Positions 1 to 64,000 of a stretch of DNA of 64,000 nucleotides are shown piece by piece. A program made the translations under genes and the position numbers. The notes under the pieces are model-generated. The model did not search any database, was not told where the DNA came from, and saw only the letters and a list, made by a program, of their open reading frames with translations. The DNA comes from Algoriphagus algorifonticola (GTDB lineage Bacteria; Bacteroidota; Bacteroidia; Cytophagales; Cyclobacteriaceae). The stretch covers positions 1 to 64,000 of the forward strand of contig NZ_VLOG01000020.1 of assembly GCF_007655305.1 (NCBI RefSeq). Reading direction: 5' to 3'. Every line of letters begins with the position of its first letter. Position 1 is the stretch's first letter.

Positions 1-61
1 GCCCTATCAGTTCTGAAAATGGCTAAATAGGCCACTTTCTGGTTTTTCTCTTTCAGAAAAA

Positions 62-85
62 AAGCCGATCATTTCTGACCGGCTT
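62..85 (-). terminator. Intrinsic terminator hairpin
   Basis: The arms AAGCCGATCA and TGACCGGCTT pair with one G-T/A-C variation around a TTTC loop. Read on the minus strand the hairpin is followed by a run of seven T, as expected of a rho-independent terminator. Confidence 0.6.
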
Positions 86-298
86 CGTAGTAGGGTGGAG
101 CGGCATAAAGTCGAACCTTAATGAAGATTTAAAAGCTGTTCTGGATGCGAAGTATCTCATTGAAAAGTAGGCAAGGGGATGTAGCTATTTCCTATAGTTG
201 CGATTTTCTTGATGGAAGCAGCAAGGTTTTAAAAGGTCGGCAGTATTCTAAGTGTAGAGATCAAAGCTTGATATATGATGCAGTTTCAACAGATTAGA

Positions 299-330
299 AA
301 ACACCCCGCACGTTTCCATGCTGGGTGTTT
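299..330. terminator. Hairpin, probable terminator
   Basis: Twelve-base arms (AAACACCCCGCA and TGCTGGGTGTTT, one mismatch) enclose an 8-base loop. A T-rich stretch follows on the plus strand and three A precede it, so it could terminate in either direction. No gene ending here is visible. Confidence 0.45.
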
Positions 331-429
331 CTTTTGAGGGTCACCCCTCATTTGCCCCTATGCGTAATTAAAAATAACGTTGTTTTTATGAAATGGTTGA
401 AACGTATTACTGACATTTCCATTATAAAC

Positions 430-459
430 ATTTCAGTGCCTATAATTTCAGTGCCTATA
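430..459. repeat. Two tandem copies of a 15-nt unit
   Basis: The unit ATTTCAGTGCCTATA occurs at 430-444 and again, without change, at 445-459. It lies in non-coding DNA and its role is unknown. It may be a slipped duplication. Confidence 0.8.
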
Positions 460-591
460 AATGGAATGAAAAACGCCGGCCCGGGAACGGACCAGCCTTA
501 AACCAATATTGATATTCATGAAAACACCTTAGCGCTTATCCAAACCTACAAACTCCTGTTTTGGCAAATTGTTAAGATAATTTTAAAAAAA

Positions 592-609
592 CCCGCCTGA
601 AAAGGCGGG
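592..609 (-). terminator. Terminator of the large T9SS propeller gene
   Basis: A seven-pair GC stem (CCCGCCT/AGGCGGG) with a GAAA loop is followed on the minus strand by eight T. It sits 28 bases beyond the stop codon of the gene ending at 637 and closes the 7488-637 transcription unit. Confidence 0.85.
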
Positions 610-636
610 GCTGTCATGGTGTTAAAAATGAACACC

Positions 637-3600
637 CTATTTTGTAATTACTATTCTACCCACATCAATAGACATATTACCGTTTTTCAACTCGTAGATA
701 TATACACCTGCCGGAATAGATTGTGTTTCCCACTCCACTTTATTGCTGAAATTGTCAAGTTTTATTTCCTTGACCTTCTGCCCGGTAGTGTTGGTAATAT
801 GCAATGTATTACCAGACTTCTCTTGCAGTTTATATTCAAACACCACGAAGTCTTTAGCGGGGTTAGGATACGCCTTTATCATATTATTCTTACCCGCTGC
901 CATCTGTTTGTGGTACTTTTTCTTAGCTAGCTCCTGCTCATCAGTTCTTTTTCCCGGCTTGCTGCCAGGCTCCTCATACATAATAGTACATGGTAACCTG
1001 AATTGGGGCTGTGGCTCATCCAGGAGTACTGTTACAGTTGTACCGATTAATCTGGCAGTCGACAATGGATTGCTTCCGATGCTTTCCAGTTCGGCAATTT
1101 CACTCAGGTCCATCTGTGCTAGAAGCCTATTATCATCATAAACAGACTTCACTAAATCCCAAACATCCATATACAGCAGATGCTCATCGCTTTCTTCAGT
1201 ATCAAGTTCAAATGTTTCCTGGATATTACCCAGTATTTCCTGGGCAGTAGTATAATCGCCTTCGGAAGTATAGAAGGCTGCCTTTAGATACATAGCGCGC
1301 ACCGTGTTGATGTTGTCCAGCCATACAGGGATGCTATCCCTGTCATCTGAGGTCGTATCAAACAGATAGTGCATCAGTACCATGTTGCCATACCAATCCA
1401 TGTGCATGGCATAGTCTCCTAGCTCAGCATGTGTTTCCGAACGTGCTGTGGTGGTTTCCGATGCTGTACGAAGTTGAGTTATCTGGGCACCGGAAAGTGG
1501 ATTGGGTATATTGTACTCCAGGTGTTCGAGCAATTCTTCGTTCAGTAGCATTTCAGGATTGGCCTCTAGCACTTGTATCAGGTTTTCCTGGGGCAAGATG
1601 TTGACATCGGCTACTGCGGTAAGTGCTTCAGCGGTCAGATATGGCGAGTAGCTCAATAATGTGGTGCGCAACGCTGGAGTGTCCGCCTGTGTGCTGCTAC
1701 TGATGTAGCTGAGTAGTGCGTCCGTATCACCCCCGTCCATCAACGAAGCTAATGTTCCTGCCAGTGTTTCTTTATTGTCTTTTGCGATACGAAAGCTTGC
1801 CTTGATGTCATTAAGGTGACTATTGCTCACCGGAAAATTATTTCCAACGCCGCCTTCAGTGGGAACAACACCGGTTGGGAAGCAGGAGTGTGCGTTGCTG
1901 GTGCTAATCGGTGCCCAGAAATTATATGGCCAATTAGGATTAGCGATGGGCACATAATTGCCGGTAGTTTGATAATAGCTGAATAACCCATTCCCGCTAT
2001 TGATAAGGTGGTTTACCGAGATCCTGTCCAGGAACTCATTACCTGCCGATTGACCCGAAGACCCTTGGTTATATGCAATGCTCTGTACAGTAGTACTTGG
2101 GTGCATGCTCATTTTACTTACCGCAATATCAAATGCATTATTGTTAAATGTATTGCAGTAATAGCGTAACCCCGTGGGAATGTTGGCCCCGTATGTAAAT
2201 GGGTCTCTGTTGACCCCCCTGGCGAAGCACGCCTTACCAAGATTAAGGAAAGTATTGCGGTATATTTGTTTGTTATATTCCTGACTATTGTCTGTAATTG
2301 TTCCGATATTTTCGTGCCACATATGCTGCCCGCCATGCGTAAAGCCCTCGAAATGGTTATCCTCTATATGGGGGTAATAGCTATGTTCCGTCCAGATACC
2401 TATGTTCTTGTGACAGTCGAAATCATCAAGGAAGGTTGTTTTGCCATAGCCCAGGCGGAAGCTATCACGTATAGCTGTCATCAAATGCTGGCCTTTAGAG
2501 TGAATGCCAACAGTACAGCTATCGAAATTGGACATGTCAACAGAAACGCCATACATGGCACGCATTTGGTCATGTTGCGTCCACACACCGGTACGCAGTC
2601 CCGTAAACTGGTTTCTTTTAAAGGAACTGCACGGGAATGTAAGACCCGTACAAACGCTAGTTAGCCTGAAGCCACTATTGCCGGCACGGATACCGTCTCC
2701 TTCATTACTATATAAAGTAGAAGTATTGCGGTTATAGAAGCCGCATGCGCTGAAACGGACGCCATCTACCTCGTTCATGGCGACATGCGTCAAAAACCTA
2801 TCGGTGGTGCCTCCCTTGAAATCATCGTTGATGATAAAGTCACATTCCGAAAATGAAGCCTGGTAGTTTTTCAGTAGGGCTGACCAGCTATTCCAACTTT
2901 GATGCACATACCGTTGCAGGGACACTGCACAAGCATTATTGAGGAAAGTAGTTTTAGCAGCTACAATAATCCCTCCTGTATTGGTATTAGTTGCAGTGGT
3001 TGGGCCATAGTTGGCAACAGCTATCCGTGCATGTTCTATTATAGTTCCATTGAGCAACGACACTTTATCCTGGTTGGTTGTAGTTTGCATTTGATTAGTT
3101 TGGCCGACAATACGTATGCCGTTCCACATACAGTCTTCGCAGCCGTTGGTAAGACGAGCACCATTAACCACAAGCTGTGCACCGGGTTCTACAATGATGC
3201 TGGCGTTTTTAGGCATGAAAATAACGGTCTGGTCTTGTCCTGTATTTTGGATGGTGAGTGTTGCACCATTAGCTACCTTGATACCTGATTTTAGGTAGCG
3301 TGTGCTGACCCAGGTTGTGTTTGACGTTATAATGTTTGAAGGACTGGAAACATAACTATTATCAAATGCTGGTGTTTCCCAAACACCGCGCCCAAAAGTG
3401 GCAATACGGAGCTTGCCTGCGCAGTAGTTGAACTCCATGTCATTCACTACAACAGGCGGCAGGCCTGTATTAAAACAATACCAGGTGGAGTCTGTTTTAT
3501 TCCAGCGGAATACACCAGCATCTGTGCCTGCGAACAAAATATCGTCTGAGCCCTCCAAATACAGAAGTTTATTAACTGGCACCGGGGGGAGCCCTCGTGA

Positions 3601-5910
3601 TATATCAACCCATGAATTTGCATCGCCGTAATTACCGTTATACAGAACTCTATGTGCGGAGTTCGCAGGGCTATAAGAGGTAGTTCCGTAGTTTACATTC
3701 CCTAATGAAATCCATAAGCGTTTCATTGTACGAGGATCAGTAACTATACTAGTGATGCCACTCCATTGTACATGGGACGGTGTGATGTTCTGCCATGTGG
3801 GTACGCCATTTGGAGGAGCAAGATGAGCATCAACTGACCTGAATAATTTGCCTATGCTGTTACCATTGGGTGGGCTTGGATCACCATCAGCCCCATCTTC
3901 AAAAGCAATATATACAGTATCTTTATTAGGCTCGCTTATAGCAAAACTGCGGGTCTTATCGAGCCTTGGAAATGAAGCAAAAGCCTCACCCCATGTGCCG
4001 CTTCCCAATGGCTTTGTCCATACTTGCCGATATCCCGCAAACGCCTCATTGTCAGGATCGAAATATAACGGCCTTTGAACTGTATTCTGCGGACAATATT
4101 CGCAGGTTGGATTGCCAAAGTCCGTAGGATTCCCTTCGCCGATGCCACCTGAAGTTGAATTGGTGCCTGGATAAAATTCCACCCTATAGATATCATCGTA
4201 AGGATTACCTTCTGTATAAGCATGTGTTACGCTACCGTTGGCGAATTTGGTCATAAAGTTATCACCTCCAACGACACTTGCAGCCCAGGGAATAGCTCGG
4301 TCACGGATATAAGTAACAGCCCCATTGTCCTGTGCACCGCCAATAACCAACCCTTCGTGGGCTTCAGTATTGCTTAACCCATACAGTTGTGTGACAGCAA
4401 GACCTGAGCCGGTGATACTTCCAAAATTTGTATTGCCGGACCTTTTCATCACTACGCCTCCATCGCTGCCACCGAATATGATATCGTTAATTCCATTAGC
4501 TGCTGTATCAGCATGGTATATAAATATACATCGCCCATCAGCATGAGTAGCACCCCTGATACTGGTAAATGAGTTAAAAGTGCCACCAGTGACTGAACGA
4601 TAAAAACTGTTGAAACCATCGTGGTTAGCTGCGTAAATAACATCGTCATTGGCCTCCGAGACCTCAATAAATTCAAAAGGAACTCGTGACGTGTCACCAG
4701 TGAAAGGGTTTACACTAATGAGATTAAACTCATTATTGATAATATTAAGATTGACCGTATTTATGGGAGTAGTTGCAAGCGCCATAACAAGGGTTTTATT
4801 TGTACTGCTCCTTCTTCGCTCTATATTTAAATAGGCTATATCTGTAGCTGAAATGGAGAGATCAACGATCATGTCCCCGTCTAATTGTACAGACGGTGCA
4901 GGCATAGTAATTTTCAATTCCTGCCATTGGGGGCTTTGGTCGGTGCTGTTTATGACCCAAAGGCTACATGTATCATCTTTCGCGTCGGTACTCACAATTA
5001 TCTTTCCAGGAGATTGTTTAGAAAACTCTATATCCGTAAACAGACAACCTGATCTCAATCCTGAAGGCGTGATATCATACCAGCCCGAAATACCGGTGGG
5101 TTTGTGCAGTACCTTGTTGTTGGATATAGCAAATAGTTCCCCTGTACCGGGCATATATTTCACCTGTCGCACCCATTTTTCATAATAGGCTATATCTGAT
5201 TGCTGGTTTGCGTTTAGAAAATTTGCGTCTACCTGCCACGTCTGGCCACCATCATGTGTGTACATCAGTCCCATAGCATAGCCACCGTGTTTCCTGAGCG
5301 TACCCATTATACCGAGGGAAATATATATTGTATCCCTCCCTAAAGGGTTGACGGCTATTCTGGTGGCTCCCATAGTACCTGGTATAACCGAATTATTCGT
5401 GGGTGAAGGATCGGTAATATTCACCCATGTATGACCGGTATCTGTACTCTTCCACAAGCCGCCCATATTACTGCCTGCCAGAATATACCCCATGTCATTG
5501 GGGTCCACCCATACTGCATCAATTCGCCCCTGACGCTCGAGTACACCATAATAATTGTTGTTTGGCCCAAGCAGTGACCAGTCGCCTGTATACATATTAG
5601 GGTCGCTATTACAATATGCATCCAAGTTATTCATATAGTAGAATAAAGCACTGCTTAATTCTTCCATGATATTCACATTCGCGGGGGCGTTCAGAGGAAC
5701 ACGATTTCGATAGAAACTTACCCACCTGTTAAAGGCTCTAAGATCGCCGCCTTCAGTTGTATCGTTGGGATTGGCCTCCAGCATCTGCGAAACTGTAAAG
5801 GTTGCCGCAGAGTCAAAGGAAATATTTGACGAACTGACGATGAGCGCCTCGCCCTGTGCATAAGTTATAATCGGTACTATCGACAATAACAGCAATAGTA
5901 GTTTCTTCAT
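637..5910 (-). CDS. T9SS-secreted beta-propeller / beta-helix protein
   Basis: A 1757-aa secreted protein. Residues 1-18 form a signal peptide (basic MKK, leucine run, YAQG cleavage). Residues about 130-870 carry BNR/sortilin-type propeller repeats (for example GGLWKSTDTGHTW and DGGQTWQ), as in sialidase or xyloglucanase-like folds. Residues about 890-1450 look like a right-handed parallel beta-helix (repeated short turns such as GIRIVG, GIIVAA). The last ~80 residues are a type A T9SS sorting domain (AYPNPAKDFVVFEY, GVYIYEL, final ITK). It is therefore exported by the Sec pathway, passed through the outer membrane by T9SS and anchored or released at the surface. No catalytic residues are evident, so enzyme activity cannot be claimed. 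It lies 24 bases downstream of the next T9SS gene and ends in a strong terminator. Confidence 0.85.
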   Translation of the reverse strand: MKKLLLLLLSIVPIITYAQGEALIVSSSNISFDSAATFTVSQMLEANPNDTTEGGDLRAFNRWVSFYRNRVPLNAPANVNIMEELSSALFYYMNNLDAYCNSDPNMYTGDWSLLGPNNNYYGVLERQGRIDAVWVDPNDMGYILAGSNMGGLWKSTDTGHTWVNITDPSPTNNSVIPGTMGATRIAVNPLGRDTIYISLGIMGTLRKHGGYAMGLMYTHDGGQTWQVDANFLNANQQSDIAYYEKWVRQVKYMPGTGELFAISNNKVLHKPTGISGWYDITPSGLRSGCLFTDIEFSKQSPGKIIVSTDAKDDTCSLWVINSTDQSPQWQELKITMPAPSVQLDGDMIVDLSISATDIAYLNIERRRSSTNKTLVMALATTPINTVNLNIINNEFNLISVNPFTGDTSRVPFEFIEVSEANDDVIYAANHDGFNSFYRSVTGGTFNSFTSIRGATHADGRCIFIYHADTAANGINDIIFGGSDGGVVMKRSGNTNFGSITGSGLAVTQLYGLSNTEAHEGLVIGGAQDNGAVTYIRDRAIPWAASVVGGDNFMTKFANGSVTHAYTEGNPYDDIYRVEFYPGTNSTSGGIGEGNPTDFGNPTCEYCPQNTVQRPLYFDPDNEAFAGYRQVWTKPLGSGTWGEAFASFPRLDKTRSFAISEPNKDTVYIAFEDGADGDPSPPNGNSIGKLFRSVDAHLAPPNGVPTWQNITPSHVQWSGITSIVTDPRTMKRLWISLGNVNYGTTSYSPANSAHRVLYNGNYGDANSWVDISRGLPPVPVNKLLYLEGSDDILFAGTDAGVFRWNKTDSTWYCFNTGLPPVVVNDMEFNYCAGKLRIATFGRGVWETPAFDNSYVSSPSNIITSNTTWVSTRYLKSGIKVANGATLTIQNTGQDQTVIFMPKNASIIVEPGAQLVVNGARLTNGCEDCMWNGIRIVGQTNQMQTTTNQDKVSLLNGTIIEHARIAVANYGPTTATNTNTGGIIVAAKTTFLNNACAVSLQRYVHQSWNSWSALLKNYQASFSECDFIINDDFKGGTTDRFLTHVAMNEVDGVRFSACGFYNRNTSTLYSNEGDGIRAGNSGFRLTSVCTGLTFPCSSFKRNQFTGLRTGVWTQHDQMRAMYGVSVDMSNFDSCTVGIHSKGQHLMTAIRDSFRLGYGKTTFLDDFDCHKNIGIWTEHSYYPHIEDNHFEGFTHGGQHMWHENIGTITDNSQEYNKQIYRNTFLNLGKACFARGVNRDPFTYGANIPTGLRYYCNTFNNNAFDIAVSKMSMHPSTTVQSIAYNQGSSGQSAGNEFLDRISVNHLINSGNGLFSYYQTTGNYVPIANPNWPYNFWAPISTSNAHSCFPTGVVPTEGGVGNNFPVSNSHLNDIKASFRIAKDNKETLAGTLASLMDGGDTDALLSYISSSTQADTPALRTTLLSYSPYLTAEALTAVADVNILPQENLIQVLEANPEMLLNEELLEHLEYNIPNPLSGAQITQLRTASETTTARSETHAELGDYAMHMDWYGNMVLMHYLFDTTSDDRDSIPVWLDNINTVRAMYLKAAFYTSEGDYTTAQEILGNIQETFELDTEESDEHLLYMDVWDLVKSVYDDNRLLAQMDLSEIAELESIGSNPLSTARLIGTTVTVLLDEPQPQFRLPCTIMYEEPGSKPGKRTDEQELAKKKYHKQMAAGKNNMIKAYPNPAKDFVVFEYKLQEKSGNTLHITNTTGQKVKEIKLDNFSNKVEWETQSIPAGVYIYELKNGNMSIDVGRIVITK

Positions 5911-5934
5911 AAGCTAAAGTGTTTATTGAAAAAA

Positions 5935-7488
5935 TTAATTAATGATGATTTTAGTTGAAAAAATTTCTTCGGTAGTTTTTGCCTCGACTGTATAAATTCC
6001 ACTTGACCAATCTTTAACATCAATACTGTCAGGCATGGAGTTGCTTCTATAAATACGTTTACCTGAGATGTCGTAAATACTTACATTCCGCACCTTCGTG
6101 GTGCCATTCAACTGGATGTGTACAATTGTGTTGGTCGGGTTAGGGTAGACAAAGAGCTTGCCGTTAACGATTTGCCCTTCTTCATGTATGTGTGTAGTCC
6201 AAGGCGCAATACGAGCAAGAAATACATCTGTCGCCCCTCCGGCAAAAGTATCCGGTACCGTACCTCCGGCAGCCCAGTATGTTCCCCCCACTAATACTAA
6301 TCCGTTATTCAACGGTTGCAGCATTGTTATTTCATCAGTATTTGGTCCTCCAAATACCTTAGCACTTAAAAAATTACCTATGCCGTCTGTATGCACCAGC
6401 CAACCGTCATAACCACCATAGTTTTTATCAACTTGACCTCCACTATTGCCAATGGATGTGCCACCCATCCAAAGACTACCGTCTGATGCCTTGCATATAG
6501 TTTGTGCATGCTCATCAGAATTTAGGCCGCCATAACAGACATTCATAAGAATATTGTTGCTGCTGTCAATATTTAGCAGCCAGAAATCCGCCTTCCCTAA
6601 GTGATCCGTAATATCACCATCAGCAGAATATGTTGTTGTTGCAATTAATACACCTCCCTTTCCATCAGGTACGCCCCACGCAGAGGGTATGCCTGTGCTT
6701 CTTGCACCGTCATCACCGGTGCCGCCAAAACATTTTGCCCAACTCTTATTACCGTTCTTGTCCAGACGTGCAACAAACACATCAGCATTACCATGATTGG
6801 TGATGCAATCATTATCATTTGATAATGTATAGGCTAGCACATAACATCCTCCGCCTGGTACAGGGACGATGCATGTAGGTCGTTCATCCTGGCTACCACC
6901 TAATACTGTACTCCATACCTTATCTCCATTGCTATCCACCTTCATTACCCAAATATCCATTGTAAATTGGTTACCATAGTGTGAGCCCACATCCCCATCG
7001 TTTGAATTGGTTTGAAATACCGCTATGTAGCCTCCGTCATCTGTAGATATGATATCCTTAAAAAGTTCTCCTGCGCTTCCCCCGTACTGTTTTGTCCAGA
7101 TTGTACTTCCGTTTGCATCGTCTTTACGTAATTGGAAATCATTACCCATATTCCCGAATAAAATCTTCTCCCCATTTGGTAGGCGGTCAATTATCCCAAA
7201 TCCGTCACTATAGCAGTCGGTCCATTCGATGGAATATCCATCTGCTTTATATTTGGTGTAAACCACCTTATTTTTTTGGCCCAGGCAAAAATTTTGAAAA
7301 TCGCCTGTTTGGGATGCTGTTCCTATTCCTATAAAAAAATTACCATCAAAAGTTGGATATGCCCTGTTATGAATCTGTTCAGTTCCTTCCCCGTGTTTAG
7401 GTTCCATGTATAGGATTACGGGTTCAGGTATTTGTGCATAGATACCGTTCGCAATTAGTAATAGCAGAAAAACATAAATCTTTTTCAT
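5935..7488 (-). CDS. T9SS-secreted repeat protein (beta-propeller-like)
   Basis: A 517-aa protein with a signal peptide (MKKIYVFLLLLIANGIYAQ). Repeated blocks of about 50-60 residues follow, each with a GG-x-DE/GE turn and a DGGY or GGxL strand (GGSAGELF, GGSQDERP, GGTGDDGA, GGLNSDEHA, GGPNTDEI). This pattern is common in Bacteroidetes secreted proteins of propeller fold. The C-terminus (VYPNPTNTIVHIQ, GIYTVEAKT, final IIIN) is a type A T9SS sorting domain. It shares a transcription unit with the 1757-aa protein downstream (24-base gap). The function beyond surface display or binding is unknown, and no enzyme motif is seen. Confidence 0.8.
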   Translation of the reverse strand: MKKIYVFLLLLIANGIYAQIPEPVILYMEPKHGEGTEQIHNRAYPTFDGNFFIGIGTASQTGDFQNFCLGQKNKVVYTKYKADGYSIEWTDCYSDGFGIIDRLPNGEKILFGNMGNDFQLRKDDANGSTIWTKQYGGSAGELFKDIISTDDGGYIAVFQTNSNDGDVGSHYGNQFTMDIWVMKVDSNGDKVWSTVLGGSQDERPTCIVPVPGGGCYVLAYTLSNDNDCITNHGNADVFVARLDKNGNKSWAKCFGGTGDDGARSTGIPSAWGVPDGKGGVLIATTTYSADGDITDHLGKADFWLLNIDSSNNILMNVCYGGLNSDEHAQTICKASDGSLWMGGTSIGNSGGQVDKNYGGYDGWLVHTDGIGNFLSAKVFGGPNTDEITMLQPLNNGLVLVGGTYWAAGGTVPDTFAGGATDVFLARIAPWTTHIHEEGQIVNGKLFVYPNPTNTIVHIQLNGTTKVRNVSIYDISGKRIYRSNSMPDSIDVKDWSSGIYTVEAKTTEEIFSTKIIIN

Positions 7489-7674
7489 TCTTTAGTTTTA
7501 TATTAAGAATCAAACAAATAATAATTGCTACGGAAGGGTTGTACAAGAATAAGGTTTAAAGCATACTAAAGATACTGAATATGCATATACGAAAAATGGG
7601 TGTTTTTCCCCTTTGGTTATTTAATAATAATTTGTAGGCTTTAGATTCTAGTATGGCTAGAAATAGTTAAAAGA

Positions 7675-7694
7675 CCCCGCCTAAAAAGGCGGGG
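7675..7694 (-). terminator. Terminator of the S8 peptidase operon
   Basis: An eight-pair stem (CCCCGCCT/AGGCGGGG) with an AAAA loop, with TCTTTT following on the minus strand. It is placed 26 bases after the stop of the S8 peptidase gene. It closely resembles the terminator at 592-609, so the two transcription units end in nearly the same hairpin. Confidence 0.85.
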
Positions 7695-7719
7695 CTAACA
7701 TGGTATTGCGATGAAAAAC

Positions 7720-10700
7720 CTATTTGGCAATTACTATCCGTCCTACATCAATAGCAGTATTTCCACTATACAATTTGTATATATATACGCCGGGCGGGTT
7801 ATCACCAGTCGTCCAACGAGTATACCCATTGTTGTTATTAGATAGTTTAATTGTTTGAATTTCCTGTCCTGCAATATTGGCTATGGACAATGTCAGGATA
7901 GTGCTATTTTCTGGTACGCTGTACTCGAATATAACATAATCCTTAGCGGGGTTAGGGTAAACTTTTACATACTTCTCTGAAGATTCCAAAATGGGGGTAG
8001 TAGCTGACTTGCCCGGCTTATTTTGTGAATCCGTCATAGTATCAATTGTTACCGAGAATATAATGCCGCCTAAAACTTCTTCAACTTCTTCAAAACCTTC
8101 GACATCATCATGAATAATTGTTTGTGTTTGCCTCATATAAATTTCAGCATTTTCAATTCTTTTCGGTACATCTATTCCGTCGCGTAATTTTAGCTCTACA
8201 TCGATGGGTATCATTGCGTTGGTACCTAAAAACAGATTATCAAGCCGCAATGGTACAGAAGGGTCGTATAATACAGTCTTAGCCGAGGAGTCAAGGATAA
8301 CTGCATTACCCATCGCACCTCCATCCATCCAGATGTCGTACAAAGAACCCAAATGAATAACTCCATACATATAGGCTGAAAGGTCGCCGGACAAGTGCCT
8401 GCTTACATCACGGTAGGTCATAAACTGCAAACTGAAAACACCGGCATCGGGCTGGGGGTTTGCTATGAAAGGCGTAAGAGTATGAGAACGAACAATATAA
8501 TTATAATCCACTAGCATCATATTTCTTGTGGCGATGCTATTGTTCTGTAATATGTTGTATTTTAAATGGGATGCATCAGGGTGTGTTTTTTCATTCAACC
8601 CATGTGGAGGAGTGGCATTATCTAATATTCTTGCAAGTATGCATAGCGGAACCTGATTATCAGGATTTGTTGTATAGTCTGCTGGATTTGGAGGATTCCA
8701 CGCTATTGTTAATACTGTGTCTTGGCCAACGTTCAATGAGGGTATGTAAATTGTGGATGTTGGTTGAATTTCCCGGCCTGTAGGTACACTGTCGATTGTT
8801 CCCATCATCATATTTGTAGTCCAGTCTCCGGGCCATTTTTCTCCGGTACTAGCTATCGTCCAGTAGGTTTTCAGTATGGCTGTATTAGCAGGTGAAAATT
8901 GACAACCGACATTCCTGATACGTATGCGCAGGTGGTTATCGTTTGTAGTTGAATAATCGGGATTCTCATGCTCCTGGCCAGTACTAAAGGTATTGTTCCA
9001 AATATCGGGGCTATTCCAGATATTCCAATCTCTGGTATCTAGGTCCGCCATATCATTGGGTTCATTATACTTATCGCCATACCCATCGCGTATAGCCAAG
9101 TCCCAACCGCTTGATTTTAATTTAACTCGTATTCTTTTCTTAGCGACGCGAGGTATGTCTGTGCCCTGTTCAGTCACTGTAAGCATATAGTACAACACAG
9201 AATCGCTTTGCACTGGTATGGTGGGATTGGCTACGTACTCATTACTTAATGAAACAGTATTGTTAGATATAGGTTTCCATCTGTATTTATAATTGCCGTT
9301 ACCATTTATTATAACCGGGGTTAACGTAGCGGAATGGCTACTCCAGCATCGATGGTTGATCTTTATTTCTTCGATATACATAACTTCCGCGCCTTGTGGA
9401 GGGTTGTTACAATCAAAACTATTTTCCTGTGCATTTAAAACAGCTTTACCGGCATTTAATCTACCGGCCCCTAATTGTTTTGGATTAGCATACTTTAGAT
9501 TATGTGAAATATTGTAAATAGTATCAACTGCGGTTGTTTTCAGTATCCATTCTACTTGAAATGGCGTCAAACATGGATTTTTTGCTAGTAATAATCCGAT
9601 AGTGCCGGTAACCAATGGTGCGGCCAGGGAAGTGCCTGATAAATTGGCTTTGTAGAGGTTGGTATCGTTAGGTCTTGTGTGGTCGTAATCCAGCACATGT
9701 ACTGTATAACCAGGTGCGCATATGTCTACACGGGTATTGTTGTTATGGGTATGAGGTTTGCCGTAGTCGCCGGGGTAAACCGTGCCTGATGTATCATAAA
9801 TTACATGGTCATGCACATCTTTTATAGATCTATGATAGCCGGGGTTTTGTGGTGGCATGACTGTATCAACGTAGGTTGCATCCAAATCGCTGCCGACTGA
9901 AGTAACGGAAATATTATGGTCGTACGAAGCGGGAAATTTGAAACTAGTGTAGTTACAAGTGCCAGGATTTAAAACGCTATCTCCGCCATTGCCGGCCCCG
10001 AATACCATTGACATACCGCGCTCGTACATTTCATTATAAAACTCTTCATCTTTATATACAACGCTATGAAAGGTATTATGATCCTGATTGTCTGTTGCCA
10101 GCTTACACCAGGGATATGTCCAACTACAGTTTACAGCACGGTAGCCCTCTTTTGCAAAGAGCCTCAAATTGGGCTCCGCATGTTCTGCGGAATCGTGCGG
10201 GCGGATGCCCACCTGGCTATGATAACCTATACTTGCCAAACCAAGATTATTATCCGTTGCCCCTGCCAGTACACCGGTAATAGCCGTACCATGGTTTTCT
10301 TTACCAGGAAATACCCATTTGGATGAATTGTTACCGTACTCCCTGATTTTTGAACCCGGTTGTCCATACCGTTTTATTTCACGATGTTGAGTATGCACAT
10401 ACCAATCGCTGACACCTATCCGCACTGAGTCGCCGCTAATGCCCCAATTGTCAACAATGTCCCAGGCATCCCGCGCATTAATCAATTCCAGGTAATTATG
10501 ATGCCTATTTTGTGTAGTGAACGTGGTCAGGTACTGTCCATTATACTCATTCGGAGTCAGCAACGGTTCTATATCCGGCTGCTGGCCGCCACTGGGGAAA
10601 ACAGTACTGTTGTAAGAAATCAATTCATCGAGCAAGGCCATAGAATTGCATTTTATGTAATACACCTCCCGCATATCTTTAAAATATGATTCAGGATAAA

Positions 10701-11469
10701 ACTGGCTGAAATCCGAAACAGTGTATTTATTGAATATGGCTTGTAATGCAGGCTGTTGAAACGAAAGTTGTAACTGGCCGGTAAAACTCATGGATAACAT
10801 GGGTAAATAATCCTCGTCCGTGATGGACACCCTGAATTTTACAGGACGGTATTCTTCCGCTACGGCGAAAATGCCACCAGGGTAGTTTAATAAGTCCTGT
10901 ATAAAATCAGCTGAATGTACGCTTACAAAATAGCGGTTGGCCTGTAGCGGGTCTGCCGAATTGGGAAACGCCTGGTGAAAGGCTGTAAAACTATAATCTG
11001 CCGCTATATCATTCAGGTCTGGCTGAGTAAATGTCACTGTTGACACATAGTTATTAACCTGAAAATCAGGTACAAAATTGGGATCTGTTATATCAATAAA
11101 GTATTTCACGAAACTTGCCTGATGCGCATTGGCAAAATAAGCTTCGCTGTAATCCATTAATTCATACATAAAATGTATTGAATTGACCTCAACAATAAAC
11201 ACATCCTGGAGGTTGGAGTTTTGCGTGTTGGGAAATGCTCTGTGAAATTGCCTAAATGTATAATTGTCAGCAACACCACCCAATGTTGCATCGCTGAAGG
11301 TAACCGTTACGCCGCTTCCACCATGTGCAGTTTGTACCGTAGGCTCGTAGCTGGGATCAGTAATAGTAACGAAAAATGTTGAGAAACTTGAGCCGCCCTG
11401 GGCAAAGCCGCATACGCTTAAGCAGAGGCAAGCGAAAAGCCCCGTAATCCATAATGAGATTTTGTACAT
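7720..11469 (-). CDS. T9SS-secreted S8 (subtilisin-like) serine peptidase with triplicated N-terminal domain
   Basis: The start is set at the ATG at 11469 because a signal peptide (MYKISLWITGLFACLCLSV) begins there. The longer frame (to 11529) would overlap the preceding gene. Mature residues about 25-295 hold three tandem ~95-residue repeats, each beginning xxITDPxYxP/ITDEDYLP and continuing with YxFxxFHxAFPN. They match no domain I know. The peptidase domain follows with Asp355 (GVSDWYVH), His393 (NHGTAITG) and Ser614 (LSGTSLAAP). The usual DTG around the Asp is DWY here, but the triad is intact. A ~500-residue beta-rich region and a type A sorting domain (VYPNPAKDYVIFEY, final VIAK) complete it. 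It should act outside the cell. The gap to the upstream delta-60 gene is 10 bases, so they are cotranscribed. Confidence 0.88.
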   Translation of the reverse strand: MYKISLWITGLFACLCLSVCGFAQGGSSFSTFFVTITDPSYEPTVQTAHGGSGVTVTFSDATLGGVADNYTFRQFHRAFPNTQNSNLQDVFIVEVNSIHFMYELMDYSEAYFANAHQASFVKYFIDITDPNFVPDFQVNNYVSTVTFTQPDLNDIAADYSFTAFHQAFPNSADPLQANRYFVSVHSADFIQDLLNYPGGIFAVAEEYRPVKFRVSITDEDYLPMLSMSFTGQLQLSFQQPALQAIFNKYTVSDFSQFYPESYFKDMREVYYIKCNSMALLDELISYNSTVFPSGGQQPDIEPLLTPNEYNGQYLTTFTTQNRHHNYLELINARDAWDIVDNWGISGDSVRIGVSDWYVHTQHREIKRYGQPGSKIREYGNNSSKWVFPGKENHGTAITGVLAGATDNNLGLASIGYHSQVGIRPHDSAEHAEPNLRLFAKEGYRAVNCSWTYPWCKLATDNQDHNTFHSVVYKDEEFYNEMYERGMSMVFGAGNGGDSVLNPGTCNYTSFKFPASYDHNISVTSVGSDLDATYVDTVMPPQNPGYHRSIKDVHDHVIYDTSGTVYPGDYGKPHTHNNNTRVDICAPGYTVHVLDYDHTRPNDTNLYKANLSGTSLAAPLVTGTIGLLLAKNPCLTPFQVEWILKTTAVDTIYNISHNLKYANPKQLGAGRLNAGKAVLNAQENSFDCNNPPQGAEVMYIEEIKINHRCWSSHSATLTPVIINGNGNYKYRWKPISNNTVSLSNEYVANPTIPVQSDSVLYYMLTVTEQGTDIPRVAKKRIRVKLKSSGWDLAIRDGYGDKYNEPNDMADLDTRDWNIWNSPDIWNNTFSTGQEHENPDYSTTNDNHLRIRIRNVGCQFSPANTAILKTYWTIASTGEKWPGDWTTNMMMGTIDSVPTGREIQPTSTIYIPSLNVGQDTVLTIAWNPPNPADYTTNPDNQVPLCILARILDNATPPHGLNEKTHPDASHLKYNILQNNSIATRNMMLVDYNYIVRSHTLTPFIANPQPDAGVFSLQFMTYRDVSRHLSGDLSAYMYGVIHLGSLYDIWMDGGAMGNAVILDSSAKTVLYDPSVPLRLDNLFLGTNAMIPIDVELKLRDGIDVPKRIENAEIYMRQTQTIIHDDVEGFEEVEEVLGGIIFSVTIDTMTDSQNKPGKSATTPILESSEKYVKVYPNPAKDYVIFEYSVPENSTILTLSIANIAGQEIQTIKLSNNNNGYTRWTTGDNPPGVYIYKLYSGNTAIDVGRIVIAK

Positions 11470-11479
11470 GCTTAAATTT

Positions 11480-12982
11480 TTATAGTTTACAAAAACGGGC
11501 ATAGGTTGTAGAACCGCTTTTGCGGTCAATTATTTGAATTATGTATACTCCTTTGGGAATATTTGTAATGTTTATTTGAGGGCTTAATAATACCCCTGCC
11601 TGCAGTACCTCTCCTGTACTGCTAAAAATGGTATATATATATCTATCCTCTACAAATCTGGCATCATCAAGATATAATACGTCGGTTGCAGGATTGGGAA
11701 AAATTTTAAAATCTTGTTTGTTGTTAGTCTCATTTACTGATAATGGAAAAGGCCAGAAACGAAGCATTCCAAAGTTTCCAGAGAAGTTGACCGAAACAGA
11801 ACCTGCCATCAATATCTTGCCGTCCTGCTGTATAAGCATGGCATGCGTACGTTCTTGTTGTGGGCTTAACGAAGTAATTATACCGTAGTGGGCGTACGTG
11901 TTATCTATACTTCCATCGGCATTAAACCGCACCAGGTAGATTTCTTCATTTCCAGTGTCGATGTATCCCGCCGCATATATTTTCCCATCCTTATCTATCT
12001 CTACCTGTTCCGGACCGGGACGCCCTAAGGGATGGGTAATTAACACATGCCCGTTAGTGCCAAAACTATTATCAATGCTGCCATCGGCCATATAGCGTAC
12101 CATATGCCCACCTGTGGCCACATCCCGGCCTACTATTACAATCTTTCCGTCCGGCTGCAAAGCAAAATCATGACCAAATCCAGTGTTGGGTGTAACAACA
12201 ACCCCATTAGTACCAAAGGATGAATCTAATTGTCCATTGGGCAGTAACTGTATCAAGAGAAAATCAGTATTGTTATTGTTCGCATTGCCGCAGGCAATTA
12301 TTTTACCGTCAGGTTTCACAATAACTTCATTTAACCTGCTTGACCAGATGCCATACTGACCATAGAAGATGCCCTGACCATTGTTAAAAGCCGAATCTAC
12401 TGTTCCGTCAGGATTTAACCTTATTACAACAATTGCATTATTCGGCATAAGGCTCCTCTCACCACATAAAATAATCTTACCATCGGGCTGAAGCGCCATT
12501 CCGTAACAGTAGTCACTACTCGATATGTCAATGACGGCATCGCCTGTTCCATTAAAATCAAGGTCTGGTGTGCCATCCTGATCGAATCGGGCAATCGCGA
12601 AATTTTCATTACTACCCAGTGCTGTTCCTGAAACAATTATTTTGTTGTCAGGTTGTATTAATACATTATTGGCTCCACCAAAATGTCCATTAAACTGTTT
12701 GATTAACCTACCATTAGAAGCGAAACTGCTGTCAACTGTTCCATTAAGATGATAACGTATCATTGCAAAAGAACTTTTTGCACCGCCGGCTGCAATGATT
12801 TTTCCATCAGCTTGTTGAACAACACTTGTTATACCTCCCCCACTACTTTGGTCGAATGGCATAACAACAATACCATTTGTACCAAAACTGCTGTCGAGGA
12901 CCTGGGCATGTAGAGACAGACTACTTACGGATGTTAAAAACACGACCAAATTCGCCAATATGGCATTCCTTTTACCGGTCAT
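11480..12982 (-). CDS. Delta-60 repeat protein with T9SS sorting domain
   Basis: A 500-aa secreted protein. After a signal peptide (ends HAQ) it consists of about seven delta-60 repeats of ~55 residues, with the hallmarks LDSSFGTNG, QPDGKI and LNPDGTVDSAF. It ends in a T9SS type A tail (IFPNPATDVLYLDDA, GVYIIQI). Delta-60 repeats build beta-propellers in exported proteins of Bacteroidetes, and no ligand is known for this one. It starts in a TAATG overlap with the stop of the upstream paralogue, which implies translational coupling. It is about as long as that paralogue and similar along its length, so the pair is probably a tandem duplication. Confidence 0.88.
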   Translation of the reverse strand: MTGKRNAILANLVVFLTSVSSLSLHAQVLDSSFGTNGIVVMPFDQSSGGGITSVVQQADGKIIAAGGAKSSFAMIRYHLNGTVDSSFASNGRLIKQFNGHFGGANNVLIQPDNKIIVSGTALGSNENFAIARFDQDGTPDLDFNGTGDAVIDISSSDYCYGMALQPDGKIILCGERSLMPNNAIVVIRLNPDGTVDSAFNNGQGIFYGQYGIWSSRLNEVIVKPDGKIIACGNANNNNTDFLLIQLLPNGQLDSSFGTNGVVVTPNTGFGHDFALQPDGKIVIVGRDVATGGHMVRYMADGSIDNSFGTNGHVLITHPLGRPGPEQVEIDKDGKIYAAGYIDTGNEEIYLVRFNADGSIDNTYAHYGIITSLSPQQERTHAMLIQQDGKILMAGSVSVNFSGNFGMLRFWPFPLSVNETNNKQDFKIFPNPATDVLYLDDARFVEDRYIYTIFSSTGEVLQAGVLLSPQINITNIPKGVYIIQIIDRKSGSTTYARFCKL

Positions 12983-14568
12983 TAATTATCAATTTTTATA
13001 AACCTGGAAACGGTGATATCTCCTGAAATTTCAAGACAAAACATATATGTACCTGCATTCAAACATGAGATATCGATAGGTTTATTTTCAATGTCTTGCG
13101 ACAATCGTCCCTTTTGGACTATTTTACCTAAGGTGTTAATGATGGTATATTGTAATGATTTATTGCTCGTGAGATTTCTGACTGCGATATAAAGTTTATC
13201 AGTAGCTGGGTTGGGGTAAATGTCAATAGCCTTTTGAGTGACTACACTTTTATTTATGTGTAGCGGCGATTGTAGGTATCGGAGCAAAATGAAGTTAGAA
13301 ACAGATGAATTCACAAATAAAAATCCTGCTGCTATTAATTTTCCGTCAGGTTGAATAAGCATACTCCGTATTCGGAGTGTACCAATATCTGTTAAAATTC
13401 CTTTCGATGTATATACGTTATCAATTTGCCCATCGTTGGTATAACGCATTAGTATTACGCTGTTTACTTGATCGAAGTCCGTAGTCCATCCCGCTGCATA
13501 TATTTTGCCTGAAGTATCTATTGTCATGGCTCCCAATTCTGTCCACAAGTTTTGTATTGTTGTATTGTTTTTTCCATTATAGTAGAAACTACTATCTATT
13601 GCACCATAAGCATGACAACGAGCGAAATATGGTGCAAATGTTGAATTTCCCCAATAAGACCCTCGACCAGCAACAATAATCTTCCCATCAGGTTGTAAAT
13701 CTATTCCATTGATACTGCCAACATAATTACCAAAACCTGATTGCATTTTCCCATCTATCCCAAATGTTGAATCAGGTGTTCCATCCTTATTAAATTGCAA
13801 CAATATTGTTTCTTTTGGAGATGTCTGTCGAAAGATGTATCCACTTGTGAGTATCTTATCATTTGGCGTTACCAACACATGAGTAAGCTCAGTCACATCT
13901 AATAAATTAGTAAATGCACTATTCTGCACTATAATCTTGCCGCTATCATTAAATGTGCTGTCAAAGCTACCATCGCTATTTAATCTTATGACAAATACAC
14001 TCCCACTCTCAACAACTCCGCACAAGACAATTTTTCCATCATTTTGTAACGCTGCATTGTTACATTTAGCTCCGTGGCCTGCTGAAGTCTGAATATCAAT
14101 TTTTAATTCACCGTTTCCGTTAAAAGTACTATCAGGATAACCATCTGCTGTAAACCGTGCAACTCCGAGTTGATTATATCGGTTTGTGGCATATAAATCA
14201 GACACAGTACCAACTGCAATTATTTTATCATCTGGTTGTATTAATATTTTCTTTAAATCATTCCAATTACAACTATCAAAATCCTTTGAAACCCTGCCGT
14301 TTATATAAAAACTGCTGTCAACAATCCCTGTTTCGTAATACCTAACAATGACGAATGAGCTTACATAATCGAAAGAATTACCGCCGGCAATGAGTTTGCC
14401 GTCAGATTGTTGTGCTATTGAAATAATCTCTGAATTGCCATCTCTGACATTTATATCGTATGGCATTAGAACTACGCCGTTTGTTCCAAAACTACTGTCG
14501 AGCACCTGGGCATATACCCCTTCATGAAAAAATATCAGCAATATTATATATAATAAATTCGACTTCAT
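12982..14568 (-). CDS. Delta-60 repeat protein with T9SS sorting domain (operon leader)
   Basis: A 528-aa paralogue of the next gene. The signal peptide MKSNLLYIILLIFFHEGVYAQ is followed by delta-60 repeats (LDSSFGTNGV, QSDGKLIAGG, TADGYPDSTFNG, QPDGKIIVAGRG). The tail IYPNPATDKLYIAVRN and the C-terminal SRFIKIDN are consistent with a T9SS sorting domain. It is the first gene of the 14568-7720 operon. A perfect 8-bp inverted repeat lies in its leader (14603-14621). Confidence 0.85.
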   Translation of the reverse strand: MKSNLLYIILLIFFHEGVYAQVLDSSFGTNGVVLMPYDINVRDGNSEIISIAQQSDGKLIAGGNSFDYVSSFVIVRYYETGIVDSSFYINGRVSKDFDSCNWNDLKKILIQPDDKIIAVGTVSDLYATNRYNQLGVARFTADGYPDSTFNGNGELKIDIQTSAGHGAKCNNAALQNDGKIVLCGVVESGSVFVIRLNSDGSFDSTFNDSGKIIVQNSAFTNLLDVTELTHVLVTPNDKILTSGYIFRQTSPKETILLQFNKDGTPDSTFGIDGKMQSGFGNYVGSINGIDLQPDGKIIVAGRGSYWGNSTFAPYFARCHAYGAIDSSFYYNGKNNTTIQNLWTELGAMTIDTSGKIYAAGWTTDFDQVNSVILMRYTNDGQIDNVYTSKGILTDIGTLRIRSMLIQPDGKLIAAGFLFVNSSVSNFILLRYLQSPLHINKSVVTQKAIDIYPNPATDKLYIAVRNLTSNKSLQYTIINTLGKIVQKGRLSQDIENKPIDISCLNAGTYMFCLEISGDITVSRFIKIDN

Positions 14569-14602
14569 GGATTGCCAAATGTTAATAGCTTATAAATATT
14601 GA

Positions 14603-14621
14603 CATCCCGGCAACCGGGATG
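14603..14621. promoter_or_regulatory. Perfect hairpin in the leader of the T9SS operon
   Basis: CATCCCGG and CCGGGATG form an 8-bp perfect inverted repeat around CAA, 35 bases upstream of the start at 14568. It has no T-run in the minus direction, so it is more likely an operator or mRNA-stabilising hairpin than a terminator. Confidence 0.45.
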
Positions 14622-14771
14622 GTTGGCTTTTATAACATTCCTCCATAATGTACTTTGCCTAAAGTACTGGAGAGATAGGAAGTATTGATAGTAGGTTTAT
14701 GAGGTGTTGTTGGTTTGAATTGAATTATCCTCAAAAAATGGCATTATCAAAACGAAGATAGCATGTTAAAT

Positions 14772-14835
14772 GTGAAAAAAGTACTATTTTCACTCATGTT
14801 TTATTACCAAACGATCATATTTTATGACTTTTCAC
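14772..14835. promoter_or_regulatory. Candidate XRE operator sites
   Basis: GTGAAAA (14772-14778) and TTTTCAC (14787-14793) form a 7-bp inverted repeat with 8-base spacing. A third TTTTCAC sits at 14829-14835. All lie between the divergent XRE gene (start 14850) and the T9SS operon, the usual place for autoregulatory XRE operators. This is inferred from position and symmetry only. Confidence 0.35.
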
Positions 14836-14849
14836 ATACATTTTAAGTT

Positions 14850-15263
14850 ATGGCCGTTGCAAATAAACAGCATATAGGAAAGAAAATTGAACGCATTCGC
14901 ATATTGAAAGGTATTAAGCAGGAAACGGTAGCTGCAGAACTCGGTGTTACCCAAGGTGCTATTTCAAGAATGGAACAAAGTGAAGATATTGACGATGAAA
15001 AGCTAAATCGTATCGCAGAGGTACTTGGTGTAAGTACAGAACTGATAAGAAACTTCAATGAAGAAGCTGCGGTCAATATAATATCCAACGCATTTCATGA
15101 CAACTCTACATTGAATGGATTGTTGTTTAATCCTTCATTCAACCCAGTAGACAAATTGATAGAATTGTTTGAAGAAAACAAAAACCTCTATGAACGTATG
15201 CTGGAAACCGAGCGCAGCAAGATAAAATTGCTGGAAGACCAGTTGAAGTCTCTTAAAAAATAA
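14850..15263 (+). CDS. XRE-family helix-turn-helix regulator
   Basis: A 137-aa protein. Residues about 9-65 form a Cro/CI helix-turn-helix (IGKKIERIRILKGIKQETVA, then GVTQGAISRMEQ). The C-terminal third (residues ~95-137) is charged and predicted to be coiled coil (LIELFEENKNLYERMLETE), probably for oligomerisation. This short XRE plus coiled-coil form is common in Bacteroidetes. It is transcribed away from the T9SS operon and ends at a bidirectional terminator facing the mobilisation genes. Likely DNA-binding, target unknown, possibly its own promoter (TTTTCAC sites). Confidence 0.85.
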   Translation: MAVANKQHIGKKIERIRILKGIKQETVAAELGVTQGAISRMEQSEDIDDEKLNRIAEVLGVSTELIRNFNEEAAVNIISNAFHDNSTLNGLLFNPSFNPVDKLIELFEENKNLYERMLETERSKIKLLEDQLKSLKK

Positions 15264-15316
15264 CAACCCGATTCGTTATAGTCCAATACACAAACACCTT
15301 ATCAAAATTAATTTAT

Positions 15317-15341
15317 AAAGCCCGACAATCAGCCGGGCTTT
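15317..15341. terminator. Bidirectional terminator
   Basis: The arms AAAGCCCG and CGGGCTTT flank a 9-base loop. A-rich and T-rich edges serve both the XRE gene (plus strand) and the mobilisation operon (minus strand, stop at 15344). Confidence 0.75.
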
Positions 15342-15343
15342 TA

Positions 15344-17332
15344 TCATTTTTGTTTCTTCAATATCAGGTATTTCAGCTCCGGGTCATCAGCCATGCGCTC
15401 ATATTCGGAACGCAGTATATCCTGTATATCCTGGCGTACCTGCATGTAATTCCTATTAACCATGGACTGGTCAATTTTCCTGATTACAGGTATGGACTGG
15501 TACTTGTCCTGCTCTGATTTCAGAGACTCATGGTCGTTGATAATTTCGCAATGAAACGCTTTCAGATCTATCTTACAATCGGGATTATCCGCTATCATCC
15601 CGACAAATTCTCCCGATGACAATGCCGATATTTTAGAAGGGGGTACGGCGGATTCCAATTGCCTGGATTTGCTAACGGAAGTGTCCCCGCTGTTGATTGA
15701 CAGGCTTTGCCTGTCCTGCATGATTTTACCTATTCTGTCGGATAAAAGCCGTGCCGTTTCGCCTATTACCTGCCCTGAAACTATGTTGCCGACTATACCC
15801 ATAATGACATCCGCCTGCTCTCTTCCGTAGTCTTTTCTTAGCTGGCTCAGGTCCTGAATACCCAATGTTGTTGCTACTTTGTTGCTCCTGGCTGTAGCAA
15901 TTAAGCTGTCTATACCATTCAGGTATATGGTAGGGAATTCATCAAAAATCAAACTGCTTTTCAGCTTTCCTTTCTGGTTGACCAGCTTTACAAGACGGTT
16001 TACATACAGTGAAAGTACCGCCCCGTATATCTGTATCTTTTGGGGATTATTGCCCATACAGACAAGTTTGGGTTCATCAGGATTATTAATATCCAATGTA
16101 AAATCATTACCGGAAAGCACATAATACAACTGCGGGGAAGACAGCCTGGCCATGGATATTTTGGCTGAAGCTATCTGACCTTCCAACTGCTCCATGACAT
16201 CATTGAGGTAAGCGTTGACAAATGGATTGATCAACACATCAATCTCTTTTTCCACTCTTAAAATGGTGAATAGGCTATCATAATCAGCCTGCATCAGCTC
16301 AATGACATGGGGTAGGGTGCAGTATTCCCCGTTCTTATACTTACGCAAAAACCAGATGATCGCCGTTAGGAAATTGATAGGCGATTCCACAAAAAAATCC
16401 CCCTGCCGCTTGATCCATTCCCTGTTCAAACCCATCAGGATAGTGCGTGCTGATTCCGCCGCATCGGTAATATCCGTCATAGACGAAGGTGCCAAAGGGT
16501 TGCATCTGTGGCTCCTGGTCAGGTCGTCAAAATTGATGACATAAAACTCCGGGACAACTTTGTAACGGTGCTTGTTTTGCAGCCATGTATTGTAAACTAT
16601 TACCGACAGATCATCGAATTTGAAATCATATACAAACATGGAAAAGCCCTTTCGGATGTGTTGTGTAATGATGTGCCGGATGACGAAATAGCTCTTTCCC
16701 GCCCCTGGTGTACCTAACACCATCAGGGCACGGAAGGGGTTGATGATATTGATCCAGCTCTTTCTGAGCTTCCCTTTCAGGTTATACCGGGCGGGCAGGT
16801 TGATAGAATATTCATTCTCAAGGTGCCGTTCTTCCTGGGGAAATGTTTCATTTTCTTTATTGAAAATATCGCCAGCACCCAGGTTGTTTTTGATGATGCG
16901 TGAAAGCAAAGTGCCGCCTGAAAGCACCAATAAAAAGCCAATGGAAGTAACCGTCATATAGACCAATGCCACCAGCTTCCTATCCGCTTCTAAGAACAGG
17001 CAGAAGTAGCTAAAGAAGTATAATAACAGGCCTGTAATGGCATAAGCAAAGGCTGTCTTATAACCCAGTTTATCATCCTTCCTGCCCCTGGCACCCAACA
17101 GGGAAATGGCCAGCATACCCAATGCAATCAGCTTGGATGTATGGAAATCCCGGTACAGCCCCGTACCTGAAATATTAGCCAGTAACCCATCTGAAAAACC
17201 CGAAACTAATCCCCATTCGGCAAATGCCGCATAGCAGTAATAATAGAAATGTAAGGCCAGTACCACTATCCCCATCAGCCTGGTCATATCCAGTATCTTC
17301 CTTAAAGCCTGTTCGTTTTCTCCTGTCTGCAT
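15344..17332 (-). CDS. mobC: Type IV coupling protein MobC (VirD4/TraG-like, YWFCY domain)
   Basis: A 662-aa inner-membrane ATPase that links the relaxosome to a type IV secretion channel. The N-terminus has the YWFCY-type segment (about residues 20-40, HFYYYCYAAF) and further membrane helices up to ~150. The Walker A motif is GTPGAGKSYF (about residue 207), and a Walker B-like LIFDEFPTIY lies near 460. Length and order fit Bacteroidetes MobC/TraG coupling proteins. It is last in the mobA-mobB-mobC block, 25 bases after mobB. No T4SS channel genes are in the window, so transfer would need genes beyond the window or a helper element. Confidence 0.9.
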   Translation of the reverse strand: MQTGENEQALRKILDMTRLMGIVVLALHFYYYCYAAFAEWGLVSGFSDGLLANISGTGLYRDFHTSKLIALGMLAISLLGARGRKDDKLGYKTAFAYAITGLLLYFFSYFCLFLEADRKLVALVYMTVTSIGFLLVLSGGTLLSRIIKNNLGAGDIFNKENETFPQEERHLENEYSINLPARYNLKGKLRKSWINIINPFRALMVLGTPGAGKSYFVIRHIITQHIRKGFSMFVYDFKFDDLSVIVYNTWLQNKHRYKVVPEFYVINFDDLTRSHRCNPLAPSSMTDITDAAESARTILMGLNREWIKRQGDFFVESPINFLTAIIWFLRKYKNGEYCTLPHVIELMQADYDSLFTILRVEKEIDVLINPFVNAYLNDVMEQLEGQIASAKISMARLSSPQLYYVLSGNDFTLDINNPDEPKLVCMGNNPQKIQIYGAVLSLYVNRLVKLVNQKGKLKSSLIFDEFPTIYLNGIDSLIATARSNKVATTLGIQDLSQLRKDYGREQADVIMGIVGNIVSGQVIGETARLLSDRIGKIMQDRQSLSINSGDTSVSKSRQLESAVPPSKISALSSGEFVGMIADNPDCKIDLKAFHCEIINDHESLKSEQDKYQSIPVIRKIDQSMVNRNYMQVRQDIQDILRSEYERMADDPELKYLILKKQK

Positions 17333-17357
17333 ACCCGTCTCCTCCTTGTTTTATAGC

Positions 17358-18632
17358 TTATTTAGAAATCCTTTTACCCTTCTTTTTCTTCTTTTTGCGC
17401 CACTCGTATGGGACGTGGCTGTACGTTTCTTCAGGGGTAATTACCTCGTCAATCATGCCTTCAGTTGATGCCTGGGAGCCTCCCGTTCCCTTGTTGCTAT
17501 CAGGGTTATCCTGCTCCAATTCCTTTGTAGCCTGCGACTTAAAGGACAATGGAGCTACTTGTTGTGCAGTGTCGTTTAGTGATGTCCCACACCGTTCCGT
17601 GATACCTTTGGCACTGTATTTTTTACCCACAACACTCCCGTTGAACACGCTCCTTGTCCGGTGGTCTATGTAGGTGATCCCGTATAACCTCCCTTCATTA
17701 TTTCTGCGGATTATGGTGCTGATCCCCTGTTTTTCAATGGTTGCTACGAGTTCATCCAGTGTGATTCCGTGGCGCTTCAAAAGGGCAATATCAATGGCTG
17801 ACCTGATGCCTGCCAGGTATTTTTGCCTGCCCAATTCATTCTTCACAAACTTCGATTCAACTGCCGGTAGAGTGGGTTTAAAATGAAAACTGCTGGCTTT
17901 TATAGGTACGCCTGTCTTATTCCCGGACTCGTCCAGGACACGGTAAACAAGGCCTTTATGCTTAAAGATCCGGGAACCTTCACCGCCCCTGTCCGCAGTT
18001 ATATTGTAGAGTTTTAGGACCGCATTTAATTCCGGCAGGGAAGTGAATTTATAGTTGTTCAGTACATGCTGCAATACATTTCCAATGGCACGTTTAGTCT
18101 CTGTTTTACCATAATTCACCTTAGAAACCGAAACAGGCTTGGGCGTAAACAACTGCTTTTTATGGGCTTCCGCAGGGACTAAACCATACTTTTTTTCAAT
18201 CGCTTTACGGGCTGGTTCAGACTTCAGTTTACCGATATTATGCAAAGGGATCCGCTTACCATCCAGCTCTATATTGGTGGTGACAATATGCAGGTGCGGG
18301 TGCCCGGCATCGTTATGTTTATAGACTAAGTAAGGCTGGTTTCCGAAGCCGATACCCTGCATATACTCCTTGGTAATCTCCTGTAACCTTACCTTTTCTA
18401 TAGTTTCTCCGGGAGCGAAATTCAAAGAAATATGGACGGCATTCACTGTAGTGCGGGTATTGAGTTCCGCCATTTTCAGCAGCATTTTTAACCGCATTTC
18501 CTCGGTAATATTATCCTTTCCTATAGGGTAATTCTGAACCATCAGGCACTCCGCCAGCCCTTCTTTTACCTTGTTTTCATTGTAATGGAAAGGCCTCCTG
18601 AGCGCACCGCTTGTCTTTATGACCGCAACCAT
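17358..18632 (-). CDS. mobB: Relaxase MobB (relaxase/mobilisation nuclease domain)
   Basis: A 424-aa protein with a MOBP-type relaxase domain in residues ~1-180. The N-terminal segment (RRPFHYNENKV), the NAVHISLNFAPGE strand and the metal-binding histidine cluster AGHPHLHIVTTN are visible. It should nick one strand at oriT and stay attached through a tyrosine. The C-terminus is basic (KKKKKKGKRISK). It overlaps mobA by 16 bases, so the two are translationally coupled. It resembles the BmgA/MobB relaxases of Bacteroidetes mobilisable and conjugative transposons. Confidence 0.9.
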   Translation of the reverse strand: MVAVIKTSGALRRPFHYNENKVKEGLAECLMVQNYPIGKDNITEEMRLKMLLKMAELNTRTTVNAVHISLNFAPGETIEKVRLQEITKEYMQGIGFGNQPYLVYKHNDAGHPHLHIVTTNIELDGKRIPLHNIGKLKSEPARKAIEKKYGLVPAEAHKKQLFTPKPVSVSKVNYGKTETKRAIGNVLQHVLNNYKFTSLPELNAVLKLYNITADRGGEGSRIFKHKGLVYRVLDESGNKTGVPIKASSFHFKPTLPAVESKFVKNELGRQKYLAGIRSAIDIALLKRHGITLDELVATIEKQGISTIIRRNNEGRLYGITYIDHRTRSVFNGSVVGKKYSAKGITERCGTSLNDTAQQVAPLSFKSQATKELEQDNPDSNKGTGGSQASTEGMIDEVITPEETYSHVPYEWRKKKKKKGKRISK

Positions 18633-19009
18633 TTCTCGGTTATTTTATGGATGAGCGCATCAACAGACTGCAGTGTAACCAAGACTTTTTTATGCTCTTT
18701 TTCCAGTTGTGGCAAGTAAGAAGTTGCTTCCAGGTTCCCCAGTGCATTCAGTTTTTTCACCGCCTGGTTGTAGTTCACCGCCACGCCATGCAGGTCTTTT
18801 CTCAGTGCGGTCAGCCCTGCCAGTATGTCCTGCATGGTGGTATCCTTATAACCGGCAATCACAGGTTTTTTCAGCAACAGGCACCTGGCGTAGTCGCTTA
18901 TTTTATCATAGATGGTAGTGGCAAATCCCTTTTGGATCTGCTCATATTCTTTACCGTTCAGGCGCAGGTGCAGCCACTTATTTCTATTGTTGTTCTTCTC
19001 CTTCATCAC
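18617..19009 (-). CDS. mobA: Mobilisation accessory protein MobA (relaxosome DNA-binding)
   Basis: A 130-aa protein. The N-terminus (NKWLHLRLNGKEYEQIQKGF) fits a ribbon-helix-helix DNA-binding fold, and the rest is helical (LTALRKDLHGVAVNYNQAVKKL, in two parts). It belongs to the MobC/MobA-like relaxosome proteins that bind oriT and help the relaxase. It is first in the mob operon and 79 bases from a candidate oriT hairpin. Naming varies in the literature (MobA in Bacteroidetes, MobC in Proteobacteria). Confidence 0.8.
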   Translation of the reverse strand: MMKEKNNNRNKWLHLRLNGKEYEQIQKGFATTIYDKISDYARCLLLKKPVIAGYKDTTMQDILAGLTALRKDLHGVAVNYNQAVKKLNALGNLEATSYLPQLEKEHKKVLVTLQSVDALIHKITEKWLRS

Positions 19010-19353
19010 AGTTCATTTTCACAATTCAACAATCTCAACATTTTACAGCATCAAAGCCCACGACTTCGGAGTGCAGGGCTAAAGTCCCGGTTGTGATACA
19101 ACCGTACATCTTGCCGATTTCAGAGGACACAGGAAATCCCCACTGTTTTAAGAATTCCAGGGAGGCATTTTAAAGTCACGGGAGCTTTCCCAATGTCCAT
19201 GCAGGCATTTACAGGGGTGGCAATTGTTGGAAGTAAAGGGGGAAGTTTGAGCCTGTGTCACAAAAATAGGCAGGCAGGGTGTGATAAACCTATCCTGTAT
19301 AAATTCTAAACAGGCTGCTGATAGGGGAACAAGATGACAGTTCTGTTCAGATT
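19010..19353. other. Intergenic region, candidate oriT
   Basis: No credible gene is seen; a 72-codon minus frame (19148-19366) has unnatural composition. The region carries the perfect inverted repeat at 19088-19104 and GGGA/TCCC symmetry at about 19179-19190. Its place directly upstream of mobA is where oriT normally lies in these elements. Confidence 0.45.
19088..19104. promoter_or_regulatory. Inverted repeat, candidate oriT core
   Basis: CGGTTGT and ACAACCG form a perfect 7-bp inverted repeat around GAT. Relaxase recognition sites usually carry such a hairpin near the nick. No nick site can be assigned from sequence alone. Confidence 0.45.
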
Positions 19354-21024
19354 TTACCCAAAACAAAAATGAGGGAAGAGGTCGAAAACCACGTCAAAAG
19401 CATCTTCCGCCTGCACGGGGGAGCTGGCTTCCCACGACTCCAGTTTTTTCAGGAAAGTCTTCTTTTTATCCTTTTGGTGCAAAGTTTCCCATAATTCTGA
19501 CTGCTTTAAAGCAGATTCGATCCTTGCCCAATATTTTGGATAATACTCGATGGCGTTATTGGCGAAAGCTACCCAGTTATCATCACCGAAATGAAATCCG
19601 GTAACCCGCCCGAGATGAATGGATTCAAAGATAAGAAGCAGTTTAAAATGTTTGCTAACATCATCTACCAGTAACCTGTTAGTGAGCCTGTTGCAAAACT
19701 CGTACGACATCAGTCCGTCAGAACCCTGAATACCCATTTTCGCCTTGTATATTTCCCTGTCAGCTTCAGTAAGGTTATATCCACGTTTAAACAAAAGCTT
19801 TACCACAGTATCTCTATACGTATTTAAAGTAGAAATCACTTTTGTAAACAAAGATTCTCCGGAGGAAGCTGAACCTTGTACATCCAATTCAATCTCAGCG
19901 CACCTTAAAATGAAGATCAAAAAAAATGGCCCGATGGAAGCAGCTTCATCAACCCAACTAAAAAGCGGTGGAACCTTGTATCTCTCAGGGTTATTAAAAC
20001 CAAGGTAAACATTCAAAGCTTTGAGCTCATGTAGGTCCAGGCCTTCTATCTCATTTGTGACTTCGCTAAAATCAATAGCCCGGGCCTTTTTTAGTCTTTT
20101 AATTTCCTGGACTATGCCGGTAATCTTAACCTTGGTATTATTCTCACGCTGCTCCAATAACTTTTTCTCTCTTTCAAGCCGAGCTTCGTCTCTTTTGATT
20201 TTTTGTTGCTCTTCCAGTTCAGCTAACTGGCGGGAAAAATCGAAATAATAGGACTGCCAGGAAACCTCCTCAAACTTTAACTGGTGCAGGGATATAGATT
20301 TGTCCAGCCATTTGGATAACAGTTCATTGTCATCAGTCAGGAAAGAGAACTTATAATCGCATATCAACCTGAACTCCTGGACCGATTCATCCAGTTTGAA
20401 AAAATTCTGGTGGCTGGATAGGTATTTCAGGTCTTTTTCTTTCGTCCCCTGTTTCTTGACATCATAGGTATCCAATATCCAGATGAGATAGATACCATGT
20501 TTTCGATAAAAATTGTGCCTGCTTAGAATATACGCTAAAGAAAGTTCGGATAACTGGATTTCAAATACCAGTTCTTTTCCCTTAAACCGGCAATACACGT
20601 CAGGTTTACGACGACCGTCCTCCTTTACGATAAATTTGTTGTCAACTGCAACGGAACCCGATTCAACTCCGGGTACAGGCATTAACCGGTTTCCAATTTT
20701 CCATTTCAGTTCTTTGTGACGGTCACTTTCTTTTGCCGCCACAGCTCTTTCATATTCTTCCAGCTGATAATCTTCCAACTCATTGTCGGAGAGAAAACAG
20801 GGTTCATGATTAGCCTTATGCCTGAGGTAAACCCTGTCTAAACTGCTACGGGAAATATTCAGGTCCTGTCCACATTCAAGACATTCAAAACTTATTTCTT
20901 TCTCATGAAATAATTTCCGGTACCTGAAACCCTCCTTTGCTTCTTTGAAACATTCATCAGCAATTATTACTTCACCAGTCTCTTTAATTTTAGCTATGTT
21001 GATTGACCTGTTCAGCTTGACCAT
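19354..21024 (-). CDS. CoiA-like / DUF6035-type nuclease-fold protein
   Basis: A 556-aa protein. Residues ~45-75 contain a zinc-ribbon-like CxxC (FECLECGQDL) and a later Cys/His pair (RHKANHEPC). Residues ~105-185 resemble the PD-(D/E)XK core of CoiA-like proteins: KPDVYCRFKGKELVFEIQLS gives the D...ExQ pattern, followed by the IYLIWILD strand. A coiled coil covers ~270-310 (LEEQQKIKRDEARLEREKK). The helical C-terminal half is unknown. I assign it by the overall pattern, from memory of the family. It is likely a DNA-acting nuclease or a recombination or defence factor. It lies on the far side of the putative oriT from mobA, in its own transcription unit. Confidence 0.6.
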   Translation of the reverse strand: MVKLNRSINIAKIKETGEVIIADECFKEAKEGFRYRKLFHEKEISFECLECGQDLNISRSSLDRVYLRHKANHEPCFLSDNELEDYQLEEYERAVAAKESDRHKELKWKIGNRLMPVPGVESGSVAVDNKFIVKEDGRRKPDVYCRFKGKELVFEIQLSELSLAYILSRHNFYRKHGIYLIWILDTYDVKKQGTKEKDLKYLSSHQNFFKLDESVQEFRLICDYKFSFLTDDNELLSKWLDKSISLHQLKFEEVSWQSYYFDFSRQLAELEEQQKIKRDEARLEREKKLLEQRENNTKVKITGIVQEIKRLKKARAIDFSEVTNEIEGLDLHELKALNVYLGFNNPERYKVPPLFSWVDEAASIGPFFLIFILRCAEIELDVQGSASSGESLFTKVISTLNTYRDTVVKLLFKRGYNLTEADREIYKAKMGIQGSDGLMSYEFCNRLTNRLLVDDVSKHFKLLLIFESIHLGRVTGFHFGDDNWVAFANNAIEYYPKYWARIESALKQSELWETLHQKDKKKTFLKKLESWEASSPVQAEDAFDVVFDLFPHFCFG

Positions 21025-21157
21025 GACCTGGATTTAGGATTTAAAAACAGTCTGCTTTCTATCCCTGTGAACATCCTGTTTATTTTCTAAATAGGCTGTT
21101 TTTCACACCCTTCGTTACATTTGAAGATAAGATTCCTTGCTTAATAAAAAACATGTA

Positions 21158-21457
21158 ATGATGAACAATTCGAATTTAAACACCATCTATGAAACCCTGC
21201 TCAGTGTACCGGGTATGAACGACAACGTGAAAATTGACTTGAGAATCCCCAGGAAGACTGTCTTGCTATTTACGGAAGTTTTACGTGAAGGCCTGAACCA
21301 CCTGGGCAACAGCGACACTTATTGTCTGGCATCGGTACTAAAGGAAGAAGGAAATGAGGAAATCAAAACCATCATCACTGACAGCCTTGAAAAAGCAGGG
21401 CTAACTGCTCTGAGCGCAAAACTACTTGACTATTCCCGAAACGTACAGTCAAAATGA
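21158..21457 (+). CDS. Small hypothetical protein
   Basis: About 99 aa. The start is placed at the ATG at 21158 (a second ATG follows at once), not at the upstream TTG at 21137. It has a compact, mostly helical composition (VKIDLRIPRKTVLLFTEVL, LEKAGLTALSAKLLD). No domain is recognised. It is a single plus-strand gene between two minus-strand genes, ending convergently 9 bases from the Abi gene. The coding quality looks real, but the function is unknown. Confidence 0.6.
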   Translation: MMNNSNLNTIYETLLSVPGMNDNVKIDLRIPRKTVLLFTEVLREGLNHLGNSDTYCLASVLKEEGNEEIKTIITDSLEKAGLTALSAKLLDYSRNVQSK

Positions 21458-21466
21458 TCCGGGGTA

Positions 21467-22393
21467 TCAGCTTGTTGCTATTTCAATTTCACCATTGGTT
21501 GCAAGGTAAATGAGCGCAATTTCGGCTACAACTCCCACGTATAATTGAGCATAGGCGGACTCCAGTTTTTGAAAGTCCGCGGCTTTCCCATGTCCGGTAC
21601 CATAAGCGTTTCTGAGTTCTGCCACGCCCTGGACTATAGTGGAGATACCGCCAAGTATTTGTTTTATTGATTTTTCGGCTCCTGCGGGGTCACTGGCTGC
21701 TTTGGGTTTAAAATCCAGTGCTGCTGTAGTTGCTTTTAAAAGCTGGGGTAATGTCCAGCATTTATCTATAGGAACAGACTTGTTTTGAAGTATAGACTTA
21801 CAAATAGTTTCGAGTAACTCCTTACCGGTTCCCAATGCAAGATCAGTATCCGAATGAACAGCTTGATTCATTTGTTTGATTTTCCCGTTCACATATTCTG
21901 TGTCCAGGTACTTTTTTATAGCAATGGCTTTAGCGGCGAGATCAGATTGACCCTGTGTAACCAGTCTTGCTTCAAAGATGGGCACTCCCGACTTTTCATC
22001 AGCTTTATAAAACTCATAGCCATCCTTAGCCAGGTATTGATTATAAATGGCAACCATTTCTTCGGTTCTCCCATCCTGTGGCCTTACTGCCGGGTTGAGC
22101 GTTTCCCTTAGAAACCTGAGATAGGTCAAGTCATCGCAATGCATTAAATTAAATCGGTTATCCGTGAAGACCCAGTCCGGCTCCCAATCCGAATTTCTGT
22201 CTACATGTTGCTGAATATCTTTATAAGCATTATTGTATTCAGACCTATAATCAGTAGACGGCATTTTTGACAAATTATAAAGCCTGTTCAAAAAATCCGA
22301 TTCCTTTAAACGGCCATGGTACCAAAGCTTGGTTGATGTTAATTCATCCGCAATATTTCGTCTGGTAATTGTGGTGATTTTATTCTTACTCAT
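21467..22393 (-). CDS. Abortive infection family protein (Abi C-terminal, HEPN-like)
   Basis: A 308-aa protein. The C-terminal ~125 residues fit the Abi C-terminal domain seen in many phage-exclusion proteins: TGKELLETICKSIL, TLPQLLKATTAAL and then ELRNAYGTGHGK. Arg261-Asn and His268 give the R-N-x5-H signature of HEPN ribonucleases, so RNA cleavage on phage infection is a reasonable role. The N-terminal half is unassigned. It is next to Hachiman but separated by a 480-base repeat-bearing gap, so it is probably an independent defence gene. Confidence 0.72.
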   Translation of the reverse strand: MSKNKITTITRRNIADELTSTKLWYHGRLKESDFLNRLYNLSKMPSTDYRSEYNNAYKDIQQHVDRNSDWEPDWVFTDNRFNLMHCDDLTYLRFLRETLNPAVRPQDGRTEEMVAIYNQYLAKDGYEFYKADEKSGVPIFEARLVTQGQSDLAAKAIAIKKYLDTEYVNGKIKQMNQAVHSDTDLALGTGKELLETICKSILQNKSVPIDKCWTLPQLLKATTAALDFKPKAASDPAGAEKSIKQILGGISTIVQGVAELRNAYGTGHGKAADFQKLESAYAQLYVGVVAEIALIYLATNGEIEIATS

Positions 22394-22515
22394 TCAATTG
22401 GTAGATTTTTATTTACTAAAGTGCAATTTATTTCGTTTTACTCAGTCATTGGTATTGATTAGTACTGTAAGCTTCAAAAAAATTGGAGAGTTAAGGGCGA
22501 ATTACTAAAAAACGC

Positions 22516-22637
22516 AGCCTGTTGCTCAAAATGCCATTCGGGTTTCAGAAAGGATGGGAGCAGCATTTTGAGCAAGTGGCTGAACCGATGGTTTCCCACC
22601 TGCCTGTTCCTGCGGCACGCGGAAGGGGCAGGCGTTT
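22516..22637. repeat. Divergent member of the structured repeat family
   Basis: It opens with a 13-bp perfect inverted repeat, TTGCTCAAAATGC (22522-22534) against GCATTTTGAGCAA (22563-22575), then GTGGCTGAACCG and a second imperfect hairpin (GCCTGTTCC...GGAAGGGGCAGGC). It has the same architecture as the unit at 22684-22801, with a different stem sequence. Confidence 0.6.
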
Positions 22638-22683
22638 CAAAATTTCTGGAATAATTATTTCATCTGGAGAAAACCAAACAATA

Positions 22684-22801
22684 AACTCCAGCCTCTTGCT
22701 GGAAATGCCTGGCAGCATCATGAATATTGATTTCATTTTCCCGCATGTGGCTGAACCGTTGAATGCGAGCAGCCTGTTCCGAAGGATGAGGAAGGGGCTG
22801 C
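22684..22801. repeat. 118-bp direct repeat, left copy (Hachiman boundary)
   Basis: Nearly identical to 26577-26695. I count one single-base indel and two substitutions. The 3' part folds as GCAGCC-TTCC against GGAA-GGCTGC around a 9-base loop. It ends 75 bases beyond the stop codon of hamB. Confidence 0.9.
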
Positions 22802-22875
22802 TTTCCATTGCGAATTTCAGTTTCAACTTTGAGGTTGATTTGAATTATTATTTAAGCCAATTGTTAATCTGTGAT

Positions 22876-25449
22876 TTAGAACAGAATAGAACTTATTTCA
22901 TCAAATTCTATCTCTTCTTTACTAAGCCTGCCTTTTAGTTTTATAATGTTGATTTCAATCAGTTTATCACCATCAATCTTTAAGCAGTCTTTAAATTTTT
23001 TGAATATATAGTCTGCTGAGTGCCTTGATAAACCATAATTTTGCAATGCAATTACAATTGAGTTTTGAGTCCCATACTCTAAAAATGTTGCCCAGTTGAC
23101 ACCTGCATTTTCCTCTCCTAATATTTCGACAAGCATTGCATAGTAGTTATTGAAGTACTTTTCAAATAGGAATCTTAAAACACTTTCAATGTCATCAATG
23201 ATGTTTCCTATCAGGACATTAATATGATGTTTACTATTGTCGAATACTTCATAAGACGGTTTGCCGTTTTTATAACCTACCATTAATTTGCTTCCTTTGC
23301 GATTGCAATAAGCGATAGATTCATTGATGATTTGGCTTAACGGAATGCCATTTATCCATTGGTTCATGAGAACAGCATAATAGTCAAGTTGGTGTTGAGA
23401 TTTAAACTTCTTTTCCTCTGTTGCCCAATGGAACATTGTGTAGAATTTATGAAGCCACTCTTGGCATATTTCGTATGTCACCCGACTTGGCAATTTTATT
23501 GCTGCTGGATTCTTGGCCTGCTTTTTTAAAGCAATGAAAATCTCATTCTGTATTTTGAGTTTGATTGAATTGTTGGTATTTAGGACCGTTGAAGGAACTT
23601 CAATTTCTCCGTTTTTCTTTTTTGCTAATTCAATTATTGACTCCTTATTGTCGGCAATCAGCTTTTTTATAATTTCACTGTTGTAACTGGCTCGTTCAAT
23701 TTCAAGTGTGTCAATGCTTATGATATTGGCTATGTATTCCAATATCTCTTTCATGGTTTCCGTTTCGCCTTTTATATCAGGGTTTTCATTCAGGATTTGC
23801 TCAATCTTCTTTAACTTATTGTCAATGTAGTTTTCAACGGAAGGATTGAGTTTTATTTCTGCATCACCTTCTAACAAGGCTTCATGTTTCTTCCAGTCTT
23901 TGTCTGTTTCTTTTAGGCAAATAATATTTCCCGAAAGTTCATGTTTAAGTCGCCCAGCACGCCCTGCAAGATTCCAAAAGTCTATTGGTTGAAAGGTATT
24001 TCTTCCGTTTTTATTGTTCAGAATGAATACATTCTTGGCTGGTAAATTCACGCCTTCCAACAGTGTTGATGTGCAAAAAACATAATTGATCTCTCTTTCC
24101 TTAAAAAGCCCTTCAACTTTGTTTCTGATAATTTGAGGTAAATTGCCAAAGTGATAGCCAATTCCTCTATCCAGAAATTCTCCCAAGTAGTAATCCTTGT
24201 GAATATAAGCTCTGATTTGTCGAATTACCTTTTTTACATTTTTGGAAACAGCAACCTGTTTATTCTGATTTTGCTCAAAAAGTTTGGCTGCTTTATCAAC
24301 GGCATCAAATCTTGAACTGCAATACACAATGTTGCTTTCTTTCCAGCCAATTTCAACAAGTAAATCATAAATCGTTTCTGCCTTTGTTACTATTTTAGGT
24401 TCAAATAAATAGTTGCCATTATCTAAATAATGTGTGACCTTCTTTTCAACCAAGTCTACAAAGAACAGATTTTGAGAAACGGGTGTTTCAATCGTTCTGA
24501 AAAACATCTTTTCATCTTTCTTGAAAAGTTTAAGGAAAACTTCAGGATTTGAAACATTAGGAGATGAAAAGTATAAATTCAAGTTAGGGTTTCTCCTTAA
24601 TGCTTTAGAAATGGCTGAATAAGCTGTTACTGCCCGAGCGTCCTTTTCTGCTGCAAGTTTATGGGCTTCATCTACAAATAAATAGGCAATAGAAGGATTT
24701 TTCTTTTGCGACAAATAGCTCAAAAGCCGTTCAGGTGTAAGCACAAAAATGTAGTGCTGTTGTGTTGAAGGTAATTCTGAGACATTGGAATTGGTAATTA
24801 CGGAGTATTGGTAATGTTCCAATACATCTTTCAATTCTTTGTTCAAGTCTATTGAAAACTGATTAATCAATGCCCTGGTCGGAACCATGATGACAATATT
24901 TTCAGGTGGTTTATTACCAACTACCTTTCTAATAAACGACTTAATGATGAACGATTTACCCATTGAGGTAGGGCCTGAAAAGCTAAAATGCTTCGAACCG
25001 CTTATCTTCTTGTAAAGCTCAAATTGAGAGTCAGTAAAAATTAAATCCTCAGTATCGGGAACAGCTTGAATAAATTCCTTCACTTTCTTTTCAAGTTCTC
25101 TGTCAAAGGGTAATTCAGAACTATTGTTTTCATTTCTTAAAAAATCAATTCCGGGAAAGTTGCCCAATTTTGCTAATACCGAATGAGAAAATGTCTGAAA
25201 GTAAGGATTTGTATTATAATCTTCATTCAGCAGTGTAATCAGTTGGTAGGCTTTATTTCTCGCTTTTGGATTTTTGGAATTAGAAAGTATATCGGCAAAG
25301 CGCAAAGTGTCATTTAGTTCTTTTTCAGTCAACTTTATGCTTCTTCCGTTTTCTGAAAACAAGTTATTGGCCAATAATTTAGCAGCTTTATTATTGAGTG
25401 AAATAAAGTATTCATCCTGTAAAACTTCATTGGCTAAACGTTCTATCAT
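22876..25449 (-). CDS. hamB: Hachiman helicase HamB
   Basis: An 857-aa superfamily 2 helicase. Walker A is GPTSMGKS (159-166), motif II is VDEAH (DEAH 260-263), motif III is SSP in place of SAT, and motif VI is NLAGRAGRL. In between lies STLLEGVNLPAKNVFI, the Ski2/HamB-like motif V region. In Hachiman, HamB is an ATPase that surveys DNA and holds the HamA nuclease inactive until it meets aberrant DNA. The start codon overlaps the hamA stop by ATGA, so hamA and hamB are one coupled unit. The gene is AT-richer than the mobilisation genes, consistent with transfer. Both genes are complete. Confidence 0.88.
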   Translation of the reverse strand: MIERLANEVLQDEYFISLNNKAAKLLANNLFSENGRSIKLTEKELNDTLRFADILSNSKNPKARNKAYQLITLLNEDYNTNPYFQTFSHSVLAKLGNFPGIDFLRNENNSSELPFDRELEKKVKEFIQAVPDTEDLIFTDSQFELYKKISGSKHFSFSGPTSMGKSFIIKSFIRKVVGNKPPENIVIMVPTRALINQFSIDLNKELKDVLEHYQYSVITNSNVSELPSTQQHYIFVLTPERLLSYLSQKKNPSIAYLFVDEAHKLAAEKDARAVTAYSAISKALRRNPNLNLYFSSPNVSNPEVFLKLFKKDEKMFFRTIETPVSQNLFFVDLVEKKVTHYLDNGNYLFEPKIVTKAETIYDLLVEIGWKESNIVYCSSRFDAVDKAAKLFEQNQNKQVAVSKNVKKVIRQIRAYIHKDYYLGEFLDRGIGYHFGNLPQIIRNKVEGLFKEREINYVFCTSTLLEGVNLPAKNVFILNNKNGRNTFQPIDFWNLAGRAGRLKHELSGNIICLKETDKDWKKHEALLEGDAEIKLNPSVENYIDNKLKKIEQILNENPDIKGETETMKEILEYIANIISIDTLEIERASYNSEIIKKLIADNKESIIELAKKKNGEIEVPSTVLNTNNSIKLKIQNEIFIALKKQAKNPAAIKLPSRVTYEICQEWLHKFYTMFHWATEEKKFKSQHQLDYYAVLMNQWINGIPLSQIINESIAYCNRKGSKLMVGYKNGKPSYEVFDNSKHHINVLIGNIIDDIESVLRFLFEKYFNNYYAMLVEILGEENAGVNWATFLEYGTQNSIVIALQNYGLSRHSADYIFKKFKDCLKIDGDKLIEINIIKLKGRLSKEEIEFDEISSILF

Positions 25450-26357
25450 TCTTCTGCTCGTGTAATTTTCTTGATGATTTCTTTTCGTGTTTCATCCAAT
25501 TTCATAAAGGGAAAAACATAAACATAAAACGTGTAGCTGTATAGCTCGTACTCTTCAATCTTCTTTTTAATGTGTTTCATTTTGCCTTCTACTTCTGCTT
25601 TTATTTGGGATCTGAGCAGAGCCAAAAACTCCTGGTTGTTCAATCGCTTTACTTCATCCGTTGGGTCAATCTCAAATCCTGCGAAAATGGCAAAGGCGTT
25701 GTTCTTAATAACAGGGTCTGTATCGTTTGCCTTTGGCATTATAACCGATTTCAAGAATTGGTACAGGTCTTCGTCAAACGCTTCTTTGCACAACTGCGAA
25801 TTAATTAAGCCGATTTCATCTTGAAGGTTATTCTTTTTCCTCGTCAAAAAATCGTGTATTGATTTAAAAGCATGGGAAATAGATGTAGTTAAATTTTGTT
25901 CCAGTTTGGATTCGCCAAAAATTAGTTGGTAGTTTTTAGGTGCTAATTCAAGCAGGTGTATTCCGTCTGAACCTTTGGCATAATCGTTTGATGAAAGCTT
26001 GATTTCTAATTTAGTTAGGATTTTAGGTGCTTTCAGATGCGATTCAAGGAAGCAAAATAAAAGTAATTCGCCTGCCTCACCATCATTCTGACTATAATCT
26101 CTGAACTTTGACGCTGCTTTGGCATATAACTCACCATATCTTTTATCCTTTTCGAAATCGCAAATCTCCTTTCTTGATAAAGAAAATGAAATAAAATGAT
26201 TTCGTAAATTATTAACTAACTCGGGATAACAAAACTGGTTGTTCTCTATTTTAAGAATATGCAAATTGAGTTTAGAATGAGTATCTGGGATTTCACATTC
26301 AATCTCCTGGTAAAAAAGTTCTAAGAATTTTTCGTTAATGCTCGGTTTAAAATCCAC
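25446..26357 (-). CDS. hamA: Hachiman nuclease HamA (DUF1837)
   Basis: A 303-aa protein. The DUF1837 signature is clear: GEAGELLLFCFLESHL (residues ~93-107), LEIKLSSNDYAKGSDGIHLL (Asp131 at the GSDG) and FGESKLEQ (Glu149, Lys151). Together these form a PD-(D/E)XK-type nuclease site. In characterised Hachiman systems HamA is the effector nuclease released by HamB, degrading DNA and stopping phage growth. It is the first gene of the two-gene operon, with a repeat-rich stretch upstream instead of a visible regulator gene. Confidence 0.88.
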   Translation of the reverse strand: MDFKPSINEKFLELFYQEIECEIPDTHSKLNLHILKIENNQFCYPELVNNLRNHFISFSLSRKEICDFEKDKRYGELYAKAASKFRDYSQNDGEAGELLLFCFLESHLKAPKILTKLEIKLSSNDYAKGSDGIHLLELAPKNYQLIFGESKLEQNLTTSISHAFKSIHDFLTRKKNNLQDEIGLINSQLCKEAFDEDLYQFLKSVIMPKANDTDPVIKNNAFAIFAGFEIDPTDEVKRLNNQEFLALLRSQIKAEVEGKMKHIKKKIEEYELYSYTFYVYVFPFMKLDETRKEIIKKITRAEE

Positions 26358-26707
26358 AATGATGAATTTGCTATTTAGACCATGTCAAGATATAAAAAAA
26401 TATTGTCTTGTTAACAGTCGAAGTTTCAAGCCTTTCATGAGCAATAGCGTTTCCCTTCTCCCAAACGAGAGATTTATCCTGAAATTTCTACGCCTTCCTG
26501 TTCCTATTGAAGAGGAAAGCGCAGGCGGTTAAAAACTCTAAAGGAACATACATTATCAAAGGAAAACTTGACTATCAACTCCAGCCTCTTGCTGGAAAAT
26601 GCCTGGCAGCATCATGAATATTGATTTCATTTTCCCGCATGTGGCTGAACCGCTGAATGCGAGCAGCCTGTTCCGAAGAATGAGGAAGGGGCTGCGAGCC
26701 GCCGATT
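26358..26707. other. Repeat-bearing intergenic region right of Hachiman
   Basis: It holds the promoter region of hamA, a degenerate hairpin related to the repeat family at about 26500-26530 (CGCCT...TTCCT/AGGAA...AGGCG) and the right 118-bp copy at 26577-26695. As on the left side, about 46 bases separate the degenerate member from the conserved copy. No gene seen. Confidence 0.55.
26577..26695. repeat. 118-bp direct repeat, right copy (Hachiman boundary)
   Basis: Same orientation as 22684-22801 and about 97% identical by eye (an extra A, T to C, G to A). The pair encloses hamA and hamB and nothing else. It ends 12 bases before the stop of the 95-aa membrane protein gene. Confidence 0.9.
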
Positions 26708-26995
26708 TTATCGGCTGTCCCCAGTTTGTTCTATGGGTACTTTGTCCCTGTTTCTTTCTACCAGTTTCTTATCGGTCCAAAGCATGAGTAAAATCACCAG
26801 CCCTGAGACCAGCATCAGGATGCTGATCCATTTACCTGCTTTTTCAAGGCTTCCCGTTACTACTGCCTTTTCAAAGCTATTGTAATGCTGCAATCCACCC
26901 ACACCCCTGCGGTTAAACCTTCTCCTGGCTATAAAGTACTGGATGACCAAAGCTGCGACTATCAGTATCCAGGCATAAAGCTTCATTCTTTCCAT
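26708..26995 (-). CDS. Small two-helix membrane protein at the end of the PRTRC operon
   Basis: A 95-aa protein with two hydrophobic helices (YAWILIVAALVIQYFIA near residues 7-23 and WISILMLVSGLVILLMLW near 56-73), separated by a basic loop (RRRFNRRG). No enzymatic motif. Similar small proteins occur beside PRTRC genes in Bacteroidetes and are sometimes auto-labelled as transporter permeases, which nothing here supports. It is 19 bases downstream of the ThiF gene, so probably cotranscribed. Function unknown. Confidence 0.65.
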   Translation of the reverse strand: MERMKLYAWILIVAALVIQYFIARRRFNRRGVGGLQHYNSFEKAVVTGSLEKAGKWISILMLVSGLVILLMLWTDKKLVERNRDKVPIEQTGDSR

Positions 26996-27014
26996 AGTTC
27001 AAAAATTAATTAAG

Positions 27015-27818
27015 CTAGGTTATCTTAAGCGGTTGCGACCTGAAGTCCTTTAAATTTAGGAAAAATCCTCTGTTGAAAATCATCCCTTCACGGAATAGTT
27101 GCCACAGCAGTGAAGCCCCCATCTGCGCCAATGTAGAGTTGATAAACAAATCCTGCTTCGCCAACGCCTCTGCCATAGAACAGCTTGGCATATCATCGCC
27201 ATCGGCTTCGTCCAGTAATTGCTTAAATTCCTCTGTAACCAACGGCAGTTCACTAACGGGACTGTACTTTTTGGAGGGAGGCTGTTCCACTTTACCGATA
27301 GTGGATAGTATTACCTGCCCTGTATATTGCCGGTTCCCGAAATCCATCCAGTATATGGGCTGGTGAACCTGCCTGTTCTCACCTGTCGTCCTTGACTTCA
27401 ATACTTCCGCAACCTTGTATCTGGTTTCCACACTATCCACACAACTCAGGGTAATAGAGGAGTCACAGTGCGTGTCCCTTCCATACCGTGACGATATGGC
27501 TTTCCAGTCTGTCCCGAAAAAACGGTTAATGCGGTTTACCAGTACGACGGCTTTGTTCCTGCCGATTTCCGCATCAGCAAACAACTGCCTCCCCTTGTTG
27601 GCTTCTGTCACGGTATCATCATCGAATACGTTTACCTGTAGCCCCGTATGACCGAGCGCCAGCAGGGAAACGTGCATACGTGCGAGGCATGTCAATACCT
27701 GTGAGCCTGTCCCCCCGCAGCCTATGAGGTTCAATGTTACTGGATTGGTGGGGTTCAGCAGGTATGGGTGCGTGAAATGCGCCGCCTGTTTTACCGTCTT
27801 TGTCATGCTATGCTTCAT
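27015..27818 (-). CDS. PRTRC system ThiF-family protein
   Basis: A 267-aa E1/ThiF-like adenylating protein. The nucleotide-binding loop is LIGCGGTGSQVLTCLARMH (residues ~31-49), followed by the acidic strand VNVFDDDTVTEANKGRQLF and the conserved N-K-A region typical of ThiF/MoeB/HesA. The order B then ThiF at the end of a PRTRC operon is characteristic. The usual partner ubiquitin-like substrate is not established for PRTRC. It overlaps the B gene by ATGA (translational coupling). Confidence 0.88.
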   Translation of the reverse strand: MKHSMTKTVKQAAHFTHPYLLNPTNPVTLNLIGCGGTGSQVLTCLARMHVSLLALGHTGLQVNVFDDDTVTEANKGRQLFADAEIGRNKAVVLVNRINRFFGTDWKAISSRYGRDTHCDSSITLSCVDSVETRYKVAEVLKSRTTGENRQVHQPIYWMDFGNRQYTGQVILSTIGKVEQPPSKKYSPVSELPLVTEEFKQLLDEADGDDMPSCSMAEALAKQDLFINSTLAQMGASLLWQLFREGMIFNRGFFLNLKDFRSQPLKIT

Positions 27819-28528
27819 CCTAAAATGTCTTTGATGGTTTTACTCTGTTTGATTAACACGTCAGTCGGAAACGGCTTGTCCGTTCCTACCAGCCCTTGCC
27901 ACAACTGCACGATATTGCAGTTTACAGGAGAGATGTCCCCGTTGAGGTGGCTGAAGTAGCTGTTCCAGAACGCCTGTTCCCATAGCTGTATGAATTGCTC
28001 CACGTTTTCCGCTTCGGAAAAATCCGTTTCCACCGTACCCATACACACCCCGCCATTATCATATACATTGAAAAATGGTGCATGGTATAATGCAGTTTCC
28101 AATTTCGGTTTGCCTTTGCTTTTCAATGCAAATAGTGACAGACTGCCCCTGTCTGCTTTCCACAACAATGCGGGTACGGATGCTATCCCGCAGGGGACGG
28201 TCAGACCTTCGGTGAACAGTAGGTTCACCAGTTGTGGAGGCGTGTACCAAACCGCATAGCCCCGATAGTGGTTGACGTGCAACAGCTTGTCGGGGAACAG
28301 CCCCGCACATCCGAGGTAGTCCGTCCGTACTTCCCTCGCGCTGTTCAGGCAATCAGCAAGGGCTATCGTTTCCCTGACACTCAATGGGTGGGCGTTAATG
28401 GGGCACCCCCGCCTGTCCATGTCCCAGGCTTCCACGTACACCTCTTCCCGTTCTGTTTGGGACTGGTAAATCACCAATGCCTTTTTCGGCAAGTAAACAG
28501 CATCCAGTTTGTCCGTTATATTCTTCAT
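27815..28528 (-). CDS. PRTRC system protein B
   Basis: A 237-aa protein of the PRTRC-B family, recognised by length, position and the segments YAVWYTPPQLVNLLF, VPALLWKADRGSLSLFALK and HAPFFNVYDNGGVCMGTV. PRTRC genes are a conserved set on plasmids and integrative elements whose biochemical roles are unknown. ATGA overlaps join it to the gene before and to ThiF after it, so the three are made together. Confidence 0.85.
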   Translation of the reverse strand: MKNITDKLDAVYLPKKALVIYQSQTEREEVYVEAWDMDRRGCPINAHPLSVRETIALADCLNSAREVRTDYLGCAGLFPDKLLHVNHYRGYAVWYTPPQLVNLLFTEGLTVPCGIASVPALLWKADRGSLSLFALKSKGKPKLETALYHAPFFNVYDNGGVCMGTVETDFSEAENVEQFIQLWEQAFWNSYFSHLNGDISPVNCNIVQLWQGLVGTDKPFPTDVLIKQSKTIKDILG

Positions 28529-29451
28529 AGCATCATTCTTAAAACGTCCGATAATTCATGTAGCAGGTCATATAGCCTTGTTTCAAAATCAAGGTCGTGC
28601 GTCGCCTCGCTTTGAGGTGTATCGAAATACTGTATGGCCATAGGTTCATCCGCTGCACAGCATTCATTCAGTTCGCTACAGACCATTTCCATCAGGTTTT
28701 GACCAAGCCAGCCCCGTTCATCCCAAATGAAGGAAAAGACCTGCTCCATTGTCATGCGGTATTCCTCGTTGGGGCGCAGCAGTTCAGGATGGATGTTATC
28801 CGCAAGGCTTCTTGTCGGATAATCCCGGTACAGCTTATACAGTTGTTCCGCTATATCATGGATGGCTAAAGATTGTTCACAACTTATAGGAAGTTGTTCT
28901 AATCTTTCCTCCCACGCATGGAGGTGGTAAGGGTGCTTAACTATTTTGTGCAGCCTGTCCCCAAAATAAATGGCAGCCTTTACCGAAGAGAGGCAAGCCG
29001 CATGTTCTTCATAATCCGTCCAGCCGTCATCCTCGGCCAGCCATTCCAGCATAGTTTGATAACGGCTGCCCGTGTAAGTCCACCCATTGAAAAATGGTAT
29101 GCCCACTACGTTGTGCAGGTAAGTGAAGACGGACAGCAGGAGGTTAATCTCCTGTTTGCGCCTCTTCCCGTGCATCCATTTCCACAACGGATAGACGGGC
29201 AGGAAGAACAGGGTGCTGCCCGTGGATGCTGACTTGGTGGTCGCCAGCCTTATCCGTCCCCTGTCTTCAACCAATAGCAGTTCCACCCACTTGTCCTTTT
29301 GAGCAAGTATTCCCGCTGCCTGTCGGTATAGGGCAGAGAGGTTCAGCGGGAATACCTCCCCCGATACGTCTATTGGCTCATAACCATACAGCGTTGCAAG
29401 ATTTTGAAACGAGGACAGCAGGAAGGCTTCGCCCTCCTTGCTGTAAGGCAA
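28525..29451 (-). CDS. PRTRC-cluster hypothetical protein (F-like position), start uncertain
   Basis: The body (LPYSKEGEAFLLSSF, then LLLSVFTYLHNVVGIPFF, WEERLEQLPISCEQSL, HDLDFETRLYDLLHEL) is clearly coding and sits where PRTRC F-like proteins occur, before protein B. The frame is open to 29733 (402 codons). Its first ~90 codons lie under another good-looking ORF (29487-29684) and the tail of PRTRC C, and read like out-of-frame sequence. The only in-frame ATG starts upstream of the body are at 29733 and 29607; a TTG at 29451, just past the small ORF, would give 308 aa. I chose the TTG with low certainty. Function unknown. Confidence 0.55.
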   Translation of the reverse strand: MPYSKEGEAFLLSSFQNLATLYGYEPIDVSGEVFPLNLSALYRQAAGILAQKDKWVELLLVEDRGRIRLATTKSASTGSTLFFLPVYPLWKWMHGKRRKQEINLLLSVFTYLHNVVGIPFFNGWTYTGSRYQTMLEWLAEDDGWTDYEEHAACLSSVKAAIYFGDRLHKIVKHPYHLHAWEERLEQLPISCEQSLAIHDIAEQLYKLYRDYPTRSLADNIHPELLRPNEEYRMTMEQVFSFIWDERGWLGQNLMEMVCSELNECCAADEPMAIQYFDTPQSEATHDLDFETRLYDLLHELSDVLRMML

Positions 29452-29486
29452 AGAGTTCTCGCCCCGAAGCGGCTGAAAGCGGTGGC

Positions 29487-29684
29487 TTAAAAAACCATGT
29501 CCACCATATTCAGGGGTGCGGACTTTTGCCTGTCCTTTCTTAGCTGTGCCGCATCGGGCAGCCTGTCCAGTTCCTTTGCGAATTGCCCTATGTACTGGTG
29601 TATATGCCATTGCTTTGAATAGTTTTCCGTTTCCCTGATTCGCCTCGCCCCTTTCGGGGTTGGGCGTTTTTGTTTCCCTGCCAT
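29487..29684 (-). CDS. Small basic hypothetical protein in PRTRC operon
   Basis: 65 aa, starting two bases after the PRTRC C stop and ending (VDMVF) just before the F-like body. Its composition is protein-like and strongly basic at the N-terminus (MAGKQKRPTPKGARRIRE), followed by an amphipathic helix (SKQWHIHQYIGQFAKELD). The competing longer frame through this stretch is poor in hydrophobic residues. It could be a separate gene or the true N-terminus of the F-like protein joined by a frameshift at GGTTTTTTAAG (about 29488-29498). Confidence 0.5.
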   Translation of the reverse strand: MAGKQKRPTPKGARRIRETENYSKQWHIHQYIGQFAKELDRLPDAAQLRKDRQKSAPLNMVDMVF

Positions 29685-29686
29685 GA

Positions 29687-29905
29687 CTATCCCTTTGTGC
29701 CGATGGTGGTTTTAAATTCAAACCATACCGCATCGTCCTGTATGGTGGGCCCCGCTATGGTGGCCGTTGTCAGCAGGGGGTATGAATTGCTGTAAAAATT
29801 CAGCACCGCTTCGGGGCTTAACCCGCCATCGGGGTCGGTAAGTATGATTTCCTGCCCTTTGTCCTCCATCCTGAATTTCCGTTCTAATTGTGTCGCCAGT
29901 AACAT
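29687..29905 (-). CDS. PRTRC system protein C
   Basis: A 72-aa protein of the PRTRC C family: LERKFRMEDKG, LTDPDGGLSPEAVLNFYSN and the closing VWFEFKTTIGTKG. The family looks like a small ubiquitin-like beta-grasp protein (my inference from length, the strand pattern and the ThiF partner). It lies 29 bases after PRTRC E in the same operon. Confidence 0.88.
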   Translation of the reverse strand: MLLATQLERKFRMEDKGQEIILTDPDGGLSPEAVLNFYSNSYPLLTTATIAGPTIQDDAVWFEFKTTIGTKG

Positions 29906-29934
29906 TTTCTAAAGTTTTTTAAGGTGAGTAATTA

Positions 29935-30504
29935 TCATTGTGCCGTCTGGGTGTCGGGTGCATCCGCCCTGAACAGGTCGGGTGCGAACTGCGCCGAAAG
30001 TTCCGACTTGCGCTTGCGAATGGTTTCTTCGTGTTCGGGATACTCCGATACATCGGGGACTTTCATCCACGCTTCACGGTGCTTTCCCTCCTTTTCGAGT
30101 TCTTCCGCTTTCTTCATCGCGTCGGCATATTTCTTCTCCTTCGCCTCCTTTTCTTTTTTCTCTTTATCGGCTTTTTCCTTTTCCATAGCCGATTGCTTTT
30201 TCGCTTCCTCCTGCGCCTGGAGGTAGGCTTCCATGTTCAGCATGAGTTCGGAGGTCTGTTGCAGGGGTGGGGTAATGCTGCTGAAAAAACCGTTGTCCAG
30301 TTCTTCTGCATTGCCTTTCAATACCAATGGCGGAATTACCTGTTTGGCGTTGTCCCCGCAACCTTTGTTATTGAGCAGTACCGATACAATCCAGTTACCG
30401 TCCGCCCCTGTCCTGATGGTAATTTGCAAATCACCCGCTATGCCCATTTGGGCTACCTGTTTGAAAAAATTAGTTTCCATTGTCTTATGAATTTGATTAG
30501 TCAT
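29935..30504 (-). CDS. PRTRC system protein E
   Basis: A 189-aa protein. Residues 9-90 (METNFFKQVAQMGIAGDLQI, then VSVLLNNKGCGDNAK, IPPLVLKGNAEELDNGFF) match PRTRC E. A highly charged coiled coil (~92-140, rich in KEKADKEKKEKEAKEK) and an acidic tail follow. The outer ATG (30504) overlaps the preceding stop as ATGA. The inner ATG at 30480 matches where homologues appear to begin. Either is possible. Confidence 0.85.
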   Translation of the reverse strand: MTNQIHKTMETNFFKQVAQMGIAGDLQITIRTGADGNWIVSVLLNNKGCGDNAKQVIPPLVLKGNAEELDNGFFSSITPPLQQTSELMLNMEAYLQAQEEAKKQSAMEKEKADKEKKEKEAKEKKYADAMKKAEELEKEGKHREAWMKVPDVSEYPEHEETIRKRKSELSAQFAPDLFRADAPDTQTAQ

Positions 30505-30890
30505 TGAATTTTATCCGTTTTGAACAGTACCCCTACCATATCTGTGAATGTTTGGTTATCGTGCTTCCGAACACCTGTATATAATTTGAGGCAATACTGC
30601 ATCAATAAGGCGTTCTGCCCGTCAAACAACTGGTCTGCGAACAACCTTGCCCAAGTGTGCAGTTGCTCCCCGTAGCGGTCAATCCTGCGCTCGGTGTTGT
30701 TCACCATTTGCAACCAGAAGTCAAACCCGATTATCCCATGTTCTCCCTTTGCCCGTTCTTCCGCTTCGTTCTCTTTTATGGTCAGGCATACCCGTTTTAC
30801 ATAGTCCGTGAATGCAGGTATTTCTTCGGGGAACAGCCCGTGCAGCAATTCCGCCTTGTCCCTGTTGGTCATTTTATCTATGGGTTTCAT
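30501..30890 (-). CDS. Conserved PRTRC-neighbourhood hypothetical protein
   Basis: A 129-aa soluble protein with no known domain. Helical segments include DKAELLHGLFPEEIPAFTDY and GFDFWLQMVNNTERRIDRYG, and the C-terminus (DMVGVLFKTDKIQ) is compact. It is coupled to PRTRC E by ATGA overlap. Genes of this size and position recur in Bacteroidetes PRTRC clusters, from memory. Function unknown. Confidence 0.72.
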   Translation of the reverse strand: MKPIDKMTNRDKAELLHGLFPEEIPAFTDYVKRVCLTIKENEAEERAKGEHGIIGFDFWLQMVNNTERRIDRYGEQLHTWARLFADQLFDGQNALLMQYCLKLYTGVRKHDNQTFTDMVGVLFKTDKIQ

Positions 30891-30955
30891 GTCTTTGTGT
30901 TTTGATGATTTTAAATGGGCAGCCCTGCCCGTAACAGGGCTACCCGTTGTTTATC

Positions 30956-32023
30956 CTAATTCCAGTTGAGTACAACCGCTCCTGATTTGGCGAAATCGGT
31001 GCAAAGGTTAAATGCAGCTTGTGTGCGGATTTGCGCCGTGCCTCCCAATAGGATGGATTTCAGCTTGGCTTCATCGTTTTTGTAATTGCGCACATTTTGG
31101 AAATAGCCCGTTACCGAATTATATGCGCCAAACAACGTCCCTTTGGTGGTGTCCAGTTGCTGTGTGGGGTTGGACATGCCGTATTCATATACCTTGTCCA
31201 CCATGTTGTTATATACCGTGGATAGTTCCTCGTCCCTGCCTGATTTCAGTTTGTCCAGCACCTCTTTATTGGGTATCATGGCAAGCTGTACCAGTTTCTT
31301 CACCTCGCTGTCCGTGATGCGTACTTTGGTCCATTGGTTAAAGATGCCTTCCATCTGCATGGACAATGTATTGCTCATGCCCATCAGCTTATGGGCTTCC
31401 TCCAACCGTTCCTTTGCGCCTGATGTATGGCGGATTTTAACCGTATTGCTTTTGCGGTGCATGGCTGCATTGAGCGTGTTGGCGCAAACGATACGTATCG
31501 GTGTGAATGCTGCGGTGATGCTCCCGCTGCCATCATGCGAAGTGGTCAGGAACAGGTATTGTTCGATGAGGTCGTCACTACCCACACGGATATAGCCCGG
31601 CAGTTTGGCAGTGATGAAAATCCGTTCACCGTTGCCCAACGCCCCTGCGGTTTCGTACATGATGCCGTCCCCACCGACAATGCTGTCAAAAAAGGAAAAG
31701 GCGTCACGGTTCTGTACCACATGGTAGTCCCTGCCTACTACACCGAGTACCGTATTGGTATCAGTGCGCATGGTGGCGTAGTAGTTAGGTACGGCCAGTT
31801 CCGCAACGCCCGTTACCAATCCATCGTTATCGGCTAAGAGCGTTTGCCCTTTCGTGAACAAGGGGGATTTGACCACCTCGTAGTCCAGTCCTGCATGTTG
31901 TATCGCTTCGGCGCTGGTGGGGTAGTCCTGTACGATTTGCCCCAACCCATGCCACGCTTTTTCCTTCACGCTGAAAAAGCTGTGCTTGCCTGTCGTTTCG
32001 TCTAAATGAATGTCATGTGCCAT
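30956..32023 (-). CDS. DUF932 (phage/plasmid-like TIGR03299) protein
   Basis: A 355-aa protein with the family opening (FSVKEKAWHGLGQIVQDYPT) and core (GVVGRDYHVVQNRDAFSFFD, FLTTSHDGSGSITAAFTPIR, IVCANTLNAA, LLGGTAQIRTQAAF). DUF932 proteins are typical of plasmids, phages and ICEs. Their activity is unknown, with replication or anti-defence roles proposed. Complete length. It is second in the operon after ssb. Confidence 0.9.
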   Translation of the reverse strand: MAHDIHLDETTGKHSFFSVKEKAWHGLGQIVQDYPTSAEAIQHAGLDYEVVKSPLFTKGQTLLADNDGLVTGVAELAVPNYYATMRTDTNTVLGVVGRDYHVVQNRDAFSFFDSIVGGDGIMYETAGALGNGERIFITAKLPGYIRVGSDDLIEQYLFLTTSHDGSGSITAAFTPIRIVCANTLNAAMHRKSNTVKIRHTSGAKERLEEAHKLMGMSNTLSMQMEGIFNQWTKVRITDSEVKKLVQLAMIPNKEVLDKLKSGRDEELSTVYNNMVDKVYEYGMSNPTQQLDTTKGTLFGAYNSVTGYFQNVRNYKNDEAKLKSILLGGTAQIRTQAAFNLCTDFAKSGAVVLNWN

Positions 32024-32070
32024 GATATATTGATTTTTGAATGTTTAAGAATAGATTTTGAAAATGTTGA

Positions 32071-32466
32071 TTAGAAAGGGAGGTCGTCCTTCTCATCCCC
32101 GTTACCGTTACTGCACTGGGTTACAACTTCTGTTTCCTCCACTGCACCTCCATTTCGCCTGGGCGTAGCCAGCAGCTTAATATTATTGGTGTGAAAGTTC
32201 AGCCGTCCGACTGCATTGCCATCGGTGTTGACATACGCATCCACCCCGATGCGCCCGTATAGTTCCACCAATGCGCCTTTTTTCAGCCATTGGACTACAG
32301 TTGTGTTGAGCCAATAGGCACAACTGACATAGTTGGTCACTTCCTTTTGCTCCCCCGCTTTGGTTTTGTAGCGGTCATTGATAGCGATAGAAAAGTTTAC
32401 TACTTTCCTGTCGTCCTTGAGTTCTGCGACATTTGCGTCTGCCGTCAATCTTCCTGTGATTACCAT
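32071..32466 (-). CDS. ssb: Single-stranded DNA-binding protein
   Basis: A 131-aa SSB. The start is at 32466 (MVITGRLTADANVAELKD), because the longer frame upstream lacks protein character. OB-fold segments are VVNFSIAINDRYKTK, NYVSCAYW, KGALVELYGRIGVDAY and LNFHTNNIKLL. The acidic tail ends DLPF, the tip that recruits partner proteins in bacterial SSBs. It is first in the element's replication/maintenance operon and likely serves its single-stranded transfer intermediate. Confidence 0.92.
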   Translation of the reverse strand: MVITGRLTADANVAELKDDRKVVNFSIAINDRYKTKAGEQKEVTNYVSCAYWLNTTVVQWLKKGALVELYGRIGVDAYVNTDGNAVGRLNFHTNNIKLLATPRRNGGAVEETEVVTQCSNGNGDEKDDLPF

Positions 32467-32978
32467 AACAAATCGTTTTAGAATGAATAAATGGTTCTTT
32501 ATGCTTCCTTTTTTCACCCCGTCAGCTCCCGAAAAGCAAATGTTTTTCAAAAGAAAAAACGGAAAAAAAGAAAGCACAGGAAGTGTGTCCGCTAAAGGCC
32601 AAAAGGAAACGGAATAAGTCCCGCAGGGTGGATAAGGCGGCGGCACAGAGCCTTATCCATTATGCCGTAGTCTTTTGGCAACCTTCAAAAAATCATGAGT
32701 AATGCGGACACAAACTTCGCTGCCCTTTTTGTCCGTTTCGATTGAAAAACTGGAAATCTGTAAAATTGCCTATCGCCCAGTTAATCGGAATAGGTTTAAT
32801 TTAGCGAATCGCAGGCTCATTGTAACAGATCTTGGAGTACTGGTATGGTCTGCAACCTATAAAAAAACACATTGCCATTTGACAATATGTGATAAAGGAG
32901 TAGTTTTAGTAATTTCTGACATATATCAGGATTTGGCATTATGAAAGAAAGACAAAATACAGAATTTTTAAAGAGACA
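32467..32978. other. Intergenic region between PRTRC operon and helicase
   Basis: The divergent promoters of ssb (minus) and the helicase (plus) should lie here. A perfect 10-bp inverted repeat sits at 32629-32659. An 80-codon plus frame (32702-32944) has no recognisable features, and I do not call it. Confidence 0.5.
32629..32659. promoter_or_regulatory. 10-bp inverted repeat
   Basis: TGGATAAGGC (32629-32638) and GCCTTATCCA (32650-32659) around an 11-base loop, upstream of ssb. No T-run follows, so an operator or replication-related site is more likely than a terminator. Confidence 0.4.
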
Positions 32979-35900
32979 ATGAATAAATACACGGCAAACT
33001 ATTCATATAGCAATCACAACTTTGTCATTCAAAATCTTACAGGACGGAGAATTAACAATGAATATTTGCCTGCAATTTGTATTGTCAAGAACATTTTACA
33101 AAGAGGTCGACCAACATTGCTTTCTAAGTTCCTTCAAGAAAAAATAGGGGCCATTCACAAAACAGACGAGTTCGAAAAATCTTATCCGTTAATCGACAAT
33201 GAAACTCCAAACTGGGAGAGAATCATCAGAGGTGATGTTAAGGGCAATTATTTTCCGGCCAAAAAATTCTTTGATGACCTGATTCCAAAATATCTATCGG
33301 ATTATTTATTTATTCAACAACTTCTAATTCCGGAAATTCCTGTAAATGAAATTACCCAAGTTGAGGTTGACGAGTTTGCAAATCAACAAGTAGATTTCTA
33401 CTTACCACAAGCATACCTCATTATTGAAATTGATGGTTCACAACATGACAGGAATGTCAATCAAGACAGACTGAGAGACCAGCACACAGCTAAGTACGGT
33501 ATCCAGACAATACGAATTAAAACCACCGACCTTGAAGCTGAAAACGAATCCTTCAAGAAAGCCATAACAGCTATTAAAGAGCGAATCGATAAAGTTATTC
33601 CCCGACAAGAAAAAAGACGGAAAAACGACTCCGTTTTCATTTCAATCAATGACTATAAGTCAGCTTTCGAAAATGGTGCTGACTTAACAAGCCCGTATTA
33701 CAAGGCAACGGCAGTAATGAGATTTCAGATACTCGTACTCGAATTGCTTGAAAGAGGATTGCTTGATTTCAATAAAGAATGGAAATTTGAATTACATACC
33801 TCAGACATCAACGATTTTGCTGATTTAGCCATTCAGGATTTATTACAATGGTTTAAGCCGATTTTTGAACTCCAAAAAATTAAATGGAACAAACCGAATT
33901 ATTCAATCAAGCCTGTTAATTCGCTACAAGAATTCAGCAATTCTTCCGATACGGTTAAAGTGGATTTTAGTCTATCAAAGAGGTACACGGACGAATTCCA
34001 GACCCATCTCAATATTCTTTTCTTGAGAACCGACTATTTGGATGAATACCTCTATTTCAAAAAGGGAGATTCAAGGGGTAATTTGAAGTTTAGTTCGTTC
34101 GAACCTTATGATTATTTCAAGGTTTCAGCCACTAAACCAGTAAAATACAAGTTGCAATTTGGCGGAACGGATTCAGACGAAAAACCCTTGCTCTTTCTCC
34201 TTCAAAATATTTTCCTTCAAGATGTTCCAAACTTGACGTTTAATGAAGGACAGTTACCAATCATTGCAAATATCCTCTCACGAAATGATACAATCGGACT
34301 TCTGCCCACAGGTAGCGGGAAATCTGTTTGCTATCAACTTGCGGCAATCCTGCAGCCAGCCATAAGTTTTGTGGTTTGCCCTATAAAATCCTTGATGTAC
34401 GACCAAAAGGCAGATTTGGATTTATGCCGTTTTACGAGAGTAAATCACATCACAAGTGATGATGATGGAGAGGATAAAGAAAAAATCCAAAATGAATTTG
34501 GCAATGGTAAGTACTTATTCATCTTCATTTCGCCAGAACGTTTTCAAATAAGGACTTTCAGACAATATTTCAGTGCGGTAAATAAGAAATTCAATATCGC
34601 CTATGCGGTAATAGATGAAGTTCATTGCCTATCAGAGTGGGGCCATGATTTCAGGACAGCTTATCTCAATCTTTCCAACACAATCCAAAAACTGTGCAGC
34701 GATTTCAATTTTTTAGGGCTTACGGCCACAGCTTCAATAAACGTTCTTAAGGATATTCAGGTGGAGTTCGGCATAAAACAAGATAATGTAAAAACACCAG
34801 TAGACTATACCAGAAAGGAACTGGACTTTGAAGTAGTTGACGATGGAAATGATAAAATAGGCACAATTAAGCAGCTACTTGGCGAACTGGATGAAACAGA
34901 GGAAATACTGGCTACAAAAGGAAACGATTCAAGATGCGGAATAATATTTACGCCAACAGTAAACGGCAAAAAAGGATGTTATCCTCTTTCACTTGTCCTA
35001 AGTGAGCATTTTCAAACTGAAATCAAGTACTATTCTGGATCCGTTCCCAAAACAGACGGCAGGCCGATAATGGGAGATAAAGAATATGATGAGTATAAGA
35101 AACAAGTTCAGCAAGAGTATAGAGCGAATGAGTTTACTCTCTTAACTGCCACAAAAGCATTTGGGATGGGCGTCAACAAGCCGAACATTCATTTTACCAT
35201 ACATTATGGAATTCCCGGTTCTATGGAAGCCCTTTATCAAGAAGGTGGCCGAGCCGGTAGAGATAAAGTGAAATTCAATGAACAACAAGCTAAGTGTTTA
35301 GTGCTACTCTCCAAGTCTACAAAACCCAAACAGTTTGTTGACCAGTTCTGGATTCGTGAAACTCAGCTATCTAAGCTAAATGAGTTAAGAACGCAGATTG
35401 AGGGAGACCTGTACACTAACTTTTTTCTTTTCTCATTGGGGCTGGATGTTATCAAGGATGAATTTGAAACGATAAAAAAATTGCACGAGCGATATTCTGT
35501 TTCCAACGAAAAGAATGTACGAGTTGAGGGGAATGAAATTGGTGTCAATAAAGCGAAAGCGGAAAAAGCTATCTATCGACTTAGTCAGCTTAGAATAATT
35601 GAGGACTGGACAATCAATAATTTTTTCGGTGGTGGTGAATTTGAAGTTGATTACTCCGAATTTGATGCTGCTTCTATCAAAAATGCACTTCTCAAAACAG
35701 TTAACAAGTACGACCCTGATTTCTCTTTTGACAGCATTAATTCAGAATCGAAATATTCTACGTATCGAAAAATACTCAATGCACCCGAGGGATATTCCGA
35801 CTTTGATAAGAACATACTCATACTTCTTCAGTGGTCATACGACAATTTTGCCTATAACAGAAGGCAATCGCTGAAGAACATCTATGAAAACTGCTGTGAG

Positions 35901-36491
35901 TTTTCAGAAGGAAATATCACGAAACAAGAATTCAAAGCCCGTTTGGAGAATTACTTCAAATTCAATCAATCCAGCTACGTACTTCAACATATTGCAGAAA
36001 ACCCGAAGGACATTGAAAGATGGTTTGAGGTATTTTATCAGGTAGATAAGAATATTGTTACGGACAAGTTACTCACGGGTAGACAAAGAGAAGCTCTGCG
36101 AGATAACCTAAGCCGCTTTCTTGAAAGCTACATGTACAATCCTGGCCTTGATTTGATTAGCGGACTATTACGTTTGTGGTTAGACGACTATGAAAATATT
36201 GATGGAAGAAAACGACTTGAAAGCTCTTTAGACGAAATACAGCATTTTGAGGAAAGACAGATTGCCTTTATAGTTACTCAAATACTTAAAATTGGAAAGG
36301 AACTAACAAGCAAGAACAAGAATTTTTTGGCTGAATCACTTTACAAGTTCTTCAATGATGAATCGTTCCTTTATCGAATTCAAAAAGAACTTGGGGATAC
36401 CTTTTCAATGGCAGTAATAATTGAGGATGCGAATAAAAAACTAAAGACAATTAACAAAAGAATATATGGCGGACTTAGAAAAGTTGGATAA
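32979..36491 (+). CDS. Nuclease-RecQ-like helicase fusion protein
   Basis: An 1170-aa protein. Residues ~118-205 form a DUF559/Vsr-like PD-(D/E)XK nuclease: QQVDFYLP (Asp139), IIEIDGSQHD (Glu150, Asp152), then YGIQTIRIKTTD. Residues ~425-800 form a RecQ-family helicase: LLPTGSGKSVCYQL (Walker A 443-449), IDEVHCLSEWGHDFR (546-560), TATKAFGMGVNKPNIHF and YQEGGRAGRD (motif VI). The C-terminal ~370 residues are helical and unassigned; an RQC or HRDC domain is not evident. It should act on DNA, most likely in defence. The 3' end overlaps the next gene by 26 bases. The base composition is AT-rich, unlike the PRTRC genes next to it, which suggests separate acquisition. Confidence 0.78.
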   Translation: MNKYTANYSYSNHNFVIQNLTGRRINNEYLPAICIVKNILQRGRPTLLSKFLQEKIGAIHKTDEFEKSYPLIDNETPNWERIIRGDVKGNYFPAKKFFDDLIPKYLSDYLFIQQLLIPEIPVNEITQVEVDEFANQQVDFYLPQAYLIIEIDGSQHDRNVNQDRLRDQHTAKYGIQTIRIKTTDLEAENESFKKAITAIKERIDKVIPRQEKRRKNDSVFISINDYKSAFENGADLTSPYYKATAVMRFQILVLELLERGLLDFNKEWKFELHTSDINDFADLAIQDLLQWFKPIFELQKIKWNKPNYSIKPVNSLQEFSNSSDTVKVDFSLSKRYTDEFQTHLNILFLRTDYLDEYLYFKKGDSRGNLKFSSFEPYDYFKVSATKPVKYKLQFGGTDSDEKPLLFLLQNIFLQDVPNLTFNEGQLPIIANILSRNDTIGLLPTGSGKSVCYQLAAILQPAISFVVCPIKSLMYDQKADLDLCRFTRVNHITSDDDGEDKEKIQNEFGNGKYLFIFISPERFQIRTFRQYFSAVNKKFNIAYAVIDEVHCLSEWGHDFRTAYLNLSNTIQKLCSDFNFLGLTATASINVLKDIQVEFGIKQDNVKTPVDYTRKELDFEVVDDGNDKIGTIKQLLGELDETEEILATKGNDSRCGIIFTPTVNGKKGCYPLSLVLSEHFQTEIKYYSGSVPKTDGRPIMGDKEYDEYKKQVQQEYRANEFTLLTATKAFGMGVNKPNIHFTIHYGIPGSMEALYQEGGRAGRDKVKFNEQQAKCLVLLSKSTKPKQFVDQFWIRETQLSKLNELRTQIEGDLYTNFFLFSLGLDVIKDEFETIKKLHERYSVSNEKNVRVEGNEIGVNKAKAEKAIYRLSQLRIIEDWTINNFFGGGEFEVDYSEFDAASIKNALLKTVNKYDPDFSFDSINSESKYSTYRKILNAPEGYSDFDKNILILLQWSYDNFAYNRRQSLKNIYENCCEFSEGNITKQEFKARLENYFKFNQSSYVLQHIAENPKDIERWFEVFYQVDKNIVTDKLLTGRQREALRDNLSRFLESYMYNPGLDLISGLLRLWLDDYENIDGRKRLESSLDEIQHFEERQIAFIVTQILKIGKELTSKNKNFLAESLYKFFNDESFLYRIQKELGDTFSMAVIIEDANKKLKTINKRIYGGLRKVG

Positions 36492-36963
36492 TGCTATCAA
36501 AGAACTTGAAAAGCAGTCAAACGACTTGAAAGACTTCAATTCAGTTTACGCTGAAATCGCCCAGCTAAAACAGGACTTATTGGAAAATCTGAAGTTACTA
36601 CAGGAGAACAACAAGGGGTTGTCGGATATTTCAAAGGAGGTAGAAAAGCGGCTTGAAGAATCCCAGAAGAAGATTGATGAAATCTATAAAGACAACAAGG
36701 CATTTCAGAAAGAACTGGACTCGTCTATAGCTTCCCGCCTTGACAAGCACAAATCAGACATTCAGGTTGAGATTCGAAATGAGGGCACTCAGATACAACG
36801 AGCCTTCGAAACGACATTAAATTCTAGTTTCAATCAATTGGAACTCAAGGTGAAGGAAGCTTTTGAACGACAGACAAAACAGCTAAATACGTTGAGAATA
36901 TTGACTTTTATCCTGATTGCTATTTCAATTGGGTTGGCAGTCGGATTCTTTGTAATAAAATAA
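36466..36963 (+). CDS. Coiled-coil protein with C-terminal membrane anchor
   Basis: A 165-aa protein starting inside the helicase gene (26-base overlap), so the two are co-translated. Residues 1-140 are a long coiled coil (LEKLDNAIKELEKQSNDLKD, LKQDLLENLKLLQENNKGL). Residues ~144-164 are one transmembrane helix (ILTFILIAISIGLAVGFFVI), so it is a tail-anchored protein with the coil in the cytoplasm. No family recognised. It probably partners the helicase, tethering or sensing at the membrane. Confidence 0.7.
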   Translation: MADLEKLDNAIKELEKQSNDLKDFNSVYAEIAQLKQDLLENLKLLQENNKGLSDISKEVEKRLEESQKKIDEIYKDNKAFQKELDSSIASRLDKHKSDIQVEIRNEGTQIQRAFETTLNSSFNQLELKVKEAFERQTKQLNTLRILTFILIAISIGLAVGFFVIK

Positions 36964-37465
36964 CCAGCCCAAGCAGTCACATATTGGCTTGGAGAGCTCA
37001 AGCCAAAAACTTGGCAGGGTGTATGAGAGAAGATTAGCCCACTCTGTAATTGTGATATGAGCCAATGAAAGTTCAGGGCCTGTAAACTTAATATAGTTTG
37101 AATAAAGTAAAATCATTTCGAAATTGAGGAAAAATAAAATTTTACCAGCTACTAAACCCGTTAGGGATTGAAACGAAAATCCTCTGAAGGAGATTGAAGT
37201 GAAAAGCCCGGCCACAGGAACGGCCAATCTGATTTCATGTTTTTATCATTTGATTTTCAATTACGATATAAAATGCCTTGACAATCATCCCAATTACTTG
37301 TTAAATTATTTATTATCAACACTTTACTCGTAATCACCTAAGCTCATCTACCCCAAACAAGATTAATTTTTAGAATCCAATATTTACCAGTTTTTGAGAT
37401 TACTGGCATTTATTTGATTTCTAATATTCACCACATTTTCTTAACTTTGGTAAAAATTGGATAAA
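36964..37465. other. Intergenic region with inverted repeat and AT-rich motif repeats
   Basis: It carries an 8-bp perfect inverted repeat (36984-37006, TTGGCTTG/CAAGCCAA), two copies of a GATTGAAxyGAAAAxCC motif 26 bases apart (37166-37182 and 37192-37208) and an AT-rich promoter stretch before the toxin-antitoxin genes. No gene seen. Confidence 0.5.
36984..37006. terminator. Hairpin after the helicase/coiled-coil operon
   Basis: TTGGCTTG and CAAGCCAA with a 7-base loop, 21 bases after the coiled-coil gene's stop codon. No T-run follows on the plus strand, so termination is only suggested by position. Confidence 0.35.
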
Positions 37466-38230
37466 ATGCCTAAAATCATAGAGAATAAGCTTATAGAAGA
37501 GTTTAAGAACAAAGAGTCCTTCAGCCGCGAGGAACTTTTCGATTTCTACCGCTCATTCGAACCTGACCTGAAGGAAGGAACACTAGGTTGGCGAATCTAT
37601 GACCTGAAAAACAAAAACATTATCAAGCCACTTAAAAGAGGATTGTATGTAATTTCATATAAGCCTCCTTATAAACCTGAACTTTCCCGTGATCTATTAA
37701 AAATTGCACATCGAATCAACGATGTGTTTAAGGAGATTAGATATTGTATTTGGGAAACAGGATGGCTCAATGAATTTTCCCAACACCAATCAGGCAAACG
37801 AATGATCCTGGTTGAAATAGAGAAGGACTTTACGGAATCACTCTATTTCGAGTTGAAAACCTCCTCAAAACGGGAGATATTTTTAAACCCTGACAGCAAT
37901 ACTATTGACTTTTATATTGCTGAAAGTAATTATCCGGTTGTCATAAAGAAGCTTACCAGCCGCTCTCCTATTACCACCAGGACAAAGGAAAAAGTAAAAC
38001 TTTACACCCCCCTCCTTGAAAAAATCCTGGTGGACTTGTTTGCTGACGATAAAATCTTTTACCATCTCCAGGGAGCTGAACTAACGCATATTTATGAGCA
38101 TGCAATAAACCACTACACCATCAATTTCACAAAACTCTTCAGTTATGCCAAGCGAAGGGACAAAGAACCAGAAATAAAGCAGTTTATGATTAACCACATG
38201 TCTCACCTTGTAAATGAAATCATAGAATGA
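37466..38230 (+). CDS. DUF6577/AbiEi-like antitoxin of a type IV toxin-antitoxin pair
   Basis: About 254 aa. I use the ATG at 37466 (MPKIIENK) instead of the TTG at 37457. The N-terminal ~75 residues form a winged helix (FSREELFDFYRSF, GTLGWRIYDLKNKNIIKPLK), the usual AbiEi antitoxin/repressor architecture. The remainder is the long DUF6577-like body (VDLFADDKIFYHLQGAELTH, in two parts). It should repress its own promoter and counteract the nucleotidyltransferase toxin. It overlaps the toxin gene by ATGA. Confidence 0.75.
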   Translation: MPKIIENKLIEEFKNKESFSREELFDFYRSFEPDLKEGTLGWRIYDLKNKNIIKPLKRGLYVISYKPPYKPELSRDLLKIAHRINDVFKEIRYCIWETGWLNEFSQHQSGKRMILVEIEKDFTESLYFELKTSSKREIFLNPDSNTIDFYIAESNYPVVIKKLTSRSPITTRTKEKVKLYTPLLEKILVDLFADDKIFYHLQGAELTHIYEHAINHYTINFTKLFSYAKRRDKEPEIKQFMINHMSHLVNEIIE

Positions 38231-39339
38231 TCAAGGACCACTGTTTCACAGAAGAATGGCTTGAGGCCTTTCGGAAGCAAAAAAATCACAGCCGCATTGA
38301 CAAAATCATTCTTGAAAAAATGATTTATGCGCTCCACCTGCTGGAGGAACTTCGGGCCCATGGGCTTGAATTCGTTTTTAAGGGAGGCACCAGCCTGGTC
38401 CTGTTATTGGAACAGGACAATCGTTTTTCTATTGACATTGATATCATCTGCACAGCAGGCAGGGAAGAATTGGAATCCATATTCGGAAAAATTGTAGAGG
38501 TATCCAGGTTTACCGGCTTTGAAATAGATACACACCGAAGTTACTTACCCGGTGTACCCAAAGCACATTATAAATTTTCATTTGAAACTAATCAACAGGG
38601 TTCAGGCACAATTCTATTAGACATCCTCTTTGAAAAACAACTCTATCCGGAACTTATTGAAAAACCTATAAACACAAAATGGATAGAAGTAGAAGATGAA
38701 CATTCTGTCGCACTGCCATCGGTTGACTCTATAACAGGCGATAAACTCACTGCTTTTGCGCCAAATACAATTGGCATTCCCTATTTTAAAGGCAGGGACC
38801 GCCAGCCATTTTCCATGGAAATATGCAAACAGCTCTTTGACTTGAGTAGATTATTTGAGCAAATCCGGAACATGGAGACGGTGGCTGCAAGTTTCAAAGC
38901 TTTTTCGGAACAGGAAATAGCCTATCGAAAAAATGGCCAGGAACAATTTGACTTGACTCCGGAAGACGTATTACAAGACACTCTGGATACCTGCCTGATC
39001 CTGGCAAAGCGTGGAACAGGTTCAACTGGGGAGCAGGAAAAATTTGTTGAATTACAAAGAGGTATCCGGGCCTTTGGCACAGGATTCTTAATGTCAGGAA
39101 CATTCCGTATTGACGATGCCATTCCCGCATCGGCAAGGATTGCTTACCTCGCTGCTAAACTAAAGGTTAGTGACCTGACCCCAATTGATTATTACAACGG
39201 GCAGGATGTAAGTAAACTGACTATTGAAGACCCGGATTGGAATTTCTTAAATCGTCTTAAACGTCAGCCTGACAAATCCTCTTTCTATTACTGGTACCAT
39301 ACAATCAGGCTGCTTACAGGCTCAAAAAACAATCCTTAA
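38227..39339 (+). CDS. AbiEii/AbiGii-type nucleotidyltransferase toxin
   Basis: A 370-aa protein. The nucleotidyltransferase motif is GGTSLVLLLEQDNRFSIDID (residues ~55-74), i.e. GG-T/S plus the D-x-D of the AbiEii/DUF1814 family. In characterised members the toxin modifies tRNA or other targets and stops growth during infection. It is the second gene of the pair. At 370 aa it is somewhat longer than typical (~300), with an extra C-terminal ~80 residues (RIAYLAAKLKVSDLTPIDYY) of unknown role. Confidence 0.82.
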   Translation: MIKDHCFTEEWLEAFRKQKNHSRIDKIILEKMIYALHLLEELRAHGLEFVFKGGTSLVLLLEQDNRFSIDIDIICTAGREELESIFGKIVEVSRFTGFEIDTHRSYLPGVPKAHYKFSFETNQQGSGTILLDILFEKQLYPELIEKPINTKWIEVEDEHSVALPSVDSITGDKLTAFAPNTIGIPYFKGRDRQPFSMEICKQLFDLSRLFEQIRNMETVAASFKAFSEQEIAYRKNGQEQFDLTPEDVLQDTLDTCLILAKRGTGSTGEQEKFVELQRGIRAFGTGFLMSGTFRIDDAIPASARIAYLAAKLKVSDLTPIDYYNGQDVSKLTIEDPDWNFLNRLKRQPDKSSFYYWYHTIRLLTGSKNNP

Positions 39340-39426
39340 GTGGAGTAGACACAATAGAGATGAATAAGCATAGTGTAACTATTTTGACATGCAAAAATTG
39401 AAATTCTTTGACTCAAATAAAGCTTA

Positions 39427-40482
39427 ATGGGAGACACTGACTTATTGACCTACGAGCAAGTCATTACCTCGCTCAGGAAAAAAAAACGGAAGAAACATTT
39501 ATTGCTGGGCAACGGCTTTAGCATGTCCTATGATTCCGGGATATTTTCGTATAATGCCCTAAGTAAGTTTTTGGAGAATTTAGAGAACGATACTCTTCAA
39601 AAGCTTTTCGGGATAATTAAGACAAGTAATTTTGAGTTGCTGATGGAGCAGCTCGAAAATGTTGCTAAAATCGCCGAGGTTTTTGGCGCCGAAAAAGGAG
39701 TAGTCGACAAGATTCACCAGGCTACCACAACATTAAAAGAAAGCTTGATTGAAGCCATCAAAGAGCTCCATCCTGAACATGTCTTTTCCATTTCAGAAGA
39801 GAAAAGCCAGGCTTGCGCGGATTTTCTTAATGAGTATCTTTCTCAAGAGGGCAATATTTTTACTACCAATTATGATTTGCTGCTCTATTGGGTTTTAATG
39901 AGAAACCAGTTTGATCGGATTGGAGACGGTTTTGGAAGAGAAACCGACGAGACAGGCGAATTCATAGCTCCTGAAGACAGAATGTGGTCTGAACTCCGGT
40001 GGGGCAAAAACAAGGATACACAATCAATTTTTTACGTTCACGGAGCACTCCATATTTTCGATGCCGGGATAGATATCGTTAAAGAGGAATACAGCAATGA
40101 ACATGTTTTATTGGAAAATGTCAAAGCCAGAATGGCAAGAAAGGAATACCCAATCTTTGTAACGGCCGGGAACGGAGAAGAAAAACTAAGTCATATCCGG
40201 CATAACAGGTACCTGTCTTTCTGCTACGACACGCTCTCAAATCTTGAAGGCTCCCTGATTTGCTTTGGCTTTGGTTTTGGCCTCTATGATGAACACATCA
40301 TCGCCGCTATCAATAAAGCGGCAAAGAAAAAGAAAGACGGTGATGGTAAATGGCATATGTTGAATAGCATATACATCGGAGTTTATTCCGATTCAGACTT
40401 GAAACGCCTGAAAACTATTGAAAATAAGTTTAAGTGTTATGTCCGGTATTTCGACGCTAAAACGGTAAAAGTTTGGGGTTAG
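39427..40482 (+). CDS. SIR2-like DUF4917 protein
   Basis: A 351-aa protein. Residues 24-32 (HLLLGNGFS) form the SIR2-like nucleotide-binding loop. GNIFTTNYD (142-150) and YVHGALH (His205 in the H-G motif) match the SIR2/SIR2-2 core as found in DUF4917. Most relatives lie in defence islands, where SIR2 domains deplete NAD+ on phage sensing. The residues that would make it catalytic are present. An 87-base gap separates it from the toxin gene upstream, and only 40 bases separate it from the AlbA_2 protein downstream, so SIR2 plus AlbA_2 probably form one module. Confidence 0.75.
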   Translation: MGDTDLLTYEQVITSLRKKKRKKHLLLGNGFSMSYDSGIFSYNALSKFLENLENDTLQKLFGIIKTSNFELLMEQLENVAKIAEVFGAEKGVVDKIHQATTTLKESLIEAIKELHPEHVFSISEEKSQACADFLNEYLSQEGNIFTTNYDLLLYWVLMRNQFDRIGDGFGRETDETGEFIAPEDRMWSELRWGKNKDTQSIFYVHGALHIFDAGIDIVKEEYSNEHVLLENVKARMARKEYPIFVTAGNGEEKLSHIRHNRYLSFCYDTLSNLEGSLICFGFGFGLYDEHIIAAINKAAKKKKDGDGKWHMLNSIYIGVYSDSDLKRLKTIENKFKCYVRYFDAKTVKVWG

Positions 40483-40522
40483 GCTTTATACTCGACTGCA
40501 GTAATTGCCAAAAAAACAAAAC

Positions 40523-41656
40523 ATGGCTCAACAGCTTGAATTTATCATCAGGGAATTGATCAGCAAAAACAGGGAAGGGAGTTTCTGGGACTTTAAATCT
40601 GAACCGCACGACAATAATGCTTCCCTCCTCCATGACATCCTTTGCCTGGCTAATTCGCTCCATAAAGGAGACAAATACCTTATCATCGGTATAGAGGAAA
40701 GTCAAGAAGGAACCTTGGTAAAAGGATTGGCCCAAAATCAGCCCAACAGGAAAAAGCAATCCAACTACATTGATTTCCTTAGAAGCAAAAGTTTTTCGGG
40801 AGGCATACGGCCTGAGATTGAACTACAGACACTCAAAATTGAAGGCAGCGAAATAGATGTACTGATAATTCTTGACCGGCCATTTAAGCCCTATACACTG
40901 ACTGAGGATTACAAGGACAGAGGAATAACAGTCAAAGCCCATCATATCTATACCAGAATAAATGATACTAATACCCCGCTTAACGCCTCCGCAGACCTAT
41001 GGATTGTGGAGAAAATGTGGCGGGAAAAGTTCGGAATTGATCTTAACTCGCTTGACAGGTTGAAGGCCTTGCTCAGGGAGCCTGGAAACTGGTCTATGGA
41101 TATTGGCAATAGTAATCATTTTTACCACCTGATATATCCTGAATACTCCATCATCCTGAGCGAACCGGAAAGGTTTTATGAGCCCTATAGCTACTTCTAC
41201 ACCAATGAATCCTCATTTCTGGGAACAGCCAAATTCATGTACCATACCACACCTATTGCGGAATTGGAGTATATGTATTGCGATGAAATGCGGATCATGC
41301 TTCCTGTGCCAAAAACCGGCTACCTTGATTTAGAGATGGGAGACCAATGGTACTATCACTACATATTGGATTCCTTGAATGGGCAGTTTTTATATCTTTT
41401 GACGAAGGGTGAGCTTTCCCTGGAGTCGAGAGGAATGTCCGCACCCTTTATCATTTTCAAGGATGAGGCAGAAAAGCAGCATTTCGAAGTTTTTTTAACT
41501 GACAACCAACCCCTTCTAGAACAAACTGTTGTTGGATTTGCCGGAGAATTTGCCTCAAAAAACATCAAGAGGGTAGGGAAAGAATTTGGTGTTGACCCAG
41601 CTTTCGCGGATAAAGCATACCAGGTATTTATTAGGTGGAAAACAAAGCTAATGTAG
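40523..41656 (+). CDS. AlbA_2/Schlafen-like protein
   Basis: About 377 aa from the ATG at 40523 (the TTG at 40505 is unlikely). The N-terminal ~120 residues are an AlbA_2 (Schlafen-type) domain: GSFWDFKSEPH, LLHDILCLANSLHKGDKYLI (the first conserved motif with its acidic residue), then IIGIEES. Such domains bind nucleic acid or nucleotide and act as RNases in some Schlafen relatives. The C-terminal half (YHLIYPEYSIILSEPERFYE, YWYHY-like aromatics) is unassigned. It is next to the SIR2-like gene with a 40-base gap. Confidence 0.7.
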   Translation: MAQQLEFIIRELISKNREGSFWDFKSEPHDNNASLLHDILCLANSLHKGDKYLIIGIEESQEGTLVKGLAQNQPNRKKQSNYIDFLRSKSFSGGIRPEIELQTLKIEGSEIDVLIILDRPFKPYTLTEDYKDRGITVKAHHIYTRINDTNTPLNASADLWIVEKMWREKFGIDLNSLDRLKALLREPGNWSMDIGNSNHFYHLIYPEYSIILSEPERFYEPYSYFYTNESSFLGTAKFMYHTTPIAELEYMYCDEMRIMLPVPKTGYLDLEMGDQWYYHYILDSLNGQFLYLLTKGELSLESRGMSAPFIIFKDEAEKQHFEVFLTDNQPLLEQTVVGFAGEFASKNIKRVGKEFGVDPAFADKAYQVFIRWKTKLM

Positions 41657-41801
41657 GCACAAAAGTACTGGGAGAATGGGCAAAATTCTTATTTGCCATC
41701 GTTATGAAATTGATGGATAAGGTTAAACCTATAACTACCTGTTTTGACAATCAAGGCTCCCTTAAATTGAATTCAATTATTTTTGATCACAAATTTGAGT
41801 T

Positions 41802-42479
41802 ATGATTTATATAATACCGACAAAAAGAGGCGTAGGCTGTGAGTTATGGGGCACTTATGAAGACCTGTTTAATTTATACGAAGTAATTGGTAAATTTTGG
41901 AACGATCAAAACCAGGCGAACATAAAAGGCCTGGAAAACAGGGATCAATTAATTAGTGGGTTCTCCTATGAGATCAGAAAAGCAAAAGATGGAAGTCGTT
42001 TAACCAGAACCCATAGCCATTTCTTCCATGAGTCTATTCCCTATTTTGGGGTTCAGATTTCCTGGGTTCATTTTCTCTTTTCGCTTACCGCCATTAAGTT
42101 CAATATGAGAATTTATGAAACCAATAAATTTGATGTATCCACCATTCTTCAATTAGAGTTTTGGCTTGAACGTGCCATGGTGAGCTTTGACCAAACAGGT
42201 GGAGAAAAACTTGCCGGTTATATTTCAGACGGAATTTATGCTGGCAATCCATATCTGTACCAGTTCATGAGAAGTATCAACCTGGATTTTTTCAAGCTTG
42301 GAGGAGGGAAAATCGCCTTCAGAAAACTCCCGCAATTGATGCAGAGAAGTGTATATCTGACTGAGGAGTATAATGAGTACCTCTCTTTTCTAACCGGAGA
42401 AGCCAAAAGATTGAATTGTAAAATTGATGACCTTGAATTAAGTGACGAGGAGTTTGACTATGAAGGTATTAAATGGTAA
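41802..42479 (+). CDS. Hypothetical protein (unknown, island gene)
   Basis: A 225-aa soluble protein, possibly of DUF6904 type (from memory, not verified). Features are GCELWGTYEDLFNLYEVIGK, then IPYFGVQISWVHFLFSLTAI and a helical C-terminus with an acidic tail (ELSDEEFDYEGIKW). No catalytic motif. It stands 145 bases after the AlbA_2 gene. It may be an independent cargo gene or part of the preceding module. Confidence 0.55.
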   Translation: MIYIIPTKRGVGCELWGTYEDLFNLYEVIGKFWNDQNQANIKGLENRDQLISGFSYEIRKAKDGSRLTRTHSHFFHESIPYFGVQISWVHFLFSLTAIKFNMRIYETNKFDVSTILQLEFWLERAMVSFDQTGGEKLAGYISDGIYAGNPYLYQFMRSINLDFFKLGGGKIAFRKLPQLMQRSVYLTEEYNEYLSFLTGEAKRLNCKIDDLELSDEEFDYEGIKW

Positions 42480-42589
42480 AAAACATAAGTCTGTCATTCG
42501 GTTGTTCCCCAAATCGTCTGTAAAGTTTGTGTAAAAAGCAATACGATACGCGTGATTCGTGAAAAATCAAATTAAGAAAACTAAAGATT

Positions 42590-43192
42590 ATGGGCATTCA
42601 TTACAAGCAAGCGAATATTCACTGGAATTACTTTTTAGCCATTGAAAAGGACTTTGAAACACTTAGTCGTTACATTGAATTTACAGAATCAAACAATCAA
42701 GTATTCTCGATTGAATTGGCAAGACTCCTGATGTCAGCTACCCAAGAAACTGACGTAGTGCTGAAACAAATATGTCAATTGGTAAACCCTAAGGGGAAAG
42801 CTGAAACCATAAATGACTACAAAGAAGTTATCATTAATCATATTCCAGAATTCATCGGAGAATCAATTCACATCCATAGGTTCGGCATGAGCAGTATGCC
42901 GTGGGAAAATTGGGGTGGTAAAAGTAATCCGGATTGGTGGCAAGCAAATAATAAAATCAAGCATCAACGGGTAACACACTTTGAACTTGCTAACCTGAAG
43001 AATACGTTCAATTCTATTGGTGGCCTTTTAATTTCTATTCTGTACTATTATAACCAAATTCTCCGCAATGACAGGGGGGAAAGATTATCATGGAAAGAAA
43101 CAACTAACGTGCTCAAGCCAAGCACCGCTCTATTCAGACTTCAAAATGATTATTATCAAGAACCCGGAGAATGGACTTCAATAGAATGGTGA
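42590..43192 (+). CDS. Hypothetical HEPN-like protein
   Basis: A 200-aa helical protein. PDWWQANNKIKHQRVTHFEL (residues ~119-138) has an N-x-K-x-KH-x-R pattern seen in several HEPN-like and toxin families, but the usual R-x4-6-H is not clearly placed, so this is tentative. It begins 110 bases after the previous gene. It ends 8 bases before the stop of the convergent LytTR gene. Confidence 0.5.
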   Translation: MGIHYKQANIHWNYFLAIEKDFETLSRYIEFTESNNQVFSIELARLLMSATQETDVVLKQICQLVNPKGKAETINDYKEVIINHIPEFIGESIHIHRFGMSSMPWENWGGKSNPDWWQANNKIKHQRVTHFELANLKNTFNSIGGLLISILYYYNQILRNDRGERLSWKETTNVLKPSTALFRLQNDYYQEPGEWTSIEW

Positions 43193-43200
43193 TCGACACT

Positions 43201-44016
43201 TTAACCCTCCGCCCATTCCCTAAATCCTTTTGCCCGCTTTTGGCTGATGATAATCCTGTCAGCGTATCCGGGCTGCACTATCAATTGTAGTTTGCCATTT
43301 TCTATGGGTTCAAAATATTCACAAGCATGCCGGTTCACAATTACTTGTCGGTTTGCCCGAAAAAATTTCTTAGCCGGTAACAGGCTTTGTACCTGGTCCA
43401 GTGATTGGGCAACCAGGAATTGCTCTCCTTCCAAGGTTCTGACATAGTTGTCTCCTTCATGGTGGAAAAAGTAGGCGATGGATCCAATGGGAAGTAAAAT
43501 ATTCTTTCCCGCTTTATGAACCAAAAAATCTGATTTCTCAACGGTTTCCAGCCTACCAGATGTTTTTGATCTCTGGTACATGTAATGCATGATGTAAAGT
43601 AGATTGACTAATCCTAGTAAAATAACCACCACAGGAAAATCATACTGAAGATAAACTGTATCCAGGATAAAGATCCCGTGAATGCCAAAATAGACTGCCG
43701 CCAGCAAATAAGCGATGATGGAGGGTATTACCAGGCCAAAAAGGAATTGTAATAAGCTACGCCTGTAGAGGTTTTCCAACCAATCATAGTTGGCATCCAG
43801 TTTCCCATTGATATAATGAACAATGCTGAGCAGGATGAATGCAATTAAAAAACTCCCAGCCAAAGAGGTGTAGTATTCCGGGTCCAGTAGCAATTCAAAA
43901 ATATGATACTGTTCTCCAAATGAAACCAGGAAATGAGCACCCACAAGGGAGGCAGCCATCCGAACAAGGAGAATTCTAGATGGGAACTGATATGTAACAA
44001 CACGTTCGGAATCCAT
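43201..44016 (-). CDS. LytTR-domain membrane regulator
   Basis: A 271-aa protein. Four transmembrane helices fill residues ~10-150 (LVRMAASLVGAHFLV, LAGSFLIAFILLSIVHYI, LVIPSIIAYLLAAVYF, VVVILLGLVNLLYIMHYM). Residues ~175-271 form a LytTR DNA-binding domain (IAYFFHHEGDNYVRTLEGEQ, FFRANRQVIVNRHACEYFEP). This lineage is common in Bacteroidetes, where the DNA-binding domain is attached directly to membrane helices without a receiver. Probably controls the divergent neighbour at 44123 or the ECF locus (inference). Confidence 0.85.
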   Translation of the reverse strand: MDSERVVTYQFPSRILLVRMAASLVGAHFLVSFGEQYHIFELLLDPEYYTSLAGSFLIAFILLSIVHYINGKLDANYDWLENLYRRSLLQFLFGLVIPSIIAYLLAAVYFGIHGIFILDTVYLQYDFPVVVILLGLVNLLYIMHYMYQRSKTSGRLETVEKSDFLVHKAGKNILLPIGSIAYFFHHEGDNYVRTLEGEQFLVAQSLDQVQSLLPAKKFFRANRQVIVNRHACEYFEPIENGKLQLIVQPGYADRIIISQKRAKGFREWAEG

Positions 44017-44122
44017 TGACGCGCACTTTTCAGGGTGTTATGTCTTTCGGTTTAACCTATCGGCAGATATTATCGTACAACTAACTTACGAATTTTCAAT
44101 TCTAACTCCAACTACCCGTACT

Positions 44123-44512
44123 ATGACGCAAGAACCTTTCACTTCCGCAGGTGTACAACAGAAAATTTCCGACCTGTATGCTTTGCCCGATAACCAATTA
44201 AACGATGAAGCAGCCTTGGTAAGAGCTGATTTCCCAACATGGCTCAAGGATAATTTTATCCTGAGCAATGCACAGGAAACTTACCTTGACAATATTGATG
44301 CCCAATTTATTGGGTCAGCCGCTTGTGATACTGCTACTGCAATGGAATTCAGGTTACCGATCACGCTGACAGAAACCGGCAGTACCTCAATAACTACCGC
44401 AAGGGCAAGTAAACTCATAAAAAAGAGAAAAAACATTACCATGGAATATTCAGAAACGGGAGGTGTGAGTGCCACCGGTTCATTGGATTTCGAAATAATT
44501 TACGCCAGTTGA
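44123..44512 (+). CDS. Hypothetical protein before the ECF sigma gene
   Basis: A 129-aa soluble protein. The N-terminal half has a repeated motif of Bacteroidetes short proteins (DFPTWLKDNFILSNAQETYL, AQFIGSAACDTATAMEF). The C-terminal half is beta-rich (ITLTETGSTSITTARA, SLDFEIIYAS). No signal peptide, no domain recognised. Its start is 106 bases from the divergent LytTR gene, and the ECF sigma gene follows 40 bases after its stop, so it may be cotranscribed with the sigma factor. Confidence 0.6.
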   Translation: MTQEPFTSAGVQQKISDLYALPDNQLNDEAALVRADFPTWLKDNFILSNAQETYLDNIDAQFIGSAACDTATAMEFRLPITLTETGSTSITTARASKLIKKRKNITMEYSETGGVSATGSLDFEIIYAS

Positions 44513-44552
44513 TTTGCGGCTTAGGCTGATTTTGTTTTAATTGACTCCCCTA

Positions 44553-45158
44553 ATGACTGGAAGCCAGGCTGATAACGACACTTGGCGCCTTATCCTTGAG
44601 GGAAATGAAGACGCCTTTACTGAACTCTACCTGGAATTCAGCCCGGTTATCAAGCGTCTATTGGTTTCTTATCTCAAGTCCGAACCTCTTGCAGAAGATC
44701 TGAGCCAGGAGGTATTTCTGCAATTATGGGAAGAGCGGAACAAGCTCGGGCCTATTATCACGCCCAAAGCATGGCTGGTAACCTGCGCCCGTCATAAGGC
44801 ATTTAATTTCCTGAAAAGATGCGCGGTGGACCAGGCTGCCAAATCCGAAATTCTCCGAAGCTATCCTGTCAGCCACACGAGGCCCGATGAGGATTTAACT
44901 TTAAAGGATTACTTCTTATACATTGAGGCAACTTTTCAGCGCATGCCTGAACAAACGAGGCGAATCTTTAAAAAATGCAGAGAGGAATATAAAACCTACG
45001 ATGAGGTAGCTGCTGAATTGAACATAACCAGGGATGCGGTCAAAAAACACATGGTGAGGTCGATGAAAATACTGCGTGAAACTTTAGAAAGAGACCTGGG
45101 AATTACCTTGACCATTTACTGGGTGGTCGCAGTTTATTCCCCAACTATGCATTTCTAA
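44553..45158 (+). CDS. ECF RNA polymerase sigma factor
   Basis: 201 aa from the ATG at 44553 (MTGSQADNDTWRLIL); the upstream TTG (44541) is rejected. The sigma-70 region 2 is AFTELYLEFSPVIKRLLVSY plus LAEDLSQEVFLQLWEER. Region 4 is YDEVAAELNITRDAVKKHMVRSM. It should direct transcription of the FecR/SusC/SusD locus, held inactive by FecR. Its 3' end overlaps the end of sduA by 14 bases on the other strand, so the last few codons (after the normal C-terminus LRETLERDLGI) may have been changed by the insertion. Confidence 0.88.
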   Translation: MTGSQADNDTWRLILEGNEDAFTELYLEFSPVIKRLLVSYLKSEPLAEDLSQEVFLQLWEERNKLGPIITPKAWLVTCARHKAFNFLKRCAVDQAAKSEILRSYPVSHTRPDEDLTLKDYFLYIEATFQRMPEQTRRIFKKCREEYKTYDEVAAELNITRDAVKKHMVRSMKILRETLERDLGITLTIYWVVAVYSPTMHF

Positions 45159-46374
45159 GACTGTTTATGGTGAATTCCAATCGCCTGATCAGGTCATCAT
45201 AGGTAAGAATATCGATCAGGTTTTTGTATTTCCTCCTGACGACCTCGAAATCAAGTTTTTGTTCAACATTGAGATCGTTGTCCCTTCCCATTATAATCAT
45301 ACCTGCCGGATTAGTGATTTTCAAAGAAAACCCTACCGGAAGTTCTTTTTTATATTTTTCTGTCAGTTCCTTTTCCCCCTTGTATGCCCAACGGTTTAAA
45401 TGGTAGAGATATTTTTCTACCTGCATGATCGTCCCGGAAAGTTCCTTCTGCGGGATATAATTATTTCGGTATTCTCTATTAGATAGTATGGGAATATCAT
45501 GAGGTTTCTTGATCTCAAGAATATCAATATTTCCGCCTGCGTCAACAAGCAGGAAATCAACCCTCCTATTCACGTCCGTCCGGATCGGTCCTTCAGTAAA
45601 TGAAAAAATATACTTTGGGAAGAGCAAAAGGATAATCTGCAGAATTTCTTTTTGCCACTGGTTTTCTGAGTAACCCCTTTCCGAAGCCAGCATTTGTTTT
45701 ATCTTATCCAATATAGTTTGATACTTTTGGAGTTCCTGTTTTTTAAACATTTTTTGGAGATCGGAACCTTTCCCGGAAATCTTTTTATTCAGGTACCGCT
45801 CATACTTTTTTGTTGCGTCTTCGACATTCTCAAAATATTGCCGGAGTATAGATGTCAACCTGGACCTTGCGTACAACTTCTTCTCCCAGGTATTCGGGAA
45901 ATTCCGGATGAGCAATAAAAAATCCTTCAAAGGCAAAGCATTGGGATGAAACCCTCCTATATACAGGTCCTCGGATAAGAATTTAAATATGGTATCGAAT
46001 ACTGAGATATTGTTATCCGCAACGAAGTACTTAACATCTAATTCCAATTCAGTTGAAATGAAAATGCTAAATTCTTCAACAAGTACCCCTTTTGTAATTT
46101 CGTAGTAATTACATCTATCTTCACCCAAAGAATATTCGACAACTGTTCCCAATACGAACTCAATCGTACCCTCATTCTCATTGAAAAGATCATCCTCGAT
46201 GAATTCATCTTCGTCAGATTTACTATAAACATCTTCAGGCTTGAATTTAAAAGTGCGTTTAAGCAAAACATCTTCACCTTCTTCAATGCGTTCAATGGCC
46301 CATCTTTCGTTACCAGCACGATCTGGCGTATATGACAGGATCAATTTTGAATCAAGTGAATAGAATTTGATCAT
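45145..46374 (-). CDS. sduA: Shedu anti-phage protein SduA (DUF4263)
   Basis: A 409-aa single-gene defence protein. The DUF4263 nuclease core lies at ~235-380: SENQWQKEILQIILLLFPKY, then NRRVDFLLVDAGGNIDILEI and KKPHDIPILSN give the PD-(D/E)XK D-ExK set, and MIIMGRDNDL plus YKNLIDILTYDDLIRRLE complete the family pattern. The N-terminal ~230 residues are the variable sensing region. Shedu nucleases are held inactive as oligomers and nick DNA on infection. It lies antisense between the sigma factor and FecR and is AT-rich relative to its neighbours, which suggests insertion into a pre-existing regulatory locus. Confidence 0.88.
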   Translation of the reverse strand: MIKFYSLDSKLILSYTPDRAGNERWAIERIEEGEDVLLKRTFKFKPEDVYSKSDEDEFIEDDLFNENEGTIEFVLGTVVEYSLGEDRCNYYEITKGVLVEEFSIFISTELELDVKYFVADNNISVFDTIFKFLSEDLYIGGFHPNALPLKDFLLLIRNFPNTWEKKLYARSRLTSILRQYFENVEDATKKYERYLNKKISGKGSDLQKMFKKQELQKYQTILDKIKQMLASERGYSENQWQKEILQIILLLFPKYIFSFTEGPIRTDVNRRVDFLLVDAGGNIDILEIKKPHDIPILSNREYRNNYIPQKELSGTIMQVEKYLYHLNRWAYKGEKELTEKYKKELPVGFSLKITNPAGMIIMGRDNDLNVEQKLDFEVVRRKYKNLIDILTYDDLIRRLEFTINSLRNA

Positions 46375-46506
46375 TTTCAGAAATTCATTAGAGTAGGTGA
46401 AAGTAAAGTGCCTGTTTAAAACTTAACACCTTTTTTTTAAAAAATTTCAGTCTCAGGGGTACCCTGTATGGTAGTCATAATTGTCTTCCAATAGAATCCC
46501 TGGGAC

Positions 46507-47445
46507 ATGAAAGACCGAATCAACAAAGACCTGCTGGTCAAAAGGTACATCGAAAACAAAGCCACTGAAGAAGAATTGGCCGTTTTCTTCCATATCCTGG
46601 AAAAAGGAGAACTGGATGAACAATTATCCGAACAAGTTCTTCTCAATGAAAGAGTTGCCCATCACCCCAAGCAGGTATCCGGTAAAACCGGCACCCGAAG
46701 GATGTACGGCCGGATATCTGCGGCAGCTTCCCTAGTACTTATTTTAGCACTTGGCTACCTATTCAGAACTGAATTGACAGAATTTGTTAATCCAGCCGAT
46801 ACTTTAACCCTACACACCTCACCAGGAGAGCGGAAACATATCCTGCTTGTGGATGGAACGGAAGTCTGGCTCAGTCCCGGAAGTACCCTGAGCTATCCTG
46901 ATAGATTCCAGGGAAATTATCGCTCTGTAAATTTAACAGGCGAAGCCTTTTTTGATGTAAAATCAGATAAGGAGCATCCCTTTATTATTCTTTCCGATAA
47001 TGTTGTGACGAAGGTACTCGGTACGGCCTTTAACATTACCGCATTCCCGGACGAAGAAAATATTACCGTGACACTGCTGGAAGGTTCCGTGGCATTGGAA
47101 GTGGGGGATAGCGGGAAAACAATTCCCTTAACGCCCAATCAAAAAGGCGTGTACTCAAAAGCGGCACAAACTTTACAAACACTTCCGGACCCCGAAGCAC
47201 AAAAATTTCTCGACCGGAGGAAAGGTATATTTCAGTATGAGGGTGCCTTACTTTCGGAAATCAGCCATGACCTCATTCGTCAATATGGAGTACAGATATT
47301 TATTGATAAGCAGGTAGCGGACGTACGATTCAGAGGGAGATTGGACAGCAACCAGGAAATTGAAATTTTCCTGGACAAACTTGCCATGGTAACCAATACC
47401 AAATGGGAACAAAGTGGCAACCAATACATTATCAAACCCAATTAA
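46507..47445 (+). CDS. FecR-family anti-sigma/surface-signalling regulator
   Basis: A 312-aa inner-membrane protein. The N-terminal cytoplasmic domain (residues ~1-70, RYIENKATEEELAVFFHIL) binds sigma. A single membrane helix (AAASLVLILALGYLF) follows at about 77-92. The FecR periplasmic domain is at ~105-215 (GERKHILLVDGTEVWLSPGS, LTGEAFFDVKSDKEHPF), and a DUF4974-like end region (AKMVTNTKWEQSGNQYIIKPN, in parts) closes it. It transfers the SusC signal to the ECF sigma factor. It is placed normally before SusC, but the sigma gene is now separated from it by sduA. Confidence 0.9.
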   Translation: MKDRINKDLLVKRYIENKATEEELAVFFHILEKGELDEQLSEQVLLNERVAHHPKQVSGKTGTRRMYGRISAAASLVLILALGYLFRTELTEFVNPADTLTLHTSPGERKHILLVDGTEVWLSPGSTLSYPDRFQGNYRSVNLTGEAFFDVKSDKEHPFIILSDNVVTKVLGTAFNITAFPDEENITVTLLEGSVALEVGDSGKTIPLTPNQKGVYSKAAQTLQTLPDPEAQKFLDRRKGIFQYEGALLSEISHDLIRQYGVQIFIDKQVADVRFRGRLDSNQEIEIFLDKLAMVTNTKWEQSGNQYIIKPN

Positions 47446-47704
47446 GCACATGAATAAACCCAAATAGAACCTTCTTCATATGGTTAAATAGACTGTTTAG
47501 TTGATATCAGTCAACAGCTCATTAACTGTCAGGATACTGTCCTGGCAGTTTCTAAGGTGGGAAACAAGCAAGGATTTTCCCCCAGAAAAAGAAACTCCCT
47601 TACCACGGGCATGGCAAGGGAGTGACATTAAGCAGTATTTACCGTGGCGGTATTTCCAACCTAGAAATCAGCGATACCTCCACATCACTTAACGCAATAA
47701 AAGT
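47446..47704. other. FecR-SusC intergenic leader with two hairpins
   Basis: 259 bases between fecR and the SusC start. It includes an 11-bp stem (47524-47534 with 47540-47550, one G-T pair) and a second, stronger 12-base stem (47594-47605 with 47612-47623, one mismatch). They could form an attenuator or stabiliser for the susC-susD mRNA. Confidence 0.55.
47594..47623 (+). promoter_or_regulatory. Strong hairpin in SusC leader
   Basis: ACTCCCTTACCA pairs with TGGCAAGGGAGT around CGGGCA. The base after the stem is not T-rich, so termination is weak. A role in mRNA processing or attenuation before the SusC gene is possible. Confidence 0.45.
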
Positions 47705-50700
47705 ATGAAAAAAAATCTACTCCCCCATGCAATAGGTGCATGGACCGGGACCGGGCATATCCCCAATGCGGGGCTACCCGAAGTACCCGGAAAGTATGAG
47801 CAACACACTTCGCTACAGCGAATAATGCAGTCGCTCATTTGGTTAATCCTCAGGTTTATGAGATGGTCAACCGTCATACTCGGAATTATCTGCTGTTCAG
47901 CAGCCACGTTGATGGCCATACCTTCCAACGGACAATCCCCCCTTGATAAAAAGGTAACGCTTTCCCTGGCAAAAGCCCCATTGGCCACAGCACTAAAGGA
48001 GCTTGAAACAAGCAGCGGAATTCCCCTGGTGTACGGAGGCGAGGTGTATTCAGGAAATTATGTCCTTAGTATATCAGCCCGGGATTGGCCTGTAAGAAAA
48101 GTACTTGATCATTTCTTTAAAGAATTACCCTTTAATTATAAAGAGTCTGACGGGGAGATCCTGGTCACTTATAGTCCTCAGCAGAAAATCCCGCTTGCTA
48201 AGCCAATACCTGAAGCCCCTGATATCAATGACTTTCAAACAGAGGTTTCAGGAACCGTGACAGACAGTCTTGGGCAGGCGTTAATTGGAGTTACTGTTCA
48301 AGTGAAAGGTAGTAGCTCAGGGACAGTTACAGATGCAGATGGTTATTTTATTCTGCGGGAAATCCCTGATAATTCAATACTTGTTTTTCGGATGGTAGGG
48401 TACCAAACCCAGGAGGTAGAAGTAGGAAATAGTACTCAATTGAAAATCACACTTAAGGAAAGCATCTCACAATTGCAGGGTGTAACTGTAAGTACCGGCT
48501 ACGAGACAATTCCATTGGAAAGAGCGACAGGTTCATTCTCAATTGTAGATCAGGAATTGTTCAACAGGCGGGTTTCTCCTGATGTCCTCAGCAGGATTGA
48601 AGGGGTGACAAATGGTGTGCTGTTTAATCGAAGCAGTACAGGAGCCCCCAGCATTTCCATCAGGGGGAACAGTACTATTTATGGTAACGCATCACCGTTG
48701 ATCATCCTGGACGGGTTTCCTTTTGACGGGAGGTTGGAAGATATTAATCCCAATGACATTGATCAGGTCACAGTATTAAAAGATGCCGCCGCCGCATCGC
48801 TTTGGGGAACAAGGTCAGGTAACGGCGTCATCGTCATCAATACCAGGAAAGGCAAACTACACCAACCTTTAAGAATTGAGATTAATAGTAATGTCACAGT
48901 TGGGGCGCGTCCGGATTTAAATTATAAACCCATGGTATCCTCATCAGCTTTTATCGAAATGGAGCGGGAGTTATTTCAAAGCAGTTTCTATCGTGGTGAA
49001 GAAACAAATACGTTCACCCGGCCGCCGCTTTCTCCTGTTGTAGAATTATTAATTGCTCAAAGAGATGGGCTAATAAGCGAGAGTGAGGTGAATACACAAT
49101 TGAGCCAGTTCCAGGAAATTGATGTCCGGGAAGAGTTCGACAGGTACTTCCAGAGAAACAGTTTATCACAGCAATATGCTTTTAATGCGTCGGGGGGCAG
49201 TGCTGCCGTGCGTTACTACTTTTCAGCGGGATACGACCGGAACCTGTCAAACCTTGTTGGCAATCATTCGGAAAGGTTGACACTCAGCTCCCAAAATACC
49301 TTTTCCTTATTCAAGGGATTATCCCTGCAAACAGGACTGATGTATATTCAGAACAAAGGGGCGATTAATAACCCTGGTTACGGAATGCTCAATTCTTCTA
49401 CCGGGACAAAGGGTTTATATCCATATGCGAGATTAGCCGATAATGACGGCCAGGCATTGCCTGTGGCATGGGGATACAGAACCCCTTTTACCGAAGAAGC
49501 GGAAAGCGCGGGTTTACTCGACTGGTCCTATTATCCTCTAGGTGATTTACAACAATCCAATAATAGGCAGAAAGCTGATTACATCAGGGTTAATACCGGG
49601 CTCAATTACCAGATTCTTCCCGGGCTGAAAATTATGGCCAGTTACCAAATGGAGAGTAGTGTTGACCGTAATACTGATCTCAGGAACCAACAGATGTATG
49701 AAACCAGGAACCTGATCAACAGGTTTACCCAAACCAATGAAGATGGCACATTGTCCAGGCCTGTTCCGGAAGGGGAAATATTGTCCACTTTTACAAACAC
49801 CTTGATGGGACATACAAGCCGGGTTCAATTGGATTTTTATAAAAACATCAATCAGCGCCATGAAATAACGGCGTTAGGAGGTTTTGAAGTTAAGGAAACT
49901 CAAAGAAACGGAGATACATTCACTCTTTACGGTTACAATCCTTCCAGGCTGACCAGCCAGGCTGTTAACCATAATACTCTTTATAAGTTATACAATTCAA
50001 CCATTTTTACCGACAATATTCCCAGTCTACGGACGATTACTGATCTCACTGACAGGTTCAGGTCTTATTACAGTAATGCTTCTTACACCTACCTTGGAAA
50101 ATACACTTTCTCCGCCAGTGCCAGAATGGATGAATCCAATTTATTCGGGGTTGCAGCCAACCAGAGAAGGGTTCCGCTCTGGTCTTCGGGATTTAAATGG
50201 CTTATCACAGGAGAACCATTTCTGAATTCAGATGTAATAGATCAATTAGTATTGCGAAGCACCTACGGGATCAACGGCAATATTGACAAATCAGTAACCG
50301 CATATACAACAGCCAACAGCTCTATTGATTTTAGTACCTTATTGCCCACTTCCGATATCATTAATCCACCCAACCCCGATCTCAAATGGGAACGGATAGC
50401 GATCTTCAACATAGGAACTGATTTTAGTATTTTTAATGGTAGGATTTCAGGCAGCCTGGAATGGTACCAAAAAAAGGGTAGTGACCTGCTCGGGTTTATT
50501 GAAGCGGACCCAACCACCGGTGTATTGCGGTATAAGGGAAATGTGGCTTCAATCAAAGGAAATGGATGGGACGTCCAGGTGCAAACGGTGAACATCAATA
50601 AAAGCGTGCAATGGAATACCAGGCTCCTATTCAGTTACGTAAAAGACGAGGTAACGGATATCAATCTCGGCAGCATCCTCAGAGGCAATACTATCACACA

Positions 50701-51403
50701 GCAACAGGCGGCATTTGCCGGTTCTCCAATTAATATTATTCCTGTCCAGGGACGACCCGTGTACGGGATGTATAGTTATCAATTCGCGGGGCTTGACGCC
50801 GAAAACGGCAACCCGCTTGGCTACCTGGATGGTATGATAACGGATAATTACAGTGCACTCAGGAGCACAACGGACCTTTCCAACCTTATTTTCCACGGCA
50901 GCGCCAGGCCCACCTATTTCGGCTCTATCATGAATGATGTCAGTTGGAAACAATTCAGTCTATCTATGAATGTAATTTATAAGCTGGGATATTTCTTCCG
51001 AAAGGGTACAGTTGATTTCACAGCAATCAGCAGAAACTGGAATGGACATGTAGATTTTGAGCGTCGTTGGCTTCAACCCGGCGATGAAACGACCACTAAT
51101 ATACCTTCCCTTCCCATGTTGGCTAACACTGCCAGGAATGATTTTTACCAGTACACAGACATTACAGTTCTTAATGCCTCTCACGCCAGGTTACAAGACA
51201 TTCGCATTAGCTATCGCTTCCCGTCTGGTTTAACCGCCGGAACCGGGCAAATGCCTGTGGAATTATACCTCTATATGAACAATGTCGGTATTATATGGAG
51301 GGCGAACCGGGAAAAGATTGACCCGGACTATGTGCCTGTAAACAATGCTACAGCATTACCATTACCACGCACTATCGCAGCAGGCTTTAGAATAGCTTTC
51401 TGA
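47705..51403 (+). CDS. SusC/RagA-family TonB-dependent outer-membrane transporter with STN domain
   Basis: A 1232-aa protein. The signal peptide is late (about residues 50-77, ILGIICCSAATLMAIPSNGQ), so the true start may be the ATG at 47825 or nearby; I keep the longest. Residues ~80-155 form the STN secretin/TonB signalling domain (VTLSLAKAPLATALKELETS), then the carboxypeptidase-like domain (VSGTVTDSLGQALIGVTVQV), then the plug (SGAPSISIRGNSTIYGN, ITQGDAAAASLWGTRSGNG-type motif) and a ~900-residue barrel. STN plus FecR/ECF indicates that substrate binding signals to transcription. Nutrient unknown. SusD follows 19 bases later. Confidence 0.92.
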   Translation: MKKNLLPHAIGAWTGTGHIPNAGLPEVPGKYEQHTSLQRIMQSLIWLILRFMRWSTVILGIICCSAATLMAIPSNGQSPLDKKVTLSLAKAPLATALKELETSSGIPLVYGGEVYSGNYVLSISARDWPVRKVLDHFFKELPFNYKESDGEILVTYSPQQKIPLAKPIPEAPDINDFQTEVSGTVTDSLGQALIGVTVQVKGSSSGTVTDADGYFILREIPDNSILVFRMVGYQTQEVEVGNSTQLKITLKESISQLQGVTVSTGYETIPLERATGSFSIVDQELFNRRVSPDVLSRIEGVTNGVLFNRSSTGAPSISIRGNSTIYGNASPLIILDGFPFDGRLEDINPNDIDQVTVLKDAAAASLWGTRSGNGVIVINTRKGKLHQPLRIEINSNVTVGARPDLNYKPMVSSSAFIEMERELFQSSFYRGEETNTFTRPPLSPVVELLIAQRDGLISESEVNTQLSQFQEIDVREEFDRYFQRNSLSQQYAFNASGGSAAVRYYFSAGYDRNLSNLVGNHSERLTLSSQNTFSLFKGLSLQTGLMYIQNKGAINNPGYGMLNSSTGTKGLYPYARLADNDGQALPVAWGYRTPFTEEAESAGLLDWSYYPLGDLQQSNNRQKADYIRVNTGLNYQILPGLKIMASYQMESSVDRNTDLRNQQMYETRNLINRFTQTNEDGTLSRPVPEGEILSTFTNTLMGHTSRVQLDFYKNINQRHEITALGGFEVKETQRNGDTFTLYGYNPSRLTSQAVNHNTLYKLYNSTIFTDNIPSLRTITDLTDRFRSYYSNASYTYLGKYTFSASARMDESNLFGVAANQRRVPLWSSGFKWLITGEPFLNSDVIDQLVLRSTYGINGNIDKSVTAYTTANSSIDFSTLLPTSDIINPPNPDLKWERIAIFNIGTDFSIFNGRISGSLEWYQKKGSDLLGFIEADPTTGVLRYKGNVASIKGNGWDVQVQTVNINKSVQWNTRLLFSYVKDEVTDINLGSILRGNTITQQQAAFAGSPINIIPVQGRPVYGMYSYQFAGLDAENGNPLGYLDGMITDNYSALRSTTDLSNLIFHGSARPTYFGSIMNDVSWKQFSLSMNVIYKLGYFFRKGTVDFTAISRNWNGHVDFERRWLQPGDETTTNIPSLPMLANTARNDFYQYTDITVLNASHARLQDIRISYRFPSGLTAGTGQMPVELYLYMNNVGIIWRANREKIDPDYVPVNNATALPLPRTIAAGFRIAF

Positions 51404-51422
51404 TCAACTTAAACCTAATATC

Positions 51423-52784
51423 ATGAAAACTCACAGAATCCTAATATACATGACGGTTATCATTCTGTTCTCCTGTTCCGGGGAATGGCTGGAGGAACGC
51501 CCCAACAAGGCATTGGTGGTACCTGAGGATATAGCAGATTATGAATTACTGCTAAACAATCCGAACAACTTTAATTTATTTCCTTCCTTCGGACAAATAT
51601 CTTCTGACGATTATTACATACCGGACGAGGCTTTTTCTTCAGTGAGTAACCAATTTGAAAGAAATCTATATCTCTGGGTAAAAGAAGATGTATATGCCGG
51701 CAGGCCTTCAAATGACTGGTACGTGCTGTACAGAACGGTTTTTGTCGCCAATACAATTATTGGAGGTGTGGAAGAAAATTTCACAGAATCCGAGGCCGAA
51801 AACTGGAACCAGATAAAAGGTGCGGCCCATTTTCATAGGGCAAGGGCCTTTCTACAGGCCGCTGATTTATTTGCACCTCCATATAAGTCATCCGAAGCAG
51901 CAATTACTCCCGGCATTCCGCTCAGGCTTAATCCGGAAGTTAGCGAGGTTTCAAGCCGGGCAACTATGGAAAGGACATACGATCAGATTGGTGAAGACCT
52001 GGAAATTGCCATTGCTCTGCTACCAACAAGTGTTTCTATTAAAACCAGGCCTTCAAAAGCCGCAGCCTATGGATTGGCGGCCAGGTATTACCTGGTATTA
52101 GGGGATTATCATTCAGCCTTGGAAGCAGCGAACAATGCCCTGGAAGTTAATAGCACCTTACTGGATTACAACCTGATCAACAGTGGGGGAAACGCTCCTT
52201 TCACGAGATTTAATGATGAAGTCTATTTTGATGCTGCACTGGCCAACTATTCTATTTTATCCAGCTCATTTAGCCTGGTGGATACATCACTGTATCAATC
52301 TTATGAAGATGGCGATATCAGGAAAGAGGCTTTTTTCAGATTGGGCCCGATGGGCATGATGTTTAAAGGGACTTATAATGGCAATAGAGGGCCCGGAAGC
52401 TTGTTTGGTGGCATCACCACCGCTGAAATGTACCTGGTAAAAGCCGAATGTGAGATAAGGACCGGAAACCTTGAATCCGGAATAGCTGTACTAAACGCTT
52501 TGGTTGTCAACCGTTACCGGTATGAAGAATTCAAGCCTTTAAAAGCAGAAACCGTCAAAGATGCCATTCTGATGGTCATAGATCAAAGAAGAAAAGAGCT
52601 GGCGTTCCGAGGCCTTCGTTTCTCCGATTTACGCAGGTTCAACCAGGAGCCTGATTTTGCAGTATCCATTTTCAGGTATTTTGAAGATCAGGTATATGAA
52701 TTACCCCCCAATGACTTCCGGTACACCTTACCTATCCCCGATGAAGTTATTTCAGCAACAGATATGGTTCAAAATCCAAGATAA
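51423..52784 (+). CDS. SusD/RagB-family nutrient-binding outer-membrane lipoprotein
   Basis: A 453-aa lipoprotein. The signal and lipobox are VIILFSCSGEW (Cys18). The following residues (PNKALVVPEDIADYELLLNN) and the TPR-like body (AAHFHRARAFLQAADLFAPP, AAAYGLAARYYLVLGDY) are typical of SusD, and RRKELAFRGLRFSDLRRF closes the family signature. It caps the SusC barrel at the surface and captures the nutrient. It is an intact partner of SusC upstream. Confidence 0.92.
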   Translation: MKTHRILIYMTVIILFSCSGEWLEERPNKALVVPEDIADYELLLNNPNNFNLFPSFGQISSDDYYIPDEAFSSVSNQFERNLYLWVKEDVYAGRPSNDWYVLYRTVFVANTIIGGVEENFTESEAENWNQIKGAAHFHRARAFLQAADLFAPPYKSSEAAITPGIPLRLNPEVSEVSSRATMERTYDQIGEDLEIAIALLPTSVSIKTRPSKAAAYGLAARYYLVLGDYHSALEAANNALEVNSTLLDYNLINSGGNAPFTRFNDEVYFDAALANYSILSSSFSLVDTSLYQSYEDGDIRKEAFFRLGPMGMMFKGTYNGNRGPGSLFGGITTAEMYLVKAECEIRTGNLESGIAVLNALVVNRYRYEEFKPLKAETVKDAILMVIDQRRKELAFRGLRFSDLRRFNQEPDFAVSIFRYFEDQVYELPPNDFRYTLPIPDEVISATDMVQNPR

Positions 52785-52792
52785 TCGTACTT

Positions 52793-53620
52793 ATGAAAAA
52801 ATACCTTTTATTACTTTGCCTGCCTTTGGTTATGGCAGGTATATTCAGAGATGATGTAAATGAGCGGGAGTATTTAAAACTTGCTAAAGAGCCTCAATTC
52901 GATTGTGTGGGGCGTATTGTAAGCTCAACAGGAAAAAGAGGTGGTTCCTGTACCCTGATAAAAGAAGATTATGTCTTGACAGCGGGGCATATTGCACTTT
53001 TCAAGGATGAAAAGGTCAGAAGCGGTGAAACCGAAATTTTCATAGAATTTAATGAAGAGAAATACGCCGTAGCTGAAATTTTTATACACCCTTACTTTCA
53101 TATAGACTCCATCAGGACGGATTTAGCGGTACTCAGGCTTTGCCACCCCGTGAAAGGCATCGCCATTCCAAAATTAAATCAAAGTTTACAAGAAGTAGGA
53201 AACATCGGTTACGGGGTCGGGTTCGGAGCGTCCGGCCCTGCTAAACCAAGAGGGCTGGTTGAGTTTTATGATAAGAAAATCGCCGGAATGAACATGATTG
53301 ATACCCTTAGCGAAAACAGGGACCCTGATACAGGAGCCTTTCTGGCATTCTGGACAGATTTTGACAGTCCCCATGATCCGGATTCTTGTAATATTATGGG
53401 AGACAAAGAGCCCTTACCTCTCGAATACACACCTACCGGAGGGGACAGCGGCGGAGGCATGTTTATTATTAAAAATGATGAGTACCTACTGGCGGGTGTT
53501 TGTAGTTCTTCAGGATATGACAAGCTCAGGGCTGAAGACAGGTACGGTACATCTGCGGGCTGGATGAGGGTATCCGTCTATTACGACTGGATACAAAGTA
53601 TCATTAACCCGGGCGCTTAA
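52793..53620 (+). CDS. Trypsin-like serine peptidase in SusCD operon
   Basis: A 275-aa secreted peptidase (S1-like). The signal is MKKYLLLLCLPLVMAGIF. The triad is His66 (LTAGHIALF), Asp110 (TDLAVLRLC) and Ser219 (GGDSGGGM). It begins 8 bases after susD, so it belongs to this operon, and a substrate of protein or peptide origin is the simplest reading for the SusC/SusD pair. It ends in a 4-base convergent overlap with the next gene. Confidence 0.85.
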   Translation: MKKYLLLLCLPLVMAGIFRDDVNEREYLKLAKEPQFDCVGRIVSSTGKRGGSCTLIKEDYVLTAGHIALFKDEKVRSGETEIFIEFNEEKYAVAEIFIHPYFHIDSIRTDLAVLRLCHPVKGIAIPKLNQSLQEVGNIGYGVGFGASGPAKPRGLVEFYDKKIAGMNMIDTLSENRDPDTGAFLAFWTDFDSPHDPDSCNIMGDKEPLPLEYTPTGGDSGGGMFIIKNDEYLLAGVCSSSGYDKLRAEDRYGTSAGWMRVSVYYDWIQSIINPGA

Positions 53621-54657
53621 TGTACAAGTCTATACATGATGATCTTTGTTCTGGTGCAGGCCAGGAGCAGGTCGGAGTGGATCAATATTTTCCTGATCCT
53701 TTCACCTTTATCCTGCTTCAGATAAAAGCTACCTTTGTATTGACCTGTAGTCAGGGCATAGGTGTCAATTGGGAGCATTCCTGAACCGGATGCCAGGCTG
53801 TCGTTAGAAGCATAAATATTGGAACCGATATATAGTGTCCCTTTAAAAGCTGTAGTCATGGAAGTTACTCTTTCCGGCACTCCTTCATAGGTATATGCGC
53901 TTCCTGTTTTAGTGACCCGGGCGCCTATACCTTCCCTTTGGTCAATTGTCTTGGCTGCATATTTTAATTTCAGGTTAGTATCCAGGGAAAGAAACCCATT
54001 TTGATAAAGAAAGGCATAAGTTATGGTCGAGGTATAAGGGTCATAGGAAAATACGCCATCCTGTAATAAGCCGGCATCCTGGTAATCATCGTGAAAACTG
54101 TATTCCTGAAGGGCGGCTCCGTCCTTCAGGTTAATTTTCTGTAGTGTTTGGGTTTTACCCGCCCCGCTGATCCCCCGGGCAATCAAAATGTCATTTTTGA
54201 GTAACAGGGTACGAGAAATGGCATTAGGTAAAGTTACCTCATGGCAAATTGGCTCATTGTTAATAAGGACATGGTTAAAGTCGTTATGGGCCTTAGTCGC
54301 GATGAAGAACATTTCACCCTCGAGGTAATGTGAATGGAATTTATTGGTACTGAAATATGGATTCACTGTTGCGCAATCAATTATCTCTATCGAATCTCCT
54401 TGAAAGGGAGCTTTTATGAATTTACCCGGTTTCGATGTCCTGAGGTATATCCCCGTGCTGTCACACCCAGAAATATCAAAAATATCCTCAGTTACATCAT
54501 GTTGAAACAACAACTCAGGGTAGGCCTTTGCAGGATACCTGGTAAAAGCTTCAACGGGCTCAGCACTCAATTTCATTTTCAGCAGGAAATAAAAGATGAG
54601 AAAGAACAACAGGCAACCTATTGTAGCAATTGCAAATAATTTTGTGGATCTGGTCAT
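53617..54657 (-). CDS. Membrane-anchored beta-propeller-like protein
   Basis: A 346-aa protein with one N-terminal helix (FAIATIGCLLFFLIFYFLL, residues ~8-26) and a long extracytoplasmic region of beta-strand repeats (for example LIARGISGAGKTQTLQKINL and GYSYDPYTSTITYAFLYQN-like stretches). It resembles six-bladed propeller proteins seen beside small secreted proteins in Bacteroidetes, without a firm family match. It lies in the group with the small DUF6520-like and MauE-like genes. Confidence 0.6.
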   Translation of the reverse strand: MTRSTKLFAIATIGCLLFFLIFYFLLKMKLSAEPVEAFTRYPAKAYPELLFQHDVTEDIFDISGCDSTGIYLRTSKPGKFIKAPFQGDSIEIIDCATVNPYFSTNKFHSHYLEGEMFFIATKAHNDFNHVLINNEPICHEVTLPNAISRTLLLKNDILIARGISGAGKTQTLQKINLKDGAALQEYSFHDDYQDAGLLQDGVFSYDPYTSTITYAFLYQNGFLSLDTNLKLKYAAKTIDQREGIGARVTKTGSAYTYEGVPERVTSMTTAFKGTLYIGSNIYASNDSLASGSGMLPIDTYALTTGQYKGSFYLKQDKGERIRKILIHSDLLLACTRTKIIMYRLVH

Positions 54658-54669
54658 AAAAAAATAATA

Positions 54670-54697
54670 GCGGTGCTTCGGATTTCCGAAGCACCGC
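54670..54697 (-). terminator. Strong terminator of the small secreted protein gene
   Basis: A 13-bp perfect stem (GCGGTGCTTCGGA/TCCGAAGCACCGC) with a two-base loop. On the minus strand ATTATTTTTTT follows. It is placed 14 bases beyond the stop of the 71-aa gene. Confidence 0.85.
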
Positions 54698-54711
54698 AGT
54701 GAAAAAAATAA

Positions 54712-54927
54712 TTAAGGACGCAGGTCCCCTTGTTGGTAGTCCACAACCTGTCCACCTACTATAACCGCACAGCAGATTTCGTCAGGATTGAAGTCGCATA
54801 ATGTTTGACTGGTACAAGGATCTGTAGGTCCTGCAACCACAGGGCTGGTTGCCACAGCAGTTCCGATACCCATTAGCAATGCGAATACCATCAAAGAAAA
54901 ACGGGATTTTAAAGCAGTCTTTTTCAT
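54712..54927 (-). CDS. Small secreted protein (DUF6520-like)
   Basis: A 71-aa protein with signal peptide MKKTALKSRFSLMVFALLMG and AVA cleavage; the mature part is about 40 aa with four cysteines (PCTSQTLCDF, EICCAVI). This is the DUF6520 pattern of small Bacteroidetes exported proteins. The cysteines could form two disulphides. It has its own strong terminator, so it may be expressed at high level. Function unknown. Confidence 0.72.
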   Translation of the reverse strand: MKKTALKSRFSLMVFALLMGIGTAVATSPVVAGPTDPCTSQTLCDFNPDEICCAVIVGGQVVDYQQGDLRP

Positions 54928-55152
54928 ACTTAAAAGTTTAGAATGTTTGAAAATAAATACTACCCTTGGTTTCTATTTTAAAACTTCAGAGCGGTTAAAC
55001 CATGCCTGCTTATATTTTCAGTCAGAAGATGGCAGGAAGTTCATCAGTGACTGGTTTTCATCTTTTAGAAGGATCGCGTAGTTACTGGGCAGCACCCGCC
55101 CTGGGTTACTCTTCCATTAAGATGAAATATGTTTTTATAGTGCTAAGCACTT

Positions 55153-55593
55153 CTATTCCTTTTTCCTGTTTAAAAAAAATTCTTTGTTAATAAGTGTCAT
55201 TCGGATACCCCAAACGGACAAGCCTATAAAGAAGAGGTTAAATATTATATGGCTGTCCCAGGATAACCCTTCCAGTATCCCTCCACAACTACAAGGAACA
55301 TAACTGCTATGCCGGGTGATTACAAATAAGTATATAGTGAAAGCAGACATCAGGAGAAATGAGCCGATTAAACCCATCAACCTGAATACCGGAACCGTGA
55401 GTAAAACAGCCAGGATAATTTCCACGCCAGGAACCAAAACTGCAAGTAAAGCTGCATTGTCTCCAAGTACAGGGGATTTTGTCAACTGGACGCTGAAAAC
55501 CTCGAAGTCGAGTAATTTGCTCACAGCGGCATAGATCCAAAGAAGGATATACAAGGCTACGATTACTTCAATTATTCTATTACGGACAGGCAT
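55153..55593 (-). CDS. MauE/DoxX-like redox membrane protein
   Basis: A 146-aa protein with four membrane helices (IEVIVALYILLWIYAAVSKL, LLAVLVPGVEIILAVLLTV, LIGSFLLMSAFTIYLFVI, IFNLFFIGLSVWGIRM). It carries the VPCSCGG motif (about residues 99-105), i.e. a C-x-C-G-G pair, as in MauE-like proteins that supply disulphide or methylamine-type redox reactions. The neighbouring Cys-rich small secreted protein is a possible client (inference). Confidence 0.75.
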   Translation of the reverse strand: MPVRNRIIEVIVALYILLWIYAAVSKLLDFEVFSVQLTKSPVLGDNAALLAVLVPGVEIILAVLLTVPVFRLMGLIGSFLLMSAFTIYLFVITRHSSYVPCSCGGILEGLSWDSHIIFNLFFIGLSVWGIRMTLINKEFFLNRKKE

Positions 55594-55702
55594 ACAATTT
55601 TTTTAAGTTGCTATTGCAAATCTAAATCCAGCCTTTTCCAGCCCGTATTGCCATTCCTCTCAAAATCAGATGGCCATTCCTGTATTTTTCATGTGTCCAT
55701 TT

Positions 55703-56653
55703 TTAGCAATTAAACGACTTCCTGAATTCAGTTGGTGTTGAACCAGTATGCTTTTTGAAGACCTTTAAAAAACCGGATAAGTCCTCAAACCCCAATGCCA
55801 AGGCTATAGTGCCAATCCTGGAATTTGATTTCAACAAATACTCCTTTGCTATTTCCACCCGCTTATGCTGAATAAATTGATAAGGGCTCATACCCAATTG
55901 CTGTTTAAATAGGCGGTGTACTTCACTTTTACTTTTATGACAGTACCTCGCCAGTAATTCAATGTTCAACGGCTGGTCAATATGGCTTACTATGAACTTT
56001 ACAAGTATGGAAATATCGTCTTTGATTTCATGATGTTTCCGAAGGTATCTTAACAGAAGCCTTCCGGCAATATGGCTGAAGTGCCTTTGAGAAGCCGCTG
56101 TATCTTTTTCAGACCAAAGTAATTCCATCAGGTCCGCCCGGTCATCCTGTGTTATTTGGCCTGCTATGTAAAGTGATATTTGAGATTTTTTTGGAACAAT
56201 ACTAGCCAGCAATTGCTTTAATCTCAGTTTGTTCCCGATGATTGTTTTGAGGTAGTCAGGATCAAAGTTAAGGTGTATGTTATGATAGGTTCCGGGGATA
56301 AATGAAACCGGATGTCTCAACCGGGAAATATAAAAAAGCCTGTAATTCCCTTCTTCCACAGGATCTCCACGAAACCCCGGGATTTTGCCGGATGGGTTGC
56401 CTTTAATCATAAAATTCAGTAGGATAGTTGGTCGTAAATTTTCCAATATCAGATTGCAGGCTTCATGGATAAAAAAATGATGCTGCCATACCACGATATC
56501 CTTTTCCCCGATATACTGGGACAGTATCCACCCAAACTTCCCTTTAGTTATATAGGCCTTGGCCGAAGGCAGTAGCAGGTACCTGCTTTCCTGGGGCAGG
56601 TCCATATGCTTCGCCTCAAACACTTCACCAGGTGAACCAATATAAAATAGCAT
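55703..56653 (-). CDS. AraC-family transcriptional regulator
   Basis: A 316-aa protein. The C-terminal ~100 residues form an AraC helix-turn-helix pair: LARYCHKSKSEVHRLFKQQL and LKSNSRIGTIALALGFEDLS with SGFLKVFKKHTGSTPTEFRK. The N-terminal part is unassigned. It is the last gene of the sensory operon, 11 bases after the kinase stop codon. Confidence 0.88.
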   Translation of the reverse strand: MLFYIGSPGEVFEAKHMDLPQESRYLLLPSAKAYITKGKFGWILSQYIGEKDIVVWQHHFFIHEACNLILENLRPTILLNFMIKGNPSGKIPGFRGDPVEEGNYRLFYISRLRHPVSFIPGTYHNIHLNFDPDYLKTIIGNKLRLKQLLASIVPKKSQISLYIAGQITQDDRADLMELLWSEKDTAASQRHFSHIAGRLLLRYLRKHHEIKDDISILVKFIVSHIDQPLNIELLARYCHKSKSEVHRLFKQQLGMSPYQFIQHKRVEIAKEYLLKSNSRIGTIALALGFEDLSGFLKVFKKHTGSTPTEFRKSFNC

Positions 56654-56664
56654 AGTGTGGATGT

Positions 56665-57462
56665 TTACGTCATTGGACTTTTCAGTTTTTTAGTGGGTTG
56701 TATATTCAATTCCCGGGTATTGAATAAGATTTCGCACCCCTCACCCATATGGGTAATTATCTGAAGTTCGCCTTTCAGGGAATTGGCCCTGCTCATCATA
56801 TTTTTAAGCCCGTTTCGCTCCAAGGCTAAAGCTTCATTGAGTTCAAACCCTTTTCCATTATCTCGAATGATTAATGTAAACTCCACTAACGACACATGAA
56901 GACTGATATCAATCCGTTTGGCTGAAGCATGTTTTAATATATTATGCACTGCTTCCTGGGCAATCCGGTATACGACTAATTCCTTATTGGGGTCCGCAGG
57001 CTTGCCGCTTCCCGTAATATCCAGGTTCACTTCGATCTCTCCCGAGTTCCGAATATGCTCGATATCCTCCTGGATCTTAAAGTATAAGCCATGCCTCTTG
57101 ATATACTCACTGTTCAGGGAGTTACTGATATTATGGGTATAGAACAGGACTTTTTCAGAAAGCTGGCCTGCGGAGAAGAGCAGTTGTTCCCGTTCTACTT
57201 CATTGGTTACTTTCCTGGCCCTTTGAATCGTCATATTCAACAGGTAAGTCAATTGACCGATATTATCATGGACTTCTTTTGCAATCTGGCTCATAGTACG
57301 TTCTCCTTCCTCCAGGTTGGCCGCTAATAATTGCTCTCGCTCCAGGTAATAGTTGTTTAGCCTTTTTCGGGCAGCAACAACAATTCCTATAGCCATCATG
57401 ACGAATGCCGTAAAGAGGATACTTAAACCTACGGCAAGTGCTAATATTCCTTTACTTTCCAT
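56665..57462 (-). CDS. Sensor histidine kinase (LiaS/NarX-type)
   Basis: A 265-aa kinase. One membrane helix (residues ~5-30) precedes a HisKA_3 motif (AKEVHDNIGQ, His65) and an ATP-binding domain: the N-box is RIAQEAVHNILKHA, the G1 box is DNGKGFEL, and GLKNMMSRANSLKGEL follows. It pairs naturally with the NarL-type regulator at 58633. The start overlaps the membrane gene's end by 11 bases. The sensor region is short, so the neighbouring membrane protein may sense the signal. Confidence 0.85.
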   Translation of the reverse strand: MESKGILALAVGLSILFTAFVMMAIGIVVAARKRLNNYYLEREQLLAANLEEGERTMSQIAKEVHDNIGQLTYLLNMTIQRARKVTNEVEREQLLFSAGQLSEKVLFYTHNISNSLNSEYIKRHGLYFKIQEDIEHIRNSGEIEVNLDITGSGKPADPNKELVVYRIAQEAVHNILKHASAKRIDISLHVSLVEFTLIIRDNGKGFELNEALALERNGLKNMMSRANSLKGELQIITHMGEGCEILFNTRELNIQPTKKLKSPMT

Positions 57463-58105
57463 AAGTTGGGTTTAACCGGTTATAAAAAATAAATACCAAT
57501 GTGAAGCCGAGGTTGGCCAGCACCCCACATATCCATATATATACCGCCAGCAAATACACGCTTCCGCTTAATAGGTCTGCTAAAAAATCATAAAGGGAAA
57601 AATTGACTAAAGTCAGGCTGTTAAACAGTACCAGGATCAGCACCAGCCAGAAATGTACTGATCTGTAGGTGTTGACGTAGCCTTCTTTCAGCAATAGCTC
57701 TGTGTATAGGAGAATACCTAACAATAACACCAGCACTGCCTGGTAAGTAAGATAGAAGGTGTTGGTTTTCCCCAGTGGTTCGAAATAAAGTGCATTCACT
57801 ATGCCGAGTATGATGCTGGCTACTGCCAGGTAAATACCCAGGTGTATTTTCCTGAAGCAGTAAATACTAAAATTAAAGTACAGGCAAATCAAGGCCATTT
57901 GCAGCCAACCTGATACATTGTAAATAGCCAGATTGTTTTGATAGCGAATGGCCGAAAAAGTTGCCACGCATTCCACAGCAAACACAAACCCCAGCAGAAC
58001 AGAAAATATTCTGCTGGGTAAATCCAGAGTCTTCCACCTGAGAAGGCTTATCCCAAAAGGCAACAATGAAAACAACAAGACAAAAACGATACCTGCATAA
58101 TACAT
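57452..58105 (-). CDS. Multi-pass membrane protein of the sensory operon
   Basis: About 217 aa from the ATG at 58105 (MYYAGIVF), chosen because the longer start would overlap the lipoprotein gene. It has seven hydrophobic helices (GIVFVLLFSLLPFGISLL, AVASIILGIVNALYF, AVLVLLLGILLYTELLL, YLLAVYIWICGVLANL). No family is recognised; it resembles 7TM receptor-type proteins next to histidine kinases. It is translationally coupled to the kinase gene. Confidence 0.7.
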   Translation of the reverse strand: MYYAGIVFVLLFSLLPFGISLLRWKTLDLPSRIFSVLLGFVFAVECVATFSAIRYQNNLAIYNVSGWLQMALICLYFNFSIYCFRKIHLGIYLAVASIILGIVNALYFEPLGKTNTFYLTYQAVLVLLLGILLYTELLLKEGYVNTYRSVHFWLVLILVLFNSLTLVNFSLYDFLADLLSGSVYLLAVYIWICGVLANLGFTLVFIFYNRLNPTYGK

Positions 58106-58121
58106 AAAAGCTTCAGTTGGT

Positions 58122-58625
58122 CTAATTAGTTGGAAAAGTAGGTGAACCCGCAGCACCCGGCGGGCAAATCGGGGGACAAAAAGTGGCCTTATTTAAAGCA
58201 GTGCTACCTGGATAAAGAATGTAATCCCCATCCTCATCATACCCAGCTATGATGATGGTCAATGCACCGGTCTGATACCCGGCATTTACCCCCTGGTTTC
58301 CACTATTGATAAAATCCAATGAATGCGCGAACATCAGTTTAACATGGGTGATATCCCCGCTACTTGCCATATCATTGAGGTAGTACCGCAATGGTTCGGC
58401 ATCAAAAATCAGGGATTGGATCTTGGTTGTATCGGTGCTGGCATTGATGCTTGTGAGGTAACTGTTGATCATTTTATTCGCCGAATCCAATGGGATGGCT
58501 GACTCTGTCGGAAATGCAGATTGTAAATTACCTGACGCATTGCTCCCGGTAGAGGAATCACTTTGAGCAGGTTCGCAAGCCATCAGAAAAATGGTAACAC
58601 CTAAAAAAATCTTGTACTTGTTCAT
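58122..58625 (-). CDS. Hypothetical lipoprotein of the sensory operon
   Basis: 167 aa from the ATG at 58625 (MNKYKIFLGVTIFLMACEPA), with a lipobox at LMAC, so Cys17 is lipidated. The mature region is small and soluble (SKMINSYLTSINASTDTTKI-like helix, then LKVMLFAHSLDF-type strands), with proline- and cysteine-rich end CPPICPPGAAGSP. No known domain. It lies between the regulator and the membrane protein and starts just 7 bases from the regulator's stop. Confidence 0.65.
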   Translation of the reverse strand: MNKYKIFLGVTIFLMACEPAQSDSSTGSNASGNLQSAFPTESAIPLDSANKMINSYLTSINASTDTTKIQSLIFDAEPLRYYLNDMASSGDITHVKLMFAHSLDFINSGNQGVNAGYQTGALTIIIAGYDEDGDYILYPGSTALNKATFCPPICPPGAAGSPTFPTN

Positions 58626-58632
58626 ATATACT

Positions 58633-59334
58633 TCAGTTTTTGGTTTTAATGATTGGTACAAAGTCGTCCCGGTCTATATGAATATCCAGGCAATAGATGC
58701 CTGTTTGAACGGCATACATGACCAGGCCGGGCCTGCTTTTTAAGTTGAGTTTATTACATACCCGTTCACGGTAGCTTTCTACTGTTTTATAGGTGGTTTC
58801 CATTTGCTCTGCTATTTCGTTATAGCTTAGTTCGGAACAACAAAGGCGGATAAATTCCAATTCTCTTGGGGATAGGTTTTGTGATTTCAGCGATTTGGAA
58901 TGTGCAAGGTGAAATACCGCACTGTCCGCCCATTCTGAATAGTAATAGCCGTCCTGGTAAATGGCATACAATGCGGTTTTGATCTCCTCGATTTCACAGG
59001 TTTTCTTCAAAAACCCATTGGCTCCTGCCAGGATCATCCGGATAATATAATTAGTGTAGTTGTAGGTACTAAGAGCCAGCACTTTGATTTCAGGCCACTT
59101 TCGTTTCAATTGCCCGGTCAGGGTAAACCCATCCATAGAAGGCATTGCGATATCGACAATACAGATATCCGCTTGCTGCTCCGCTTTCGCTAATTCTTCT
59201 AAGAGTTCTTTCCCATCCCCGGCTGAGGTCACCACCTTAAATCCACCCAGGCTTTCTAAAAGTGAAATAGTTCCTCTCCTCGTAACCGCATGATCATCGG
59301 CTAAAGCAATTTTTATTACTTGAGTTTCTGTCAT
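58633..59334 (-). CDS. NarL/LuxR-family response regulator
   Basis: 233 aa from the ATG at 59334 (MTETQVIKIALADDHAV); the upstream frame lacks sense. The receiver has Asp13-Asp14 and the phosphoacceptor Asp61 (CIVDIAMPSMDG), with the Lys at GFLKK. The LuxR HTH is LSPRELEFIRLCCSELSYNE and VESYRERVCNKL. It is the first gene of the operon and sits beside a 52-bp perfect palindrome, a likely binding site for a dimeric regulator. Confidence 0.9.
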   Translation of the reverse strand: MTETQVIKIALADDHAVTRRGTISLLESLGGFKVVTSAGDGKELLEELAKAEQQADICIVDIAMPSMDGFTLTGQLKRKWPEIKVLALSTYNYTNYIIRMILAGANGFLKKTCEIEEIKTALYAIYQDGYYYSEWADSAVFHLAHSKSLKSQNLSPRELEFIRLCCSELSYNEIAEQMETTYKTVESYRERVCNKLNLKSRPGLVMYAVQTGIYCLDIHIDRDDFVPIIKTKN

Positions 59335-59697
59335 TGTGTAAAAGTAAATCACCCGAACTAAGCAAAGTAGGGGTAAATCACCCACAAAAATTTGTGGGTG
59401 ATTTACCCCTACTTTTTTTGAAAAAATTTACAGGTCAGGGATTTGGCAAAAAATCAACCCGAAAAAAAGCAGGATGACATTAATAGTAATATTTTTACTA
59501 TAGCATCCTTCCTATCCCGGAGGTGTTCCTGGTAATTCGCTGCCGCTATACACTACCTCAAGTTGAGTTTTTATACTTCACCCTGAAAAATCCATACCCT
59601 GTCGTTTCCTGCTGGCTGGCATAAGGTAAGTTCTACTATGCGCTGATAAATTTGACCATGCCAAACATCAGGCATTTACTCACCAAAACCATGTGTG
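59335..59697. other. Divergent promoter region with large palindrome
   Basis: Between the response regulator (minus) and the RteC gene (plus). It contains the 52-bp palindrome (59364-59415), an upstream half-copy of its core (59342-59353, AGTAAATCACCC) and a small 5-bp inverted repeat around 59487-59501. No gene. Confidence 0.6.
59364..59415. promoter_or_regulatory. Perfect 52-bp palindrome upstream of the response regulator
   Basis: 25-base arms (59364-59388 and 59391-59415) around a two-base loop AA, with no mismatch. The core GTAAATCACCC also occurs as a single direct copy at 59343-59353. The distance to the regulator start is about 30 bases. It may be an operator or a cruciform, and T-tracts on its right edge could also let it terminate plus-strand transcripts. 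Confidence 0.65.
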
Positions 59698-60534
59698 ATG
59701 AAAGAGTTTGCGGAAAGGTTACTAGATGAAATGCACAGGGAGTTAAGCCAGTTAGCGCTTAACACCACTCATGAGCTTCAAAGGACTGAACAGTCCTTCC
59801 AGATTGCCGAATCAGCGATGCAGCAATTGAAAGCTTACATGAAAGACTTTGAATTTCAGAGCGTCCAGGAGGAAATCCTGTTCTTCAAGGAAATCAAACC
59901 ACAGTTTCAGCGGGAATTGATTTACTACTGCGAGCTGATGTATATAGATGCCAACAAGCCGGTTGGCTCCAAAAAATGCATGATCAAATACTATCACCAG
60001 GTAATGGAGCAGATCCAGGCTTTCTTCGGAAGAAACCACTTGTTGTATACTTACTACCGCATGGGACGTTCGGACCAGGACGAACTTTTATATGTCCGGG
60101 AAACAGACTGTGTCCCTTTGATCCCGGATTATTCCCTGGATTTTGACAGCAGCTTCACTACTATCAACAGCAGTAAACTTGGTAAGATTATGGCCTTTGA
60201 ACGGGTATGCGAATACCTAACCCAAACTATCCAGGCACTTGAATACGGAGTCCCTGTCATTCCAGAACAAAAATCTAAGCACCTTTGGACGGAATCCAAG
60301 GCCGCCCTGATTGAACTCGCCTATGCTTTACATTCCAGGGGAGCAGTAAATAATGGTAAATGTGACGTGAAAGCGATTATCAATTCACTGGAGCAGCTGT
60401 TCAATGTCGAAGTCGGGAATTTCTACCGTACCTTCCAGAGTATGCGTATCCGCAAAAAGAACAGGACCTCTTTTTTGGACAATCTGAAGTTAAGCCTGGA
60501 AAAACGTATGGATGAGACGGATTTGGAGTATTGA
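59698..60534 (+). CDS. RteC-family regulator
   Basis: About 278 aa from the ATG at 59698 (a GTG precedes it at 59695). It matches RteC, a regulator that controls excision of Bacteroidetes conjugative transposons: the N-terminal LLDEMHRELSQLALNTTHEL helix, the central EIKPQFQRELIYYCELMYID and the C-terminal FYRTFQSMRIRKKNRTSFLD region. It implies that the surroundings are, or once were, a CTnDOT-like integrative element. No integrase or excisionase is within the window. Confidence 0.85.
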   Translation: MKEFAERLLDEMHRELSQLALNTTHELQRTEQSFQIAESAMQQLKAYMKDFEFQSVQEEILFFKEIKPQFQRELIYYCELMYIDANKPVGSKKCMIKYYHQVMEQIQAFFGRNHLLYTYYRMGRSDQDELLYVRETDCVPLIPDYSLDFDSSFTTINSSKLGKIMAFERVCEYLTQTIQALEYGVPVIPEQKSKHLWTESKAALIELAYALHSRGAVNNGKCDVKAIINSLEQLFNVEVGNFYRTFQSMRIRKKNRTSFLDNLKLSLEKRMDETDLEY

Positions 60535-60561
60535 AACAGGGAGATTGCTTATCTTTAGTTG

Positions 60562-60816
60562 ATGAAATACTTCATACTTACATATACCACTGTTGAGGAT
60601 TACATAGAACGAAGAATGCCTTTCAGGGATGTTCACCTGGGTCTTGCTGCTGAATTTCAGCAAATGGGGGTGTTGATCATGGCCGGGGCTCTTAACCCTG
60701 CGGATAAAGCGGTTTTGGTTTTCCAATGTGACGATGAGTCGCTGGTAGAAGAATTTGTTTCAAGAGACCCCTATGTTAAAAACGGGTTGATTACCACTTG
60801 GGAAATCAGGGAGTAG
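60562..60816 (+). CDS. YciI-family protein
   Basis: 84 aa from the ATG at 60562 (TTG at 60559 rejected). YciI-like dimeric alpha-beta fold: MKYFILTYTTVEDYIERR, VHLGLAAEFQQMGVLIMAG and SRDPYVKNGLITTWEIRE. Its usual H-D pair is only partly visible. It may act on a small molecule, but the substrate is unknown. It lies 27 bases after rteC. Confidence 0.8.
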   Translation: MKYFILTYTTVEDYIERRMPFRDVHLGLAAEFQQMGVLIMAGALNPADKAVLVFQCDDESLVEEFVSRDPYVKNGLITTWEIRE

Positions 60817-60991
60817 AAGGTGGTTGTGGGAGGATAAAAAAGTATTTTATACAATATTGAACAAATTTTAATTATCCGATACATTCACTTCTCTCTTGCT
60901 TAATCTTATCAAATGTTGATTGAACAGCGAAGGTGTTACCGTTTGGTGAGTTTTATTCACAAGTCAAACCGAAGTTGGGAAAGATTTTTTC

Positions 60992-62269
60992 TTAAATGGG
61001 CTCTTTTTCAAATAATCCCCATGTTTTCCATAATGCTCCATAAGCGCACACTTGAGGATCGTTCCACCTTTTCCATGGTGCGGAATTACACCTTTGATCC
61101 ACATTGACATTGGTCATGCAATAATGCTTCAAATCACACTTCTTTGTTCCGTATTCAAACAGGTTGAATATTTCCATAATTGCAGCAAGCCTGTCAGGTT
61201 GAATGTTTTCTTGAGCAATAGTTTGTGGAGGGTGAAACCAAGCATCACCATTGATATTCATCATTAAGGGTGTACCTAATTTGCTGAATACCTCAATGAA
61301 CTTGGCTGAAGGCATAGTGGCTTGGCGAAACATCTCTAAAAACAAACCAGAGCTCTTCAGCCTTATTGATTCACCTTGTGATAAAATCTCATCTACCCAA
61401 TTTTTTTCCGCCAAGTACGCATCAGTAGTAAAGTAGCCACCTAATAGTTCTTTTGCTTTTTTAGTCTGAGACTTAAAAATCTCAAACAGTGACTTTGAAT
61501 CAGCCGATACATTGCGTAGAACAAAATCATATACATCATTGGCATTTTCAGGCAAGTATTTTTGTGTCTTCATGATTTCGAGTATTGAAACAAAAGTTTC
61601 TCCGGAATGCATTGACATTAGAGATGCTTCACATAAAGCCAGTACGTTTTCCAAATTAGAGGCAAACTGAGGGTGAATGTGTGAAGCAACATATTCTGCT
61701 GCTTTATATGGCCATGATGGGTGATTGGTTACTCCAAAAAACTTTTCTTGCAAAATGTGAGCAATATTCTCCAAGATGCAAATCCCACCAAATTGGAAGG
61801 TTTCGTTTGAACCGTTTAAGGTAAGATTTACTCTAATTTCCTTAGCATACTTCGAGAATGGGTCGGGAAGAAAAATATTAGAATCATGAATGGCCACAGA
61901 AAGAATATTAAAGTCCTTAACGCCAACTCTCAAATTCCCAGTTCCAAGGTATAGATTCTGTAGTTCGGCATTCAACTTTGAGTTAGCTCCACTTTGATCG
62001 ATCAAAGGGATTTTTACGTTGATAAATTGATCTGTGGAAGTTCTAAATTGCTCATTATAGTACCTAAGGCGATTGGCAATAATCGAAGCATTTGTAACAC
62101 CGAAGGTGGTGGTTAAATCCTGGAGAAAATGAATGTATTCATGGAAAAACGTAGATAAATGAGCCTTGCTAAGCCTATTGAGATCAGACAAATCACAATC
62201 AGCGTTCACTGTCAGTTTTAAAAAAGAGGGATTGTAGTAGCCTCTTGTCGTTTCGAGCTTATTATCCAT
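60992..62269 (-). CDS. Hypothetical protein with HExxH motif
   Basis: A 425-aa protein. LSTFFHEYIHFLQDLTTTFG (His43-Glu44-x-x-His47) gives an HExxH zinc-peptidase motif in a helix near the N-terminus, but no other metallopeptidase element is certain. No signal peptide, so a cytoplasmic location is likely. The C-terminus has several cysteines (KKCDLKHYCM, QRCNSAPWKRW). A second copy of codons 8-16 (RGYYNPSF) reappears outside the right end of the IS at the window edge. Family unknown. Confidence 0.6.
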   Translation of the reverse strand: MDNKLETTRGYYNPSFLKLTVNADCDLSDLNRLSKAHLSTFFHEYIHFLQDLTTTFGVTNASIIANRLRYYNEQFRTSTDQFINVKIPLIDQSGANSKLNAELQNLYLGTGNLRVGVKDFNILSVAIHDSNIFLPDPFSKYAKEIRVNLTLNGSNETFQFGGICILENIAHILQEKFFGVTNHPSWPYKAAEYVASHIHPQFASNLENVLALCEASLMSMHSGETFVSILEIMKTQKYLPENANDVYDFVLRNVSADSKSLFEIFKSQTKKAKELLGGYFTTDAYLAEKNWVDEILSQGESIRLKSSGLFLEMFRQATMPSAKFIEVFSKLGTPLMMNINGDAWFHPPQTIAQENIQPDRLAAIMEIFNLFEYGTKKCDLKHYCMTNVNVDQRCNSAPWKRWNDPQVCAYGALWKTWGLFEKEPI

Positions 62270-62294
62270 CTCTTAATATAATGAATTGATTGTG

Positions 62295-62369
62295 TTATTT
62301 CTCATCAGCTTCATCCATTCTACGGATAAGGCTTTCATGAAGTGAATCGAGGAATTTTGTCCTTCCTGT
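62295..62369 (-). pseudogene. C-terminal fragment of an IS-interrupted gene
   Basis: Read on the minus strand up to the IS end, 24 codons stay open before a stop (GRTKFLDSLHESLIRRMDEA, then DEK stop). The protein-like composition and its position just upstream of the HExxH gene suggest it is the tail of a gene cut by the insertion sequence. Its own 5' part is not visible at the other side of the IS. Confidence 0.45.
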
Positions 62370-63974
62370 CCTGACTTGTCCACCTTAGTGCGGAATGCTC
62401 AGGTTTTGTAAAATTGCAGTTGTGGTTTTCGTAAGTTTCCCTTTAATAATAATTTCTTTTTGAGTTAAGGAATTGATCATTCTTGCATCCGTAACCCGTT
62501 TAGATTCCGTGACAAATTTCTTAATTGATATTCCGGTTTTAAGTTCAATATGTTTTGATATCACTAGAGCCATAAAGCATATGAGCAAATGAAGCCTTAT
62601 TGGTTCATCTTTGAAGTGGAATATTGGTCTAGTTTCTAAATCAGATTTGGCAATCCTAAAAGCCTGTTCTATTTTATAAAGATCATGGTATCTTTTGATT
62701 ACTTCGTTTGTGGAAAGGGTAGCTTCATCAAGGTCTGTGTAGTAGCCCTTTAAGCCTAATAGTTTTGATGTTTTTGTGATTAACTCCGCATTGAGCGTTA
62801 ATTGTTCCTGGTGTGTTTTTACAAACTTGGCTTTCTTATTTTTTGCTGGTTGGTCAACGATAGCTTTTGCTTTCAATAGTTGCTTTTCCATTTCATAGTT
62901 ATCTTTCCGATACCTAACCGTAGAAAAACCGCAGATTAAGTACCCTTTATCGGTGTTTATTCTCACAGTTTTTCCATCTTCTCGGATAATCTTAGAATCC
63001 AACAACTCGAAGCTTTCTTTACCCAGATTTCCCAGTCTAGCGCCAACGATATAGTGAATATTCTCTTTGCGTAACTGTTCAATATTATCGGTACTTATCA
63101 TCGCTGCATCAGCAACAACAGTTAGGTTTTTTACCTCATGAAGTTTCATAAAAGATTTAATTGTGGGGATAATCGTGTGCCCCTCAAAGGTGTTTCCCGG
63201 GTAAATATCGAAAGCAATGGGAAAACCATCTTTGTTTACCATCAGCCCCACCAATATCTGTGGCTGCTGTGCTTTGTTGTCTTTTGAAAATCCAGTCTTT
63301 CGCAATTCATCCCCTTCAAAAGTTTCAAAGTACAAGGTCGTTACATCATAAAACATAAGGGTAGAATCTAAACTATATACCTTTTGGGCAAAGGATAATA
63401 CTGTGCGCTGCACCTGCTCCTTTAATTCAAGCCACTTTGGGGCTTCATTGTAGTAATTTTGCCGTCTGTGATTAATGCCAAAATAGGACTTTAAAAGCTC
63501 AATAGAGCGGAGTTTTGAAGCTGGCTCTAATATCCTTATCGTTACTAAATCTTGCAACAAACTATTGCACACTTTACTAAAGCCAATTTGTTCTATCAAC
63601 GTTTGAATGGTCGTGTAAAAAAAACCATAATAGAAGCCAATACATTCGGTATGCTCTATAAATAGCAGCATGTTCGGATTATCGCTTGGGAAAACAGAGA
63701 GTTGCTGCGTGTAGTCCTTAATAAATTGGTTAGCCTGTAACTTTAACAGCTGTATCTCTGCATCATCTTTCCCAGAACCGATATGCTTGAGCACCTTTCG
63801 TTTGTAGTCCTTGTATAAAATGACTTGAACAGCTCTCTTACCTGAGGAAGTCTTTACTTTCCTAATTTTTAGCATAAAAAAATCTTAGTGCGGAATATTC
63901 GGCACTAAGATAGACTTATTTGATTGATATAGAACACTTTATGGTTTTCAAAAAAAATAGGTGGACAAGTCAGG
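62370..63974. mobile_element. IS1634-like insertion sequence
   Basis: The 16-bp terminal inverted repeats are perfect: CCTGACTTGTCCACCT at 62370-62385 and its complement at 63959-63974. The transposase fills the element. The left five flanking bases (CCTGT) and right five (AAAAA) differ, so no target-site duplication remains; this points to later recombination or an adjacent deletion. A near-palindrome CTTAGTGCGGAATATTCGGC lies inside the right end (about 63881-63907). Confidence 0.85.
62385..63875 (-). CDS. IS1634-family transposase
   Basis: A 496-aa DDE transposase. The acidic triad fits Asp177 (FYDVTTLYFE), Asp256 (VVADAAMIS) and Glu403 (YKIEQAFRIAKSDLE), with the Y-(2)-R-(3)-E-(6)-K arrangement of the IS4 superfamily. 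The length is normal for this family (about 480-560 aa) and the frame is intact, so the element could still be active. It occupies nearly all of the IS. Confidence 0.9.
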   Translation of the reverse strand: MLKIRKVKTSSGKRAVQVILYKDYKRKVLKHIGSGKDDAEIQLLKLQANQFIKDYTQQLSVFPSDNPNMLLFIEHTECIGFYYGFFYTTIQTLIEQIGFSKVCNSLLQDLVTIRILEPASKLRSIELLKSYFGINHRRQNYYNEAPKWLELKEQVQRTVLSFAQKVYSLDSTLMFYDVTTLYFETFEGDELRKTGFSKDNKAQQPQILVGLMVNKDGFPIAFDIYPGNTFEGHTIIPTIKSFMKLHEVKNLTVVADAAMISTDNIEQLRKENIHYIVGARLGNLGKESFELLDSKIIREDGKTVRINTDKGYLICGFSTVRYRKDNYEMEKQLLKAKAIVDQPAKNKKAKFVKTHQEQLTLNAELITKTSKLLGLKGYYTDLDEATLSTNEVIKRYHDLYKIEQAFRIAKSDLETRPIFHFKDEPIRLHLLICFMALVISKHIELKTGISIKKFVTESKRVTDARMINSLTQKEIIIKGKLTKTTTAILQNLSIPH

Positions 63975-64000
63975 AAAAAGAGGGATTGTAGTAGCCTCTT

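Follow-up and report, generated by a model that had tools for sequence, protein, structure and literature searches.

Overlapping genes for a nuclease–RecQ-type helicase protein and a coiled-coil, predicted tail-anchored protein resemble an undescribed two-part defence system

The described systems closest to the locus analysed here are Hachiman, Dpd, RqlHI/PsyrTA and ShosTA, each of which resembles it in part. Hachiman is a two-gene helicase and nuclease system in which HamA has the nuclease role, and to our knowledge its definition includes no tail-anchored partner. Dpd is a 7-deazaguanine DNA modification system. RqlHI/PsyrTA has a RecQ core, and the RqlHI paper, whose main text contains 0 occurrences of “transmembrane”, describes RqlH as genotoxic without RqlI (PMC4670107). 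ShosTA and a DprA-PRTase system of P2-like phages are described in PMC9122126. The original prediction was of a candidate new defence module, no described system with the pair of genes presented here being known to it. None was found in the literature searched, which took in few subscription papers and few bioRxiv preprints; the words helicase, DprA and DUF559 have 0 occurrences in the main text of the DefensePredictor paper (PMC13092281). The pair looks like an undescribed two-part defence system.

The genes were found on the forward strand of a 64,000-nucleotide stretch of Algoriphagus algorifonticola DNA (GCF_007655305.1, contig NZ_VLOG01000020.1, positions 1–64,000), hereafter the window. 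The large gene (32979..36491, +) encodes a 1170-aa protein with the layout DUF559 nuclease, alpha/beta linker, RecQ core, winged helix and helical C-terminus, and its AlphaFold2 model has a pLDDT of 89.6 and a pTM of 0.86. The predicted union of a DUF559/PD-(D/E)XK nuclease and a RecQ-type core in one protein is borne out by the ORF, Pfam and NCBIfam, which agree. Pfam, a PDB profile and conserved residues all point to a PD-(D/E)XK-type (DUF559) nuclease domain at residues ~93–200 (33255..33578, +): Pfam DUF559 matches residues 137–197 (7.4e-8, 32.7 bits vs a gathering score of 20.6), PDB 3hrl matches residues 133–207 (E 2e-7), and DUF559 is matched by 36/36 homologues at E≤0.1. Across 36 aligned rows, E119, D139, E150 and H156 occur in 36/36 and D152 in 35/36, and the protein can be classed, from its sequence, as a DUF559 nuclease. 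Between nuclease and helicase, the AlphaFold2 secondary structure adds an alpha/beta region (residues ~220–376, 33636..34106, +) to the earlier domain description; it has no Pfam match and no assigned family.

The helicase core (residues 424–762, 34248..35264, +) is defined by Pfam, NCBIfam and structural matches. Pfam finds DEAD at 424–591 (1.2e-18) and Helicase_C at 649–762 (7.2e-11), NCBIfam recQ_fam is passed narrowly (224.9 bits vs a cut-off of 219.8), and a PDB profile search finds RECQL1, RecQ and BLM with E values of at most 1e-73. The core matches BLM, RECQL5, RECQL4, WRN and E. coli RecQ structurally at Z ~24–28, and DEAD-box helicases at Z ~23. Across the 36 aligned members its Walker/ATPase motif residues vary little or not at all, and the presence of Walker A, DEVH/DEAH and motif VI places it in the RecQ helicase family in the broad sense. 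Housekeeping RecQ shares this core (Z 24.7 to E. coli RecQ, 1oyy), but the protein reaches only 220.6 bits vs 640.2 for the NCBIfam recQ equivalog TIGR01389, and a 100/100 branch in the tree separates seven housekeeping RecQs from the family; on these grounds that identity is rejected. RQC, RecQ zinc-binding and HRDC are absent from the best 25 of 28 Pfam families in 36 members at E≤0.1.

Most of the C-terminus is, as predicted, an unassigned part of some 370 residues, the exception being a winged-helix-like segment (residues ~824–895, 35448..35663, +) in the C-terminal AlphaFold2 model, for which VIA-align gives weak matches to winged-helix regulators (Z ~5–6). A helical region follows in the AlphaFold2 models (residues ~941–1169, 35799..36485, +). 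The C-terminus partly aligns structurally with RecQ chains, up to residue ~995. Taken alone, it has no Foldseek match at E≤0.001, and its VIA-align rows are weak winged-helix and helical-repeat matches (Z up to 6.4). Because RECQL4 is absent among these rows, a special likeness to it stays a lead: the RECQL4 row for the protein (5lst, Z 27.1, rmsd 3.4) aligns 485 residues, and other RecQ rows ~380–425.

The small gene (36466..36963, +) encodes 165 amino acids and begins, as predicted, 26 bases inside the large one, the two ORFs overlapping at 36466..36491 (+); among homologous loci, an overlap of 23 or 26 nt is seen most often. The heptad test and hydropathy agree with the predicted anatomy of a coiled coil plus one C-terminal membrane helix. 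Heptad periodicity in the coiled-coil segment (residues 1–143, 36466..36894, +), which has 0 Pro and 2 Gly, was equalled in 1/2000 shuffles. The one hydrophobic stretch, a single C-terminal transmembrane helix (residues 145–163, 36898..36954, +), ends two residues before the C-terminus and forms a predicted tail anchor. An alignment of 51 small proteins contains no second hydrophobic stretch; the tail beyond the helix is 0–11 aa long (median 3), and the better-conserved positions include the N-terminal ~35 residues. In the heptad test, 37 of 50 tail-anchored homologues gave p≤0.05 and 13 lay above. Pfam, PADLOC and NCBIfam return low-scoring coiled-coil look-alikes alone for the small protein, and the RefSeq records examined call it “hypothetical”.

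A genome scan for large-gene homologues gave 73 loci, including duplicates on contigs that are identical as judged by length and position (L088 = L042, L097 = L044, L099 = L041, L122 = L043) and one match of 18 residues alone (L133). The isolates carrying them belong to Bacteroidota, Bacillota and Pseudomonadota; loci from any further phylum are from metagenome bins, where the contig may be misplaced. Large genes are full-length in 57 loci, four of which have no usable downstream ORF: in L069, L110 and L128 the contig ends 156–483 nt after the large gene, and in L106, with 2.1 kb left downstream, the alignment covers residues 1–734 alone. A tail-anchored protein lies downstream in 50 of the other 53, and the same anatomy occurs in 6/458 other ORFs of 140–400 aa in these loci. 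The association of the two genes exceeds chance, and the second gene is conserved. The exceptions are L129 and L130, whose downstream coiled coil ends in a short basic tail, and L071, where the large gene stops prematurely and a coiled-coil frame follows; none of the three showed a membrane helix. Among more distant homologues (23–27% identity), the tail-anchored partner is present in 10/10 outside one clade of seven loci (L045–L051), in which another gene lies downstream. In the distant members L052 and L058 the partner is retained while the nuclease motif is absent in the alignment, and another (L053) has Tyr at the nuclease His position, so the nuclease is not essential across the whole superfamily.

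The family is rare and mobile. It is carried by 7/5,426 E. coli genomes, and several copies are plasmid-borne. The operon is near-identical between an Advenella chromosome and Klebsiella/Raoultella plasmids (DprA 99.7% and HAD-PRTase 98.7% identical), and Dyadobacter and Chryseobacterium copies are almost the same in the tree; these near-identities indicate horizontal transfer. No full-length match was found in the phage records and viral contigs searched, although some defence genes do have viral copies.

In the window, the pair lies among Hachiman, AbiE-type and SIR2 genes, all of which were located where the original prediction had them as neighbours: Hachiman HamB/HamA at 22876–26357, 6.6 kb upstream, an AbiE-type pair at 37457–39339 and the SIR2-like PDC-S21 at 39427–40482, with a Schlafen-type PDC-S50 at 40505–41656. 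A TraG-type coupling protein is also encoded in the window, and the pair adjoins SSB, ThiF and DUF932 genes. The flanks of the 57 loci contain components of at least eight known defence system types (type I RM, type II methyltransferase, type IV restriction, type I-B CRISPR, BREX, Kiwa, Zorya and reverse transcriptases). In twenty control stretches the matches were to type I RM components, one IIG type and one PD-Lambda-1 type, the remainder being taken for housekeeping look-alikes. Counted as components, not whole systems, defence genes are more abundant in the flanks than in the control stretches, which come from one order while the tested loci come from several phyla. The scan covered 373 of 383 flank proteins picked and 275/293 control proteins, and one of the three flank lists at E≤1e-55 holds the best 25 families only; presumed operon DprA/HAD-PRTase pieces (except the L108 DprA) and two proteins >1,500 aa were left out of the flank scan. 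The E. coli cassette sits between type I RM and an MZA system in the two chromosomes examined. This company argues for the defence role predicted from context, and the family is not found mainly outside defence islands.

One Proteobacteria/Chlorobiota clade, with members on Klebsiella and E. coli plasmids, extends the pair with DprA and HAD-PRTase, a subtype absent from the original prediction. The HAD-PRTase is fused to the large protein and the DprA gene is adjacent. Such a DprA-like neighbour occurs in L069, L100, L103, L105, L107, L108, L110 and L124, and in L035, where the ShosT model matches the N-terminus (3.7e-8) and the ShosA model the upstream DprA (1.9e-65). Both Shos parts are present in the first eight of these loci, and most scan loci and the window are without them; DprA-bearing loci with enough sequence also carry the coiled-coil gene. 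At the level of sequence, the subtype ties the nuclease-helicase family to ShosTA and RqlHI.

The window pair itself differs from each of these systems. RqlHI/PsyrTA resembles the family in its RecQ core (the PADLOC PsyrT model matches window residues 413–776 at 3.9e-59) and in the PRTase and DprA of the one clade. However, the window protein carries a DUF559 nuclease at its N-terminus and is paired with a conserved coiled-coil membrane partner; it has no PRTase match in Pfam or PADLOC and no DprA ORF beside the pair, and with both missing it is not PsyrTA/RqlHI. The ShosT-like PRTase part and preceding ShosA-like DprA of the subtype recall ShosTA, whereas the core here is a nuclease-helicase plus a coiled-coil anchor, and the window, without ShosT and ShosA parts, does not encode ShosTA. 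In Hachiman, HamB matches other helicase models and HamA is a separate protein.

We give about an even chance to the pair being a membrane-tethered, DNA-targeting two-gene immune module. The C-terminal helix would insert the small protein in the inner membrane in vivo, leaving the coiled coil on the cytoplasmic side as an oligomeric scaffold, and the conserved N-terminal part of the coil would hold the large protein in a complex. The large protein may recognise a DNA structure (an ssDNA end, fork or flap) from the entry or replication of phage or other foreign DNA; the RecQ motor would unwind this substrate and the DUF559 nuclease would cut it, giving an anti-phage effect. In the Proteobacteria/Chlorobiota subtype, DprA may be added to the core as an ssDNA sensor or brake, and the HAD-PRTase domain as a toxic effector, as in RqlH/ShosT. 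Counting against the module are the loci without a nuclease motif (L052/L058), without a helix (L129/L130) or with another gene (L045–L051), and the absence of a full-length match in the phage records and viral contigs searched. More tentatively, and with rather less than even confidence, we propose that the pair is a new immune system spanning phyla, whose coiled-coil, tail-anchored scaffold would hold a RecQ helicase-nuclease at the inner membrane to meet entering DNA, with DprA and HAD-PRTase as an evolutionary plug-in.

In an alternative, abortive-infection arrangement, the helicase-nuclease might be a sensor and the tail-anchored protein, released or oligomerised, might disrupt the inner membrane and kill the infected cell. 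Abortive defence commonly uses membrane effectors, and the single-helix partner is retained in L052 and L058 despite loss of the nuclease motif, which would fit this. Against it, E119, D139, E150 and H156 are invariant in 36/36 closer-family members, a short basic tail replaces the helix in L129 and L130, and a single helix with a tail of 0–11 residues would suit an anchor better than a channel; we think abortive infection unlikely. Somewhat less likely still is a toxin–antitoxin arrangement of the RqlHI/PsyrTA/ShosTA kind, with the large protein as a DNA-damaging toxin and the small one as a restraint in the place of the DprA antitoxin. The genotoxicity of RqlH without RqlI (PMC4670107) and the ShosT-like HAD-PRTase and ShosA-like DprA in one clade's operon speak for it; the window version, however, lacks both, and the single ShosA-model match in its genome is on a contig (C67) other than the pair's and is probably the housekeeping DprA. 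Moreover, the coiled-coil gene is no simple DprA replacement, since both occur together in loci with enough sequence.

Lowest in our estimation is a non-phage role in mobile-element DNA maintenance, anti-plasmid or anti-conjugation activity, or membrane-tethered stress repair. The TraG-type coupling protein, the SSB, ThiF and DUF932 neighbours and the plasmid-borne copies are consistent with it, but accessory immunity better suits the phage-defence company and the rare, scattered spread (as in E. coli); the pair may still defend against plasmids. If the immune module is confirmed, the helicase-nuclease class gains a defence system whose membrane-anchored partner is conserved. This system occurs in isolates from three phyla and in metagenome bins from others and is already on Klebsiella and E. 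coli plasmids, and there would be a direct handle on the coupling of DprA/PRTase toxin modules (RqlHI, ShosTA) to DNA sensing. A dedicated coiled-coil anchor tethering a DNA-processing motor to the membrane would, if true, be a separate defence architecture, and the RqlHI/ShosTA toxin-like systems would be linked to nuclease-based immunity.

Confirmation would also correct the PADLOC label DpdF, which now hides the family. PADLOC already models the helicase under this label, a point absent from the original prediction: PDLC02868 “DpdF” covers window residues 74–1086 (8e-115). However, the window protein scores 135.6 bits vs a cut-off of 550 with NCBIfam DpdF, and DpdE, the only other Dpd component sought, exceeds its cut-off neither in the window's genome nor in those of L129, L130, L061 and L103. 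We reject Dpd membership because of this score and the lack of a passing DpdE match in these genomes, and take the label in PADLOC to be an artefact of naming. A DpdE match below cut-off (151 bits) lies on a different contig of the L130 genome, and the best matches of the PADLOC DpdF model over ten genomes are L129 (1441 bits) and L130 (788 bits).

The window holds a large gene (32979-36491, forward strand, 1170 aa) whose 3′ end overlaps a small gene (36466-36963, forward strand, 165 aa). The 26-nt overlap in the original prediction is what the ORF reading gives (36466 vs 36491), and the second gene proved to be conserved in other genomes. We searched 84,980 species genomes (those of genome_contigs) with the N-terminal 415 residues of the large protein and recovered at least 73 loci (L133 on an 18-residue match only), a lower bound because the scan used short patterns. 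A large ORF of ≥1,090 aa was present in 57 loci and the downstream ORF was readable in 53 of those. In 50 of the 53, the large gene is followed by a tail-anchored protein of 157-379 aa with a C-terminal membrane helix, whereas among the remaining ORFs of 140-400 aa at these loci 6 of 458 share this anatomy. The commonest overlaps between the two genes are 23 and 26 nt long.

The partner is also present at 10/10 loci of more distant homologues with 23-27% identity (L039, L040, L052-L054, L056-L060), L053 having Tyr in place of the motif His. Of the three exceptions among the 53, two (L129 and L130) have downstream coiled coils (12350-12853 and 12296-12727; heptad p 0.02 and 0.005) without a membrane helix, which is replaced by a basic C-terminal tail (MPRTLLGRKGR, MPRSIFGKRGAKKR; common pattern MPR[ST][LI][LF]G[RK][KR]G) that may be another route of membrane or DNA contact. 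In the third, a Paludibacter locus (L071, 8437-12900), an in-frame stop cuts the large gene short close to its 3′ end and a coiled-coil frame comes next, seen without its C-terminus; the large gene also carries an N-terminal extension that is HEAT-repeat-like by eye and lacks HAD-PRTase similarity. Seven divergent full-length relatives (L045-L051; 21-23% identity by BLAST) are followed not by the coiled-coil protein but by a gene encoding approximately 130-154 aa (weak DUF7793 match in the one scanned), possibly a third arrangement.

Pfam assigns residues 137-197 of the large protein to DUF559 (above the gathering score), 424-591 to DEAD and 649-762 to Helicase_C. All three occur in 36/36 members; RQC, RecQ zinc-binding and HRDC were not among the best 25 of 28 Pfam families in these members. 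The protein narrowly exceeds the NCBIfam RecQ-family cut-off (224.9 vs 219.8 bits). In its AlphaFold2 model (36-sequence alignment, mean pLDDT 89.6, pTM 0.86), residues ~391-995 superpose on RecQ helicases, among them BLM (7aud; Z 28.2, 395 aligned, rmsd 2.8) and E. coli RecQ (1oyy; Z 24.7); DEAD-box helicases reach Z ~23. The family profile matches an endonuclease-like protein (PDB 3hrl) at residues 133-207. E119, D139, E150, H156, K448, D546 and E547 are identical in 36/36 aligned rows, and D152 is kept in 35/36. Modelled alone (pLDDT 88.6), the C-terminus combines a segment resembling a winged helix with a long helical one, and for the latter structure searches gave no convincing match.

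The heptad signal of small-protein residues 1-143 was equalled in 1/2000 shuffles, marking a coiled coil, and one hydrophobic helix lies at residues 145-163. Across 51 aligned proteins (this one and 50 homologues), we found no second hydrophobic stretch, 0-11 residues (median 3) C-terminal to the helix and a median of 3 Lys/Arg ahead of it. This would be expected of a tail-anchored protein whose coil lies in the cytoplasm. The N-terminal 35 residues are among the better-conserved parts of the alignment.

The module is very probably defensive in the broad sense. For its mechanism, we give roughly even chances to membrane-tethered DNA attack: the coiled coil would oligomerise at the membrane, its N-terminus would hold the helicase-nuclease, the RecQ motor would load onto a DNA structure specific to infection, and cutting would fall to the DUF559 site. 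Abortive infection, with the tail-anchored small protein as membrane effector, seems unlikely. The invariant nuclease and ATPase sites favour catalysis, and the basic tail of the L129/L130 partners argues for an anchor rather than a pore. The distant branch supplies the opposite argument, since L052 and L058 are missing the nuclease motif and retain the anchor partner.

In the literature searched, we found no paper on DUF559 and RecQ together and no description of the gene pair, and the RefSeq records examined call the small protein "hypothetical". The parts are of known kinds (helicase-nuclease defence); as far as we could see, their conserved association with a coiled-coil protein anchored in the membrane is undescribed.

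The predicted setting among Hachiman, AbiE-type and SIR2 genes was recovered with Pfam and PADLOC. Hachiman is at 22876-26357, and downstream of the pair, within 37457-43192, are an AbiE-type pair (DUF6577/AbiEi and AbiEii), a SIR2-like PDC-S21 (DUF4917), a Schlafen-type PDC-S50 (AlbA_2), a DUF6904 gene and a 200-aa protein without a family. A 556-aa protein 1.9 kb from Hachiman (19354-21024; DUF6035, DUF7830, DUF7829 and CoiA-type nuclease matches) is possibly another defence gene. On the reverse strand, 15344-32646 encodes a TraG/YWFCY-type coupling protein and, adjoining the pair, ThiF, DUF932 and SSB proteins, with Hachiman in between; this is probably a conjugative or mobilisable element flanking the defence cluster. 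Shortly 3′ of the pair is a lone sequence, ACTAAACCCGTTAGGGATTGAAAC (37151-37174), which we take to resemble a CRISPR repeat; a genome-wide search for the 18-base core (37157-37174), with ≤2 mismatches allowed, found this one copy.

We compared 373 proteins flanking the 57 loci with PADLOC (E≤1e-55; best 25 of 41 families for one test set, all families for the others and the control), and since the matching member was not identified per hit, this is a census of components rather than counted systems. Matches included type I restriction enzymes, Cas3/Cas5/Cas7 (type I-B models), type II methyltransferases, BrxA, BrxB, BrxC, BrxL and PglZ of BREX, KwaA, KwaB, ZorB, reverse transcriptases, one type IV restriction enzyme and PDC candidates. 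The control (275 proteins, 20 stretches) came from genomes of the window's own order and the test loci from more phyla; it matched type I RM components (REase_I, Specificity_I, MTase_I), one IIG-type, one PD-Lambda-1-type, and DndA/SspA and DpdF, the last two taken for housekeeping look-alikes. The two E. coli chromosomal cassettes that we examined are flanked by a type I RM system on one side and the MZA anti-phage system on the other.

PADLOC's DpdF model (PDLC02868) fits members of this family, its top scores in ten genomes falling on family genes (L129, 1441 bits; L130, 788 bits), but none of five genomes checked has a DpdE over cut-off (the L130 genome has a 151-bit sub-cut-off match on another contig). 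The window protein scores 135.6 bits against the NCBIfam DpdF cut-off of 550, and with no DpdE over cut-off we rejected Dpd membership. We take the PDLC02868 label for a clustering artefact among RecQ-like proteins, one likely to mislead annotation of family members.

In eight loci (L069, L100, L103, L105, L107, L108, L110, L124) and in plasmid copies from Klebsiella, Raoultella and E. coli, the large protein is extended at its N-terminus by ~390 residues that include HAD and PRTase parts (the L108 gene is split within them), and a DprA gene lies upstream. In L035, the extension matches HAD_2 (3.6e-18) and PADLOC ShosT (3.7e-8) and the DprA matches ShosA (1.9e-65); the eight loci's DprAs are 46-99.7% identical to it (L069 in part only). 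PRTase and DprA link this clade to RqlHI: according to PMC4670107, RqlH, which joins RecQ and PRTase, is genotoxic when the DprA-like RqlI does not restrain it. Passages elsewhere state that a DprA plus PRTase system shields E. coli against T7 and lambda (PMC9122126), and that ShosTA and Hachiman are among systems responding to phage SSB or DNA intermediates (the AbpAB study, PMC10732053). A tree built from 83 helicase cores has this clade (labelled to include L109, whose contig ends before the HAD-PRTase part) as one side of a 98/96 branch and separates seven housekeeping RecQs by a 100/100 branch; with a midpoint root and several long branches, the tree gives no direction of gain vs loss.

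Close homologues (44-49% identity, one degraded) occur in 5/291 genomes of the same order, counting the window's own. Matches with ≥80% coverage were found in 8/72,556 plasmid records and in none of 50,697 phage records, and a pattern search of IMG/VR found none. Near-identical DprA-type operons on an Advenella chromosome (L103) and Klebsiella/Raoultella plasmids (L035; DprA 99.7%, HAD-PRTase 98.7%) imply that the module moves between families, and their likeness points to a recent transfer. The three-gene cassette is present in 7/5,426 complete E. coli genomes (3 chromosomal), and two of the plasmid copies are disrupted by IS elements.
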